Below, piece after piece: positions 1 through 64,000 of a stretch of 64,000 bases of DNA; position 1 is the first letter of the stretch; the number at the start of each line of letters is the position of its first letter. A program made the position numbers and the translations under genes. The notes under the pieces were generated by a model. That model was not told the origin of the DNA. It saw nothing but the letters and a program-made list of their open reading frames with translations, and ran no database searches. This DNA comes from Branchiostoma floridae (taxonomy: Eukaryota; Chordata; Leptocardii; Amphioxiformes; Branchiostomatidae): positions 6,770,844-6,834,843 of the forward strand of contig NC_049985.1 of assembly GCF_000003815.2 (NCBI RefSeq). Direction: 5' to 3'.

Positions 1-1160
1 CATCAGTCGGAACGTCCACCAATTTATTGGTCATTTTGTACATCATGCAATTTGCTCTACGACACAGCGTCTAGCCAGTATTGTAAGGAATATAGTCAAA
101 CAGCATATTGAATGGTTGTATAGAAAGACGTAGAGACATGAGACCAACGACCTCTCGACCTCGTGTCCGCTAGCCTTGGCACTTGCTCATTCGACGCGAT
201 AGGTCACGTTGACATAGCGTTTACCACAATGTGGAAGAATTCCAAACCTCAGCTGTCTAAAAGTATGAATCACGGCATAAATTCAGTGCACGCCCTTTTC
301 ATGCCCAATTACACAGATACGTGTACGTGTTTTTCAAGCATGCAGCCTTTCTCAGTCATAATTCTATGCTATTTACAAGTAGTTTCGTCTTATGTCTCTA
401 TGTCTTTCCAAACTACTATTCTAAATACTGTTTGAATTAGGGCCTGAAAGGCTAAAATTGGGTTTAAACCTCGTTCATTCCTGATCCGGGTTCTTCAGAA
501 ACCCGCCTAGACCCTCTCGCTTGTCTCCACCAGGCCTTCCTATGAGGGTATACGTACAAGGATAGTAGAATTCGGCAAAAAAATCTGGAAATTGGCCAGC
601 GGAGTCATGATCAGTCCACGCATAGGTTCATGTTTCTCCTTCGCGGCCGGCCAACTCCTCTGGTAGCTTAACTCCGCTGGCAAACCATTCTCTATATAAT
701 AGCCAGCGTAGTCAGTCGGAGAGACTCAAACCTTCACAAACTGACCTCCATTATGTTCTCCCGTAAAAGACTATCAAATATTCAATTATTCATAGCAGAT
801 ACAAAATTATTTAGTCAACAGGTCACCAAAAGGGATCAATCAACAAAGAAGGCCCCACCTAGGCTTTCTTTAAGCCATTTTAACGTCTTTTTGTAGTCTC
901 ATACTATAAAATGGTTGTTGTACACGTTTCACATGCCCTCGGGCTAGGTACCACAAGGTTGACGGACGAGTACGTGCGACACAACCTACGTGAGGTGAGA
1001 GGTTATACTGACGGAGTGCTGTCATTGTCCTGTCGTACTCTCACGGAATCCACTGATGAATTAACGTCTTGAATCAGAGCCCCAGGGGACTCGTGCATGT
1101 CGCGGTGATTCTGTGTCGTCCCGCCATCCATGGAGTGATATCTAAGTGAAGGTATGCTGT

Positions 1161-1214
1161 TTGTCCCTCTCTCTCCCTCCCTGTCTCTCTATCTAACTAT
1201 CTATCTATCTCTCA
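1161..1214. repeat. Pyrimidine-rich simple repeat (CT/CTAT)
   Basis: Tract of CTCTCC, CTGTCT and CTATCTAT words, seen directly. Confidence 0.8.
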
Positions 1215-1474
1215 TTATATCAGTTCAAAGCTACCTTCGCCAAGGAGGTTATTTTTTTTCGATGCCGCTTGTACTTGTGCCGTGCGGCTGTATGTATGTA
1301 CGTATGTAGACGACATAACTCGAGAAATGTGTTTTTTTACGTGGGTAGGCCGGGCGCTACTGAAAAGAAAGGACAAGTTTGATAATGGGCCCCTTCCTTG
1401 TGAAATTAGAAGATCTTGTTGTGATGAAACTTCCCTACAATACTGTTGTACACGTGAACCATAGCCTATCTATC

Positions 1475-1513
1475 TTGTTGTGTTGTGTTGTGTTGTGCTG
1501 TGTTGTGTTGTTG
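1475..1513. repeat. TGTTG pentanucleotide microsatellite
   Basis: About eight imperfect TTGTG units in a row, with one C interruption. Confidence 0.8.
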
Positions 1514-1828
1514 GATGGTATTGATAAATGTGGTCTCGGAGATGTAGTGCTTAACGGTTATTAGTACTGCCACGCTGTTTGTTTTGTGTTTGTTATGAAC
1601 ACTTACGTTATTAGAAGGGCGTGAACCAAGAATACTCACCAACTGACCCGGAAATCTATACTGTCAAAGAAATAATTGATACGTGGCAGCGGTACAAAAG
1701 AGCCCTCTTCTAATATTTCCTTACGAACCAAGAGACAATGTCTACTCTGAAAAGATTCACTCATGGGTAGGTATTGGATTAGCCCTAATCCAACGGGAAG
1801 GGTGTGACAATTGTATTACATGAGAAAG

Positions 1829-1848
1829 TACATGTACATGTACATGTA
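1829..1848. repeat. ACATGT hexamer run
   Basis: Self-complementary TACATG units in tandem. The same word recurs across the window, for example near 12110-12120 and 12156-12170. Confidence 0.7.
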
Positions 1849-2570
1849 GAAAGTATTGCTGCATCATAAGGACATTGTAACATTAGAAAGTGTAACACTT
1901 TTGCTGCTGAAGACATGCGAATAGTTTACAAATTATGTTGCAATATACACAAGGCTAGTAGAATGTGTGACAATTGTACTGCATAAAGCATACAGAAAGT
2001 CGAGAAATATTGAATAAGACATGTAAATAGCGTGACTTCTGAAGTTAGTAGTCCCACTATCTGTCTAATTAGACATGTAACTTTACAAAGTACAGTTGTG
2101 TACATTGTACATATCTGGTTTACAGTGATAATTGGATATGTATGGAAGAATGAAATAAACGTAATTTATCATAGTATTGGCAACATCTGAACACCTGTTT
2201 TACCCACACTGTCATCATTACCACGTTCCGTCACTTTGGGCCGAGGAACAGCCATTGTTCATTGTGCCGTAATTATCCGCTATTGTCTAAGTACTAGTAA
2301 TCTTTATAGCTGGTAATCTCTGCAGTCTCTAGGGTACGATTTACACGTGCCGCAGGTGTGTATGTTAAACGAACACTGTCCTAGGTCACTGTCCTAGGAC
2401 AAACGACGTACGTCGTTCAAATTGCCTCGTGTAAATTGGGCCTAGATCGAATAGGGATAGTAAATCTTATTTAATATGTAAAGCTAGTAAAATTGTTAAC
2501 GAAAAGTCAGTCCCGTCAGTCTTGTACTAAAACAATATTTTGTGAAAATTTAAATTTTTTTCCAGATTTT

Positions 2571-2594
2571 ATGGAGACTGATCTAAATAACTAA
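2571..2594 (+). CDS. Possible seven-codon upstream ORF before the sialyltransferase start
   Basis: An ATG at 2571 opens a seven-codon frame closed by TAA at 2592-2594, nine bases before the main ATG at 2604. A good splice acceptor (T-rich tract then CCAG ending at 2565) lies just upstream, so if that acceptor is used this ATG would be the first one in the coding exon. Translation and effect are not shown by the sequence. Confidence 0.3.
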   Translation: METDLNN

Positions 2595-2603
2595 ACCATC
2601 TCC

Positions 2604-2711
2604 ATGGGTCTGAGGAGCGTACAGAGAAAGCGTCATATCATCAACATTGGAACCTCGACGTCCACAAGATGGGTCCGCCGCACCATGCGGACCATGCGAC
2701 AATTCTTAAAG
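2604..2711 (+). CDS. Sialyltransferase exon 1 (coding part)
   Basis: Encodes residues 1-36, a basic cytosolic tail rich in Arg and Lys. It ends at AAAG before donor GTGAGT, phase 0. The exon probably begins at 2566, after the acceptor ending at 2565. Confidence 0.85.
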
Positions 2712-4138
2712 GTGAGTTTTCTGATATCTATTTAGTTTCTTTGTCTTTCATTTTTATTTGTATGTATGTTATGGATCAGCGGTGGCGTACAACTACTGCA
2801 TGAATTTCTCATATCACATTACTCTCCAAGCAGAGGTTGATGGGGAAATCGTGACCTTTTCCTTATATATATGCCTCTTTTTCTATCAACCTCCCCACCA
2901 ACTTGATGAAGCGTAAAGCTTTCGTGAATTCAACGTAAAGCGTAGTCAGCCATCCCGAATTTAGCGTAAAGCGTTGTCAAGACCCCCCATGCAGACCCTC
3001 CTTGGAGGATGATCGAAAAAGTGCGATAGATATTGAGATCGGGCTGGGGTCTGGTATCCAGGCTAATGTATCGTTATTTCAAAGGTTTTAAGCTAATTGA
3101 AAGTATCAATCCTCGTGTTGGTTCCTCTAGACGCGGTGGTCTCCAGGGATCAGACTCTTTGCCAAGATCGCCATGGTGTACGGCGTCTCGGTGTCACTAG
3201 TGGTACTCTCCATGCTATACTACTACCAGGCGCTGGACTTCAACTCCAACCTCAAGTACAGCGTGTCTATCGGGTGAGAAAATTCAGACGATAGCATGCA
3301 GCTAAAAATGTTGTTTGTCTGTTTGAAAATTTCACACATACATATCTAAAGACAAACTAAAGAACACTCTCAGTGAACTGAAGGATTTCGAACATGATAA
3401 GGGAGAACAAAAGACAAGACGTAACACAACGTTAATCATGATATGTCTAGCCTGACATACGATTATCAAGTAGAATATGCTTCTTGTGTTGGTTGACATT
3501 GTAAATATTTCATGTCTCTGTCAACTGTCTTTTTGTTGCGACCTGTACTTAACCCAGTGGGCATATATGAACAATAAAGGTTTTCATTCATTCATTTATT
3601 ATAGATCATCAAATTCAATGAATGACTATCTCTTTGCCATAGCACTGAACTCCGCCAGAGGGCGCTGTTGAGCAGCCAAGACACGTGGAACAGAAGTCTG
3701 GAAAGCCTGACGAGGCTGTGGGACGAAAGCCTGGAGGGCCTGCCCAGGATTGAAATTAAGATCAGCAAAAGGTGGCGCTGGCCCTTCTCTTCTTCAAGTA
3801 ACCCCTTCATGTCGAGAATAGAGCCGCATTTCAACATGACACGGATATACGCCATCCAGTGAGTTTTACTATAATGTTTTAGAATGTAATGCTTGAATGA
3901 AGTGCAATTTAGTAGTTAGAGCTTTTATGGATGACAAAAAGTGTAACACACAACGTTTAACTTTAAAACACAATGGAATCAACTACGTGCATGTATATCA
4001 TATGATGAAGGGTACTTTCGTTTTGAGAAATAAACGCACACTGATTGTACGTGTGTGTGTGTTTCTGCCTGTTGGCGTATGTGCGCGTGTTTACGTGCTT
4101 GTGTGTGTAGGTATGTTCGGGCGAGCGTGCGTGCGTGC

Positions 4139-4230
<92 letters not shown>

Positions 4231-5378
4231 TCATCAAATAACTTACTTTTTCTTCTTCAACAGGCAAATCAGCAGGAAGTATTTCAACCCGATGAGACAT
4301 GTCATTGACTACAGGGACTTGGACGCGTTCAGAAGGGATTGTAACATCAAATCTTTTACCATGAAAAACTCCTCGGGGGAAAATCGCAAAACCTGTGACG
4401 TAGTGCACACTCCCATCAAACACTACCGGACATGCGCAGTGGTGGGCAGCGGAGGGATACTTCTCAACAGCAGCTGTGGTGCGGAAATAGACGCGCACGA
4501 CTTCGTCATCCGGTCCAACTTGCCGCCAACAATTCCATTTCAGAAAGATGTCGGAAGAAAGACAAACTTTACCGCAGTGAACCATGCAAGACTACTGGCC
4601 GTCCGTAGAGCGCTGAAAGCCAGAAACCCGGCCATACGGGCCGCCATGTTGGCCCGGTTGAGCTCGTCCCCAGGAATGGTGTTCGGTTACTCGTTGACCT
4701 TGGCAGACAATAAGAGAAACAGAAGATACCTACAGTCTGTGTACATGATAACAAAGGAAAATAAAGTCCCTGTGATTACTGCATTCTCCCATCAGTCCTA
4801 CATGTCGTCTAAAGGGTAAGATAACGTCACTTCTTTGTGGTTTTGAGAAAGTTAACGGAAGCTTCGGAATCAGTCCTGTGCCTGCCTGGGTAAACCCAAA
4901 TTCGCGAAGACGGTATATCGTTGTTATGGTACATGATAACGTTACAACTAAGATCTTGAAGTTTAGAAATGCGTGATATATTCGCCTTACACTTTAGCAC
5001 TGAATTACATGTGGAAGGTTCTAGTACGTTGTAAACGTATAAATATGTAATGCTAATTCAAGAACAAACCTTTCGTTCACAGTTTTGTTTTGGATGTCTT
5101 TTTCCTCCAGACTGTGGTCCAAAATGGGAGGTAGAAGATGGACGCTTCCGTCCACCGGTCTAAATGTGTTCGGTCTCGCCTCGACGTTCTGTGACCGGAT
5201 CTCCATGTACGGCTACTTCCCGTTCCCAGACGTTCATGGGAGACCCATCCCCTACCATTACTTCGATAGAGTAAGACCGCATTCAGCGCACAAGATGAAA
5301 GGGGAATTTGACATGTTTCAGAAGCTCCATCGGCAGGGTGTACTCAGGCATGTTGTGGACAAGTGTGATCGTTCGTAA
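2604..5378 (+). CDS. ST8SIA-like: Alpha-2,8-sialyltransferase (ST8Sia family), complete five-exon gene
   Basis: Join of 2604-2711, 3131-3273, 3643-3858, 4264-4815 and 5111-5378 gives 1287 nt, 428 residues plus TAA, with every junction GT/AG and phases 0, 2, 2, 2. The product has the type II Golgi layout: a basic cytosolic tail, one membrane segment at about residues 49-68, a stem with possible N-glycosylation at N100 and N148, then a catalytic domain of family GT29. Sialylmotif L spans about 210-262 (CAVVGSGGILLNSSCG, later DVGRKT), motif S about 352-378 (LPSTGLNVFGLASTFCD, YGYFPF), motif III is HYFD at 389-392, and motif VS is H400-x4-E405. Cysteines C213, C227, C367 and C425 fit the family's disulfide pattern. 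GT29 enzymes transfer sialic acid from CMP-sialic acid; the motif spacing and C-terminal cysteine favour ST8Sia over ST3/ST6. The exact subtype (I/V/VI-like or II/III/IV-like) is not resolved. The ATG is supported by an in-frame stop at 2592. Introns are short, unlike the neighbour gene. Confidence 0.93.
3131..3273 (+). CDS. Sialyltransferase exon 2, membrane anchor
   Basis: Encodes residues 37-83 plus two bases of the next codon. It contains the hydrophobic stretch IAMVYGVSVSLVVLSML, the signal anchor. Acceptor TTCCTCTAG, donor GTGAGA. Confidence 0.87.
3425..3605 (+). mobile_element. Probable non-LTR retroposon 3' tail in intron 2
   Basis: The stretch ends with AATAAAGG followed by a CATT tetranucleotide run, the usual look of an L2/CR1-type 3' end. 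It sits just upstream of exon 3. No coding part is recognisable, so the family assignment is a guess. Confidence 0.45.
3643..3858 (+). CDS. Sialyltransferase exon 3, stem region
   Basis: Encodes residues 85-155 plus split codons at both ends. It contains NRS (N100) and NMT (N148) glycosylation sequons. Acceptor TTTGCCATAG, donor GTGAGT; the phase-2 entry and exit match the neighbours exactly. Confidence 0.87.
4142..4227. repeat. (GT)n microsatellite, about 43 units
   Basis: Uninterrupted GT dinucleotides in intron 3, preceded by a degenerate GT/GC run from about 4040. It ends about 35 bases before the exon 4 acceptor at 4263. Confidence 0.98.
4264..4815 (+). CDS. Sialyltransferase exon 4, sialylmotif L
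   Basis: Encodes residues 157-339 and holds the long sialylmotif with the CMP-sialic-acid-binding GSGG turn (about 217-220) and C213/C227. Acceptor TTCTTCAACAG, donor GTAAGA, phase 2 exit. Confidence 0.92.
5111..5378 (+). CDS. Sialyltransferase exon 5, motifs S, III and VS, stop
   Basis: Encodes residues 341-428 after a split Gly codon and ends at TAA 5376-5378. It carries motif S, HYFD and the H-x4-E motif, with C425 four residues from the end. Acceptor TTTTTCCTCCAG. Confidence 0.92.
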
Positions 5379-5949
5379 TGAGTCAAGTACTTAGAAGGCT
5401 GACAGAAGAAGGAACAGAAGTGTAGGGTGACAAGGTGCGCTTGTCTTGACTGAAAAAGTAAGCCGTAACGACGGCACATTTCACTACCATATTGTCCTGG
5501 TTACTTGAAAAAGAAACACGTCAACATGCCTATCTTATAATTATTAGGTCCAATATCTCTAAAATTACCGATAGAGAATTCCAGACAATAACAAAACACA
5601 TGTAACTGAAAATTAACAGAGGCATTATCCATTTCAGGAAAATAATATTCAGATGTACGTTAAATGTTTACCTCACCTTTCTCTCACCTCACTCTTGCGA
5701 GCCATTTCTTTCATACTTGCAGTACCAATTGTACTTGATAAGTGTCGCTGTGATACGGTCGCCAGTGTCAGTCTCAATTCGTTCGAGGATGTATGTCCCG
5801 CACTTTTGCGCAATGAACCATTGATATGTTGTGGACTTTTAGCTTTTATATTGTGGCAGATTTAATTGTTTAGACAACCATGAAGATTATCATCTTATAC
5901 ATGTGTAAAAAAAACATCTAGATACTGGACGTTTGATATACGATCTACC

Positions 5950-5955
5950 AATAAA
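5950..5955 (+). terminator. Polyadenylation signal AATAAA of the sialyltransferase gene
   Basis: Canonical hexamer 572 bases after the stop codon. I see no AATAAA between stop and this site, so a 3' UTR of about 0.6 kb is the simplest reading. Confidence 0.55.
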
Positions 5956-8841
5956 AACTCAATGAAGATTCGAATTCTGTTGTAAAAAGTCTGCCTTTTT
6001 AATAGATGCTTGTGTACAAAAGCACATCAGGAACAGAAAAATGCAGCCGGGCACAAATTCCTCATGTTAAAACAGCAGCTAATAGCTAACATTCTGCAAC
6101 ATACAGCCTTCTCAACGTCAACAACGTAGACTTAAACACAGTTCTATGATTTACACATTCAAGTCTTGCCACTACATATATTGTGTATGTACATGAGGCA
6201 CTGGGTACAGATCAAAAAAGCTTTAAGTACAAGAGCTCTGTCCACTAATTATAATTTGTAACACAATCTTTCTTTAGTATTTGATATAATACACAATATT
6301 CCATCTTTGAACAGCCAGCATATGAAACTGCAGGCTTCATCAATATCCTATCCACATGCCATACTTTACACAGAGAGATAACTAGATGGTGAAATGTCTG
6401 CTATGTATACATGAGATTTGCATTTGCATCATTTGGTCAAATGTTGAAATTTGGACTATCTTACATTTTTACTACCTCTTTATAGATCGAACTCTACTCT
6501 GGGACATCCAAACATCTACAGACTATGAGGTTTCTATTGTCAGTGACATTCAGAGAAGAGTAGAAAAGTTATTTTGCCTTTCATTTTCATGAGCTTCAAG
6601 TTGTAAGAAAGGCTATCGCAACTTTCTTTCCATGGGATTACATAATCTATAGTTCATAATGTCCTTTACATTTGTGCCAAGGTCACCCATACACATTCTG
6701 TAACAAAACATACTAGACTTATTAATTAAACTTGAACCCAGTAATTGAAAATCTTCTGTGTCCAACAAATACATTTAAGCAACAAACATTTGCATGAATG
6801 ATTAATTATCTGGTGACACAAAACTAACGTTCAAGCACTTTCCAAACTATTGCATAAAAGTTGAATCAGAGTGTAAAACACAGGCTACCATAAGAAAAAG
6901 CAACAAATGGTAAAATAGGCTGTACCACACTACTTTGAAATTGGGGGTGTCTGTCAATAATTCTGCAGTACCTGAAAATACTGCTACAGTACCTCATACT
7001 TCATTAGGAACCTCGATAACTGAAATTGAAACAAATTCATCACAAGGATCTGGAGTTATAGGTGTGAACCGTTGACACAAACAGAAACAGTATACCAATG
7101 CTGGAGGTGAACTTTTTTTCTGGGGGTAATGATAATTAACAGTGTACAAAATGTAGCTCATGCCAAGAAAGTGCTTGAAACCAACTGGTACCAGAACGTG
7201 CAAGTATGACAATCACTTAAGTAATTATTTAATGCAACTATTGTAACATTATATGTAGTATTTTACAGTACATGTTTACATTGAGTCTTATTCACATTTA
7301 ATTCTTTGCCAGATAACTTGGAATGTTGTGATGCGACAACGTTATCAACAGTTAGCAGGAATGCAAAGATGACTGCCTCATCACCAACAAATGATGTCAA
7401 AGCAGCTGCAACTGCATTACATAGCTTCTTATCTAACTATGAACAATAGCTGCATGTGAACACGCATATCAGCAATGATTTAAGAATCCTGGTTCAAAAA
7501 CTTGTCTTGACACAGTTTTGAAGGAGGTATTAACATTTCTTCAAAGTCATTGTGATTCAAATCAGATCTAACAGATTTCAATTTAGAAGATAAGGTTGAA
7601 ATGGGCCTACATGTATAACCTGAATAAATCATACCCCATGCAGATTGATAATCAGAACTTACATCACGATGGTTCATTCAGTAGTCATCCTTAAGATTAA
7701 GACTTATTCCAGTCTGCTTCAAATCGTTGCATTTTGTCTGTGTGCAGTATCAACTTGCTTAATGTCATCACTCAAGAACAAGATAACATTAGGGTCAATG
7801 AACAAAATTCTAAAGGTTCATAAAGCATGTCATTTACTGACAGAGCCATTGGGCACATAATTAGGGCGCAACAGATTATCTAATGCCCTTGTAACCCCCA
7901 CAATGACTTACAATTAGCACCTGTTGGAACCTGAAGGGGAGTTAAGAAGAGTCTGTAATATATAATCAGTGAGGACAACACAAACATGTACAGTGTGTGG
8001 TCAAGTCCAGTCTTCTAATATGTGAAAATGCCATTCTTATTGTGCATAGTCATAAAAAATGCAATTTGCCTCCTGCAACAGTCATACTTTTTGCTCCATT
8101 TTCAACTCAGATTCCACTCTTTTTAACAATCAGAGTCAAGCATCAGTAACTGTCTGCGTATTTTCACTAGCTTTGATAAGAATGGAATCTATGAGACAGA
8201 TTATTTTCCCACATTCTGTAGATAAAGATTATAATTTCATAATATAATACCATGTATCACTTGCAATCTTGCCTTTCTTTTCTTTTAGTAAGCACAATGT
8301 TTGCTATGTCTGATATTAGGAAAAAATATACATTTGCTATTTGTCAAGGTTTCAAACATATATGTAGGCATTCACCACACACAAGTATTAATCTTTTTCC
8401 AGTATAGAGGTACAACCCTACAAGATCAGACTACACACAACTATTCCATTGACTGGTTCTCCAACCCTTTCACGTCTGTTACAGAATAGAAAAGATAAAA
8501 CTAAAAGAAATAAGAACAACTTACATCAGAAGCTATGTATGATTGCGATTATGCTTTCCATTTTTGATTCTTCTTAAATTGCAGCAACTATTGAAAATGC
8601 AAGAACCAGACAGTGGAATTGCTATGGCTAAAAGAGCATTTTTAGTACAATTTTCCTTGTGACTTTTCATGTATGTCCATACGTAGAAATTTTGTATTTT
8701 CATATCTAGGAGTATTTTTCTCTCATTTGTTGGGAGGACACACTCAGGGAAGGGGGGGTTGTTCTGTACAGGAGGATTGGATTGTGGGATTGCATTTCAA
8801 ATGTGGTGTTGGGATGATAACAGTTGTCGGCTGCTCCGACT
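5956..8841 (-). other. Tail-to-tail region; probable 3' UTR of the CA10-like gene
   Basis: AT-rich sequence with no domain-bearing frame. It lies between two convergent genes. On the minus strand ATTAAA-type signals occur at 7229-7234 and 5998-6003; use of the latter would give the CA10-like gene a 3' UTR of about 2.8 kb ending within roughly 50 bases of the sialyltransferase poly(A) signal. This extent is inference. Confidence 0.35.
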
Positions 8842-8873
8842 TCACGACGTAGGTTTCACCAGCCAACTGTTCG
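8842..8873 (-). CDS. CA10-like last coding exon
   Basis: After the acceptor ATCGATTTCAG, CG completes a Thr codon begun in the previous exon. The frame then reads NSWLVKPTS and stops at TGA (8844-8842). It parallels the short C-terminal tail of CA10. A longer open frame over the same bases (to 8744) is out of phase and is not the product. Confidence 0.85.
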
Positions 8874-11800
8874 CTGAAATCGATAAAAGTCAAGTTTAAC
8901 AAACTGAACTCTTTTAGCATATCATACAATATAAAGACAGGAAATTTTAATAACATGTTTTCAATGGATATATTGCATTACTGTTGGTACACTTTTTTTA
9001 GATGCACCATAGCATCAAATCCAGCATAAGTCATTAACTTAAAAACTGAAAACTGATTGCTTTATGTGATTACTTACTTTGGTATGCCTTTTTGCTCTTC
9101 ATAGTTGGACATGGTTTCCCCTGACATGTGCAGATAAAAAGATAAAGATTGCATTACTGTAACATCATATTACCTCATAATCAGAGGAACTGGAATCAGG
9201 CAATTGCAGACAATTGCAAATTTAAGTTCTTATTTGTGTAATTGAATAGTGGGAAGCTCTATAATAATAATAATCTATCTAAGGATAATTACCTGCATGC
9301 CCAAATCATTTGTCATTTCTTTTCATTCATCTTGTTACAAAGTTCCCAGCAAAAATTCTAAACCAAGATACTAGTGGGCATATTCATTTAAAGAAAACTA
9401 TGTAACCTCTTGCTACCAGCCACCCAAAAATGAAGATAATAATACGTCCAGGACAAAGGAAGCAAAATTCACATCCCAAATACCTTTATCACAATGCACA
9501 TAGACTACTCCATCAAGAAAATGAACACAATCCGTCATTCACACAACCACACAGTATCCATAGTGTTACCATTTTATCCTTAGTGGTGAAGTTGATGTTG
9601 GTGCGGATAGTCCTGGAGTTCAGGTTACTCGTAGGCCTGAAGTTGTCTGCCAGGGGAGTCTCTTTCTGACCCATTGTGTTCTGCCATAAATTACGCAGCT
9701 GGTTCATCTGTGGATGGAACAGAAAAAAGTGTTGAAAACGTTTTGTCTGGCAATACATTAAAAAAAAAATTGGGTGCTGGAGAAGTCTGACATTGAGCAC
9801 AAACATAAATGTTGCAATGATAAGTGTGTGTCAGAAGGACAGTCATTGGTGAACATCTTACTATGTAATAGGATGTTAGTCTAGCAAAACAATTGCACAG
9901 GCCTCCAATGGTAAGAATATTTCAAACAAATGTCTTTGCCCTAACACCATGAGCCAGCCAATCAATGATGCCTTAGACCGTAAGCAGCATGGAAAAGAAA
10001 CCCCTGATTTGAGAAATGGACTCTGCCTAACTATCAGGCTGAACCTGAGACTGCTCTCAATTCCAAATTACAACATTGGATTGTAAAAACTTCCAATATT
10101 GTACAGTCCTGTTCATTGTAAGTGTAGGAGTGAGGAGTAGTTGTTTGACACCTCTGCTACAGCGCACCCCATCATCTGTTGTCTGCCACTGTTCTATCAA
10201 AGAACCCATTGATTTTGCGAGTCGAGGTCACATCGATTACTGGGTTTTCACACGATTGTTGTGCTAATCCAGCTTCAAGCCCAAGTGGCCAGTGAGTCGA
10301 TGATGGAGGGTTGTTAAAGTCTCTGTGTGGCACTTAATCTGAGTTTGCCTGTGTCATAAGGGCCCATGAATACCCACACCTGAATTTCCAATACTAACGC
10401 ATCAGCAAAATTCTTTCCTGCTTAGTCAATTTGCCTGAAAGTTTCCAAATAACAGTAAGCTCTCCAAGCTCCTTTCTCCCAAAAACCCTCATCTTCTATG
10501 ATGTTGTCAAACAGTGTGAGACTAACATCAGAAAACAAGCAACACACTGATACATTTGTACATGAGATATTCAGACTCTTAACTGATTAAGTAATGATTC
10601 TGCAAATTATGATCAACTACAAACTAGTAAACTGATTAGGTAATGATTCTGCTAATTATTATCGACTACAAACTGTAAGTATTTGCTTGTACACAAAGAT
10701 GATGTATGCATGCCAATTGGAAGCACCACACAAAACATGGAAATTGCCCCTTAAGATCTTTGAGTTAGATGCTGCATTTTTCAAAAATGCCTCTAAGAAC
10801 CTTTAAAACTCAAACTTTCTCTTTCTGCAACATGTAATGATGTTACATGGCTCTCACATCATCATCTCTAATCTAACAGCTGTAACTAAGAGAGATAAAT
10901 AGGCAGAACAGCATGAAATTGTTGGGTAGCCTCTTACAGGTAATTTTTGGCTATGATACCCTCCTCTTTTCCCTGAAACACCTATTGGTACCATTTGGTT
11001 AAGAAGAATTGATAATTGTCCTTGGGATCATCCAAAAACCTTTCCAGAGCTGCGATTTAAGTCAAGACAGAGATCGATAGATGTGTGCCAAAAACGGAGA
11101 AGGTTCTTGTCTCCAAGGCGAGAGGATCAAACCTGCTGCCAAGATGGCTGCACCTGGGCAATTATGTCTGATTGTGGTGACCTGAAATAACACAGACTGG
11201 CAGCAACCACAAACCCCTGCAGCTTAACCCTCAAGACTGTAAACCCTCATTCTTACTTCAAGCTCTGTTTTAAAAGAAATGTTAAGCATTCTGGCCCACA
11301 AATCAAAACACATTTTTGTACACTTTAGGAAATGCTAATAGATATACTGCGAGAAATCTTCAGTATCAATTTGCAATATCTGATGCTTGCTTATGTACAA
11401 AAAAAACAAGTACCCCTAGCAATTGAATTTTTTAAAACTTTGAATCATGCAATTATGGGAGCATTAAAACCAAATCTCTTGACATAAGACTGATTGCAAA
11501 TAAACATTTCCCAACAAGAATATGTAAAGTGTATCATTTTATTTTTCAATCATTATTTTTATGGAAGTTCTCTCTGTAGGTCTCTCATTAGAACAACAAT
11601 CCCTGATCCACTGCTGCCGACACTCGTCTAAGTCAGACATTCACCTTGAAATGCCCTTGATGTTGTAATTGGAACATTCCCCTCTCATGTGCCGGATAAG
11701 GTTGATATTTGTTTCCCATACAAAATCATCATCACTCTTTACAACTCAAGAGGGAGCTGTAAGGAAATTCCATGAAGTCAAATCGGAAAACGTACCATCG

Positions 11801-14800
11801 GAAAACCTGTTAAACTACACTCAACTTTTACTGTACTTCCGATAACAGAAAATGATCGAGCAGCTCAAGATTAGGTTATGGGAGGGCATTTCCGATAACG
11901 ATAAAATGTATCTGACTTCTTATTTTCTTTCATTTGTCTTACAATCATAGAAAGTTAATACACTTGTATATAAGACGTCTTTGTAATTTGCTATGTTGCT
12001 TTTGCTTAGGATTATTCATCAGAACATTTAGTATTTGATGAATTGAAGGAAACACAGTCCTTAATTCACATAATGTAAAATTCTGGAGACTTCCAACCTT
12101 TTATATACATGTACATGTACCATCCCAGTCCATAGCTTGATCTGTCTTACAATGCACATGTACATGTATTGTATTCTCCTAGATCTTTGGACAAATGTTA
12201 TATTTTACATGGAATAAGCTAGCGACCTACGATGTCAGATCCGTTATCGANNNNNNNNNNNNNNNNNNNNNNNNNNNNNNNNNNNNNNNNNNNNNNNNNN
12301 NNNNNNNNNNNNNNNNNNNNNNNNNNNNNNNNNNNNNNNNNNNNNNNNNNNNNNNNNNNNNNNNNNNNNNNNNNNNNNNNNNNNNNNNNNNNNNNNNNNN
12401 NNNNNNNNNNNNNNNNNNNNNNNNNNNNNNNNNNNNNNNNNNNNNNNNNNNNNNNNNNNNNNNNNNNNNNNNNNNNNNNNNNNNNNNNNNNNNNNNNNNN
12501 NNNNNNNNNNNNNNNNNNNNNNNNNNNNNNNNNNNNNNNNNNNNNNNNNNNNNNNNNNNNNNNNNNNNNNNNNNNNNNNNNNNNNNNNNNNNNNNNNNNN
12601 NNNNNNNNNNNNNNNNNNNNNNNNNNNNNNNNNNNNNNNNNNNNNNNNNNNNNNNNNNNNNNNNNNNNNNNNNNNNNNNNNNNNNNNNNNNNNNNNNNNN
12701 NNNNNNNNNNNNNNNNNNNNNNNNNNNNNNNNNNNNNNNNNNNNNNNNNNNNNNNNNNNNNNNNNNNNNNNNNNNNNNNNNNNNNNNNNNNNNNNNNNNN
12801 NNNNNNNNNNNNNNNNNNNNNNNNNNNNNNNNNNNNNNNNNNNNNNNNNNNNNNNNNNNNNNNNNNNNNNNNNNNNNNNNNNNNNNNNNNNNNNNNNNNN
12901 NNNNNNNNNNNNNNNNNNNNNNNNNNNNNNNNNNNNNNNNNNNNNNNNNNNNNNNNNNNNNNNNNNNNNNNNNNNNNNNNNNNNNNNNNNNNNNNNNNNN
13001 NNNNNNNNNNNNNNNNNNNNNNNNNNNNNNNNNNNNNNTGATGATATGCCAACCTTTTCTTGATTTATTCTCCACAGTGTCAAAGAAAACTGTCCCCTGC
13101 AGTTCCAAAGAAGCTGCTAGGCTGCCCAAATCTACACCTTCTTCTACCATTAAAAATCATGACAATCTAAAACACCAGACCTCCTGGTACAGAACCTTGA
13201 AAAACCATAAGGGGACCAATAATTTCTTTATTTTGGAAACACCTACAAACATATTGAATATCATAAAGATCCAACCTTGAGATCTTGGGTATACACTCAG
13301 TTGCAGACACTTACCTCCAAAAATATTAAAATTTCTTGGGAAGATAATAGTAAGCATACATGTATATCCAAGATGTGAAAATGGTCTGGTAATTTTATTT
13401 TTCAAAATTGTAGCTTATGACATTTTGTGATCATCCTACCCCCCTCAAAAAGTGCTGTACTTTTTCATAGTTAAAAATCCAATCCAACTGCAGTGTTGGG
13501 ACATTCTGCCAGGGAGTGATGTATGGCAGGATGTTGTCAGTATGCTCTGATGAGCTGACCAACAAAATTCCTACAACATGGTCGATACTTCCAACTTCCC
13601 CTTAGGAATGTCCGACAAGCCTTGACAGAGGAAACATTCCGATCGGATTCCCCGGCTACCAATTTGGAGATCCCAGCATTGTGTGCGGATAAAGCAACCG
13701 TTCCTTATTGGAAAATGGGATACAAGGGCAGGGGAGTGCCTACATAGTGATTTCTGAAAACGAGTATTGTTATTGGTTATTGATCGCGACCATTAGCACA
13801 CAAATAAGCTCGCGAGGCAGGGGAGTCGGTATCCTCACAACGGCAGTTCCTTCGCCTCGCGAGGCCGTGGATTACAGCGTGCTGAGACGCTCTTGGCACA
13901 GACAGAGCATCTCCATTCTTCAAGCAAAGGTTCAGTAGTAATTAAACCGGGCTTGTCTGGATACTGTGGCTCCAGGCAATCAGCCTGGGCTGCTGAGCAA
14001 GATGCTCTGAAATAGGGCTGGTCTCATCCAACTTTCTCTCAAACATCGTGATCGTTACAGTTGCAATGGGCTTTGACATCCCATATTCCTTATTTCATTC
14101 ATTGTACTTTACTACCAAGAAGATATGGTGAGCTTAATATTGATTCATAAGACAAATCTCATCGACCCTTATGTCTTCATATTGCACAATAGCAATTATT
14201 AATGGTCAAGTCCTAATGCTCTACTGAGCTGCGGATCACAATACTTTGGCCCAAGATAAGATGATGTTAAAACTATCAAAGGGATTTGGACAGGTTGCAT
14301 GAGGAAACTGGGTTGTTGGAAGATTCAGAATCTACTGCAAGTGGGACAAACTTAGCTTCTAATAAATTTTTGAAGATAGTCAGAAAGTCATCTGGGGAGG
14401 GGGGTCTGGAGTTTTTTGGGTAGGGTTTTCATGATGGTATTTGACCTGCTATTTCAGAAAATGTGTCATGTGTCAAAATGCTGAGAATCTGGTACTAAAT
14501 GTACAATTAAAATGTGGATTTAAAGTATAAGAATCACAAGTTTTACCAACAGAAGCTGCTGTTCTGGCACTTAACTTAGTATGGGTTGATGGCAAAAGTT
14601 TTTCCCCGGCCTGTCCAACTCTTGATTTACCTATCGAAAACCCTTGTGAACACTCCCCGAGGCCATCCTACAATAGATACAACTAACTCTGCACACGTTA
14701 TCACAAAGGCAAAGTTCCCATCTTCAAAGATCTATTGGTCAGTCATTCATCACGGTGGACTTAAATATGAGCCAGGGGAGCCGGCCATCAGGAGGGGGAC

Positions 14801-17800
14801 TGAATAAGTCATGAGGTCTGAATAATTCACACGATTCGACAGGTCCGCCCAACAACTCTGACAGCCTTTGTTAGAGGTGTGACGTTCTGCCAATCTGTCT
14901 TAAGGATATACCTTTGGCTATATTGCTTAATGTAGCTGGCATGGGCAGACTGCCATTTCTACAACACTTTGCTTTCAAAATTAAACGATTCTCATCTTAC
15001 ACCAGGGAGTAACAGCAAGTTCAATATCAGCATCATGGATATCACCATGGTCTACCCAACAATTCTGACAGCCATTGTAACGTGTGTGACGTACTGCCTA
15101 TCTGTCTTAAGGAAACCCTGTTAGCTATACTGCTTAATGTAGCTAGCATGGGCAGGCTGCCATTTGCAGAACACTTTGCTTTCAAAATTAAATGATTCTC
15201 ACCTCACACCAGGCAGTCACAGCAAGTTGAATATCAGCACCATGGATATCACCATGGTCTACCCAACAATTCTGACAGCCTTTGTTAGAGGTGTGATGTC
15301 CTGCCAATCTGTCTTAAGGATACCCTGTTAGCTATACTGCTTAATGTAGCTAGCATGGGCAGGCTGCCATTTGCAGAACAATTTGAAAATTAAATGATTC
15401 TCATATAACACCAGGAAGTCACAGCAAGTTTAATATTAGCATTGCCAATATCACGACAGGTCTGCCCAACAATCCTGACAGCCTTTGTTATAGATGTGAG
15501 GTTCAAACGTTCTGCCAATCTGTCTTAAGGATATTCTTCTGGCTAAATTGCTTAATGTAGCTGGCATGGGCAAGATGCCATTTTGCACAACACTTTGCTT
15601 TCAAAATTAAATGATTCTCATCTTACACCAGGAAGGCACAGCAAGTTCAATATCAGCATCATGGATATCACCATGGTCTACCCAACATTTCTGACAGCCT
15701 TTTTCAGAGGTGTGACATGCTGCCAACCTATCTTCAGGATAGCCTTTTGGCTATTGTTTAATGTAGCTATTGCTAAATGTAGCTGACATTGGCAGATTGC
15801 CTCAGTGGCATTTGCTTTAAAAATTACTGTAAATGCATTTGATTTTGCGGGGAGTTAATTTCGTGATGGCAGGAAAAAGGACTTGTCGTGATGGTTTTAT
15901 GTTCGTTGTAGCCCAATGCTACAGTGGTGACCGCGTGGCGTAGCGGTAGCATGTCCGGATTTGCACCGAGAGGTTGCGGGTTCGAATCCGCCTACCGTGC
16001 CACCGATCTTGTGCCCTTGGGAAAGGCACTTTACACGACTTTCCTCACTTTACTCAAGTGAAAATGAGTCGTCCCTCGGATAGGACGTTAAATGGAGGTC
16101 CCGTGTATGGGGAGAGTCACACCCAATGCACGTTAAAGAACCCCCACACGTGCGATGGTGCGGTGTGGATGGAGCAAACCATTCTGTCTGGAGTTGGTGA
16201 TTCACTACAAATCACCCGGGCGGAGGCCTGGCGAACCTTCGTGTCGTATCAGCCATACGGTGATTTACATCATTCACCATGCCCCGGAGAGGAGATAGGC
16301 GCCGCCAGGGGACTAAAAGCCTGTTGAGTCAGCATAACATGTACATATGTTGTGCTGCCCCTACGGCTAATTAATCAGCCTACGGCTGATTAAAAGGCTA
16401 TGGGACGAACGAACGAACGAGCCCAATGCACTGTAGTCTCTTACTGCCATAGAAATATGTTTGCGGTGGTTTAAAATTCGTGGTGAAGCAGCTACCGTGA
16501 AAAACGCAAACATGAAACCACTGCAAAAGTTTCTGCATTTACAGTAACTAATTATCATGATCTTACAATGGAGTGTTGTAGCAACTTCAATATCAGCACC
16601 ATGGACATCACAACTAATAATTTCTTCTGTTCTGTACTGACTTCTTTCTTGCATTGAAAATTATCCCAAACAAGTTAGTCTGCATAAGGATTTCCTCTTA
16701 ACTATTAGAAGACTATGATTTTAGTGAAAGTATATGGGGATGGTCTAAACCAAAATGAGACAAGACTATCAGGATAACCTTTCTTTGTCTTGCAAAGGGC
16801 TTCTTTTGCCTGTGGCATCTGAGGTACATATTTCCTTAGTCCCAGCATTTCTTTAATGCATACTGCAGACATGTTGAATATATGCATTTGTCCATTCATT
16901 TTCTCAAAAATCTTGTCCAATTCTCCTCATCTATTCACAGTTTGTAATCATGATCCTATTTAGGCCAAAGGCCAGAACTCCAGCCCGAATCTCCCCCCAG
17001 GGAAGTCATTAGCACTGCCTCCACTGTTATAAGGTAGTTGCAGTATTGGTAAATCTTGATTGAATCCAGTTGTATACAATACTGTACTCATGTCCTTTCA
17101 TAACTCCTGATAGGAAGTCATTGGGGCTCGCAGAGGGAGTTGGAGTGTTGAGCGGGAACATTGTCTTCAGCCACACCCATGTCTTGCACTCTGTCAAAGC
17201 TATAATTGATATTTCACCAATCAGATTGTAAACCCAAACACCATGAGGCATGTTTTATATGGTGGACACATTATCAATAGACCAGGAAGAATCAATATGC
17301 TCTCAAACTTGCTGTTAAAGAATGCTTAGGTTCTGTTACAGTATGTCAATTTGAAAGATATTTAAGAATTTGAAAATTTGCATTCATCAACTTTGACCCA
17401 CAAATTGTTTTGCTGATCACTTTGAATGACTAAGATAAGGGAGACTGATGCTGACTTCATCACTTGAATGGGCGATGAAAATTGGTATTGTATATCACCT
17501 ACATAATCTTAAAAATAAAGTGTATCCTGTTCATTGGGCAAAGGAAAATATCTTGAATAGATACAAAATATATGAGATGGACTGAAGACTAATAGCCTGA
17601 GCAAAAATATTATTATGAAAAAAATTCAACGTTATCACTTCTTAATTCACTGAGGCCACCTTGGCCTTCTCTGCATAACTAACTTCTCTGTCACACAGTT
17701 TACTTGCCAACTGGTTTGTCTGAGTGCAGACCAGCTCGGGCTGTCTCCAGGACCCGTCCCTCCGTCCTGGGACAGAAATTTACTTGCTGGGATTGACAAA

Positions 17801-20800
17801 AATCTGTGCATGAAATTGATGAAAATTTGTTTTCAATAGCTTACAATGACAAATTTTGCAGAGAAAAATCAACAACACAGGCTTCCAAACAATCAGTGGG
17901 ACAGAAATTTTTTTAAAGCTGGAGACAGTGCTGGTGCAGACCAACAGTGTGATACATGTAGGTCTGCCACCCCTCACAAGGGCACAGCAAAGCGTTTCTG
18001 GCAACCCGACTACTTGCCCTTGTATTGATGTGAACAAGGTCGATCTGTCACCTTGATGACTACCTGGCCTTTGCGTTGACTCATGCACCCAGAGCCAATT
18101 AATCCAGCTAATTAATTACCCCATATTTCAGACTGGTAATGAGACCCTAGCCTACAATCATCCATCACCATCCTATCCACTATTGCCCGGTAATTAAGAA
18201 ACAATGAGGGATGCTTCTGCTTGCAATGCAAGTTCACCTTTTTCTGTGGGTAACCTATATTCATTGTTTCAAAAAACAAGGTACTTATGGGCATCATGTC
18301 GATGGACAGCAGTTTCAAACTGTACAAATGTGAAAATGTTGCAATTTGAAACCGCCGTCCGTTTACTTGATGTAACTAACTGTGTAATTCGTCCGTCTAG
18401 TCGACGAGGACCACTTTCGTCATCATCATTCCCTAACTACCCTTTGTTTAGAGACAACGGATATAGGTTACCCCACCCCGTGGATAAAGGTGATTTAACG
18501 TTACATTGCTGTTTTCTTTGCATTTACAACATTGAATCATTTCATTGAATACTTGTTCATATGTGTGATCAAACAGTATTATCCTTCATCTTATCTGATA
18601 AGTTGAATGTGATCTGTGATTTACTCAGAGTTGATACAGGTTAAGACTAAGATCTGTGGGGCATGCAGCCGGAATCCATCTCAGACTCTATCTTCTGCAA
18701 GTGAACGGATGGCTTAATCAGAATGGTGCGTCAAAAGCAAAGGTTTTCCTCCGAGTCTTTGAATGCTTTATCAACTATTATTAGAAACACGTCTGTTGAA
18801 GTGAGACACGTTCAATCATCCAGACTGATGAATGGGTAACAGTGTGGCAGGCAAAATTGCAGCGCAATGCCAAGGTTGTCATTTTGTTGGAGAGTGTGAT
18901 AACAAATGGAGTGGTGAAGATGAGAAATGGGCAAGATACAACAGCTTACAGGCTTTGCTTAAATTTCTTCTTATCACTTCTTCTGGACTTAAACATGATT
19001 TCACTGTTTGATATGGTTTGGTTTCAGTTCAAGAAGAGTGGCACCATACTGGGTCACATACCATCAAATTTTGAAGGTTCAAGAAAATTGTCACAAATGG
19101 TTTATTTAGATTTACTGACATTGTACATGTCATTAAGTGCATGTTACTTAGCAAAAAAGCTCCACGGACATACACTGGCAAGCAAAATTGTAGTGCAATG
19201 CCAAGGTTGTCATTATCTTAGAGTGGTGAAGATGAGAAATGGGCAAGATACAGACAGCAGCCTACAGGCCTATTTTAAATTTCATAAACTTGATTTCACT
19301 GTTTGATACAGTTGGATTTCAGTTAAAGAAGATTAGACCCATACAGTGTCACATACCATAAAATTTTGTAGGTTCAAGAAAATTGTTGCAAATGGTTTTT
19401 CTTTAGATTTGCTGATATTGTATATAAAGTACATGTTACTTGACAAAAGAGCGCCACAGTCATAAACTTTTGTTAAAATGGATCCAATTGAGAAGCTCAT
19501 GTAAATTAGAGTTAAGTTTGCCTCCCAGTTATGCTTGATTTGACTGTTTCCAAAAGTTCTGAGGCATCATCAAATAATGATCAATCTGCGGGGACTTTAT
19601 CTTACAGTTAGAATTGATTTTAGATGTGCATTTAGAAGTGGAGGCGCCAAAAGAATTAGCAACAGTCAGAAGACTTGGATAACTCTAACTGTTGCCGTCG
19701 TAAATTTTAAGGAGAGTCATCAGACATGCACATTGTAGAGCATGATGTAGAATTATAAATGTTTGGAATAAGAGATGCATGAGTAGAATGGCAGATTTTG
19801 ATTCAACTTTAGTTTTAAGATTAAATAACAGTTAGGCCACACTGACTTGATTACAGTTAAGTCACATGGACTTGATTATATGGATGACATCTGCACATTA
19901 CTGCAAACCGTACAAAGATGCTGCAAAATGCGCACAAAAACATATTGAATATATGAGCCAGATGTAAATTGTCAAACAAATATCAAGTAATAATATGATC
20001 AAAGAATTTCCAAGTCAGTTCCAAGGTCAGAGATGATGAACATGTGAAAGAATAGAAATAAAGAATTCATTGTTTGGTGCACCATGCACCAGTCATTTGT
20101 TCAACCCTCTGGACTATCATCATCATCGGTTGGCTGCTATGTAGACGATCGTAAGTTTCTTTCAGTTTTGTTTGTCAGCAGCAAGATGACAAATCTGTCT
20201 AGAGACAATCTGGCCATGATCTGGGCCAATTAGCAACTCCTTTCGCGAAACTCTTTTTCTTCATATGTCTGCATGAGTTTTGGGCTGCCCAAAGGATGTC
20301 ATCCACATAATCAGATCAGTATGGTATTTCTATGGAAACTAAAGAGTCTCAGAACTGACCTTTTTTCTGGAGATGTAGACAGGCTTGTTCATGACTATCC
20401 ATGTTACTGTTTCCGCACAGTCTGGGGAGGTCAACGACCCCTGGTAGGTCATGTAGTGGGGCGTGGTGGGGAACAGGTTGGTCAGGTTGAAGTCCTCCAC
20501 CCTAGCTGCAGAGCCTACATGGCAATATGTTCAACACAAAGTGCCAGTCAGATGATGGTCAACTTTAGTTATACGAATACTTCAGGAAAGGTGTCAGACT
20601 GTTCATTGCTATGTACAGGAAAGTGCAAGAATTTGTTTATCTTCATTTTCCTAAGATTGGTTAAGATGTACATGTGCAACACAAGGTACATAGATGGGGC
20701 TTTAGCATGGCAAAGGTTAATGCCAAATTTTGGGAGATGGAGGTAGAATAAATAGTTATGTGCTGTGAATTGCTATCACAAAATCTTCCTTGTGCATTTT

Positions 20801-23800
20801 TGAGACTATGTTTCAATTTTGATAGACTTAGAAATTTCATAAATGATCAAGTATCTGTTGAAAATTTAAGACAGTCAACACCTTCCTCTGCATTACGGTA
20901 GGTACTAGTTGTTTCCCCACAAGGGCCACATGTAGCAGCAACACCACAAACACATCACAAAAACTGCAGGGCTAAGCACAAGCATGCAGGATAGACACAA
21001 CACTCCACAGCAACAAAACATCACACTGGACAACACGAACATCAAACAACTTACAAATGAAATTCGCACAAAAAGAATGGCTCAAAGTATTATCACACAG
21101 ATTTTATGGCTATAAAAATGTGCATGGATGACTGTGGCCTGCTACTATTGTAAGTGCAGACACATGATTGTACATATGTGTGAAAATGAAGTTCTGATGA
21201 TTGTGAATTTGATCCATGCGATGCCTGTGCTTGTCCTGAACAATTTTGTGATGTGTTCGGGCATCCGTACTCTGCATAACTGTGCATATAGGGATCCCTT
21301 TCCTTGTTCCATCTAGGGTCACTTACTCAGTATAGCCCCTCCATCTCAAGTGGTATAGTCCAAAAGTTGTCATTGTAGGATAACCTGGACCTAGACCACT
21401 CCAAATGAAGGGGTGATACAGAAAGGAGGACCACCTTAGACGGAACAGTAAAGATTGGATAGGAGGTACCTTTAAGTTTACCGTACTTGTCTTGAAGAGG
21501 CTGGCTAGTTTGGTTTGCTGAAGTTGGATGAGAGACCTGGATTAAAATGTGTGTCTATGCTACAGCATTTACTACTCAATATCTCCGTGAACAGTTTCAT
21601 CAGGTTGGTACGTCACTGAATAAAGAGACTCTTTTTACACCACCAATTCTTCATTCTCATCGACATTTTGGTGACTGTCTGTCACCTTCTTCAGGGCAAT
21701 TCTGACTGGTTCACATTGTACTGCAGGACAGGTGTCACTGCTCACAGTTCAGATGCGGTCACAAAACGTAAAGTACTTACATATGTACAGGCAGCTTTAT
21801 GGAATTATTTACAATGCGGTCCCAAATCCAAAAGAGTGTAAAACGTCCCTAACAATTGTCAATTAACGGTGAAATGATGTAACAGTTTTGTCTACTCTTA
21901 AGAATACTGTCGGTGAGAACAAAGCATTAGTTGTGTAAAAAGAGTCCCTTTATTCACTATTTAAAATCAATTAAAGATAAACCAGTCAATATAGCAGAAA
22001 CATTGTGAAACCTATATGCAGTTGGCTTACACATAATATTATTTGAAATCACATTAAACTTGAGTTTATGAAAGACTGTATTTTGGTAATACTTTTAGCC
22101 AAAGTGATACTGCTGGCTATACTAACATTAACAGGTCAGCAGAGAAACATTTTCTTCAATGTTTAGAGTCCTGACATCACAGTTTAGTATGCCAACAACA
22201 CAGTTGTCCAACTGGACAGATGCGGTACCCTTTTATTGAAGAACACTGTTTTGCATATAAAAGATTATACTGGTTGAAGGAGAAGTCTTTGTACACAACC
22301 AGTGGGTACTTACATAGCTTACGTTTCGATGTCTCTCAGACACCTTCGTCAGAGCTTCTAACTGGAGTTCTGCTTCTCACCGCTATATGTAGCCGATGTA
22401 GGTGGCGCTTTTGCGGTGAGAAAACAATCCCAAACGTGGCTTAGTTTGTATCCCCCCTCGTCCCGGTTCATCACTGGGGTTGACTTTCTTATCCAGATGG
22501 CCTCCTTAATCCACCGTGCCCGCCTATTGTCTTCCCTGTCTATGACCTTCGCCCCCTCCCAGTCAATTACGCAATTGTTCCTGGCGATATGGTCTGTAAC
22601 TGCCGACTTCTTTTCTTCTTTGAGCGCAAGTCTTTTCTGTGATCTTGTGTATCTTGTGGCATCTATGTTGTTGGCTTCTTTCTTGTGTTCTTCTAACCTC
22701 GTCCCAAAAGTCCTTCCTGTTTCACCAATATACACCTGATCACAGCTCTGGCACGGGATTCTGTACACACAGATTGTTTTCTCACCGCAAAAGCGCCACC
22801 TACATCGGCTACATATAGCGGTGAGAAGCAGAACTCCAGTTAGAAGCTCTGACGAAGGTGTCTGAGAGACATCGAAACGTAAGCTATGTAAGTACCCACT
22901 GGTTGTGTACAAAGACTTCTCCTTCATCCTATATTCTACCAACCTGATGAAACTATTTTCAGAAAGATTATACTGTCAGACTGAAATGTCTGACAGTTTA
23001 CAATTCTATCCAGTTGCTTGAGTACCCGTCATCTTGCTAAAAGCTGTGGTTATTATTCTGCACCCACTCTCACTACACACTTGGAATGCAGAATGTTTCG
23101 TATAAACTCTCCATGCTTCAGTGAGAGTAATATCCCATGTCTACTGGTAATGCTGCTAACAAGATTGCGTAATCCGTCACTTGGACTGTTGCCCAGCCCA
23201 TGTGCCGTAGCACAGATGATCAATGGTGAAGTTACATACCCTTATACAGTATCTACAACAGACATCTTGGCTTGATGTTAACTACCTCCTTATACCTTAC
23301 CATAGTTTGGAAATAAAATATTCTGTGAGTTACCTTGTTGAGAAAAGTTAGAATAGCGACATAAAAGGCTTAATTGGAAACCAGCTTTCAATGGTAAAAA
23401 TGACAGATTTTTATTTTACTCCTTATAACAGCCTTAGTGGAGAAAACAACTTTAAAAAGTGCATTTTCAAAGTAAGTTGATAAAATAACATAAGCTGATA
23501 AAATAACATAAGTCACTTACATGTAAAAAAAGTACATTCATCAAACGCAGTTCTTGTAACATACTGTAATAGCCCCGATTTTTTGTTCATGTCATTTAAA
23601 AAAAACTACTTTAAACATATTAATGATAAGTTTTGAGATGCATGGTTCCCATTTCACATTTGTCTCAAGCTTCTTTCACCATAATGACAAGTATAAGACT
23701 GGAGGACATTATCCTATTTTGTTTCATTAAGTATATGATGCTCATTATTAAGATAACTACTAGATTTTCTGTGCCTTTATCATCTAAAATTATTCAATAT

Positions 23801-26800
23801 ATTTTTTGCTTTTCTGCCACTTTCTTCCACATATGAATTTTCTTGAGCCTAAAACTATAAAGCGCAAGTCATGCACCTAAATTTAAAGTCAATACAACAT
23901 TTACAGCTCTACGAGGCTCCGCCATAAGGTCTTTCTGTGGTTCAAAGGAGAGGAGACATCACCGCTTACTGTGGAAATCTGGGAAGGCATCTTTTATTTT
24001 AGCCTGACATAAAGCATAGTGATGGTTTGTCATATCTATAAACAGTGACTTTCTATAAAGGGAGATTGTAAAAATGCTTGTCTTGTTGCATCAAGTACAT
24101 GAGATGTGACTATTCCAAAATCTATAGTGACAAAGTCCAATAAAGTAATCATATTAGCATAAGTGCAGCATGATAATTCCCCCATGGTTTCCCACTTAAA
24201 GAATTGGCACTAAAGCAAAAAATATACATGTCAAATTGTCTATGAATTTTCAGTAACAAGAAATTGTTTTGTAACTGTGACAGTTGTCTGCAGTATCAAA
24301 AAGCTGATATGATGTTGATTTCAAATTTCAAATTGATTCACAAATTTGAAAAAGCAAACTTAAGCTAGTACAATGATTTTACACTTTGTGATATTTACCA
24401 AGCTAAAAGTTTATCATTTTAATGTTATTCATTCCAACAGCCATGTTAGCTATTGTCTTTATCACAAGTCTATCAACAATAACTTTTTTCCACCATAAGA
24501 CAAATACTGAAACATAAATCCTTTGAGTAAACCAAATACGGCTTTGCCATATTCTCTGCACAGGAGGTGCCAGATCTTTTTTATCATCGATATTCCATAA
24601 AACTCACCAAATCATATTGAGGGAGACCATAAGAAGCAGGAGTATGATAAAACTCAATCGCGTGAGGCAATATTTTGTGATGCCGGGGGTTTATTCACGA
24701 AACATGATCTGACTTCAAGCACTGCATGAAGATCTAACTTTACAAGATAAACCATTCTCATATCATATATGGTGTGTGTTTTAATGCTGTATTTAGAATG
24801 ACAAAAATGGAAATGGTCTCGGTAAATGTTTTATCGATGGACTGTCCATTTTTTCTGGTGATAAAACTGTTTTTGTCACTTGTAAAGCAAGTCTACCAAT
24901 TTGTTCTATCTCTGCCTGTTCCTGTCCGTGGTGCTGATAATGTTATGTCACTTGTATATAGCAAATACTTGCAGGGCTTGAAATACCACCTGAATATGCA
25001 GGTTAGTGCAGGTAAAATAAAGCTGTGCAGGTATTTCTGGTGTCTACCTGCACCTAACCTGCACTGGGTTTATATATACATGTTTCATGATGAGGATTTT
25101 TACAAGCTTCATTGATTGTTACCACCTGTGAAGTATAAAAGAAATAATGGCAATGGTTTCTGAACAGATTTTAGTATGATCAATACTTTCTAAATTCTGA
25201 GTGGTGCAGGTAGAATGGTAATTTCCAATGTTACCTGCACCTGTGTAGGTATGCAGGAAAAAGTATGTTGAGCCCTGACTTACTATCAGACTGTCCCTGT
25301 CCGTGGTACTGAAATTTTAATTGTTCTTGTCTCCTACAAAACAAGTCTAGGGGTGGGATAATCCCCCTAGTGAGGAACTTATTGGAATGATGTCATATTC
25401 TGATCCCATGGCACTGTTGGGGGTAAATTGCAATGCAGACAGAGGTCATTGGCACTGTGTGGCAATATTTTTGACAATTCCCACAAATCCGACATTACAT
25501 AAATCTTGCAATAAACTGCCATTGTACCAGGTGCTGGAAGGACTGCTTTTGACCCACCCCTATATTTTAGAAACGTGCTCGATATATGCCCAAGACGTGT
25601 CAACCATGGAAAGTATGTGTTACAGGTTCAACTGTACAAGTCTTACATACAAAAACCTTTTAATACCTAGTTTCTGGCACACGGAAGTCTTAAAACACCT
25701 GAGCAATATTTAATGACACTTAAAAATGACAGTTATCAAGGTTTTGGCCTGCTTGCAAATATCTTTGTGAGTAATTGATTGCCTTAATTTTGCACATACC
25801 ATTAACGCATAAACATAAATTCCATAATTCACGCGGGGATTTACTTTCGTGGTAGCAAGAAAAAGGATTTTAAGTTTGCGGTAGCGCTATGGAATGTAGT
25901 TACATACTGTTACAGAAAAATGTACATACAACTACCGCAAACATTTCTGCATTTACAGTATTTAGCACTCCTGCTTTGCCCAATAAAGCTGTTTTCACAA
26001 GATACGAGAACTTTCATTTGATAGTTTTAATTTGATCCAGCTCGTAAGTTGTGCCTCGTGATTCCTAGCTCCATATGATGTGACTTCCCTGAGATTGCCT
26101 CCTCTCAATGGGCCATATCAGACATCTATCTCTCGGTGAACACTTTCCACAAAATGCCATCCAATAGCGTATCATAGCTCCTATCCACCGACAACCGTCA
26201 CTTCAATTTCATCTTAATCCTCCTTTTCCTGCAGGAAGAAGACATCATCACGATTTCCTTGAGAAAATGAGGACAGATTGGTTTCCTCTGCTTGCAATCT
26301 TCATATATAGATGCCGGGCCTGTCTGGATGCTTGCCATTCAATTATACATGGACCGGTGCTGAATTGTATCTCCCCTCGGAGCCAGAGGTCGCCGCCGGG
26401 GTCACATCTATTGAGTTTCCTAACGAAATGTCTGATATCATCGCAAAATACATTTCCCTTATAGATCGGTCCCATGCATACAGCGGAGGGGCCGGAAGTG
26501 GGACAGTAGGGAATTGGACTTCTTTTCCAGGGAAGTTGGAAGATTCCACTGAAGGATTAGATTCTAGGGGAAGATGAATGTTTGGTCTGACCAATAGGGC
26601 AATCCCATAGCCCTTCCAACCTCCGTGCAAAAGCAGAAATGCAAAATAAAGACATAAAGATCCAAATATTTGGCGGACACATTATCATTGGTCAAGCTGA
26701 TAATTGCCCTGCCATGATTGGTTGAAATGCAAATTGTGATGGACAGTCAGGATTGGTCAGTGGCTTTTGATGGTTTAACTCTAAACCCTGCTAATATTAG

Positions 26801-29800
26801 AAGCTTCTAATGTTAGTCATGTAGATAAGTCCACAGTGATGAGAATATCAATGTAAGCAGTGCTGTGAGTTGGATTTCCATTATCAAGCCACGATTAAGA
26901 TTAAGCAGAAATGGCACAAAGGCAAATAAGTCAGCTGATTCTTTTTTTATGTGCTAAGTTAGGCTTTAAAAACAGCATTAACGAATTGTGCTACAGTCAT
27001 GGGGGCTTCAAAATTGAAGCTATAGATAGTCTAAAGTGACCCAAGTGCAGAAAACAGGTAGAGTTTCTAATGAAATTATACCATTTTTCGGCTGTGGTAT
27101 TAATCTTAACATGAGATGACTACATGCAATGGCAGGACACACACTTATACCGTTTGGTAAATGGACATGTTGAAAATGGACAGTGAGGGAGAGAGCTAAA
27201 GAAAAGGAAGCAGGAAGACAGGAACTTAAGTTCATGATCCATGTCCTCACCTTTGTATGTGACGTTTTGTAATCTGTCAGACCACAAGAGTTTGTCCAGT
27301 TCTGGGTTTGTTGAATTCCCAATCTGTAAGGTAAAAGAGAAAGGCATTATTTGAGATATTTGCACAACCACATATGCATGATTCCTTATTACATTACATG
27401 CCTTACCATTAGTAAAGTACCTGTATGTGAGGGCTGTCTCCAATGTTAAATTTTGTGCCACTGATTTTGCTTGGGAGCCCATGTTGTTAATTTTGTTGTT
27501 AAATCTGTCATGGTAAGCTTACAACAATACATTTTCACCAATTTCATGTCATGAACTGGATGAAAATGTAATTTGGATGGACGGGGTTGGGGGTTAGATT
27601 TTTTTGGCTGAAGAAGCAAAATTCTGCTTTAGCAGTTGTAAAACTTAACCAAGACCATTGCAAGCAATATGTCCTTTCAGCAATGTTTTGGTATCAAATC
27701 TCTTCTTAAACATGTTGTAGAAATTAGAAAGCCTCAACAAGAATACATGGATCTGAAGCCCTTAATACCTGGAAGGAGTATTTGAAACAAGAAATCTTTT
27801 AAGAAAAGCTGTGCATTGCTGCGTATTTTATGACTGAACTGCTGAGAGCGACACCTAGCTTCTTCAGTAGGAAATGCAGCAAAAGGGGATATTGGAAATT
27901 TACCTCATTATCATAATTTATGTCACATGAATTATTGGCACATTAAACAGGTTTTGTAAAACTTTTTGACCCACAATGAATATGCATTATTTTTCATTAC
28001 AAAATAAGTTCCTTCTGATGCAATTTGTGATATATCTTTATATAAACATGGTGAGTTAAAGCGTAGATTTATTACGCTGGACCACATACAGTAACATGCG
28101 TCTAGAAGAGAGTTTTAATACTCGCCTGGAATGTACCATTGTCTAACTAAGCAATGAAACTCGGCAAGGAAAGAGGGGCCTTTGGAAGGGGCTTTGGAAG
28201 GGCTAGGTTAAAAGGTCCGTCCATTGATCCAACCATGGAAGAAAGCTGGCATAAGGCATTGCCGCTGGCGCGGCAATGCAAAAAACTTTCAGGATGGTCA
28301 CTTCCATACAAGATTGATATTAGCAAGGAAATGTCAGAAGTAAGCAAAGGGCATTCAAAGCTGCCCAAATGGCACATGTAAATACTCAGAGTAAATGTCA
28401 AAACTACAAAGATATGCAAGTTAAAACAACAGGGAAGTACAATGTACCATACTGTAGTATGTATTACATGTTTGTACTGAGATCTGTAGACCTAAGTTGT
28501 ACTTAGTATTTTGCTTCCATCCCACTGAAAGCTCCTAAGGCAACATCAATTTTTCAGACTTGGTTTTTGGATAGGCCTGTCAAAAATTTTGCGATTAAAA
28601 TGTAAAATAATCTTGCACCAATAGCGGATATCTGATGGGTGTAGCTTCAATTCTGGCAGCTCTCATGAAGACAGTCCCTGTTAGCCTTGAGGTGGGAGGA
28701 AGATGCCAGGTAATAACTCTGGCTCTTTGGTTTGAGTGATTTGCAGTGAAAGCAATACTGAGGGTTTTGTTTTCCCCAACAGCAATGCTATTTGAAAACC
28801 ACTTCTTGAGTCTCCCATATTGCTGGAAGCTATCCAAAATATCCTGTGGCTGACAGTGCTATGTTCAGTAAGTTCTATTCACAAAGGATTGATTGACAAC
28901 ATCCTACAGTCTTGCATTGTGGTTGGAAGTTTCAAAGTCTGAAGGTACAGTTCAAGAACAAACCTTAATCTTACTTTTGTCTGCCAGGCTCTAATCCACA
29001 TTTTTTATGATTAACTCATATTATCACAAACTCCAAGAAGTCATCATAAAGATGACAAACAAGTAAGATCTATCTAGTCAGCATCCCTTTGGTACTAGCC
29101 AGTACAGTTTCCATCATGTAAGGCTGACAATTCTGTTACCACTGGAGTTTCAAATCTCTGTGGGAAGCAATATATGCATAAAGTTTTCAGTCAGATAAGG
29201 TTTAAGTGCAGATGATGGAAAAAACACCAAGAGCAATTGAGAGTGGAGGGAATTGTCAGCACCTACCACAGGAAGACGCATAACAGTAACAGTTTCAGCA
29301 CTAGGGACAGGGACAGTCAAATTTTTTATGAGCATGTATGTAGCCTACAAAATGCCCGCATTATTCTTAAAGCTGTATAAGTATGAAGTTGCACATCATC
29401 AGCAAAATTAGCGGGTTTTACTTATCAACCTAAAGTGTATCAAACAGCTTTGTGTCTAGTTCATATCAGAGGAATTAACCTTACATTGTATCTAGGACAA
29501 ACTCTCTTTGATTGATATACTTTTGCTCTTTCCTGTCATTAACAGTCTGACTTCTTTCTATCACAGTCTTGGTATTAACAGTCTCACTTCTGTGTATCTC
29601 AGTGATGAAGACATCTTTTTAAAGTGCCTTTGAAAAGCATTACAATATGAGACAGAAGGGCAAAAATATATTGATACGATAATAGGCTACGTTATTACTT
29701 TACAAGAACAGAGCACAGCGTTTGAATTAAAGTCCCTAATGTAATATTGCAGTACTGTGTTTCCATCCACTGGTGCATCCATGCATCCATCCATGCCCTA

Positions 29801-31565
29801 ATGTCATAGGAATTATTCCCCCTAATCTTTCTGGGTGTAAAATTACATTGAACGAGAAGGCAGCAAATCATGACCAAATTAAGCCTACTCAAGTGCCAAA
29901 TTGGTTCAGGTAAGCTGAAATTTTCAATCAGGGAAATGCTATTATTAGTTCTCTGGCATAACTTCATAGGATAAGTTCATTGAATGATGATTATTTCCCT
30001 GGTGTTAAGTACTGCTGTATGCCATATTAGGTAGAGAGGCCATATAATATTGTACTATAGAATACATACATATAGAATACAGAATGATACAGTCAATAGA
30101 GATGAAATCCATTGGTGTGAAATGTTAAACACAGGGTTTTCTAACATTTGTAAATGAAACCTTGCTGTCTGATAGAAAGACAAGAATATGTCTGAAAGAC
30201 GAACGGAAAATTATTCTGAGACTTGTATTTCCATATGATAAACCATGAGAATGTCAACATACGGTTGGGTGTTACATGTCATAAGACTGAGCATGCCTAG
30301 CATTCTCTTTTGAAACCTAACAGGAAGTTTCCACCATAATCTTCTTAAAGCAGAAGCTAGATTCATTGATAGATGACAGAAATATCATGACATGTATACA
30401 TGCCATTTACCTGGTACAGTCAAATCTGGTCCCAGCAACTACTCAAGTGACTGAGGCAAAGTCGTTTAGAAAATGTGGTTCCTTAAGACAAATGAAAAGG
30501 CTATCCAGATGCAAAAAAAGTACATTTATCAGATTGTCACAAGAAAGTTGGTTGCTTAGCACAGGGTCTTAACTATGTTAAATTGGATGAGAACCTTCCA
30601 ATGTGGCTGTAACTGACGATGGTTGGGCAACCAGGTTTTACTGTATTTGAAAACATCACAGCAGGAGACAGTCTTAAACGGAGGACATGCCTGCAGATAA
30701 GTCATCTTTACAGCCTCACTGATTGCATACAGCCAACAGACACTTCAAAGTCAAGCTTCCTGCAAACAAGCTCATCTGTCTTCAAAATGACAGGAAGAGC
30801 ATTTGTGTCACTGGCAGTTCACTGACATGTCTTCTTTCTAGGCAGTCTCCATTCCCCTAGTTGCATTCATCATTCAACTGTAGCTGCAAACATTTATGCT
30901 TCTTTTGAATTTGTAAGTTTTTGAGAGTGACCGACAATAACTTCCAAGTGTATCAGATCTAACACAGAGTATCAAATATCATGGAACAGCCATGGGCTTG
31001 TGCCTTTACCTGTCAATATTTGCTGAGAAGTTAGCTAGTTATACTAGATACATAGCCGACCTATGATCTCCCTAATACAAAGCAGGCACTCTACCCACTA
31101 GGATACTGCTCCACATTCCCAAACCTTTCTGACGTCAACAATAAAAAAAAAACATTACCACAAAGGGGCATACGATCAATGAAATTTGATTTATGTCAGA
31201 TGTTGACAAATTCTCTCAGAACTTCCATTTGCTGAGCAGTAGACATGGCCAATAACATGCGATAATTGAGATAGATGCCTCAGTGTGAGCTCAAATCCTG
31301 GGGGTGCTATCACCAATTGTCATCTCAAATGTCACTGACCCGCCCGCGACCCCTGATATCATCTAGAGGCCAGGGCACAGTCAAGGGCACTCCCATGTCA
31401 GTCACTGATGACTGGAGCATGAAATGTTGTTATCTTAGTTGGGCAGTGTCAATGTGATTTGCTGGTTCACAAAAACTTGTCTCACTCACATTCACTCACT
31501 ATCCGGTTTAACGTCTGTTGTTCCCCATCCCTTGGAAAGAAATGTTAAGTATACAGATTATGATC

Positions 31566-31603
<38 letters not shown>

Positions 31604-34600
31604 GCACAAATACAAATGTACAACTGCTTCTAAAAAGAAAAAAAAAGCATGATAGAAATCATGCATAGCAAAATAAAAACAGTTTCAGTACTAAGGACAA
31701 TCTGAGCATTAGAGTAAGCTGATAGACATAATTCACTGACATGAGAGGGACAAGAACAATTTCAGCACCAGAGACAGCAACAGTCTGAGAGTTTAACAAA
31801 GTGATAGACCGGCTGCACAAGAAATAATAACAATTTTAGCACCAGAGACAGGGGCAGTCTTATAGTTAGAAAAAAAGTAATAGACTTACTGCACAAGAGA
31901 CAATAACAATTTCAGCGCCTAGCACCAGAGAAAGGGGCATTGACCCACAACACAACAGACAAGAACAATAAATTTTCAGCACCAGAGACAGTGTCAGTGG
32001 ATTAGGACCAAGTAATGAACATCCTCTACAAGAGAGATGAAAACAATTCAGCACCAGGGGCAGGGACAGTTTGTAAATCAGAACAAAGAATTCCCCTACA
32101 AGAAAGACATCAGTTGGAAGAATTTCAGGAATAAGTTGAGACTTGCAGACTCTTTGCACAAGACTTTCTTTGATACACGCTATTTTTGTAGAAACTTTCA
32201 GTAATAAGGACAAGGACAATCTAAGTGTATGGCAGGACGATGGTCTTTCAGCACTGGAGATAGGGACAATACAGTAGCCATACACTTTTGGCATATGCCA
32301 CTAGATTTACCAATCAAATATGCTGCAGACAATGTTTTGATGATATGACCTATTAACCTAGGGACCCACTTTCATAATTGCTTGGAACATTGTCAAATTT
32401 AAGAAATATGTACACATCATTAACCCTCATTAACTTGTTAATTAGATACAATCATGGCCCAGTTTCAGACAGCCCCATGGTACCTCAGTAAGCTTTTTAG
32501 GTCATTTGCATTTACCTTTATCTAATTCTTACCCTTACTTGAAGAGATTTTTGTATAGATTCAGTTAACTCTCTTTAGGTATCAAAAATACTGAAATATC
32601 AGTGTATTGATAAAGCTTCCTGTACAAATATTGCTGGTACATTTCTCTAATCATTAATTCTGTAATATCAGGAGTTCAAAATTTAAAGAAATCAGATATG
32701 TCTCACATTTATTCCTGCTTTCAGCATACATCCATATTCAAGGCAGTAAAAAGGCATAGTGAGAATGCGCCAGTGATACGTTTTTGAATAATACAACAGC
32801 ACTTTTGGCGTACTCTATACTCTGAAGTTGAGGCGCATGACGAGGTAAACTTCCTCTCGGCTGACAGGAGTCTTAAATCTGATGACTATGGTTGATGCTT
32901 TCATCCCCTTTCCTCTTTAATGGAAAGTTCTGGACTTGGGGGGAACATTTGCCTGTAGGCTGATGGATTGCAGCGATTTACGTGTCACCCAAACAGGAAG
33001 GGAGACATGCGTCCCCCCAGAAAGGGTTGGATCACAAATGGCGGAAAGGTATCAGCAGGATGCAATTCTGCATAGTTTGATGTGCGAGCCGACGCTAAAG
33101 TACCACTAATTACGGCTAATTGTACCTGCCCAACAGCACTTTGCTCCCGTAACAATGCTACACAAGGCCAGCGGGGGGACTTGGGACTGTAAAAGCGGAT
33201 GTGATATACGACATATTCCTCCGCATCACGCAGATCCAAAGCTTTGGGAAATCGACCTCCTCAGTACCAATTTCTCTGGCACTACGTTTGATGGTGGATG
33301 TATAGATAAGATCCCTCATTGCAAGACGAATCGATAAGGAAGGTAAAAAGACTAATGTACGAGGGAGGGCGGCAGGTCTCTAAAAGACAATATCATGGCC
33401 CAAGGTTAAAAGTTACATTATTTCTGCACTCCGGAGAGAGGAGAGATCTATTGCATAGAGAATTCAGATATAAAGCAACATGAGCAAGCAATAATGGCTT
33501 CTCAAATGCAGTATGAATGGAACAAAGGGTCATTGAAATGACAATGATGGATTTTACATGAATAGAATTGATTTTGCAGCCAAAAATATTGAACTTTTCA
33601 CTTAGTCTTAGAGATCATGCCACTTTTGGCCAACAACAGTTGCCAAAATGGTCCAGATTCCAAATGACTCAAGGGCTGAATAGTTTAGCATAACAATTGA
33701 TGAGAATATATATTAGAATCCACCATATCAATACATCAAAACCTCTGCATTACTATTTCTCATGATCTGTTATGTATACATATATTGGACTTGTTCCTTA
33801 CAACTTCCATCATAGCTGTGACCTATAGTGAACCTTGCCTATGGCAGTTTCTCTTCAAAAGCAATATTGGATATTTTGTACCAAAGCCATTTATTGCCAT
33901 ATTACTTCCAATGATTTGTGGCTATTATAGATGTATAATGTAACTTTGAACAAAAAGATTTAGCTATATTTGTGACAGTTCTTACATGCCACAGGCGTTC
34001 ATGTGAACATGTTCCATTGCACAGTATGCATCCTCATTAATGAATTTTTTGTTGCCAAAATAATGTTTGGCAGCAGTCATACTTTTTAGTATATCAGTCA
34101 GAGTGGATGTTCATCACATCTCTAACATCTTCCTTCCGTTACTATCTATACATGTAGTTGTTTGACATCAGTAAACCGGGTAAAGTGGGTAAGAGGTGGA
34201 AATAAACCTCGCTCAATATGCACAGCCTGCACTGGGGTTTATCACGGACCGGTGCTGAATGGGGTCCACCATTAGCACCCTATTTTATTGTTCTACCTAT
34301 CGACTCAAGATTGTATCCAGAAATCCAGCTATAAAGAGCAATCTCTGAAGGCTGCAATCTGAGAGGCACTGTGCTCCATGAAAAGAAACACACCACACGT
34401 ACATGCAAATTACCTCCTTATGGCCTTTAACGATGTTTACAACGTCAGAAATTACTCAACTGGCTTTCAACGACATTTATAGCGGCACCAGAAATTACTC
34501 AGCTGTTTGGAAGGGATCTCGTGTGTTCTAGTTTCTATTTCAGTTTCCAAATTAGCCAGATAAAACATGTCTGAATAAGGTCACTGTTTGACAGAAGCAA

Positions 34601-37600
34601 AGAGCAGTACAATACTATTAGCTATACTCTAAGTAGTTTATTGGACTTGAATGGATCAAGGGATTCCTCTCAAGACCAATGCTTTTTAAGTATTGAATTA
34701 TTTCTAGTGCTTGTGATCTTATGAAAATCATAGTTATACATCTTTTAATCATAGTTCAGAGTTTTCTGCATGAATATAAGGCAGTAATAAAGACGTGGCA
34801 TAATCCAAGTAAGCCTAAGTTTCTAATCTTTAAACCATCTTTAATCTACAGCTTCCCAGGGATCCCAAGTCCCGCCTTCCATCAGGGCATGTTTTCTAAT
34901 GAGAAATACATGATAACAAGTTGCCGTACTTTGCTCTGCTGGTGATCATCTCTGGCTCTGCTCAAGATAAAAATTGCATGACTAGGGGAAAGCCATGATT
35001 AACCACATGAGCAACGTTAACAGGGAAAACATGCAAAGACATGATCTAGGATATATATAACTCTCCCAGGATCGGTGCTCAATTTTCAAACCAATTAAGA
35101 AACTAATCTGAAGTATTGGCGCTTGGAGGTTCTCAGCATAATTTGAACTCCTGTATATCCTTCTTTCATTGGTTGATAGAAGACTTTTTCCCCACTTGGC
35201 AGGGTATTACTAGAAAGTACAAGACTTGGAGTAGTTGGCAGTAACATTGAACTTTCATCTAAAATGTTACAAAAAGTTTAGTGAAACTTAACATAGGCCA
35301 AGTTTTGTAAGGAAAAAAATGGAGACTCTTATTCTATTTTTATCTAGCAATATGATGCAGAAGCATTTTTAGATGTATTTTTGTATGTTGTGTTTTCTCA
35401 AGTAAACAAGTGAAATTGCCATATTCTCTTTTCATGACTTGCAGAGTTTTAAAAAGGTCAAGGTTTAATAGTCTTTATGAGGTCGTAGGGGCAGTGGGTT
35501 GGTAACCACTATGTCTACGGCACCATATTGGAAGGCACCCATTGCTCTCATTCAACTGCCTCATTACCTCCCCAACCAAAGGTACTGTTGCCCATTTGTA
35601 TACAGCTGGGAGGAGTTGGAAAGTGCCCAGACAGCAATGCCAGGAATCAAACCAGTGACCTCTCGATCTTATGTCCACTAGTCTAGTCACTCAGCAATGT
35701 TATTCCACAGGAGAGTTTACCACTACATTAAAGCAAGTCTACATGTATCACCTACTTTTCTAGCACCTGCTAAATAGATTCATGGTTCATAATAACGTCT
35801 TTAAGTTGATAACACCCCATGTACATCTGAGACGAAAGCCCAAAGCTGTCTGGTTACATATAATAGTAATCATGTTTGGTGCCTGGAGTTTGACAGTGGA
35901 AATTGCCCAAATGCCAAACAGGATCCACTTTTCATTAACTTCATCCCAGAGGCACCTTGTTTGCATCCATGCAATTGGTGATGTGAGGGTCTGATACAGT
36001 ACTTCAAAGAAGTCAGCATAAGTTTGAATTATGACAAGTTTGACAAGTTCACAAGCCATAACAAGCCGGTAAACTCAAGCTCATATCGTTCAAGTTAAAA
36101 GACTGATTTAAATTTGTAAGAAGACAAAGGTTTGTGTCCAACTCAGTAAAACAATTAGGAAAAAACGTTCATTGTTCATTCCATTCCTCTTTTAGTTTTT
36201 GTTTTGCTAGTTTTACATCAGGTACTAGAACCACTCCGGTATTAAACCAGCTTTAGACATACATTCAACACAGTTTTGTAATGTGAAAAACCTGGATAAG
36301 ACCAGATCATATACTGATAAATTTAAACAATAAATTAAGTTTAAGTCAATTTCCTGAATCCAAATTGCCCACCTGTATGAAGAGAGAGATGATGGCAAGT
36401 CCACTGGTGCCTTTGGTGGCTTCCGCCAGGTCCCCGTACAGGTCGTAGTTGTAAAATAACAGCTGCAGCTGGAGGGAGCAGACAACAGGCATGTTAGTGT
36501 CACTAGTCTCATACTATGAACACATCACAAACAAGCATGTGCGGGAACAGGTACGCGGCCTTACTGGCCCTCAAGAGCCACTCCAACAACAGTTAAAAGA
36601 TGCAAACTGCAGTGGTTTGGGCATGTTACCTGACACAACAACCTGGCCAATACAATCCTACAGGGCACTGTGGAAGGAGGGCGTCGTCATGGACGACAAA
36701 ATAAAGCTTGGCATGATAACATCACTGACTGGACGGCCTTCAGCTACAGGAGTGGTTAACCCTGGCTAGGGAAAGACGAACCTGGAGGCTACCTTCTCCC
36801 CCCTAACGACCTGGAGGTCAAGGGACTAGGTAGGTAGGTAGAGTCACTGGTAGCTTTTAACCGCTGGAGTCACTGGTAGCTTTTAACTGCCACAGAGGCT
36901 AATGGTAATGGACTAATCCTGCTGAACACCATTTTAAACAAATAGAGCCTGCTATTCTACTTTGAACAGCTCCATCAAAAACAGCCTCAGTGGGACAGGA
37001 ATGTCCAAAGAACAGACCAGGACACACTAACAATCATTACCAACTTACTTCAATACCTCAGAGTGTTATGAATATACACTAAGGTAAAAATTTCCTGCAG
37101 TTTTAAACATAACAATTTCTCTGCAGATTATTTCCCATAGCTCTGTGATTGATAATGACCATCGGTGCCTCCTCTTCTAGTCATATTCACATTTATTGCC
37201 TTGGTTTGATTTGCCCACAACATTCTAAAATAATGTAATATTGATGGGAATAATCTTCAAACATATGATTCTGAATCATAAAAAACTTGTTCATGGATAA
37301 CAGTTCTATATAGCTTGTCTATTTATGGATAAGCTTGTTCATAAAGATCTTTATCTTTAGCTACAGACTAGTTGGGCAGCCTTGGCTGTATATGTGCATC
37401 CTGTGTGTGTGTGTTTGTATGAACAGACGAACCAATGAATGAATAAATAAACAATATTGATACTAAAAAGCAGTGCACATTCTACGGTGAAATTGAACAC
37501 TCCATAACATGAATGGTGTAATGCTACATGTATATCAGAGAGCCTATACTTAGGTACAAATGTAGGTCTCCTTCTCCCAGCATCATTTAGCTGTGAGTGT

Positions 37601-40600
37601 TCTCATAAGCTCAGAGGAAATGTGACACATTTCAACACTATCATGGCAGCCCCTCTGCATAGAAATTGGCATGTCTGCCACTTTATTGCTGTTTTACGCT
37701 GCTCGTCAACAACGGAGAGTTTTACAGGCTAGAATGACAATATCAAGTGTCTTGCTGAAAGCATTTGAAATATCTCCCTACGTATCTTGAATAAATGACT
37801 AAATGGGTTGTTCATTGCCATGCAATGTTGCATTTGAAAAGACTTAAAACTATGGAGATAAAACATGCCATCATCTTGAAGTGTCACGTTCCCGTATGTC
37901 TTGACTCATGCACAATACATGAGGTTAGGAGAGATTGACGATGTTAATCATGTAATAAAGGAAACACAAGCCTGTAAATCGGAATCACCGCCATGAAAGC
38001 TTCAAGTTATGAAGTAATATGCTATAAAACAGGTAATAACGATACAATAATAGGTTTGGATTTCATAGACAAGCATTTTCGTAATGGTGGATTTATTACT
38101 ATGAACTTTTTGCCATGATAATTACAGACCAAACCAATCAAAGCTCCATCAATACTATGAAGCTGAATCTGCAACAATTAGGTTTTAATTGTTATGACGT
38201 TAAAGTTGACCACTGTCTCTTTTCAATCACTATCAAACACAACGAGAGGATGAGCAAGATATTGAGGTTTTATTGAGTATTAAGAAGACAATTTGCAACA
38301 TCCTGGAATGTATTCATAATCACTATTGTTATAATATGCATGATTTTATCTGCAAGGCATTTGCATAATTATGTTGTCCTCTATTGTGACATTTCATGGC
38401 AATAGTTTTCTGACATAGCATGTGTCTAAAGTATGCACCATGATCTTTAGTGGCCACAGTTTACAAGCCTTAAAATACTGGGTGCATTTGCGTCTAAAAT
38501 TGGAGTTGTGTAATACTATTGGCTGTAATGTAGCCAACAAAAATTGGTCAAGTTTTAGATGCTTCTTGTAGTGATTTTAATCACATCAAACCAGAAAGAA
38601 TAAAATATCATCTTACAGGATACAACACTCAAATCAACATGTTGTTTGTGTCATTTTACAATTAATATCATCAGTATACACTACCAACAGTTTGCTCCCA
38701 ACCATGTAAATGACCACTCCAAAGCTCATTTTCATGATTGCCTTTGATGGCCTTTTCCCGCTCATTCATTGCATACAACTATCTACTCATCCATCAAGAA
38801 ACAATCAAATGAAACCGTCACGAGAGAGTCAATCTGTGCACTGCTTACTACTTAAGATTGATGAAGACCATCCATTGGGAAAATGAACACAGAATGACTC
38901 CTCATCACTGTATGATGTCCATAGATGATCCGAGGCTCATCACAGAGGGAAATTGGAGTACACGTGTCCACAGGGTTATGGGCAATTATCAGCATTCTCT
39001 CCCCCGTTTATTGATTCTTAATAGCTATAATGAAAGGGCACATTATGGCCTAACTTGATTAAAAAGTGGTGAGACTCCCAGGTAGAACGGCCAGGCAATA
39101 ATGAAACCAGTAGTGGAACAGTGCTAACACTGTCTGAACATATGCTAATAAGACTTTATCACCATTAGGTGTTGCAGCTGATTTACTGGGGTTCATGTGG
39201 GGTTCAGCTTTCTTTTGACAAAGATTTGGACCACATACTGTTGGTATACATATAACCAATGTATCATGTCTTTGGTGCTGAACTGTTGGCAGGTAGTATA
39301 AAGTGTTCCAATATTGATGGTGTGCCCAGCACTTGATCCACTCAATTTGAATTTGTTGTAGCGCAGAATCCTTAATAAATCCCGTATCTTCCGATCAGGC
39401 TGATCTTCCATGACAATAGATAGTCATGACTGTCTACTTAGTCCATGGGCCAGAGGAAAAATCGGTACCTCCGAGGTGGCAAATTCTCCTTGTTATTTTT
39501 GAATAGTAGAAGGCCTGTGGCATATACATGTATTTTGACGTGATAGCCATTCTGGTATGGTAGCTTTCTACCGGCTATCAGCCTTCAAACCTATCACCAC
39601 CTAAATGATCTGGAGATTTCGTGTCTTAAACAAGGGGGAGGGGCAAAAATTTATGCCACAGGCCTTCTACTATTAAAAAATAGCAAGGAGAATTTGCCAC
39701 CCCAGAGGGTACCGATATGTGAAATTTCGGGTGCTGGCCCATGGACTAACTGTCCCCAGTCAGACTATTTGATATATGTCAGTTTACGCTTGCTAAGGAT
39801 CAAGCAACTTATTTAGACATTATACATGTATTTTTGTAATCTGTAAAGTATCAGTTATCTGTAAGACACTGCATAAAACATGTTTTTGAATTCTTTTGTC
39901 TAAGAAGACTTGGGCAACCACACACTTCTTTTAATGACATTGATTGAAAGAGACTTCGTTCTTGTGGAGACTGCCTCAAGTGGTGAACACTATGAAGGTA
40001 CTGGGAGAACTTATGTCTACTTCACCAGAATATCTAATATAATATTCCAGATGAACAATGATAACACAGAGGAGGAAGCTCTTGGGTTTTCTTTCATTTT
40101 CAGTAAAAATATTTTGACTGTTGGACAGATTCTCAGACTGTACAGAAGTCTGTTATATTGCTGACATAACAAAATCCATCTTACAAGGATGAGGTTCTGA
40201 AAGTTTGCCAACAGTGATCTTCAGATTCTATCAATTGGTACATTTGTATAATGAAAGTACATGTAACTTATCAAGTTCCCAAATTTTTAGAAAAAATGGA
40301 TTACGGTAGCCCAATTTCTGAAGTGTGTGACAGGCTTCACGGGTGGGGGGTTGAGGCTTTCCAGCTTAAACACCTGCAATTTATAACATGGGGCTTTAGC
40401 ACAATTTCATGGATGTGCAATTGGCCATGGAAAGTATTCTAGATTCTACTGAGTATTCGGAGCAACAGCCTGTATTGACCTTCCTTTGACCTTTTTCTGA
40501 CCTTTCCCAATTGTTTGCACCGATCTAACAAGCTGCTGCAACGAAAATCAATCTTCTCGTACAGACAGGGTAAATGGTAATAGTAGGGTACGGTAACCTA

Positions 40601-43600
40601 CTACAAAGTGCTTTATCTTGCAGTGGACGTTAAATCATTGGGAAGACAATTCAAGTGCCCCCATTCTGCAAAGCAATCAAATAAAACAGAACAAGCTCCT
40701 TGTATCTAGAGGTGATGAGATCAGCCTGATGCTAGAAGAGTTTTGAACAATTCAAACTTTAATCTCTATGCAGATTTTAAACTATAAAAAGAGGTTACTG
40801 TAATGATTGTCTACTGATAGGTTATTTGATCGGCAAGATCGTCAACCTTTCACTATGTCAATAGGGATGATGCACTGGAAATGGCTGAAATGAGTGTGAC
40901 AATTCTAGTGGAAAATATGAGACAGGAGAGAGATGCAAAATGCACATACATCAATGTTTCAGAAATTAAGTGTGGACGAGGATTCATTCTTCTGCAAAGA
41001 TTTTTGGAGAAGTCCTTTAATCACTTTGAAATTGCATTGAAAAGATATATCAACAACAACTATTCATGACTAATGACTTAAACATTGGTGTAACCTATAT
41101 CCGTTGTTTTAAAAGTAGGGTTTTTAAGAATATCATGTAGACAGATAGTGATTTCAAATTTACATATCTTTATACATCTTCAAGATATTGCAGTTTGAAC
41201 CCGCCGTCCATCGACTTGGTATGACCAAAAACCCTATTTTTAAAAACATTAGATTAGTTTACCAGGCAGATAAAGGTGAAATAAAGCTATATTCCAAAAA
41301 GCATAATGAACTCCAGAATGTCTACATTATGATTCAGGTTGGAGGGCTATCATCAGCATGTCTCTTGATGACTGTGAAATACGAAGAACATTACAGCTAC
41401 ACAAAATCACTGTTATTTAACAAGCACTCATCCATGCACCGTCAGACACCTCTGTTATTAGCAGACTGATTGAACTGGTGTAGAGGTGCTTTGTTTCCAA
41501 AATGTTGGTTACATGTATAAAATTGGTGGTGTTTGCAGGGAACTTGGTTTAAACTCTTACAATATTTGCCTTACATTAGTCCATCATTTAGGCTTCAAGC
41601 AATCAGGGAAGGCAAATTTAATACCATAGGGTTACTGAAGTTTACCATGTTACCAGAAGTACACAAAGCTTTACAGTACTCATTCAAACACTCACCATCT
41701 GGTTTAATATTCCATGAAATGTAGGTCCTAATCAGTTGCTGTTTGTTTGTTTGTTTGTTTGTTTTAAGGTGTGTATGCACAGTGGCAGTAATGGTGATAC
41801 TTGGAGAATTTCAAGTCAGTGGTTTGGCTTTGGTCCAATGTTGTAGATAGGCAGAGTAACTCATGGGTAAACTCACACAGATCAATGTTCATACACATTT
41901 ATAGCTTATTTTAGAGCTTGTTTGTATCTTGATGTCTGCTGGTCCCCACTTGCTTCTGGCTCAAGTGTCAGGGTTTAGTGGCTGAATGCTGAGCTGAAGT
42001 TTTGTAGTCACCAGAAGGTCCGAGAATTGCCAACCCGAATGTTCAAGCAAGTGATTCAAACTATGGTCCTTTGTGGGACACAAATGGGTAGTAAACTAAT
42101 GTTTCTGACTCAGTGTTTATGGCAAGATTTGTTTGTTGCAGCATTGTTTCAGTACAAAACTGATGTAGTTTACAGCAACTGTTGCATTAATTATGTATTT
42201 CAGACTCAAAAACTGTGGTAAACATCAGCTCTGTAGTTACGTAACTATCAATACCAATTGCATATCAGCTCTGTGCTCTCATGTCATGAATTCTTCATTG
42301 TTTTATGCACAGCAAGAGAGCCATAACAACGGTTGAATGTTTATTGGAACCTTTTAAGCCAGGACCCGGGGACAAGATCACGATTTATTCTTAGTGCTGA
42401 TGTTCCATATTCACAGCACAGCAAGTCCTGATGTTGGATTCTTATACTGTAACTGGTGAAAGCATGTACAGAGCTATGACAAAATGTTTAGAGCTACCGT
42501 CTTAGATAAGTCTTGGAACAAACAAATTGGATTCTTATACAGTCACTGATGACAGTATGTATAGAGCTATGACAAAATGTTGAGAACTACATGACATTGT
42601 ATGGTCTTAGATAATTCTTAGAAGGAAAAGATAGGGGAAAAGCCTTTGGGGGCATTGCTCTTATCGGCTTTGACAGTTCTTAACTATCAATATTAGATTT
42701 TCACATGGCATCTTCTCAAAGAACATGCCAAATGCTCAAATGTATGCGGGGGAAATAGTTACACTTAGTTTCTCTAGCATAGTTACATCAAATAAAAGTT
42801 CACTGCAAGGGAAAAAGTTAGAATCTTAGATAATAGCATGAATTAAGGTCTATGCTCAGCACACTCATTTCAATTATGTACAACCTTGTAACTGAAGATC
42901 TGTTCTTAACATGATTGGGCCTGGTAACAAAGTTAAGTACAATCTTCCCACAGTTGGGAGCTGATACCAGGAGTGAGACTCTAACTACCACTGAACAGTT
43001 AAAATCACCACACTCACAAGTTAACAGAAGTAGTCTTCAACATACTAGTAACAACTTCCGACTGAACCTGGAACATGAACAATATCATAGGCCCATCATA
43101 TCAGTGTAGATTAACATCCATACTATACTTCAGCTTGTAGATGCTACAGTTTTGAAAAGTATGGGATATGATCATAAATTTTAGATTCCTGACTTTGTAC
43201 ATAACAATGACTCAAATTGGTACAAATGTAGCTCAGTTAGAAAATTTTAATTGATATTCACAAGTTCTGAAGTTTCAAAAGCTACTGTTTCAAGTTTCAA
43301 AGTGTATAGCTGATAATAAGTTCTACTCACCAACTCATAAAAGAATCTATATCCCTAACAGAATTATCATGTCTTACTTTGGAGACACTTTCAGACATGA
43401 CCACATTAAAACCGTGCATTGAACAGAGACAAAGAAAGCTAAATCTTCTCCGCTAACCAAATTAGCATGGAGCCAACTCTCCTAGGAAATACTGATATCA
43501 TCAGCTGAGTTATAATTCAATAAAGAAGCAAATGTTCAGGCTCCCCTGGGCCTGCCTGGTGAAAATTGGCTCTCACAAAGGCACAGTTAGTCTGAGAAAG

Positions 43601-46600
43601 AAGTGGGGCACCTACAAAGAGAACAGGTTTTCTTCTACAAAGAGAGAACAGGTTTTCTTCCTTTATAGAAAAATTCTAACACTTAACATCCAACAATAAA
43701 ATGAAACTATAGGGACTTACCATTCCAAACACCAACATCAGTGAACTTTCATGCTAAGGCTTTCTCCCAATAAGATCTAGAAAAAAATGTTGCATTTTTG
43801 GTTCCCCAACCAACCCTAGCAAAACCCTGCCTGCCCTTTTTGGGTAATCCACTGGCAATCGTCATAAAAGTTTATATCTGAGTGACGAATTTCAAAACAG
43901 ACTTAAGTTTGTATATCCGACACTCTAGTGACAGATTTAAGATTGAACAGTTTTTTTTTCAAAAATGTGTAACACAATGTTTGTGTAGTGCATGAAAACA
44001 TTGCACTTCTTTGCTCAGTTTATCAATATAACTTGTGCAATGTATTCCTGTACAGTTCCAATATGACGTTGGAAATACCAGCATCCTGATGCATTTCAGT
44101 TTAACATCATTTTTACAAACTGTATTTGCTAGATAATTTAGCCATAATCTAAAAAAAGAAAGGCTGTGAGCTGAAACATAACAATGGGATGGTGCCTGAT
44201 GAAACAACAATAAAAATGTCTTCTCATGTCCATCTAGAGATGCTTCTTGAAGAACTAATCTAAATCTTGGTAAGATTGCTAAGACTTAAGAGGATTGCTT
44301 TGCTTTTTGCAGTTAATCTTAGCACAGGTAAAAGTCTTCAGGGCCAAACATCAAATAACTGTTGAGGAAACAAGAGACCATACTACATCCAAACCAAATA
44401 CAAAGCATGACAACTTTATTGGAAACAAGAGCTCAGACTGTCCAAGGCATTTTAGACTATCACCACTGCCTGCCACCCTGAGCCATTTCACACAAATCAG
44501 CCTCGGCACCTGACATTTCCACTTGGCAACTTCCAGCGACAACTCAGTTGGAACCACTTAATTGGCTTTCTCACTGTGCTGATGCGGAGAAGGGAATTGG
44601 AGGATACAGGATTTATTAAGAATTCTGTGTGACAACAATGAGTGGATCAAGTGTTGGGCACACCATCAATATTGCAACACTTCATACTACCTGCCAACAA
44701 TTCAGCACCAAGGACATAAAACATTGGCTAAAAGTGTGCCAACACTATATGGTTGTGTTTTCCTTGGTTTCTTTGCAACTGGCATGATACAATTAACCAG
44801 ATCTTTCCTTTAAATTGTAATTTTCATTTAATCTTTTTTATTATCAGTCAGCATCCTAGCCATCCAGAAATTTGTTGCTGTCATCTCAATTCTGTTTGAT
44901 ACAAAAGTACAACCAAAAATACTTTTCCAATCCACAGCACTGATTTCCATCATGGCAGTAACTGCTCCACCCTATGTGCTACTGCCCACCAGTTGTAGCA
45001 AAAGATCTTTTCACACAATTTTTTTTCTGTCAAAGATGATGAAATGGGCACAATTTTTGTCTGTCACGACCTCCAAATGCCGTCAAATGACAGACGCTTC
45101 CTAGACTACTGATTGCATTCAGTTTGATGTTTAATCTGACAATCTAAAATCAGTGGACACAACTCAGCCAATGATAAATCCCAGCTATTGCTCCTGAAAT
45201 ATGTACCAGACTCTGTTTTGGCCATTCTCCAAGGTTGGACATTGGATCACATTTGTCTGTCTGGTTTCTCTATCAATACGGGGGAACCTCAGACACATGA
45301 GCAGTCCTGCTCATGTACCTGAAGTCTCAGTTATCCATCAAATAAAAATGTCTNNNNNNNNNNNNNNNNNNNNNNNNNNNNNNNNNNNNNNNNNNNNNNN
45401 NNNNNNNNNNNNNNNNNNNNNNNNNNNNNNNNNNNNNNNNNNNNNNNNNNNNNATACAGCGAGAGAGAGTAGGTTGAATTGTAGGCTGCCCTATGTAGAA
45501 CAGGGTCATGGTTGTGATAGGCCATTTTCATTAACCCTCTGCAATCTTGAATTTCAGGTCATTTATCATCCTGATGGTAGGACTTAACCCAGCAGAAACA
45601 AATATAAAATCAGAGAATGAATATTCACAGGGTACATGTAAAAAGACAGGTAGGCTCTGTATATCAATGGTTTGTATATTACCTAACAAAGGCAATTTTA
45701 CCAAAAAGATGTTCATTGAAACCTTTTCAAACCACAATCCAAAAAAAATCTTTCCTGACAAGCATTCTTGCAAGAGCTATCTACTACCCAAAAATCATGA
45801 CCATATGCTGTTCAGAACACAAGATATCAAAGGTGGACAGTTTGCTGCAGTACCAAGATAAGATGCCAGGTGCCAAAAATCAAATGATTTGTCTGCTAAA
45901 CCAAGACCAAACCACGTACCAAATTTCATAACAATACAGTTTAATTTATATATATATATTCTGGAGTAATGCAGCTGAGGCACATACATTTATGCAAATG
46001 TTCTCCAAAACATAACCTACGTGGTAAACTTAATCAAATAACCCTCCCCAACAAAGTTTACTCAACAGGGCCATGGTAAAGTGATCAACACTTTGAAGCT
46101 TAAAACTTCATTGCAAGTCAATGACCTGCGATTCTTTTAATGAATATCAAATTTAGTTTATGGACAATAAACGTATAATCCTTGACAGGTATCACCCTCT
46201 CCTTTGGCTGTAAACTTGTGAATACAGCCTTTTGGCCACAGATTCCTGACCTTTATCTACCCAAACGTATGTTAATCATAAAACCCTTACATAATATGCA
46301 GAGATTTTGTAAGGATAAGAGTCAGGGCAGCTTTAAATGGTCATCAGTACAGGGTCTGTTCAGTGACATTTCTCAAGACACAATGCATCATCAAGTCCAA
46401 ATTGCTTTCTTTAATGAACTCTTCTGCCCATAAAGGAAAGGTGGGCTTTTATAGATTTTTTTGCATTTTTGACAAGTGTGATATATAGCATTGGGTTTGA
46501 AAGTCACCTTCCCATGAAGCTTGTGCATCATATTGCTTTTCATAAAAGAGATTAATAGATTATTTTCTATTCAACAAAAGAAAGAACAGAACCATCCAGC

Positions 46601-49600
46601 AAATACAGAAATCATAACAGAAGTCAATATCAATAGAAACATATGAAAGTCATAGCAACAGAAATGTGTGAAATAATCATGTCAACCAAAATGTATGATT
46701 AATATAATATTAAACAGAAATATATATGATTATGAAATAATCAGATTTTAATAGATGTTTACTGAATCAGCCCTTCTTTGTGTTTTCTAGAACATTCCCA
46801 AACATTGCTGTCTTCAACAAAATTAAGGCAGCATCATTTACATAAAAATCTGCTTTAACATCATGTTGTGGTGTAACAGTTAGCAATCCCACTTCAGCAT
46901 TGGAAGGTCAGAGGTTTGACCCCATCTGGCCTGCTGGTCTTTTTTGCATGTTGGTTATTGTCTCTTGTAGAGTGAAATTTCTAACCTATTTTCAACATAT
47001 TTCATAATTTTCTCACAGTTCAAGGGTTGGTACACAACACAAAGGCAAGCTGCAACTGTAACAATTTGAGTAAACCACTGGACATGCCCTATCTTGTTCC
47101 TTGGTTTGTTAAAATGTTGGACAAAACAACTCGAGCAGCGGCAAATTGCACATATTTCAAGAAATCCTCATGGCATGACTGAGTCGTATTCATATTTTGA
47201 AAATATTGTTGTGCAGTGTAATAAGGTAGCTTCAACTCAAAATGTAGAAAAATTACCAAAAAACAGTGACTCAATTTTCAAGCAGGCTAAAAAAACCACA
47301 GACTTAATATGAACTGTAGGGTTACACCCCGGTGTGAGTGGACCAAACCCAAGTCTTCTTATAAGTGCACCTGGGGCAATTACTGCTGTATTGAGGTCAC
47401 CTGAGTCAGAAAGTTACCAACCAACAAATGGCACTGTTCCAAACACTTTCACCTCAGCCCCACAAATAGTAAGCCCATTTGAGCACCGACCCTGACTGTA
47501 AAGAGCGAGTAGTCTGATTCTGAAACTGTGTGGTTTTGTCTCATGTTTATAAATGCATAACCACAGATGCACAATGCTTATGACATGAAAACATCTACCA
47601 AAATATTCTTGCAACAAAATCAATAAATGTCACCTTACAGATTTTATAGACCAAACCACCCTAACAGTGAAAAATCTGCTCTCTCCCTCCGTTGCTGGGC
47701 TGCAAATTCACCCCAAGGAAAATCTGGTCCCCACATTTATAGTGATTCATCTCCACGGTAACCCAATCCCCCTCCCATTCTGCATGATTTGCTCCATTGT
47801 CTCTTAATGACTACAGCAAGAAAAATAGCACCAAGGAGAAAGACTGCTGCATAGCCCTTGATTAGATGGAGCCCTCCCCTCCATCTGTTGTGCTAACTTG
47901 TTCTACTTCCACTAATGAGCCATGCTAACGGATAGATTAAGGCCCAAACGTAACTCTTTCTTTAAACGAATTACCCTTGAAGGGAACACAATGAGCGACT
48001 GTGTAATGTGTGCAACTTTGACAATCAGTGTGCGCAACCTCACATTGCCATGGGTGTGGAAGCTGCCGTTTTTATAACAATCTGTGCACTATTGAAGGAT
48101 GGTCGCATTACAAAACAAATTGTGGTGCTTCTTCTCCTGCAAACTTTTATTGAGTTGGGCACCCCTGATGAATGGAGGATAGGAATATCTTGGGGCTGTG
48201 AAAGCTTTACACATTTTTCTAGGTCATCTTACACATTATGTGTATGTGGTAATGATGAATAAAATGAGCACTTTTGACACCGCCATTAATATACAGAGGT
48301 CAGAGCGTGTGCACAGACTTGAGGGTGGAGATTGTGTTGACAAACACATTCATATCAGCAGTATCATAAGGTCATGTTCTAATTTTAACAAATCCAAAAG
48401 TTCTGTTCATACAACATGTCTAGCAGACATTTTGGGACAGCCCCATGTTTTGACACCCCTACCTTCTGACGCCCCTACGTGTATGTTCCAATCAGCTATT
48501 TTCTAACACCACTATATTATGTTCCAACACCCCTGTATGTTCCAACACCACTTTATGTTGCAAACCCCCTATGTTAGGTCAGGTCTATGCTTAACGGTGT
48601 CAGAATATAGGTGTGTTAAATTAGAATATAGGGGTGTTGGAACATGGGGGTGTTACCAAGGCTTTAAAGAAATGGGACAAAGTTGGCAGGCACACAACAC
48701 AATATGCAGACAGATTTGACAGGTTTAGTTTCTCTCTTCTTCAATTTCACAGGCTTGTTAGCACAGTTTCTGGCGCTGTATCAACACAAGAGATGGAGGC
48801 TCCAAGTTTCATGAATACAAAATTATCATTTCAATGTCAATCACTCATGCTTTATCATTTTCTTTCAGTTTTATTGCACTTTCCAAATCATTTTGAAACA
48901 CCATTTCTGCTCCAATTGATAACAAAATGACTGCTTGTGCATGGGAAATTACTGATGAATAAGTAAAAGCAAACTAGAGTAAACATCATTTTATCCATTT
49001 TCAAACTTATCGTTTCATATTTCAACAATCATACAAAACAAAGACCCTCATGATATTGTACAATAATAGTTCATATAAACAGCGATAATGAAGTGGTAAG
49101 GACGGATTTGATTTCAGTTTTCCAATTTCTCAGGCCTTTTAGTAGGATTTCATATACATTCCATGTATAAAAAGGGAATCCCTGATTTGATGACAACAAT
49201 TTCATACACTTTCTTCTACTTATTTCTGATAACTTAGATCAAAGAAATTGAGGAGACCATCATTTCATGAAAGCTAGACTAAGTGCTAAACATACCCTGA
49301 TGGTGATGATCATGACTGCTCTTTAATGGTTGCTTTCCTTGAGCGACATCAATACCACACAACAATCTTCCAAATGTGCGTTTGACTGGGCATTGGAGTT
49401 TTAGATTTTACTGATATATACCCATTATTTTTACTCTTAAGTGAAATGCTGTTCATGGCAAACAACTCACATCAAACTGTATGATGTTGGCAAGCGCTCA
49501 AGCTAATGCTCCAGTGAAAATGACAGGTTTAGTTTCTGTGTTTTTCAATTTCACAGACATTTTAGCAAGCTATTTGGCATTCATCTAATACATGTATGTG

Positions 49601-52600
49601 CAAATGGCAGAAATCATATATACAATATCTCCAATTTCAAATTATGTCTTCTACATACTTTTGTAAGAAAATTCAGCATTGTATCATTGTACATATTGGT
49701 ATGTATTCAATTTATTTTAGATATCTTGGTTAGACTTTTGCTCATTTGAGAATGTTGTTTTCTCAAATATATCTTGTAGCAGACTTTAACTAGTATGCCA
49801 TCAATGTAGGATATAACAAACCACCACTATCTTTCACATAATGTGTTCCACTTTCCATTACATTTATTGGTTATCGGTACTTGAAAAGTCCTTTACTGCC
49901 AGGTGCTAATAAAACTTCTGACCACCCTTAAATTTGTGAGGCCTCTTCTGATTCAGTCAACTTTTCAAGCCATAAAATGACTTTGTTATAATTGTGTATA
50001 AGGGAGTGGTGGTCCTGGTATTTTCTTTTTAAAAATATTTAAAAAAGACCAGAGAGGAGAATAGGTAAGTGTTACACCATTAGGAGGCAACTTGCCAATT
50101 GCCAAAATTGCCAGAGTAAAAACATTGTTTATCTTATCCAATGTAAAAAATGTGGCCTTCAGTATGTGGGCATGACCAAAAAAACGCTGGTAAACAGACT
50201 GAACGGCCATCGCTCATCCATCAACACAAAGAAGGACACTCCGGTCTCAGCCCACTTCAACCTCACAGACCACAGCATTGCAGACCTTGGAGTCCTTGGC
50301 ATTAAAAAAAAAACTCTGCTACACAGAGAGTGATGAGTTCATAGAGATCACAAGGGCTTGAAGAACAGCATCTCGTCATGACCGTTACCCAAAGAACACC
50401 CAAGAAGAGCATCGTGTGAAATAATTCTGACCAAATGAAAAGCATGAGCAGAATTAAACAGGTCTGTAGATGCTGAGCTACAACTTAAGGTCCCGACATG
50501 AGGCCTTCAGATTATCCAGCCTCCTCCCAAGTTACTCATTACCCTTTCTTGACCTGAGACCTTATATTCTGCTTTAGCCTTGTCGACTTTATTGATTTTA
50601 TTTGTGGCCAACTCTCGCCGGTCCAGTAATGAAAGAGCCTGATAAAAGCTTCTCTACTTCCCTTGCTTTAGTTATGGCCACAAGGGAGTAACTGCAATGT
50701 TGCTCCACCTCTCTTTAATGCTGCCCTTTTAACATGGCGTCTTTCTGGAACAAACTACCACGGGGAGCAACACAGCAGTTGTGTCCATGCTTAACAAATT
50801 GGACACAGGACAAACACTCAAAATGGCTCTCTTGAAGTCAAAGTTCCCATCAGAAGAGAAAATCAAGATGGCGGCAGCCTCTGAAGAGGAAAGACTTTTT
50901 CCACAGTATAATAACATTATACCTTTGGGTGCATTTTCTATCGTTATTGACCTCTTTAAAAACTATTTTTGATTGTGCCTTGAGTTTTTCACATTGATTT
51001 CTTTCCAAATGAATGAAATAAGGCCATGGTATGTTCATTTGATTATACAGATGACATCCTCTTGGAACCCCCAAACTAATGCCAGCATGCAAATAAGAAA
51101 GGTTTGGCAAACTTTGTAGAATTTACAGTATGGTTGAAAACTTTTTTTGGAAACGGCCAGAAATACATGCTTGCACTGATGTTGTTTGTATAATTAAATC
51201 AACATGACCTTATTGAAAAAAAAAGTCCAAAGTCAAACAGTATTTTGACTAGAAGCAAACTCCGAGCAAAGTATTGCCCCAAAATAAGGTTATGACCAGG
51301 TGATGACCTACTTTGACAGGAAACACCGAAGACTCTGAATCAAAAGTGACAGACGCTCTCCTAAAAAATCCACTTCCCGGATCAATTATGCCATTTTGGA
51401 CCCTGATTTAATAATTCATCATTTTCATTTCCCCTGTATGGGCAGTACGATGTCATTAGGGTGATTATTTCAGCCATTAGTGCCATTACTGGTGTTTGGT
51501 AGGGAGGATGATACATGTACTGTGTGGTCCCACACAGGAAGTACTGGGTAGCTACAGGTGATACGTCCTGTTTAGGATTGTCCCTTAGGAATACCATGAC
51601 CCATCTATGCACCTGTTCTCTCATTAGAGCACATAAACTGCTCACTAATGAGAGATTTGAGCCCAAACAATTCAAATCCCTGGTCTCTGCAAGTTCTCTT
51701 CTTGTCTGCCAGAATAGATTTCAAATTCCATTGGATTCATATCAAAATTTTTCTGGCCCTTCAGCGTGGTCCATAATTAGCCAACAGAATTTAGCCCGGG
51801 ACTCAACTTTGTTACCCTAGCTTCAGTCCACTTAAAATTGTCCCTATACTCTTGGCAAAAGTTGGAAGCAGACTAAAGCTGACAGGGCTGGAGTCCAGCA
51901 GGCTTTACAGAAATACCGTACCTTGGCAAAAGTTGGACTATTGCCCAATTGACAAGACAGAGTGAAGATGACATGACGAAGTCAACGTACTTTACATACA
52001 CTGTACTCCTTGTCAATGCTTTGATCTGGAAGTAAGCCTGGATTACATTATAAGATAAAACAGCCACTTTTTGTACTCCAATTTGGTTCCATTACACACT
52101 GAAAAAAATCCATTTAAGCCATCACACATTCAGTCAAATCCATTATATTGTTTTTTTATTTTTGTCTAGAAGTGGGGACTAGCTCATCAAATGCACTGCA
52201 TGCTCAAGCTGTGGCTCTGCTACATGTTCATCCATAGCAAGCAACAGTGTCCTCTTTTGAGGTCTGTAACGGTTACCTCAAACAGTGGAGTGACAATATG
52301 GGGGTTTGGAAACCTGATGAACTGGTTTGATCTTGGACCCTTGACCCTGTAATCATGAAGCAAGATTGCTAACCACAAGATTACAGCTAAGATAGGGAAT
52401 AAAAGGACTGCACACTTTCACCCCTTGACCTCTCGGAAGATTTGTAATTATCAATCTTGGTACAACATTTGCTCCATTAAAACCTCACAGCTTTCAGCCC
52501 CTCTGACATATACCATTCTCTCTCTGAACATAACCAATACTTTTTTTTTCATTTTGATTAGAGCGCAAGGGAGGAAGCAGCATAAATGTATCACTCCCTG

Positions 52601-55600
52601 ACCTTTAGGTTTTGACATATTCAGGCCTGTGGACAGCTGACGGTCATTTTTCACCCTAATCATCGGCATCAGCCATGAGGTATAATGCTATGGCGTACCC
52701 TGTAATGAAGTGTAATCTTCCTACTGAGGACTGTTACTTAATTCTGATGGGTTGAGCGCATCACTGAACCTCTGGCATTTGGATCCCTCCCCTCCATCTT
52801 AGTTGTGATCTGCTTTTATCAATGTCCAAGTACATGTAGCATACAAAATGTCAAACAAACAAGAGCAGTCTACCACTCTAAAATCATGACCATAGCTTCT
52901 GTAAATAGTTTCATCAGGTTGGTAGATCAATTGAAGAAAGTCTTCTTCGTTACACAATCTTCTTTTAATTCTTCCGTAATCAATTCTTACAGAAGAATTA
53001 AAAGAGGGTAGTGTAACGAAGAAGATTTTGTTCAAATCACCATAGCTTGTCCAGAACATGTGATATCAAAAATAGAAGTTCTTTTGCAGTACCCAGGATA
53101 GCTGCTAGGGACTCAATTCTAATTGATGCTTTGATAGGACATGCATGGCGTAACCACATAGGCCCATACCAAAATTCATTACAATCCATCTATAGCTTCT
53201 TGAGTTATATATGCCAAATACAAATGGACATGCAAATGCTATCAAAACAAATCTACTTAGCAACAGAAAAATAAACAAAAACAGCTTTATTGCAGATAAG
53301 TGAGGTGTATTGGAAAGCACAAATGTGAAATTCTGTTTTACCATCCCTCAGAACTTTGCCTGAAACAGCAAATCACGTCTCCCAGTTTGAGATATGGCAC
53401 ACTTCCACAGACCTGCCATCTACCCAAGATTACCACCACATGGCCTAACAGTTAATCAGCCTGTCTTGGCTCCAGGGCTGCTTATAAGATTGATACATGT
53501 ATTATATTCCAAATGGGAGTTAAAGTGATTAGAGGTGTGTAGGAGATAGGGTGGTAAGAAACACCCCAGAGGACAGAGTCTTGCACGGCTGCAATACTAT
53601 ACCAACGCAGCCAGGCAGAAGATAGTGGTAGGGATATAAAGCCAGAGGCAGTTGATTAGGCCTGGAAAAATCACTGTTGTGTTTCCAAGTATGGCCCAAT
53701 AGGATCAGTAGGCAGGGATTCTCTTTTTTTTAAACTTTGGCCAAACTGATAAAACTGTATCAGGACATTGGCATTTTCAATATTACAAATATACAGAGAG
53801 AGATATACATTATACAAGGACAAACAAACAGTATATTGTTAAGTATGTCAACTATTCAAAGCTTTACTATGTTAGAAGGTTGTGCAATACAGGACAGTCT
53901 GGTTTTCAAGGCTACTTGGAATTATGTTTTGCAAATTTCATCACTTAGATGCAAGATCAAAAATGTCCAACCCCTCCTCCATCTCCCCAAAAAAGCTAGA
54001 GATTTTGCCAATTTTTGAGAGGGTAGGTCGGGTAATGGAAAACACAAAATCCTTTCCCACTGCCTTATGGCTGCATGGTAGGTGATAATGAATGGTGGGT
54101 AATATTGGGCACATCAGCATAGCAATGCCCCCTAGGGGGTCTTAGGTAGGCAAGGAAATGGGCCCTGCCTTTTGTTTTAGAGAGTGCAGCTGAAGCATTA
54201 GGCTGTGCATTACCACCTGGTATCTGAAAAGATCTGTGACTGTGTGACATATATACTCTCAGCATGTTGGTAAGGGCCTTCAACGTCAGGCATTGTCTGA
54301 AGAAACATTCTGTACTATAGGAGGGATGGTTTACTTACCTGATTAACCATGATAAAAGTTTTTGATGGGATTTAACAGTTTTTCTGTACTGGGGCAAGAA
54401 ATTTACCCCCAAAAATATTGATTGATAGATTTGGGGAATAATGTAGATCAATACTTAGATGGACGAATATCTAACATGAATTTTTACCATTCCAAGATGT
54501 AATCTACTACAGGAAGTGTTTGATAGCTGCATTTACTCAACTTCATCAAGGTTACAAATTACTCTTGGATATATTCCAAGGTGCAAGCAGGGAACACATG
54601 GTCCAGCTTAAGGGCCTTAATATGAACATTAATCATTACTCAATGTAGGGAAGTGACAGTAAGCTTGTTGCACAACAAAAGAAGATTACATCCAATTAAA
54701 GAAGACAATGGAATCAATTTGTTAGTGTCTTGTAAAGCCGATTGCATGCTTATCTACAGTGCGTATTGACATGTTTGTAAGTGACAATGATGGAACTAAA
54801 TCACATGAGGTAGTGCTGGCAGAGGATTCCTATCAAGGAATTGAATCCACCAGGGAAATCACCAGCATGCAACATCTACAGGTACTTCACTGAAGATCTG
54901 CTAATACCCTCATTAGTTTACACCATAATTGCTCTATTCTCTGCTGATGTGTTACAGGAGCTTAAAGATGGTTACTGGGATTACGTTTTCAAATGGCTTC
55001 TCAGCAGTCTCTGTAATTCCTTCACAGAGTACCAAACAAACAAGTGAAATATCATGTTTCGGGTGCTGAGTAACACCCCATCTTATTTTTATACAAATGT
55101 ATACGCCAGTTTGAAACTAACTAAAAGTGGTAGAAAATAAAGTCAAACTTAAGTTGCTCTGCTACACAGGACAGACTTTCTCTTGTGCACAGAAGTTACT
55201 TATTTCAAATTTTGAAAGTAGCTGGAGAAATGTCCAGGAATAACCAGGTGATATTCAGGAGTATCAGTATAACCAGGGTTTCAGCACCAAGGAGAGAATA
55301 ACAAAAGTTTCAAACTGGTTACCTGTTGTTATCTGATATTATACATGATGTCAAGATAATGAAAATGATGGTAAGCTTAACATTTAGAATTTCATTAGGA
55401 TAACAACTGTATTACCTTTGTATTTTAGCCTTTGATAGGGAAATATGTAACCAACCAAGGCTGCCACCACCCCACCGCACCCCATCTATGAAACCATAAT
55501 GCCACGTGACCTTTGACTGCTATATCACATGACTACCCTTCAGAGCTACAGAAAGATTTTAGATGCCTTCTGAAAGCTGTGTGTTCTTAATCCTTAGCAC

Positions 55601-56068
55601 TCTGAAGTAGCTGTTTGGCACCCCAATCTGTATTGGTTATGGAGTCCACGCTAGTTAACCTCTGTACGTGGGGTAACTTATCTCCGTTGCTTTTAAAAAC
55701 AGAGTATCTATCTAGTGATATCAAATCAACAAATGGTGGTTTCAGATTGTTTCAGTTTGAAAACACTTTCTGTCAACTCGATATAACACCCTGGTTTTAA
55801 AAATAATGGATATAGGTTACCCCATGGATAAAGGTGAACTACCATTAGGTAGCAGAGAGAAGATTAAGATTTTTTTTCTGACCTCTCCAGGAAAGCTGTA
55901 CCCGTCCACGCTGTGCTCGGAGCCCTGGGAGTCGATGCTTCCGTAGTGGAGTCTCAACTCCTGCAGCCTGTACAGGTAGCTGAGCGGCCCACCAGTCAGG
56001 TTCACACGATTACGGTCGTCCACCTGGAAGGTCAGGTCATGACCCGTGTTGAGCAGTGTGCCGTTCAT
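8842..56068 (-). CDS. CA10-like: Carbonic anhydrase-related protein, CA10/CA11 type (C-terminal seven exons)
   Basis: Minus-strand join 56068-55883, 36468-36373, 27323-27251, 20505-20360, 9707-9570, 9120-9078 and 8873-8842 totals 714 nt, 237 residues plus TGA, with all junctions GT/AG and all phases consistent. Conserved alpha-CA landmarks appear in order: RLQELRLHYGS, DSQGSEH, YNYDLYGDLAEA, LAIISLFIQ, SNPELDKLL-type segment, YQGSLTSP, TWIVMNKPVYIS, DNFRP and RTIRTNINF. The pattern and the C-terminal GKPCP and WLVKP blocks match the CA10/CA11 subfamily rather than active CAs. Of the three zinc-ligand histidines (94/96/119, CA2 numbering) the first is Arg (RLHYGS) and the third is Phe (LLFYN), so it should be catalytically dead. 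Vertebrate CA10/CA11 are secreted neuronal proteins that bind neurexins; a similar role is inference. Upstream exons (signal peptide and N-terminal fold) were not found in 56069-64000. Confidence 0.92.
9078..9120 (-). CDS. CA10-like 43-nt exon
   Basis: Acceptor CATGTCAG, donor GTAAGT. It encodes GKPCPTMKSKKAYQ plus one base, aligning with the GK-x-CP segment of CA10 that carries a conserved C-terminal cysteine. Too short for ORF detection; found by splice sites and phase. Confidence 0.87.
9570..9707 (-). CDS. CA10-like exon, DNFRP / RTIRTNINF block
   Basis: 46 codons, phase 0 at both ends; acceptor TGTTCCATCCACAG, donor GTAACA. It contains LADNFRPTSNLNSRTIRTNI, the C-terminal conserved block of alpha-CA folds (family equivalent D/N-W/F-R-P). 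Confidence 0.92.
10582..10677. repeat. Two-copy tandem duplication, period 49
   Basis: The segment starting ACTGATTAAGTAATGATTCT recurs 49 bases later as ACTGATTAGGTAATGATTCT. Both copies end in GACTACAAACT or CAACTACAAACT. Confidence 0.8.
12251..13048. other. Assembly gap (798 N)
   Basis: Run of N. Frames reported across it are artefacts. Confidence 0.99.
13809..13863. promoter_or_regulatory. Paired CTCGCGAG palindromes, possible regulatory element
   Basis: CTCGCGAG occurs at 13809-13816 and again at 13856-13863, the second inside the 12-bp palindrome GCCTCGCGAGGC. The surrounding 13.6-13.9 kb is richer in CpG than the rest of the intron. The related TCTCGCGAGA word is a known vertebrate promoter motif; function here is a guess. 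Confidence 0.3.
14842..15823. repeat. 207-bp tandem repeat, nearly five copies
   Basis: Units begin with GGTCYRCCCAACA at 14842, 15049, 15256, 15459 and 15675 (spacings 207, 207, 203, 216). Shared internal blocks include CTGACAGCC, GCTTAATGTAGCT and CAATATCAGCA. The fifth unit is broken by the MITE at 15824 and resumes after 16547 up to about 16615. No protein or RNA family recognised. Confidence 0.9.
15824..16547. mobile_element. MITE split by a SINE
   Basis: Terminal inverted repeats TTACTGTAAATGCA (15824-15837) and TGCATTTACAGTAA (16534-16547). Without the inserted SINE and one copy of its target duplication it is about 214 bp. A related copy lies at about 25805-25960. It has no coding capacity, so it is a non-autonomous DNA element of unknown superfamily. 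Confidence 0.8.
15920..16419 (+). mobile_element. tRNA-derived SINE, 500 bp, with target duplication
   Basis: The head carries a Pol III A box (TGGCGTAGCGG) near 15934 and a B box (GGTTCGAATCC) near 15979, inside a tRNA-like T arm GCGGGTTCGAATCCGC. A non-tRNA body follows and the tail is a GAAC tetranucleotide repeat (16407-16419). The 10-bp sequence AGCCCAATGC flanks it at 15910-15919 and 16420-16429 as a perfect target-site duplication. Confidence 0.88.
17730..17945. mobile_element. MITE-like inverted repeat
   Basis: Left GTGCAGACCAGCTCGGGCTG...CTCCAGG matches, inverted and imperfectly, the right CTGGAGACAGTGCTGGTGCAGACC. The word GGGACAGAAATTT occurs in both halves in the same orientation. 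Termini and superfamily are not resolved. Confidence 0.45.
18248..18475. mobile_element. MITE family A, copy 1
   Basis: Begins GGGTAACCTATATTCATTGT and ends with the inverted ACAACGGATATAGGTTACCCC. It shares the internal word CCGCCGTCC with the copy at 41.1 kb and its ends with the copy at 55.7 kb. All three copies are followed by GATAAAGGTGA. Confidence 0.7.
18846..19475. repeat. Two-copy tandem duplication, period about 331 bp
   Basis: GGCAGGCAAAATTGCAGCGC at 18846 recurs as GGCAAGCAAAATTGTAGTGC at 19177. Further shared blocks are GGTGAAGATGAGAAATGGGC and GGTTCAAGAAAATTGT. A 154-codon open frame over this repeat has no domain and differs in frame between copies, so I treat it as non-coding. 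Confidence 0.85.
20360..20505 (-). CDS. CA10-like exon, TYQGSLTSP block
   Basis: Acceptor GGCTCTGCAG, donor GTCAGT. It encodes a split Ala then RVEDFNLTNLFP, later TYQGSLTSPDCAETVTWIV and MNKPVYIS. The SLTSP turn corresponds to the L-T199-T200-P active-site segment of CA2, with Ser at the second Thr. The cysteine in SPDC matches a CA10-subfamily position. Confidence 0.93.
21590..21960 (-). mobile_element. Degenerate Penelope-like pLTR fragment with inverted ends
   Basis: Its ends form an inverted repeat: ACTGAATAAAGAGACTCTTT on the left and AAAAAGAGTCCCTTTATTCA on the right. The minus strand carries a hammerhead-like core (21666-21694). Internal sequence (GACACCTG, GTGACC, GGGACCGC-like words) matches, inverted, the fragment at 56160-56380. 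No endonuclease frame remains. Confidence 0.65.
21666..21694 (-). ncRNA. Decayed hammerhead ribozyme core
   Basis: The minus strand reads CTGAAGA, an extra A, a perfect 6-bp stem II GGTGAC/GTCACC with loop AGACA, then AAAA where GAAA is required. The G12-to-A change should abolish cleavage. The same extra A is present in the intact copies at 22.3 and 22.8 kb. Confidence 0.5.
22299..22365 (-). ncRNA. Type I hammerhead ribozyme, sense to the endonuclease
   Basis: Exact inverted copy of the motif at 22836-22902: core CTGACGA and GAAA, 7-bp stem II, 4-bp stem III and a two-part stem I (CCAGT/ACTGG distal, GCT/AGT proximal). It lies downstream of the endonuclease on the same strand, as expected for a Penelope pLTR. 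Confidence 0.8.
22358..22942 (-). CDS. GIY-YIG endonuclease fragment of a Penelope-like element
   Basis: A 194-codon open frame. The first 55 or so residues are translated from the inverted arm and are probably not functional. The endonuclease begins about residue 58 with VYRIPCQSCDQVYIGETGRT, containing the paired VY...VYIG strands and the C-x2-C seen in Penelope endonucleases, then TRLEEHKKE (catalytic Arg and following His), SAVTDHIARNNCVIDWE and RWIKEAIWIRK. The tail (after VWDCF) reads into the second arm. In complete elements this domain nicks target DNA for priming by the reverse transcriptase, which is absent here. The start codon is arbitrary. No internal stop is seen, consistent with a young insertion. 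Confidence 0.82.
   Translation of the reverse strand: MVEYRMKEKSLYTTSGYLHSLRFDVSQTPSSELLTGVLLLTAICSRCRWRFCGEKTICVYRIPCQSCDQVYIGETGRTFGTRLEEHKKEANNIDATRYTRSQKRLALKEEKKSAVTDHIARNNCVIDWEGAKVIDREDNRRARWIKEAIWIRKSTPVMNRDEGGYKLSHVWDCFLTAKAPPTSATYSGEKQNSS
22836..22902 (+). ncRNA. Type I hammerhead ribozyme, opposite arm
   Basis: CTGACGA at 22849-22855, one unpaired A (22856), stem II GGTGTCT (22857-22863) with AGACATC (22867-22873) and loop GAG, GAAA at 22874-22877, stem III ACGT/ATGT (22877-22880 with 22886-22889, loop AAGCT), and A22890 at the predicted cleavage site. Stem I pairs GCT 22846-22848 with AGT 22891-22893 and, beyond an internal loop, CCAGT 22836-22840 with ACTGG 22898-22902. Confidence 0.8.
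24918..24938 (-). promoter_or_regulatory. RE1/NRSE-like site with exact 16-base core
   Basis: The minus strand contains TCAGCACCACGGACAG (24937-24922), identical to the central 16 bases of the vertebrate RE1 consensus. Flanks beyond the core diverge. It belongs to the same repeat family as the 31.7-32.3 kb array. Confidence 0.5.
24972..25277. mobile_element. 306-bp MITE with CAGGGCT termini
   Basis: Left end CAGGGCTTGAAATAC, right end (inverted) CAGGGCTCAACATAC. ACTT stands just outside or near both ends. Internal words GTGCAGGT and ACCTGCAC are themselves inverted. It lies between the two RE1-like units at 24918 and 25293, as if inserted between them. Confidence 0.65.
25293..25313 (-). promoter_or_regulatory. 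RE1/NRSE-like site, 18 of 21 positions
   Basis: The minus strand reads left half TTCAGTACC, spacer AC, right half GGACAGGGAC. It differs from the vertebrate consensus at three positions. The flank (GAAATTTTAATTGTTCTTGTCT on the plus strand, in part) resembles the inverted array unit at 31.8 kb. Confidence 0.45.
25805..25960. mobile_element. Second copy of the 15.8-kb MITE
   Basis: It shares CGCGGGGATTTACTTTCGTG-type sequence, AAGAAAAAGGA and the right terminus TGCATTTACAGTA (25948-25960) with the element at 15824-16547. The left terminus is degraded. It lacks the SINE, giving the uninterrupted comparison. Confidence 0.65.
26579..26760. promoter_or_regulatory. CCAAT-box cluster with octamer, candidate enhancer
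   Basis: CCAAT at 26591-26595 and inverted ATTGG at 26687-26691, 26717-26721 and 26752-26756 (spacings 30 and 35). The octamer ATGCAAAT is at 26727-26734. Arrays of NF-Y-type boxes plus a POU octamer are typical of regulatory DNA; function here is inferred from motifs only. Confidence 0.35.
27251..27323 (-). CDS. CA10-like exon, SNPELDKLL block
   Basis: Acceptor TTACCTTACAG, donor GTGAGG. It encodes IGNSTNPELDKLLWSDRLQN then VTYK and the first base of the next codon. N-S-T is a possible glycosylation site. It aligns with the SSNPFLNRML region of CA10. Confidence 0.9.
29294..29314 (+). promoter_or_regulatory. RE1/NRSE-like site, 17 of 21 positions
   Basis: Left half TTCAGCACT, spacer AG, right half GGACAGGGAC. 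It is followed by AGTC as in the array units, so it belongs to the same dispersed family. Confidence 0.4.
30415..30645. mobile_element. 231-bp MITE with TACAGT termini
   Basis: Left end TACAGTCAAATCTGGT, right end inverted TACAGTAAAACCTGGT. The interior is AT-rich and has no frame with a recognisable domain. Confidence 0.65.
31040..31115 (-). mobile_element. Degraded tRNA-like SINE head
   Basis: The minus strand has GTATCCTAGTGGGTAGAGTG, an A-box-like word, followed at tRNA-like spacing by a weak B-box-like stretch. Low-confidence reading. Confidence 0.35.
31568..31600. repeat. (GA)n microsatellite
   Basis: Uninterrupted GA dinucleotides just upstream of the RE1-like array. Confidence 0.97.
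31684..32270 (+). repeat. About 75-bp tandem repeat with an RE1/NRSE-like core in each unit
   Basis: Cores begin at 31684, 31761, 31835, 31911, 31975, 32047, 32124 (weak), 32197 (weak) and 32247; spacing is mostly 64-77. The best units read TTCAGCACC, two bases, then GAGACAG or GGGCAG, then variants of the right tail and CAGTCT. Flanks also repeat: TAGACNNNCTGCACAAGA and ACAATAACAATTT between cores. The vertebrate RE1 has left half TTCAGCACC and right half GGACAGCGCC, two bases apart. The unit at 31911 has a duplicated left half. A 142-codon minus-strand frame across the array is a by-product. Whether any repressor reads these sites is unknown. Confidence 0.75.
33060..33140. promoter_or_regulatory. 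Homeodomain-type motif patch, candidate enhancer
   Basis: TAATTA at 33107-33112 and TAATTG at 33117-33122 sit in a patch with more CpG than its surroundings. Suggestive only. Confidence 0.2.
35470..35705 (-). mobile_element. tRNA-derived SINE
   Basis: On the minus strand, A-box-like GACTAGACTAGTGG near 35690 and B box GGTTTGATTCC near 35650 form a tRNA-like head. A body follows with GGGCACTTTCCAACTCCTCC. A weaker relative of the head is at about 140-190. Confidence 0.65.
36373..36468 (-). CDS. CA10-like exon, third zinc-ligand position
   Basis: 32 codons, phase 0 both ends; acceptor CTCCCTCCAG, donor GTGGGC. It encodes LQLLFYNYDLYGDLAEATKG then TSGLAIISLFIQ. In active CAs the FYN position is HWN, with His as the third zinc ligand; here it is Phe. 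Confidence 0.93.
36550..36841 (+). mobile_element. Non-LTR retrotransposon 3' end, decayed
   Basis: A plus-strand frame reads KRCKLQWFGHVT, stop, then NLANTILQGTVEGGRRHGRQ and DNITDWT, the C-terminal end of a LINE reverse transcriptase polyprotein. Two or more stops and a frameshift break it. The 3' end is a TAGG repeat (36827-36841). Confidence 0.8.
39262..39345. repeat. Dispersed repeat, copy 1, with RE1-like word
   Basis: Inverted relative of 44635-44720: shared CTGCCAACA, TGGTGTGCCCA/TGGGCACACCA and GAGTGGATCAAGTGTTGGG-type sequence. The minus strand at 39282-39262 reads TTCAGCACC, AA, AGACATG, an imperfect RE1-like word. Confidence 0.65.
39438..39749. mobile_element. 312-bp MITE with long inverted termini
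   Basis: Perfect outer ends TTAGTCCATGGGCCAG and its complement, then imperfect arms of about 90 bp sharing ATCGGTACC, GTGGCAAATTCTCCTTG and AATAGTAGAAGGCCTGTGGC. No coding capacity. Confidence 0.88.
41088..41275. mobile_element. MITE family A, copy 2
   Basis: Starts GTGTAACCTATATCCGTTGT and contains CCCGCCGTCCATCGACTTGG as in copy 1. The right end is degraded (TTTACCAGGCAGATAAAGG). Confidence 0.6.
41739..41765. repeat. (TGTT)n microsatellite
   Basis: Six to seven TTTG units in a row. Confidence 0.95.
42434..42620. repeat. Two-copy tandem duplication, period 93
   Basis: TTGGATTCTTATAC occurs at 42434 and about 42527. Both are followed by AGAGCTATGACAAAATGTT and GTCTTAGATAA. Confidence 0.8.
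44635..44745. repeat. Dispersed repeat, copy 2, with RE1-like word
   Basis: Inverted copy of 39262-39345. At 44701 it reads TTCAGCACC, AA, GGACATAAA, matching the RE1 left half exactly and six bases of the right half. Confidence 0.6.
45354..45453. other. Assembly gap (100 N)
   Basis: Run of exactly 100 N, probably a gap of unknown size. Frames across it are artefacts. Confidence 0.99.
45790..45990. repeat. Dispersed repeat related to 52.8-53.26 kb
   Basis: AAATCATGACCATA, AGAACA...GATATCAAA, TTGCAGTACC and ACCAAA-TTCAT-ACAAT words occur in the same order here and at 52880-53200. Class unknown; possibly a retroposon 3' region. Confidence 0.55.
46865..46940 (+). mobile_element. tRNA-like SINE remnant
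   Basis: A-box-like TGGTGTAACAGTTAGCA and B-box-like GGTTTGACCCC at tRNA spacing. The acceptor stem is not recognisable, so this is not a functional tRNA. Confidence 0.45.
48435..48655. repeat. Inverted minisatellite built from a CCAACACCCCTATA word
   Basis: The left half (48435-48575) repeats variants of TGTTCCAACACCCCTA. The right half (48595-48655) repeats the complement (TATAGGGGTGTTGGAACAT). The two halves can pair into a large hairpin. Confidence 0.75.
50122..50425 (+). pseudogene. Second Penelope-like GIY-YIG endonuclease remnant
   Basis: Plus-strand frame from 50131 reads NIVYLIQCKKCGLQYVGMTK then TLVNRLNGHRSSINTKKDTP and SAHFNLTDHSI, the GIY-YIG core with C-x2-C, Arg and His. It meets stops after a homopolymer A run near 50312, and later words (KEHPR) are in another frame. 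It differs clearly from the element at 22.3 kb, so it is a separate, older lineage. Confidence 0.8.
52899..53038. mobile_element. 140-bp palindromic Penelope-type end, inserted with target duplication
   Basis: Perfect 10-bp duplication ACCATAGCTT at 52889-52898 and 53039-53048. The interior is a hairpin: TCTTCTTCGTTACAC...TTTTAATTCTTC faces GAAGAATTAAAA...GTGTAACGAAGAAGA. It begins with TAGTTTCATCAGGTTGGTAG, the terminal word of the Penelope elements at 21.6 and 22.9 kb. The host sequence is the repeat related to 45.8-46.0 kb. Confidence 0.75.
55280..55300 (+). promoter_or_regulatory. RE1-like site
   Basis: Left half TTCAGCACC exact, spacer AA, then GGAGAG. About 600 bp from the CA10-like exon at 55883. 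Weak right half. Confidence 0.3.
55670..55827. mobile_element. MITE family A, copy 3
   Basis: Begins GGGGTAACTTATCTCCGTTG and ends AATGGATATAGGTTACCCC, about 56 bases from the donor of the CA10-like exon at 55883 (downstream on the minus strand). Confidence 0.7.
55883..56068 (-). CDS. CA10-like exon, first and second zinc-ligand positions
   Basis: 62 codons, phase 0 at both ends; acceptor CCTCCTCCCTCCTCAG, donor GTCAGA. It contains NTGHDLTFQVDD, VNLTGGPLSYLYRLQELRLH and YGSIDSQGSEHSVDGYSFPG. In CA2 the equivalent is FHFHWGS: here Arg replaces His94 while His96 is kept. NLT is a possible glycosylation sequon. The first ATG in this exon is internal, because the frame enters through a splice site. 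Confidence 0.94.
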
Positions 56069-56159
56069 CTGAGGAGGGAGGAGGGCAACAGAGGGAGAAA
56101 CATTAGTTCATATTATCACAGACTCAGTCACGTGCGGGACAGTATTCTTCAGAAGTAGA

Positions 56160-56380
56160 TGAAACTGGTACATAATTTTCAACGTTAATTTACAACTGTT
56201 ATGGATACTTTACACTCCTTTGCATTTGGGACCGCATTATATACATTTTGCATAAAGCTGTCTACATATGTAATTACTTAACGTTTTGTGACCATCTGAA
56301 CTGTGAGCAGTGACACCTGTCCTACAGTGCAATGTGAAATTGCCCTCAAGAAGGTAAAGCAATCATTGTATAATAAAAAA
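56160..56380 (+). mobile_element. Penelope-like fragment, inverted relative of 21.6-21.96 kb
   Basis: GTGAGCAGTGACACCTGTCC and CATTTGGGACCGCATT match the complement of the 21.7-21.85 kb sequence. The ribozyme region has decayed to CTCAAGAAGGTAAAG. No endonuclease. Confidence 0.6.
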
Positions 56381-56389
56381 AAGAGTATT

Positions 56390-56910
56390 CAATTAGATCA
56401 TATTACAGCCCAGAATTACGCTGTTAAGCAATCCACAATCAGCAAGTGGCTACAGCAACATCTTCATTAAGTTGCAGCTGCAAGGCAACAGAGGCCGTGG
56501 CAGACCAAGGAAATCTAGGACAGGGTATGTCAACAAGGACATCAAAGTTTGTAACCTCAGCAGAGAAATGTTAGTTAGATCACAGCATAGTACTATTACT
56601 GTTTAGCATTAACGATTAAACGAGCAGCAAGTGGCTGCAACAACATTTTGTTGTAGTTACCAGGCAATAGAGGTCGTGGCAGACCAAGGAAATCTTGAGT
56701 GTGTCAAGAAGGAAGTTTGCGGCCTCACAATGGAAATGCTATTACATCACAGCATAGAATTATACTGTTAAGCATTATATGATCAGCAAGTGGCTGCAAT
56801 AGCATTTTACTAAGTTGTAGTAGCCCAACAACAGGGGTCATGACAGACCAAAGAAGTCTTGGACTGAGTATGTCAACAAGGACATCAAAGTTTACAGCCT
56901 CACCAACCTC
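56390..56910 (+). mobile_element. Three tandem copies of a LINE 3' coding end, decayed
   Basis: Each copy has ATCAGCAAGTGGCT or a variant, then GGCCGTGGCAGACCAAGGAA or a variant (around 56493, 56673 and 56838), which reads GRGRPRKS in the first copy. The word TCAACAAGGACATCAAAGTT occurs in copies 1 and 3. Such Gly/Arg-rich ends close many LINE reverse transcriptases. All copies carry stops. Confidence 0.65.
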
Positions 56911-59900
56911 CTGGACAGAGCTGCATGAGTATTGCAACACTTGCATTACTTCTTCTTTTCTTTACAAATTTCAGAAATATGTAGCCTTCCTAACCAGATG
57001 TGGCCTGGTGGAAGCTGGCTGATGGATAGCAAACTATCACAGCAGAGATAACCAAAATCCCCTCACACACAAGACGGAGTAGGCACGACTGATCTCGCAC
57101 CAGTCCATATCACTCCTCATGATACATTTCCTTGCCAGTCCGTGAGAAGCGTTTTCCATCAACGTAAATAATGATGCCGGCCATCGTGACCCTACCGCTA
57201 AGGACAAGTGCTGAATTCATTGCCTGATAGAGGGATGTACCCAATTATACCCCTATAGGGCAAAATCATGGCCAGCAAGACACACATGCCTTTTCCCTAC
57301 CATCTAACAAAAGACAAGGACAGAGATGTGTAATTATGATGCGGCCTAGATACTTGGTACCACAGTATACAAAAATATGATGAGAGAATTCAGATGCACT
57401 GTATCATACAGCACCAGCAGGGTAGGGATACCGTATACGTTATGCGTCAGACTTTCACAAGTTTTGTGGTCTGTGTCACGTTACAAGGTCTCATCCATAG
57501 CAAGTAGGATTACTAATGTGCAGTGTCAACATCTTTATCAGCAGGGGCTTAGGATACAAAACATTTATGCTGCATCTGCAGGCTATCTCCCTACCACTTT
57601 TATTGCAAAAAACATCCCTAACTGGTGAATTACGATCTCCAGAACATCTCCATAGATGATTATACCTTCCAGTCAACTTGGGGGAACTCTGGCTATTCCC
57701 TGTGACGAATTATCCTCCATGATCATGTGGTAATGCAAGGTTTAGTTTCTCTACAGGGGGATTCTCGAATACACGGGTGTAACACGTATCAATAGGGATT
57801 ACCGTGGCTAGACTATTTGTCCGTAGCATCCATTATCCACGGGCTATCACCACCTGGTAGCCATTAAAGGAAAATAACAAGCACACCACTGAGAAGTACC
57901 CACAGGCATGATATGTTAAATTCATTACCGTGACAAATGGAATATAGAAGACTCTCAAAGTCCACACCACGGATATGCATCGAATCTTGGCTTTAAGGGG
58001 TTTCACATCAGATCAGAATTACTACTTTTGGTAGCCTGAATGGAATTTTGATAGCACAGGTTATAAAACTTTTGTTGTGTTCATGTGGAGAAACATTCAA
58101 CGTTATGCAGTTGTATCAAAATGTGAAATTCTTGGACAATGTTAGAATATATGTTTTTAAAAAGCAACTAATGCTGTGGAAAAAAATTACATATTTTTAC
58201 TTCAATACCTCTATTATTTATGATAGCAAGGAGCAAGCAACAATGAGGAGGAAAAAGACGAAATGAGATAACAAAAGACATTAACAATTTATTTGGCCAT
58301 TATGTTCTACTTTTTCCTTAACAATAAGTCATTAAAAAAAATTAATCCCCTCAGAAGACTTTAAACTGGTATCCATTACTTCAAAGATCTTTAAATAGGA
58401 TTATCTACATGTAGATGTGTTTTGTACTTTAAAGTAGCTACCTACATGTATGTGCTCATCCATAAAGTAAGGCCTTAAAGGTTGACCTTCATGTAAGTTT
58501 TGACCATTTCTCATCCAGTCTAAAAGTGATGTGGACTACATTTGAAAAGCTTGGAGCACTTCCAGGCTTTCCTCCCTATAAAATTGTGTTGACCTCCGTA
58601 AGGTGAAGGGTGGGAGACAGTCGGTTAGTTTGAGTGTCTGCACTCCCAACTGAGCAGCAAAGAGTGATGGTCATTCAAAGGTATGCACAGAGGGCACAAA
58701 TTGGGTGCTTTTTTGTATACTACACACACAGTTATAAACTAGACCTTTGTAAATTTATTTAATTCTGTTCTCTTAGTTCTAAAGGCTTTTCTTGTTTAGG
58801 TTTGTCTTCAAATAATATCTATGGGCTGTCTTCAGTACTCTCGCTCTTACTCACTCATGGCAAGGTGTTATTTTGTCATTCTCATGGAGGAACCCCTCCC
58901 TCTTCAGTACACTATGGATATGAACTCCAAGGTGCCCACATCCTGGAACTGGTGAAAGTTTCTTCTTCTTGCCAGCAGCAGTGGTTAAAACACTAGACTG
59001 TGGTCAACCCTATTTCCTGCCATATTTCTGGGACCTTTCTGACACTTTTGACCTCTCTTCCCATTAGTGTTCCCAACATGCCTAGGACTCAAATGCCTAT
59101 TACAACTGCAGACACACACCAGGACAAAGAATATAATCATTGATTGATTACAATACATGTACCCCCAATTTTACGGAGGTAAAAAAAGCAAAACAGCACT
59201 TCCTATTTGCAACATTCCACTTATTTTCTCCATTTAGTCATACAGTCAAATACAGCTCAACATAATCATAGGCTTGAAAACACAGCGATTCCAGGATTCC
59301 CGACCTGAAGGATACCCTGATGCTGAACTTGTCACCAACCATTTGATGCAAGTCAAACACAGCTTTGACAATAAATAATTCATAAACAATATGGTCCTTG
59401 TGGTATTGCCATGCATGCTATAACGTTATATCATCATGTGATGTTTACAGTCACTGTGGAGGTGCTGGTTGTGATTGCTATCTTGTGGGAAAACTGTTCA
59501 TGCAAGCATGATTATGCAACATCTGACACTTTCATTTCTGATTAATGAAATCAACAGCATTGTGTCAGCACTTTTAGCAAATGGCATATAACAATTAATG
59601 GTAATGTGCAAGGAACAGGGAAAAAGAACTCTGACATAAGTATGAATAAATGCTTTAACTGTAAATTCTTAAGTACTTGAAGTGAATGCTTTAACTGTAA
59701 AGTTTTATATACTTGATGTCTATATTCGAGCTGCATGCTATATCTTGGGGAATACATAGAACATCAATGTGTATTTTGCTTATTGGTTTCATCACATTTA
59801 TAGTGCAGGGGTTTATAACAGCAAAGGTTTTCTGGAAAGTCTCACTCTCAAGATTTAAAAAAAAACCTTCAGGTTGTTTAAAAAATCTCAATATTGTTAA

Positions 59901-60846
59901 AAAAATCTCAATATTGTACATAAACAGTATCATTTTGCTATAAGTTGTTAACTCTGAAAATGCATTACATGTACCTTCAAATAGTATATCTTTTTTACAA
60001 CATAAATAAATAACAGATGGACCCTATAGTGACTACGAGAGATAAGGTTGAAAGGCTACTGTTACCACTATCTGTTACTTCCTATTAATGAATCCATCCT
60101 GCTGTGAAGAATTGATTTGAAATGAAATATGAGACAGCGGAAGTGCTCTTAAAAGCATCCCCACCCCACGGAATGGGTGGTTTCACCGGAAATATTCCAT
60201 CAATTTGTAGTCCTCTTACAGGTCTAGCTGATGTAATGCTCTGGAATCCCAGATGTGGAAATGTACTGGAGAGGTCATAGTCGCTGGGTATTTATAGATC
60301 ATCATTTGCACATCACTCTCACGGAGATGCCAATCATAAATCTATAATTGCAACATTTACATTTATCATACGACCTCTGACACTACTCCTCAAATCGTGA
60401 TAGTCTATGAGAATATGTGGAAGATTTTTGATATGATATTACCAGATAAACTTTAAAATGCAGCAGAACAGTGGATTCTTATGTTGTTCTTGTGAAAGTT
60501 AATAGATTATGTACACACACAAAGTCCTGGACAAGAAAATATTTGCATATTTTTGCACAGACTCTGGAAAAAGTAAAAAAATGTACACCAAGAAAATGAC
60601 CATGATTTTGCGTTAAAACATCTTAAGATCCCTTGTTGAAATATACAAAAAAAATTCCACATATCCTATATCTTTGATGTAAAGTATTCTGTCTACAATC
60701 ATTTGTGGTTTGTCCCTAAGCAGTTGAAACATTGCAGCTTTCCTGTAAAGCTGTTCACTGGAGGGTTGACTCTTCCTGGATGGGAAAATAAGAATCCATC
60801 TTCCCACATCTGGGATCCTATCAGCATGTCTTGACATGGAAACACT

Positions 60847-60867
60847 TTCAGCACCTTGCACAGAGTC
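60847..60867 (+). promoter_or_regulatory. RE1-like site
   Basis: TTCAGCACC exact, spacer TT, then GCACAG (one mismatch to GGACAG). Flanks do not resemble the array family, so this could be a chance match. Confidence 0.25.
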
Positions 60868-63800
60868 TTCTATAATTATCTACCCGGAGGACATTAACCT
60901 TGGTGGTGGCTATGGCGCCCAGATGCATGCAGGCTGATTGACTGATAACGGAGGGGGTGGCTTAGCGCACCAAAACCTCGCACCAGGCAGCCAAATGCAT
61001 GGTATGAAGGCCTTTTACATGCCATCAGATACATTTCCTAGTTCATGTATGAAGGACTCAGAGCTAAATCCCAAGATCTCATTGAATGGTGGGAGGGAAT
61101 GCCGATATCTATGTCACTATGAGTCCTTGTCAGACATCATAATTTGGTTAGGCCTAGGAAAAAGGTTTCCTGTTATCTAACCAACCCTAGCAAAATTCTG
61201 CAAATCCTAGTCTTTTTTTAAAGGGTGAAGACACCACTGGGATGGGACATACACTTTTCAATGTAAACATCTGAGAAATTCAAGATTTCAAACAAGGACT
61301 TTCTTCCATGCATCTTTGGGATAGTATGAGTAAGGGTCAAAAGAAACATTGCAACTGACTGGATGCCAACTTTGGCAGCACAGTGCAATTGTTATACTTT
61401 AACAATACTAAGTTCATTGCAAATTCTTGCCCATGGGCTAGTTGCAGGTAACATTAGAGGTTCAAACAGCGTAAAAAAAAAAAATTTAAAAACAATATAG
61501 CAGGTATCTACTAAAAGCTAACTCTTGATTCTGGGCTATTGGGGTTGCCTTCTTTTTCAGAGACAGTGGAAGGCGAAAGATTCAACCTTTAATTGGCATT
61601 TGGAAGGGCCTTATATACATCACCTGTGCCTCTGCAGTCACAGTCTTACATTACTGTGCAGGGCGGGCCCCACTTTATCTCCCCCAATTTGGAGGAAATC
61701 AATAGCTGATCTCTGATTCACGCTGCCTGTCAAAGGAAAGATTTACCCCATATTGGCTGCTAGTATATCTTTAACAGGTCAGGTCGGTACATACAGAGCA
61801 AATACAGTAGGGCTGAAAAGTAGGACAACTGCATACATGTAAATGTCAGAGCATCTCTGTGAGATAATAGCTATTTTTGACATGGAGTTTTATATTACTT
61901 TAACAAAAAGCAATACAAGGTACTCTTTAATTACCTGTGAAAAGGATTGAAAGTTTTGGATGTACTGTGCAAGTTTACATAAACAAAGCATCTCATTATT
62001 ATTACAATAAAGCCATTAGAGCATCCAATATGACCATAACCCCAAAATTGTGACATTTCAAGTTCTAATAAGGAGTGAGAAAGTCCGAGAAGTATAATTT
62101 TGAAAGTGTGGATTCCTTATTTTCTGATAGGAAACTTACTCTGGTCAATATAGACCCCCAGTATCCCAGCAAACACTTAGAACATGAACAAGACCAAAAC
62201 ATGTCCCCTTAAATATGAAGTCCGTTTTTCACAGAGGTGAAAATAAATTGGAACTACATTTAGTTTCATACTGTCCAACCAAGGGTCCTACTGACTGTGC
62301 AAACTGGAAATACAGAGTCCGCATCATCAATTTTATAGGCAACAAACTATGGGAGCACAGTTTGATCCCTCTGACATAAGATATACACAGCGTCAGCCAT
62401 GATGATGATGTCAGGATTCTTCACCAGCTTTCATATCATTTAAAATTCAAACCCCTTAAATCTAATATCTTCATTCCAATAATCTAAGTAGGTATCGGTC
62501 CTTTAGGTAAGGGCTCTTGAGTTACAAATAAAAATGTGGATCTTGAAGAATTATCTGTATTATTTGTCACATTTTTTGTCAAGAAATTGGGTTGATTCTG
62601 ATAAGCCTGTCACCACCCATCATTGCAAAGAGTTCGCCCTTTGGGATATAATGGATTTAAAACAGATCAAAACATTTATAACCAAACCCTTGGGTATATT
62701 GCAGATCTGTAGACGATAAATCCTTTCTGTATGAGAACCATTTTCCCATGGGGCTGTGAAGAATGCATCAAGATTCCATACTTTGATAAGTCATTGATTA
62801 TATTTGTGACATACATGTGAAATCGGATATAGGTTATAGAAATATATGGTAGATTTTCATCATTTGTATTCATGCCCCTATTACCAAACATTGTATCTTT
62901 TGTATAAGAAAGGACTTAGGAACAAGGGTTCAAGTAATTTCAGCAACAAGTCATATTTGGAATTTGAAGTATTGAATGTCATTTAAGAAATATGTATGCA
63001 AAGGATATTTCATTTTTAAAACAGTAAGAAGGAGAAATGAAAGCATCAAGTTCACCTTGATGACTATGATGCATACAAAGCATTCTAACGTTACATACAT
63101 GAATGTCATGTCAATGCCTCCTACTGCCTGGTAGCCATGTGTTGCACAAATAAGCTCACAGAAAATTCACAAAATCTACCAATGTACAGAACATGTCATT
63201 TGTAATCATTGATAACAGCAGGTTTGTTGTTCATCGCAAGGTCGTATTAAGTTTTATCCTCTTTGCAGTAACTATTGGCCCAATACATCACTGTCAAAAC
63301 TGTAAGATACAGGAAGCCCAAGGGGAAGGCTTTCCGATATGCTAAGTACCATCATACACATAACAAAAGGCTCCACAGTTATCTATAGCATAAAGCTTAC
63401 AGACGATAGATACATTCTGCTGTAATGCATAGATCAAAAAGACATCCATCCTGAAAACTTGGACCGCAGATAACTTTATCAGTATGCAACACAACAGCTT
63501 GTCTGTATCATTTCACATACATATTTCACACTAATGTTGCAAGTTTGTACATAAATGTATGGCAATATATCTAGTTTTAATGACCTTGAATAAAAAACTA
63601 CAAGAAGCTAATGGGACTAGTTTTGGTTTCTCCAATAGCCTACATTCTATGTTGAAATCGTAGTCAAGGGCATAAGTAGAACGGATGATTTTGAGTCTAC
63701 GCACGTAACGTAGAGGTCACCATTTGATATTGGACATGGAGAAAACGGCAAGGACAGCCAGTTAAGATACCACTGCTTCAGTTAAACATTATACCTCCGT

Positions 63801-64000
63801 CTGCATTACTCTCATGAAAAAAACAGGAATGACAAATGCAATGTTTCAGTGAACAGGACAAGTCAGTCATAATGATGCATGTTGTGCCAAATATGCTGCT
63901 CTTTTGTCCCAAACTTTGAAACTTTAGACCAAAAAGTGAAGTAAACCAACCCAAAGTTTACTGAATCAAGTCACCATCATGACTGTAAAGGTACATTTAT

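Follow-up and report, generated by a model that had tools for sequence, protein, structure and literature searches.

RE1/NRSE-like sites in tandem arrays and dispersed loci of an amphioxus genome: probable homotypic clusters for a putative REST-like zinc-finger protein

The RE1/NRSE site in described systems and in an amphioxus carbonic anhydrase-like gene

REST is best known from vertebrates, and the consensus of the Drosophila protein Charlatan is more degenerate than RE1. According to passages of PMC4430910, the 17-bp vertebrate NRSE consensus NTYAGMRCCNNRGMSAG yields 742 sites in Xenopus; the same passages cite 1,301 human RE1 motifs, describe the last four nucleotides of the 21-bp motif as lesser conserved, and give a single motif for 80 to 90% of the vertebrate target genes. 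Human atypical RE1 sites silence with spacers of 8 to 9 bp only, as stated in an excerpt of PMC9903721. Outside the vertebrates, Drosophila Charlatan and the nematode proteins SPR-3 and SPR-4 are presented as NRSF counterparts in passages of PMC4777549, where an RE1 probe was shifted by Charlatan extract, and a Ciona gene served as the outgroup of a REST-family tree in a section of PMC4332667. The insect and worm proteins are a precedent for a non-vertebrate RE1 reader; unlike the case described here, no arrays are described in those passages of PMC4777549. Our search of the literature, with subscription journals largely outside its scope, found no report of RE1/NRSE sites in amphioxus; REST counterparts in insects and worms have already been proposed there (passages of PMC4777549).

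Analysis of a 64-kb stretch of amphioxus DNA (referred to as the window) revealed a tandem array of about nine degenerate RE1-like units at the place where the original prediction had put it (Table 1). The claimed repetition at 75 bp was correct in that the units follow each other in tandem, but the steps vary between 50 and 83 bp with no constant 75, and TRF recognized only 2.2 copies (31749-31916). Three units (31761, 31975, and 32047) carry an exact left half TTCAGCACC, and the right half carries one or two changes, as had been claimed; TTTAGCACC, one change off the left half, is exact in a fourth unit. The 17-bp core is complete in none of the units. Three come closest, with a single mismatch each, and the array lacks the GCC found at the 3' end of the 21-bp RE1. 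By inspection, NTYAGMRCCNNRGMSAG fits the units at 31761, 31835, and 31975; the unit at 32047 does not fit it, with a G at position 14.

The array is surrounded by carbonic anhydrase exons on the minus strand; its neighbors are exon 36471-36349 on one side and exon 27338-27246, a weak match, on the other. The label CA10/11 rests on a human CA10 query, which matched four exons at 44 to 52% identity (E≤3e-7). Pfam recognized carbonic anhydrase in the 55.9-kb and 20.5-kb exons, and a PDB search gave, among the best 60 of 211 matches, other carbonic anhydrases only. The neural-type host gene that had been proposed is thus supported, by way of the CA10 query, by CA10/11-like exons on both sides of the array. 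Elsewhere in the window, an open reading frame at 4229-4819 encodes a sialyltransferase domain (PF00777, E 1.9e-24) and is adjoined by a GT microsatellite at 4127-4227. A minus-strand open reading frame at 22361-22975 gave a GIY-YIG match below threshold (21.1 bits, cut-off 22.6); we take it to be, perhaps, the remnant of a Penelope-like retroelement.

Table 1. RE1-like sites and CA10/11-like exons in the 64-kb window
Feature	Position	Strand	Remark
Tandem array, about nine degenerate RE1-like units	31684..32270	+	intron of CA10/11-like gene
Unit 1 core	31684..31700	+	3 mismatches
Unit 2 core	31761..31777	+	1 mismatch (GGACAG to AGACAG)
Unit 3 core	31835..31851	+	2 mismatches
Unit 4 core	31918..31938	+	start approximate; 5 mismatches to 21-bp RE1 consensus; partial left-half repeat inside
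Unit 5 core	31975..31991	+	1 mismatch
Unit 6 core	32047..32063	+	1 mismatch; followed by second GGACAG
Unit 7	32120..32136	+	placed by spacing; core lost
Unit 8 core	32197..32217	+	5 mismatches to 21-bp RE1 consensus
Unit 9 core	32247..32263	+	3 mismatches
CA10/11-like exon	55877..56071	-	CA10 query, Pfam, PDB search
CA10/11-like exon	36349..36471	-	E 3e-7; upstream of array in gene direction
Probable CA10/11-like exon	27246..27338	-	weak match, E 0.088; order correct
CA10/11-like exon	20342..20509	-	CA10 query, Pfam; next firm exon after 27338-27246
CA10/11-like exon	9573..9710	-	CA10 query; Pfam 25.5 bits, under cut-off of 27
Dispersed RE1-like site	24922..24938	-	1 mismatch
Dispersed RE1-like site	25297..25313	-	1 mismatch; followed by second GGACAG
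Dispersed RE1-like site	29294..29310	+	1 mismatch; followed by second GGACAG
RE1-like site in short dispersed repeat common to 44701	39266..39282	-	2 mismatches
RE1-like site, short repeat as at 39266	44701..44717	+	1 mismatch
Dispersed RE1-like site	55280..55296	+	1 mismatch (GGAGAG)
Dispersed RE1-like site	60847..60863	+	1 mismatch

In the whole window, TTCAGCACCNNGGACAG at up to three mismatches matched 22 times, compared to 1.16 matches expected, and none of 100 dinucleotide shuffles of the window reached 22. At up to two mismatches, 12 sites were found, whereas 64 kb of this genome contain 3.1 on average. Eight of these 12 lie outside the array (p 0.015, for a window chosen for its array), and two of the eight (39266 and 44701) seem to derive from a single dispersed repeat. 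The relatives claimed at 24.9, 25.3, and 29.3 kb are real, with one mismatch each, and a further dispersed site at 16.6 kb (16592) has two mismatches. A tandem repeat of 4.4 copies of a unit of about 207 bp was also observed at 14848-15769; it contains the core-like words ATCAGCA[CT]CATGGATAT at 15026, 15233, and 15652, and a closer word is located at 16592.

Number and degeneracy of the sites in the genome

The genome searched comprised 513,431,437 bases in 431 contigs, and all pattern counts refer to copies, arrays included, not to independent sites. The exact pattern TTCAGCACC-N0-2-GGACAG was found at 7,460 sites, compared to a single one in the backward-read control. The core with its 2-bp linker occurred 25,016 times at up to two mismatches (control, 593), and the published consensus NTYAGMRCCNNRGMSAG matched at 11,350 places (control, 65). 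The first 100 consensus matches listed group into 43 clusters over 4.85 Mb; extrapolated to the whole genome, this would give about 4,550 clusters. A scan of a viral collection, used purely as a yardstick of rarity, gave 103 stretches. At 1537035-1537101 of contig C1, the motif itself is repeated head to tail: four matches to the consensus, each reading TCAGAACCAC(A/G)GACAG, follow one another at intervals of exactly 17 bp.

These counts bear on the idea, raised in the original prediction, that a single chance RE1 match was later amplified as a satellite. Any word can ride a single satellite, but the difference between 7,460 sites and one in the control, the similar differences for the other two patterns, and the lack of related flanks at many loci refute it on the genome-wide scale and leave it hardly credible.

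The likeness to the vertebrate site also extends to the tolerated substitutions. A decoy pattern, equal to the RE1 pattern in degeneracy and in the kinds of base changes but placed at other core positions, gave 8,328 matches versus 167 in the control, compared to 11,350 versus 65 for the RE1 pattern. Since the exact core is included in both patterns and accounts for no more than 7,460 matches, at least 3,890 variants occur at RE1-tolerant positions and at least 868 at decoy positions. Among single substitutions counted once per locus (n=52), 22 were RE1-allowed and 4 decoy-allowed; RE1 allows 9 of the 45 possible changes (p 2e-4). Nine of the 22 RE1-allowed changes fall on position 1, the motif edge, and without the free ends the comparison is 13 versus 3. 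The claimed RE1 likeness thus holds genome-wide with a vertebrate-like degeneracy.

Alignment of 60 loci, which left out the 8 array loci among 69 and L041 (a 1-bp-linker site only), revealed an A at linker position 10 in 52 of 60. Beyond positions 1 to 21, no column of these non-array loci exceeded 0.24 bit. The vertebrate consensus does not cover the commonest single change, C6 to T (8 loci). As 11 of the 60 aligned loci had been picked for their tail, the tail figures come from a set of 57 loci that includes arrays and counts a single site per locus. G is preferred at position 18 (31/57), position 19 shows no preference for G (15/57), and there is a modest excess of C at position 20 (23/57) and of C or T at position 21 (43/57). 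No enrichment was seen for the GCC that ends the 21-bp RE1, which 93 of the 7,460 exact sites genome-wide carry, and the full 21-bp RE1 was therefore rejected as a conserved unit. In summary, the amphioxus sites resemble the vertebrate RE1/NRSE in the half-sites TTCAGCACC and GGACAG separated by 2 bp, in the fit to the consensus, in similar tolerated substitutions, and in the A that mostly occupies linker position 10. They differ in the unenriched GCC tail, the G at position 18, the common change of C6 to T, and the many tandem arrays, in a genome in which no REST was recognized among the candidates scored.

Such numbers could also be expected of an architectural or insulator site of CTCF-like abundance, bound by an abundant zinc-finger protein whose RE1 likeness would reflect shared specificity and not neural silencing. 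The site number is far above the 1,301 human RE1 motifs cited in passages of PMC4430910, and large polyzinc-finger gene clusters are present. On the other hand, the tolerated substitutions match RE1 and not a generic word, and the host gene is of a neural type, though it is one gene picked for its array. We consider the insulator explanation unlikely.

Half-sites 3 to 18 bp apart were found 197 times genome-wide, compared to 3 times in the control; a count that required an NNCC tail (14 versus 1) was too small and was repeated without the tail. The first 100 of the 197 listed matches correspond to 75 locus-and-spacing entries. Among these listed matches, 31 entries have a spacing of 8 bp and 19 a spacing of 7 bp, and the other spacings that occur have 1 to 3 each. 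The excess at 8 bp is partly explained away by a duplicate GGACAG behind a canonical site, since in at least 27 of the 44 spacer-8 matches listed a second GGACAG comes after a right half of canonical type. Neither of the two spacer-7 loci that were read belongs to this type. As with the human sites in the excerpt of PMC9903721, certain non-canonical spacings (here 7 and 8 bp) exceed the others, but the second one is 7 bp instead of 9 bp and spacer 8 is largely due to the duplicate GGACAG. The parallel with human atypical spacing is suggestive, not proven.

Flanks of the loci and preservation of the core

Two samples of loci were compared. The first comprised every exact site in the match list for the interval from 0.41 to 7.98 Mb of contig C1 (40 loci), and the second comprised 29 further loci chosen from the match lists. 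Within the fetched stretches of the first 40 loci, one or two cores (up to three mismatches) were found at 26 loci and three or more at 13, and one locus had only a 1-bp-linker site. The number of cores per locus ranges from one to about 46 (L015), and arrays with periods of 24, 40, 43, 51/56, 66, and about 75 bp share the core.

Comparison of the flanks of 68 loci with core-like words masked revealed only two pairs at E≤0.001, L020-L037 and L031-L065, and left 64 of the 68 in no pair; the sampled loci were compared with each other and not with a repeat library, and the short linkers of arrays cannot reach the threshold. In a less strict earlier comparison of 39 loci, several array loci were linked, and some of the minisatellite arrays, judged by these alignments, form families. 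By eye, L013 (C1:832743) and L067 (C8:7313377) have the right flank GCCARTTGTTCCTGAAAT in common, and one of their sites is the canonical TTCAGCACCACGGACAGCGCC. Inspection by eye of the surroundings of nine CGCC sites revealed four copies in L069 that may be coding.

It might be argued that the sites are carried by transposable elements. Besides the two flank pairs and the linked array loci, the sites at 39266-39282 and 44701-44717 of the window share the flanks CTGCCAACA...TTCAGCACCAA...ACATTGG and are likely copies of one short dispersed repeat carrying the core. Two flank pairs among 68 loci nevertheless argue against a transposon as the general carrier, which is unsupported in the sampled loci with their mostly unrelated flanks, and we regard this explanation as very unlikely. 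The mobile or expanding family that had been suggested therefore fails as a general account but is likely for 39266 and 44701.

The cores of hypervariable minisatellites and PRDM9 sites have been proposed to promote duplication or recombination. The RE1-like core could similarly drive its own spread: as the core of a minisatellite, it would favor recombination or duplication in tandem and would play no part in gene silencing. Such minisatellites resemble the present case in having arrays of differing unit length around one short core, and both the diversity of periods and the 13 loci with three or more cores agree with this explanation. By contrast, many loci here are solitary or hold few copies (26 of 40 have one or two cores), their flanks are mostly unrelated, and the shared word already has a known regulatory role and a vertebrate degeneracy that self-driven spread would not predict. 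This explanation is quite improbable in our view.

In the window array, with units defined by position only, the core had an identity of 0.837 and the flank 0.547, and only 3 of 56 overlapping 17-bp windows reached the core value. Four further arrays (L023, L026, L030, and L032) gave 0.91 to 0.93 for the core and 0.60 to 0.76 for the flank; the values for these sampled arrays lean towards the core because units were anchored on it, whereas that for the window array does not. The young array L015 had a core identity of 0.96 and a flank identity of 0.92, with 15 of 27 windows equal to the core, and in the young array L038 13 of 31 windows matched it. The core thus outlasts the linkers in old arrays, and young arrays differ little. 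A core diverging as fast as its flanks, named beforehand as a result that would speak against the prediction, was not seen between copies of old arrays, in which the core is kept better; in young arrays the difference is small.

A core-masked model of L023 detected 12 copies at E≤1.1e-7, 11 of which have a core (up to three mismatches) and one of which has lost it; two weaker copies (E 1.6e-4 and 0.0033) are also without a core. At 188-2608 of L023, eleven cores are located 148 to 408 bp apart, mostly with GGAAAG, GGCAAG, or GGGAAG and not GGACAG. Near L023 on C1, at 2.91 to 3.02 Mb, GGAGAG is found repeatedly in matches to the consensus. These may represent a local variant of the site.

The genome-wide excess, the mostly unrelated flanks, the core that outlasts its linkers, and the RE1-like degeneracy support selection for a REST-like reader. 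We regard it as probable from the sequence that the array is a homotypic cluster of RE1/NRSE-type sites, of which the genome has thousands, kept for a REST-like multi-C2H2 protein. A segment with one site would have been duplicated in tandem to give the array, and the linkers would then have drifted while the core was retained. The predicted protein, with multiple C2H2 zinc fingers and a REST-like specificity, would bind these sites by reading the half-sites TTCAGCACC and GGACAG 2 bp apart.

Candidate readers and the origin of the RE1 code

Searches with the human REST fingers ZF2-8 and ZF2-4 gave generic polyzinc-finger genes, with identities of up to 54% among the matches listed, and the best match is itself a generic finger array. 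With identities this low, the genome does not resemble that of a vertebrate possessing an ordinary REST gene. The check for a REST orthologue that had been called for therefore recognized none among 150 candidates scored per search, which is not proof of absence. The Pfam family PF24540 does not discriminate, because about 50 other listed places pass its cut-off outright.

The C-terminal finger of REST, ZF9, binds CoREST. A search with ZF9 gave one match, at C4:20253624 (E 0.037), in which 15 of 30 residues are identical to human REST ZF9 and a stop follows. The gene at 20.25 Mb of C4 has about nine fingers, with exons joined by eye, and its seventh finger scored 29.5 bits, above the PF24540 cut-off. 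It was not accepted as REST, as its fingers share about 30% identity with REST ZF2-8 and PF24540 is unspecific. Dense polyzinc-finger gene clusters were observed on C158, C200, and C323 and at 22.3 to 23.1 Mb of C10; such clusters are a possible source of new DNA-binding specificities.

More tentatively, the RE1 code could predate vertebrate REST or have evolved beside it, and it could be used on a larger scale in this non-vertebrate chordate through a putative zinc-finger reader that need not be a REST orthologue. The RE1 minisatellites, including one in a gene of synaptic type, might then serve as silencers with multiple sites. If sites of this design are far more numerous in a non-vertebrate chordate than in human, and tolerate similar substitutions, the DNA side of neural silencing would predate vertebrate REST or have evolved beside it, and the origin of a textbook network would become testable. 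Arrays of one to about 46 sites would provide a natural series on the relation of site number to repression.
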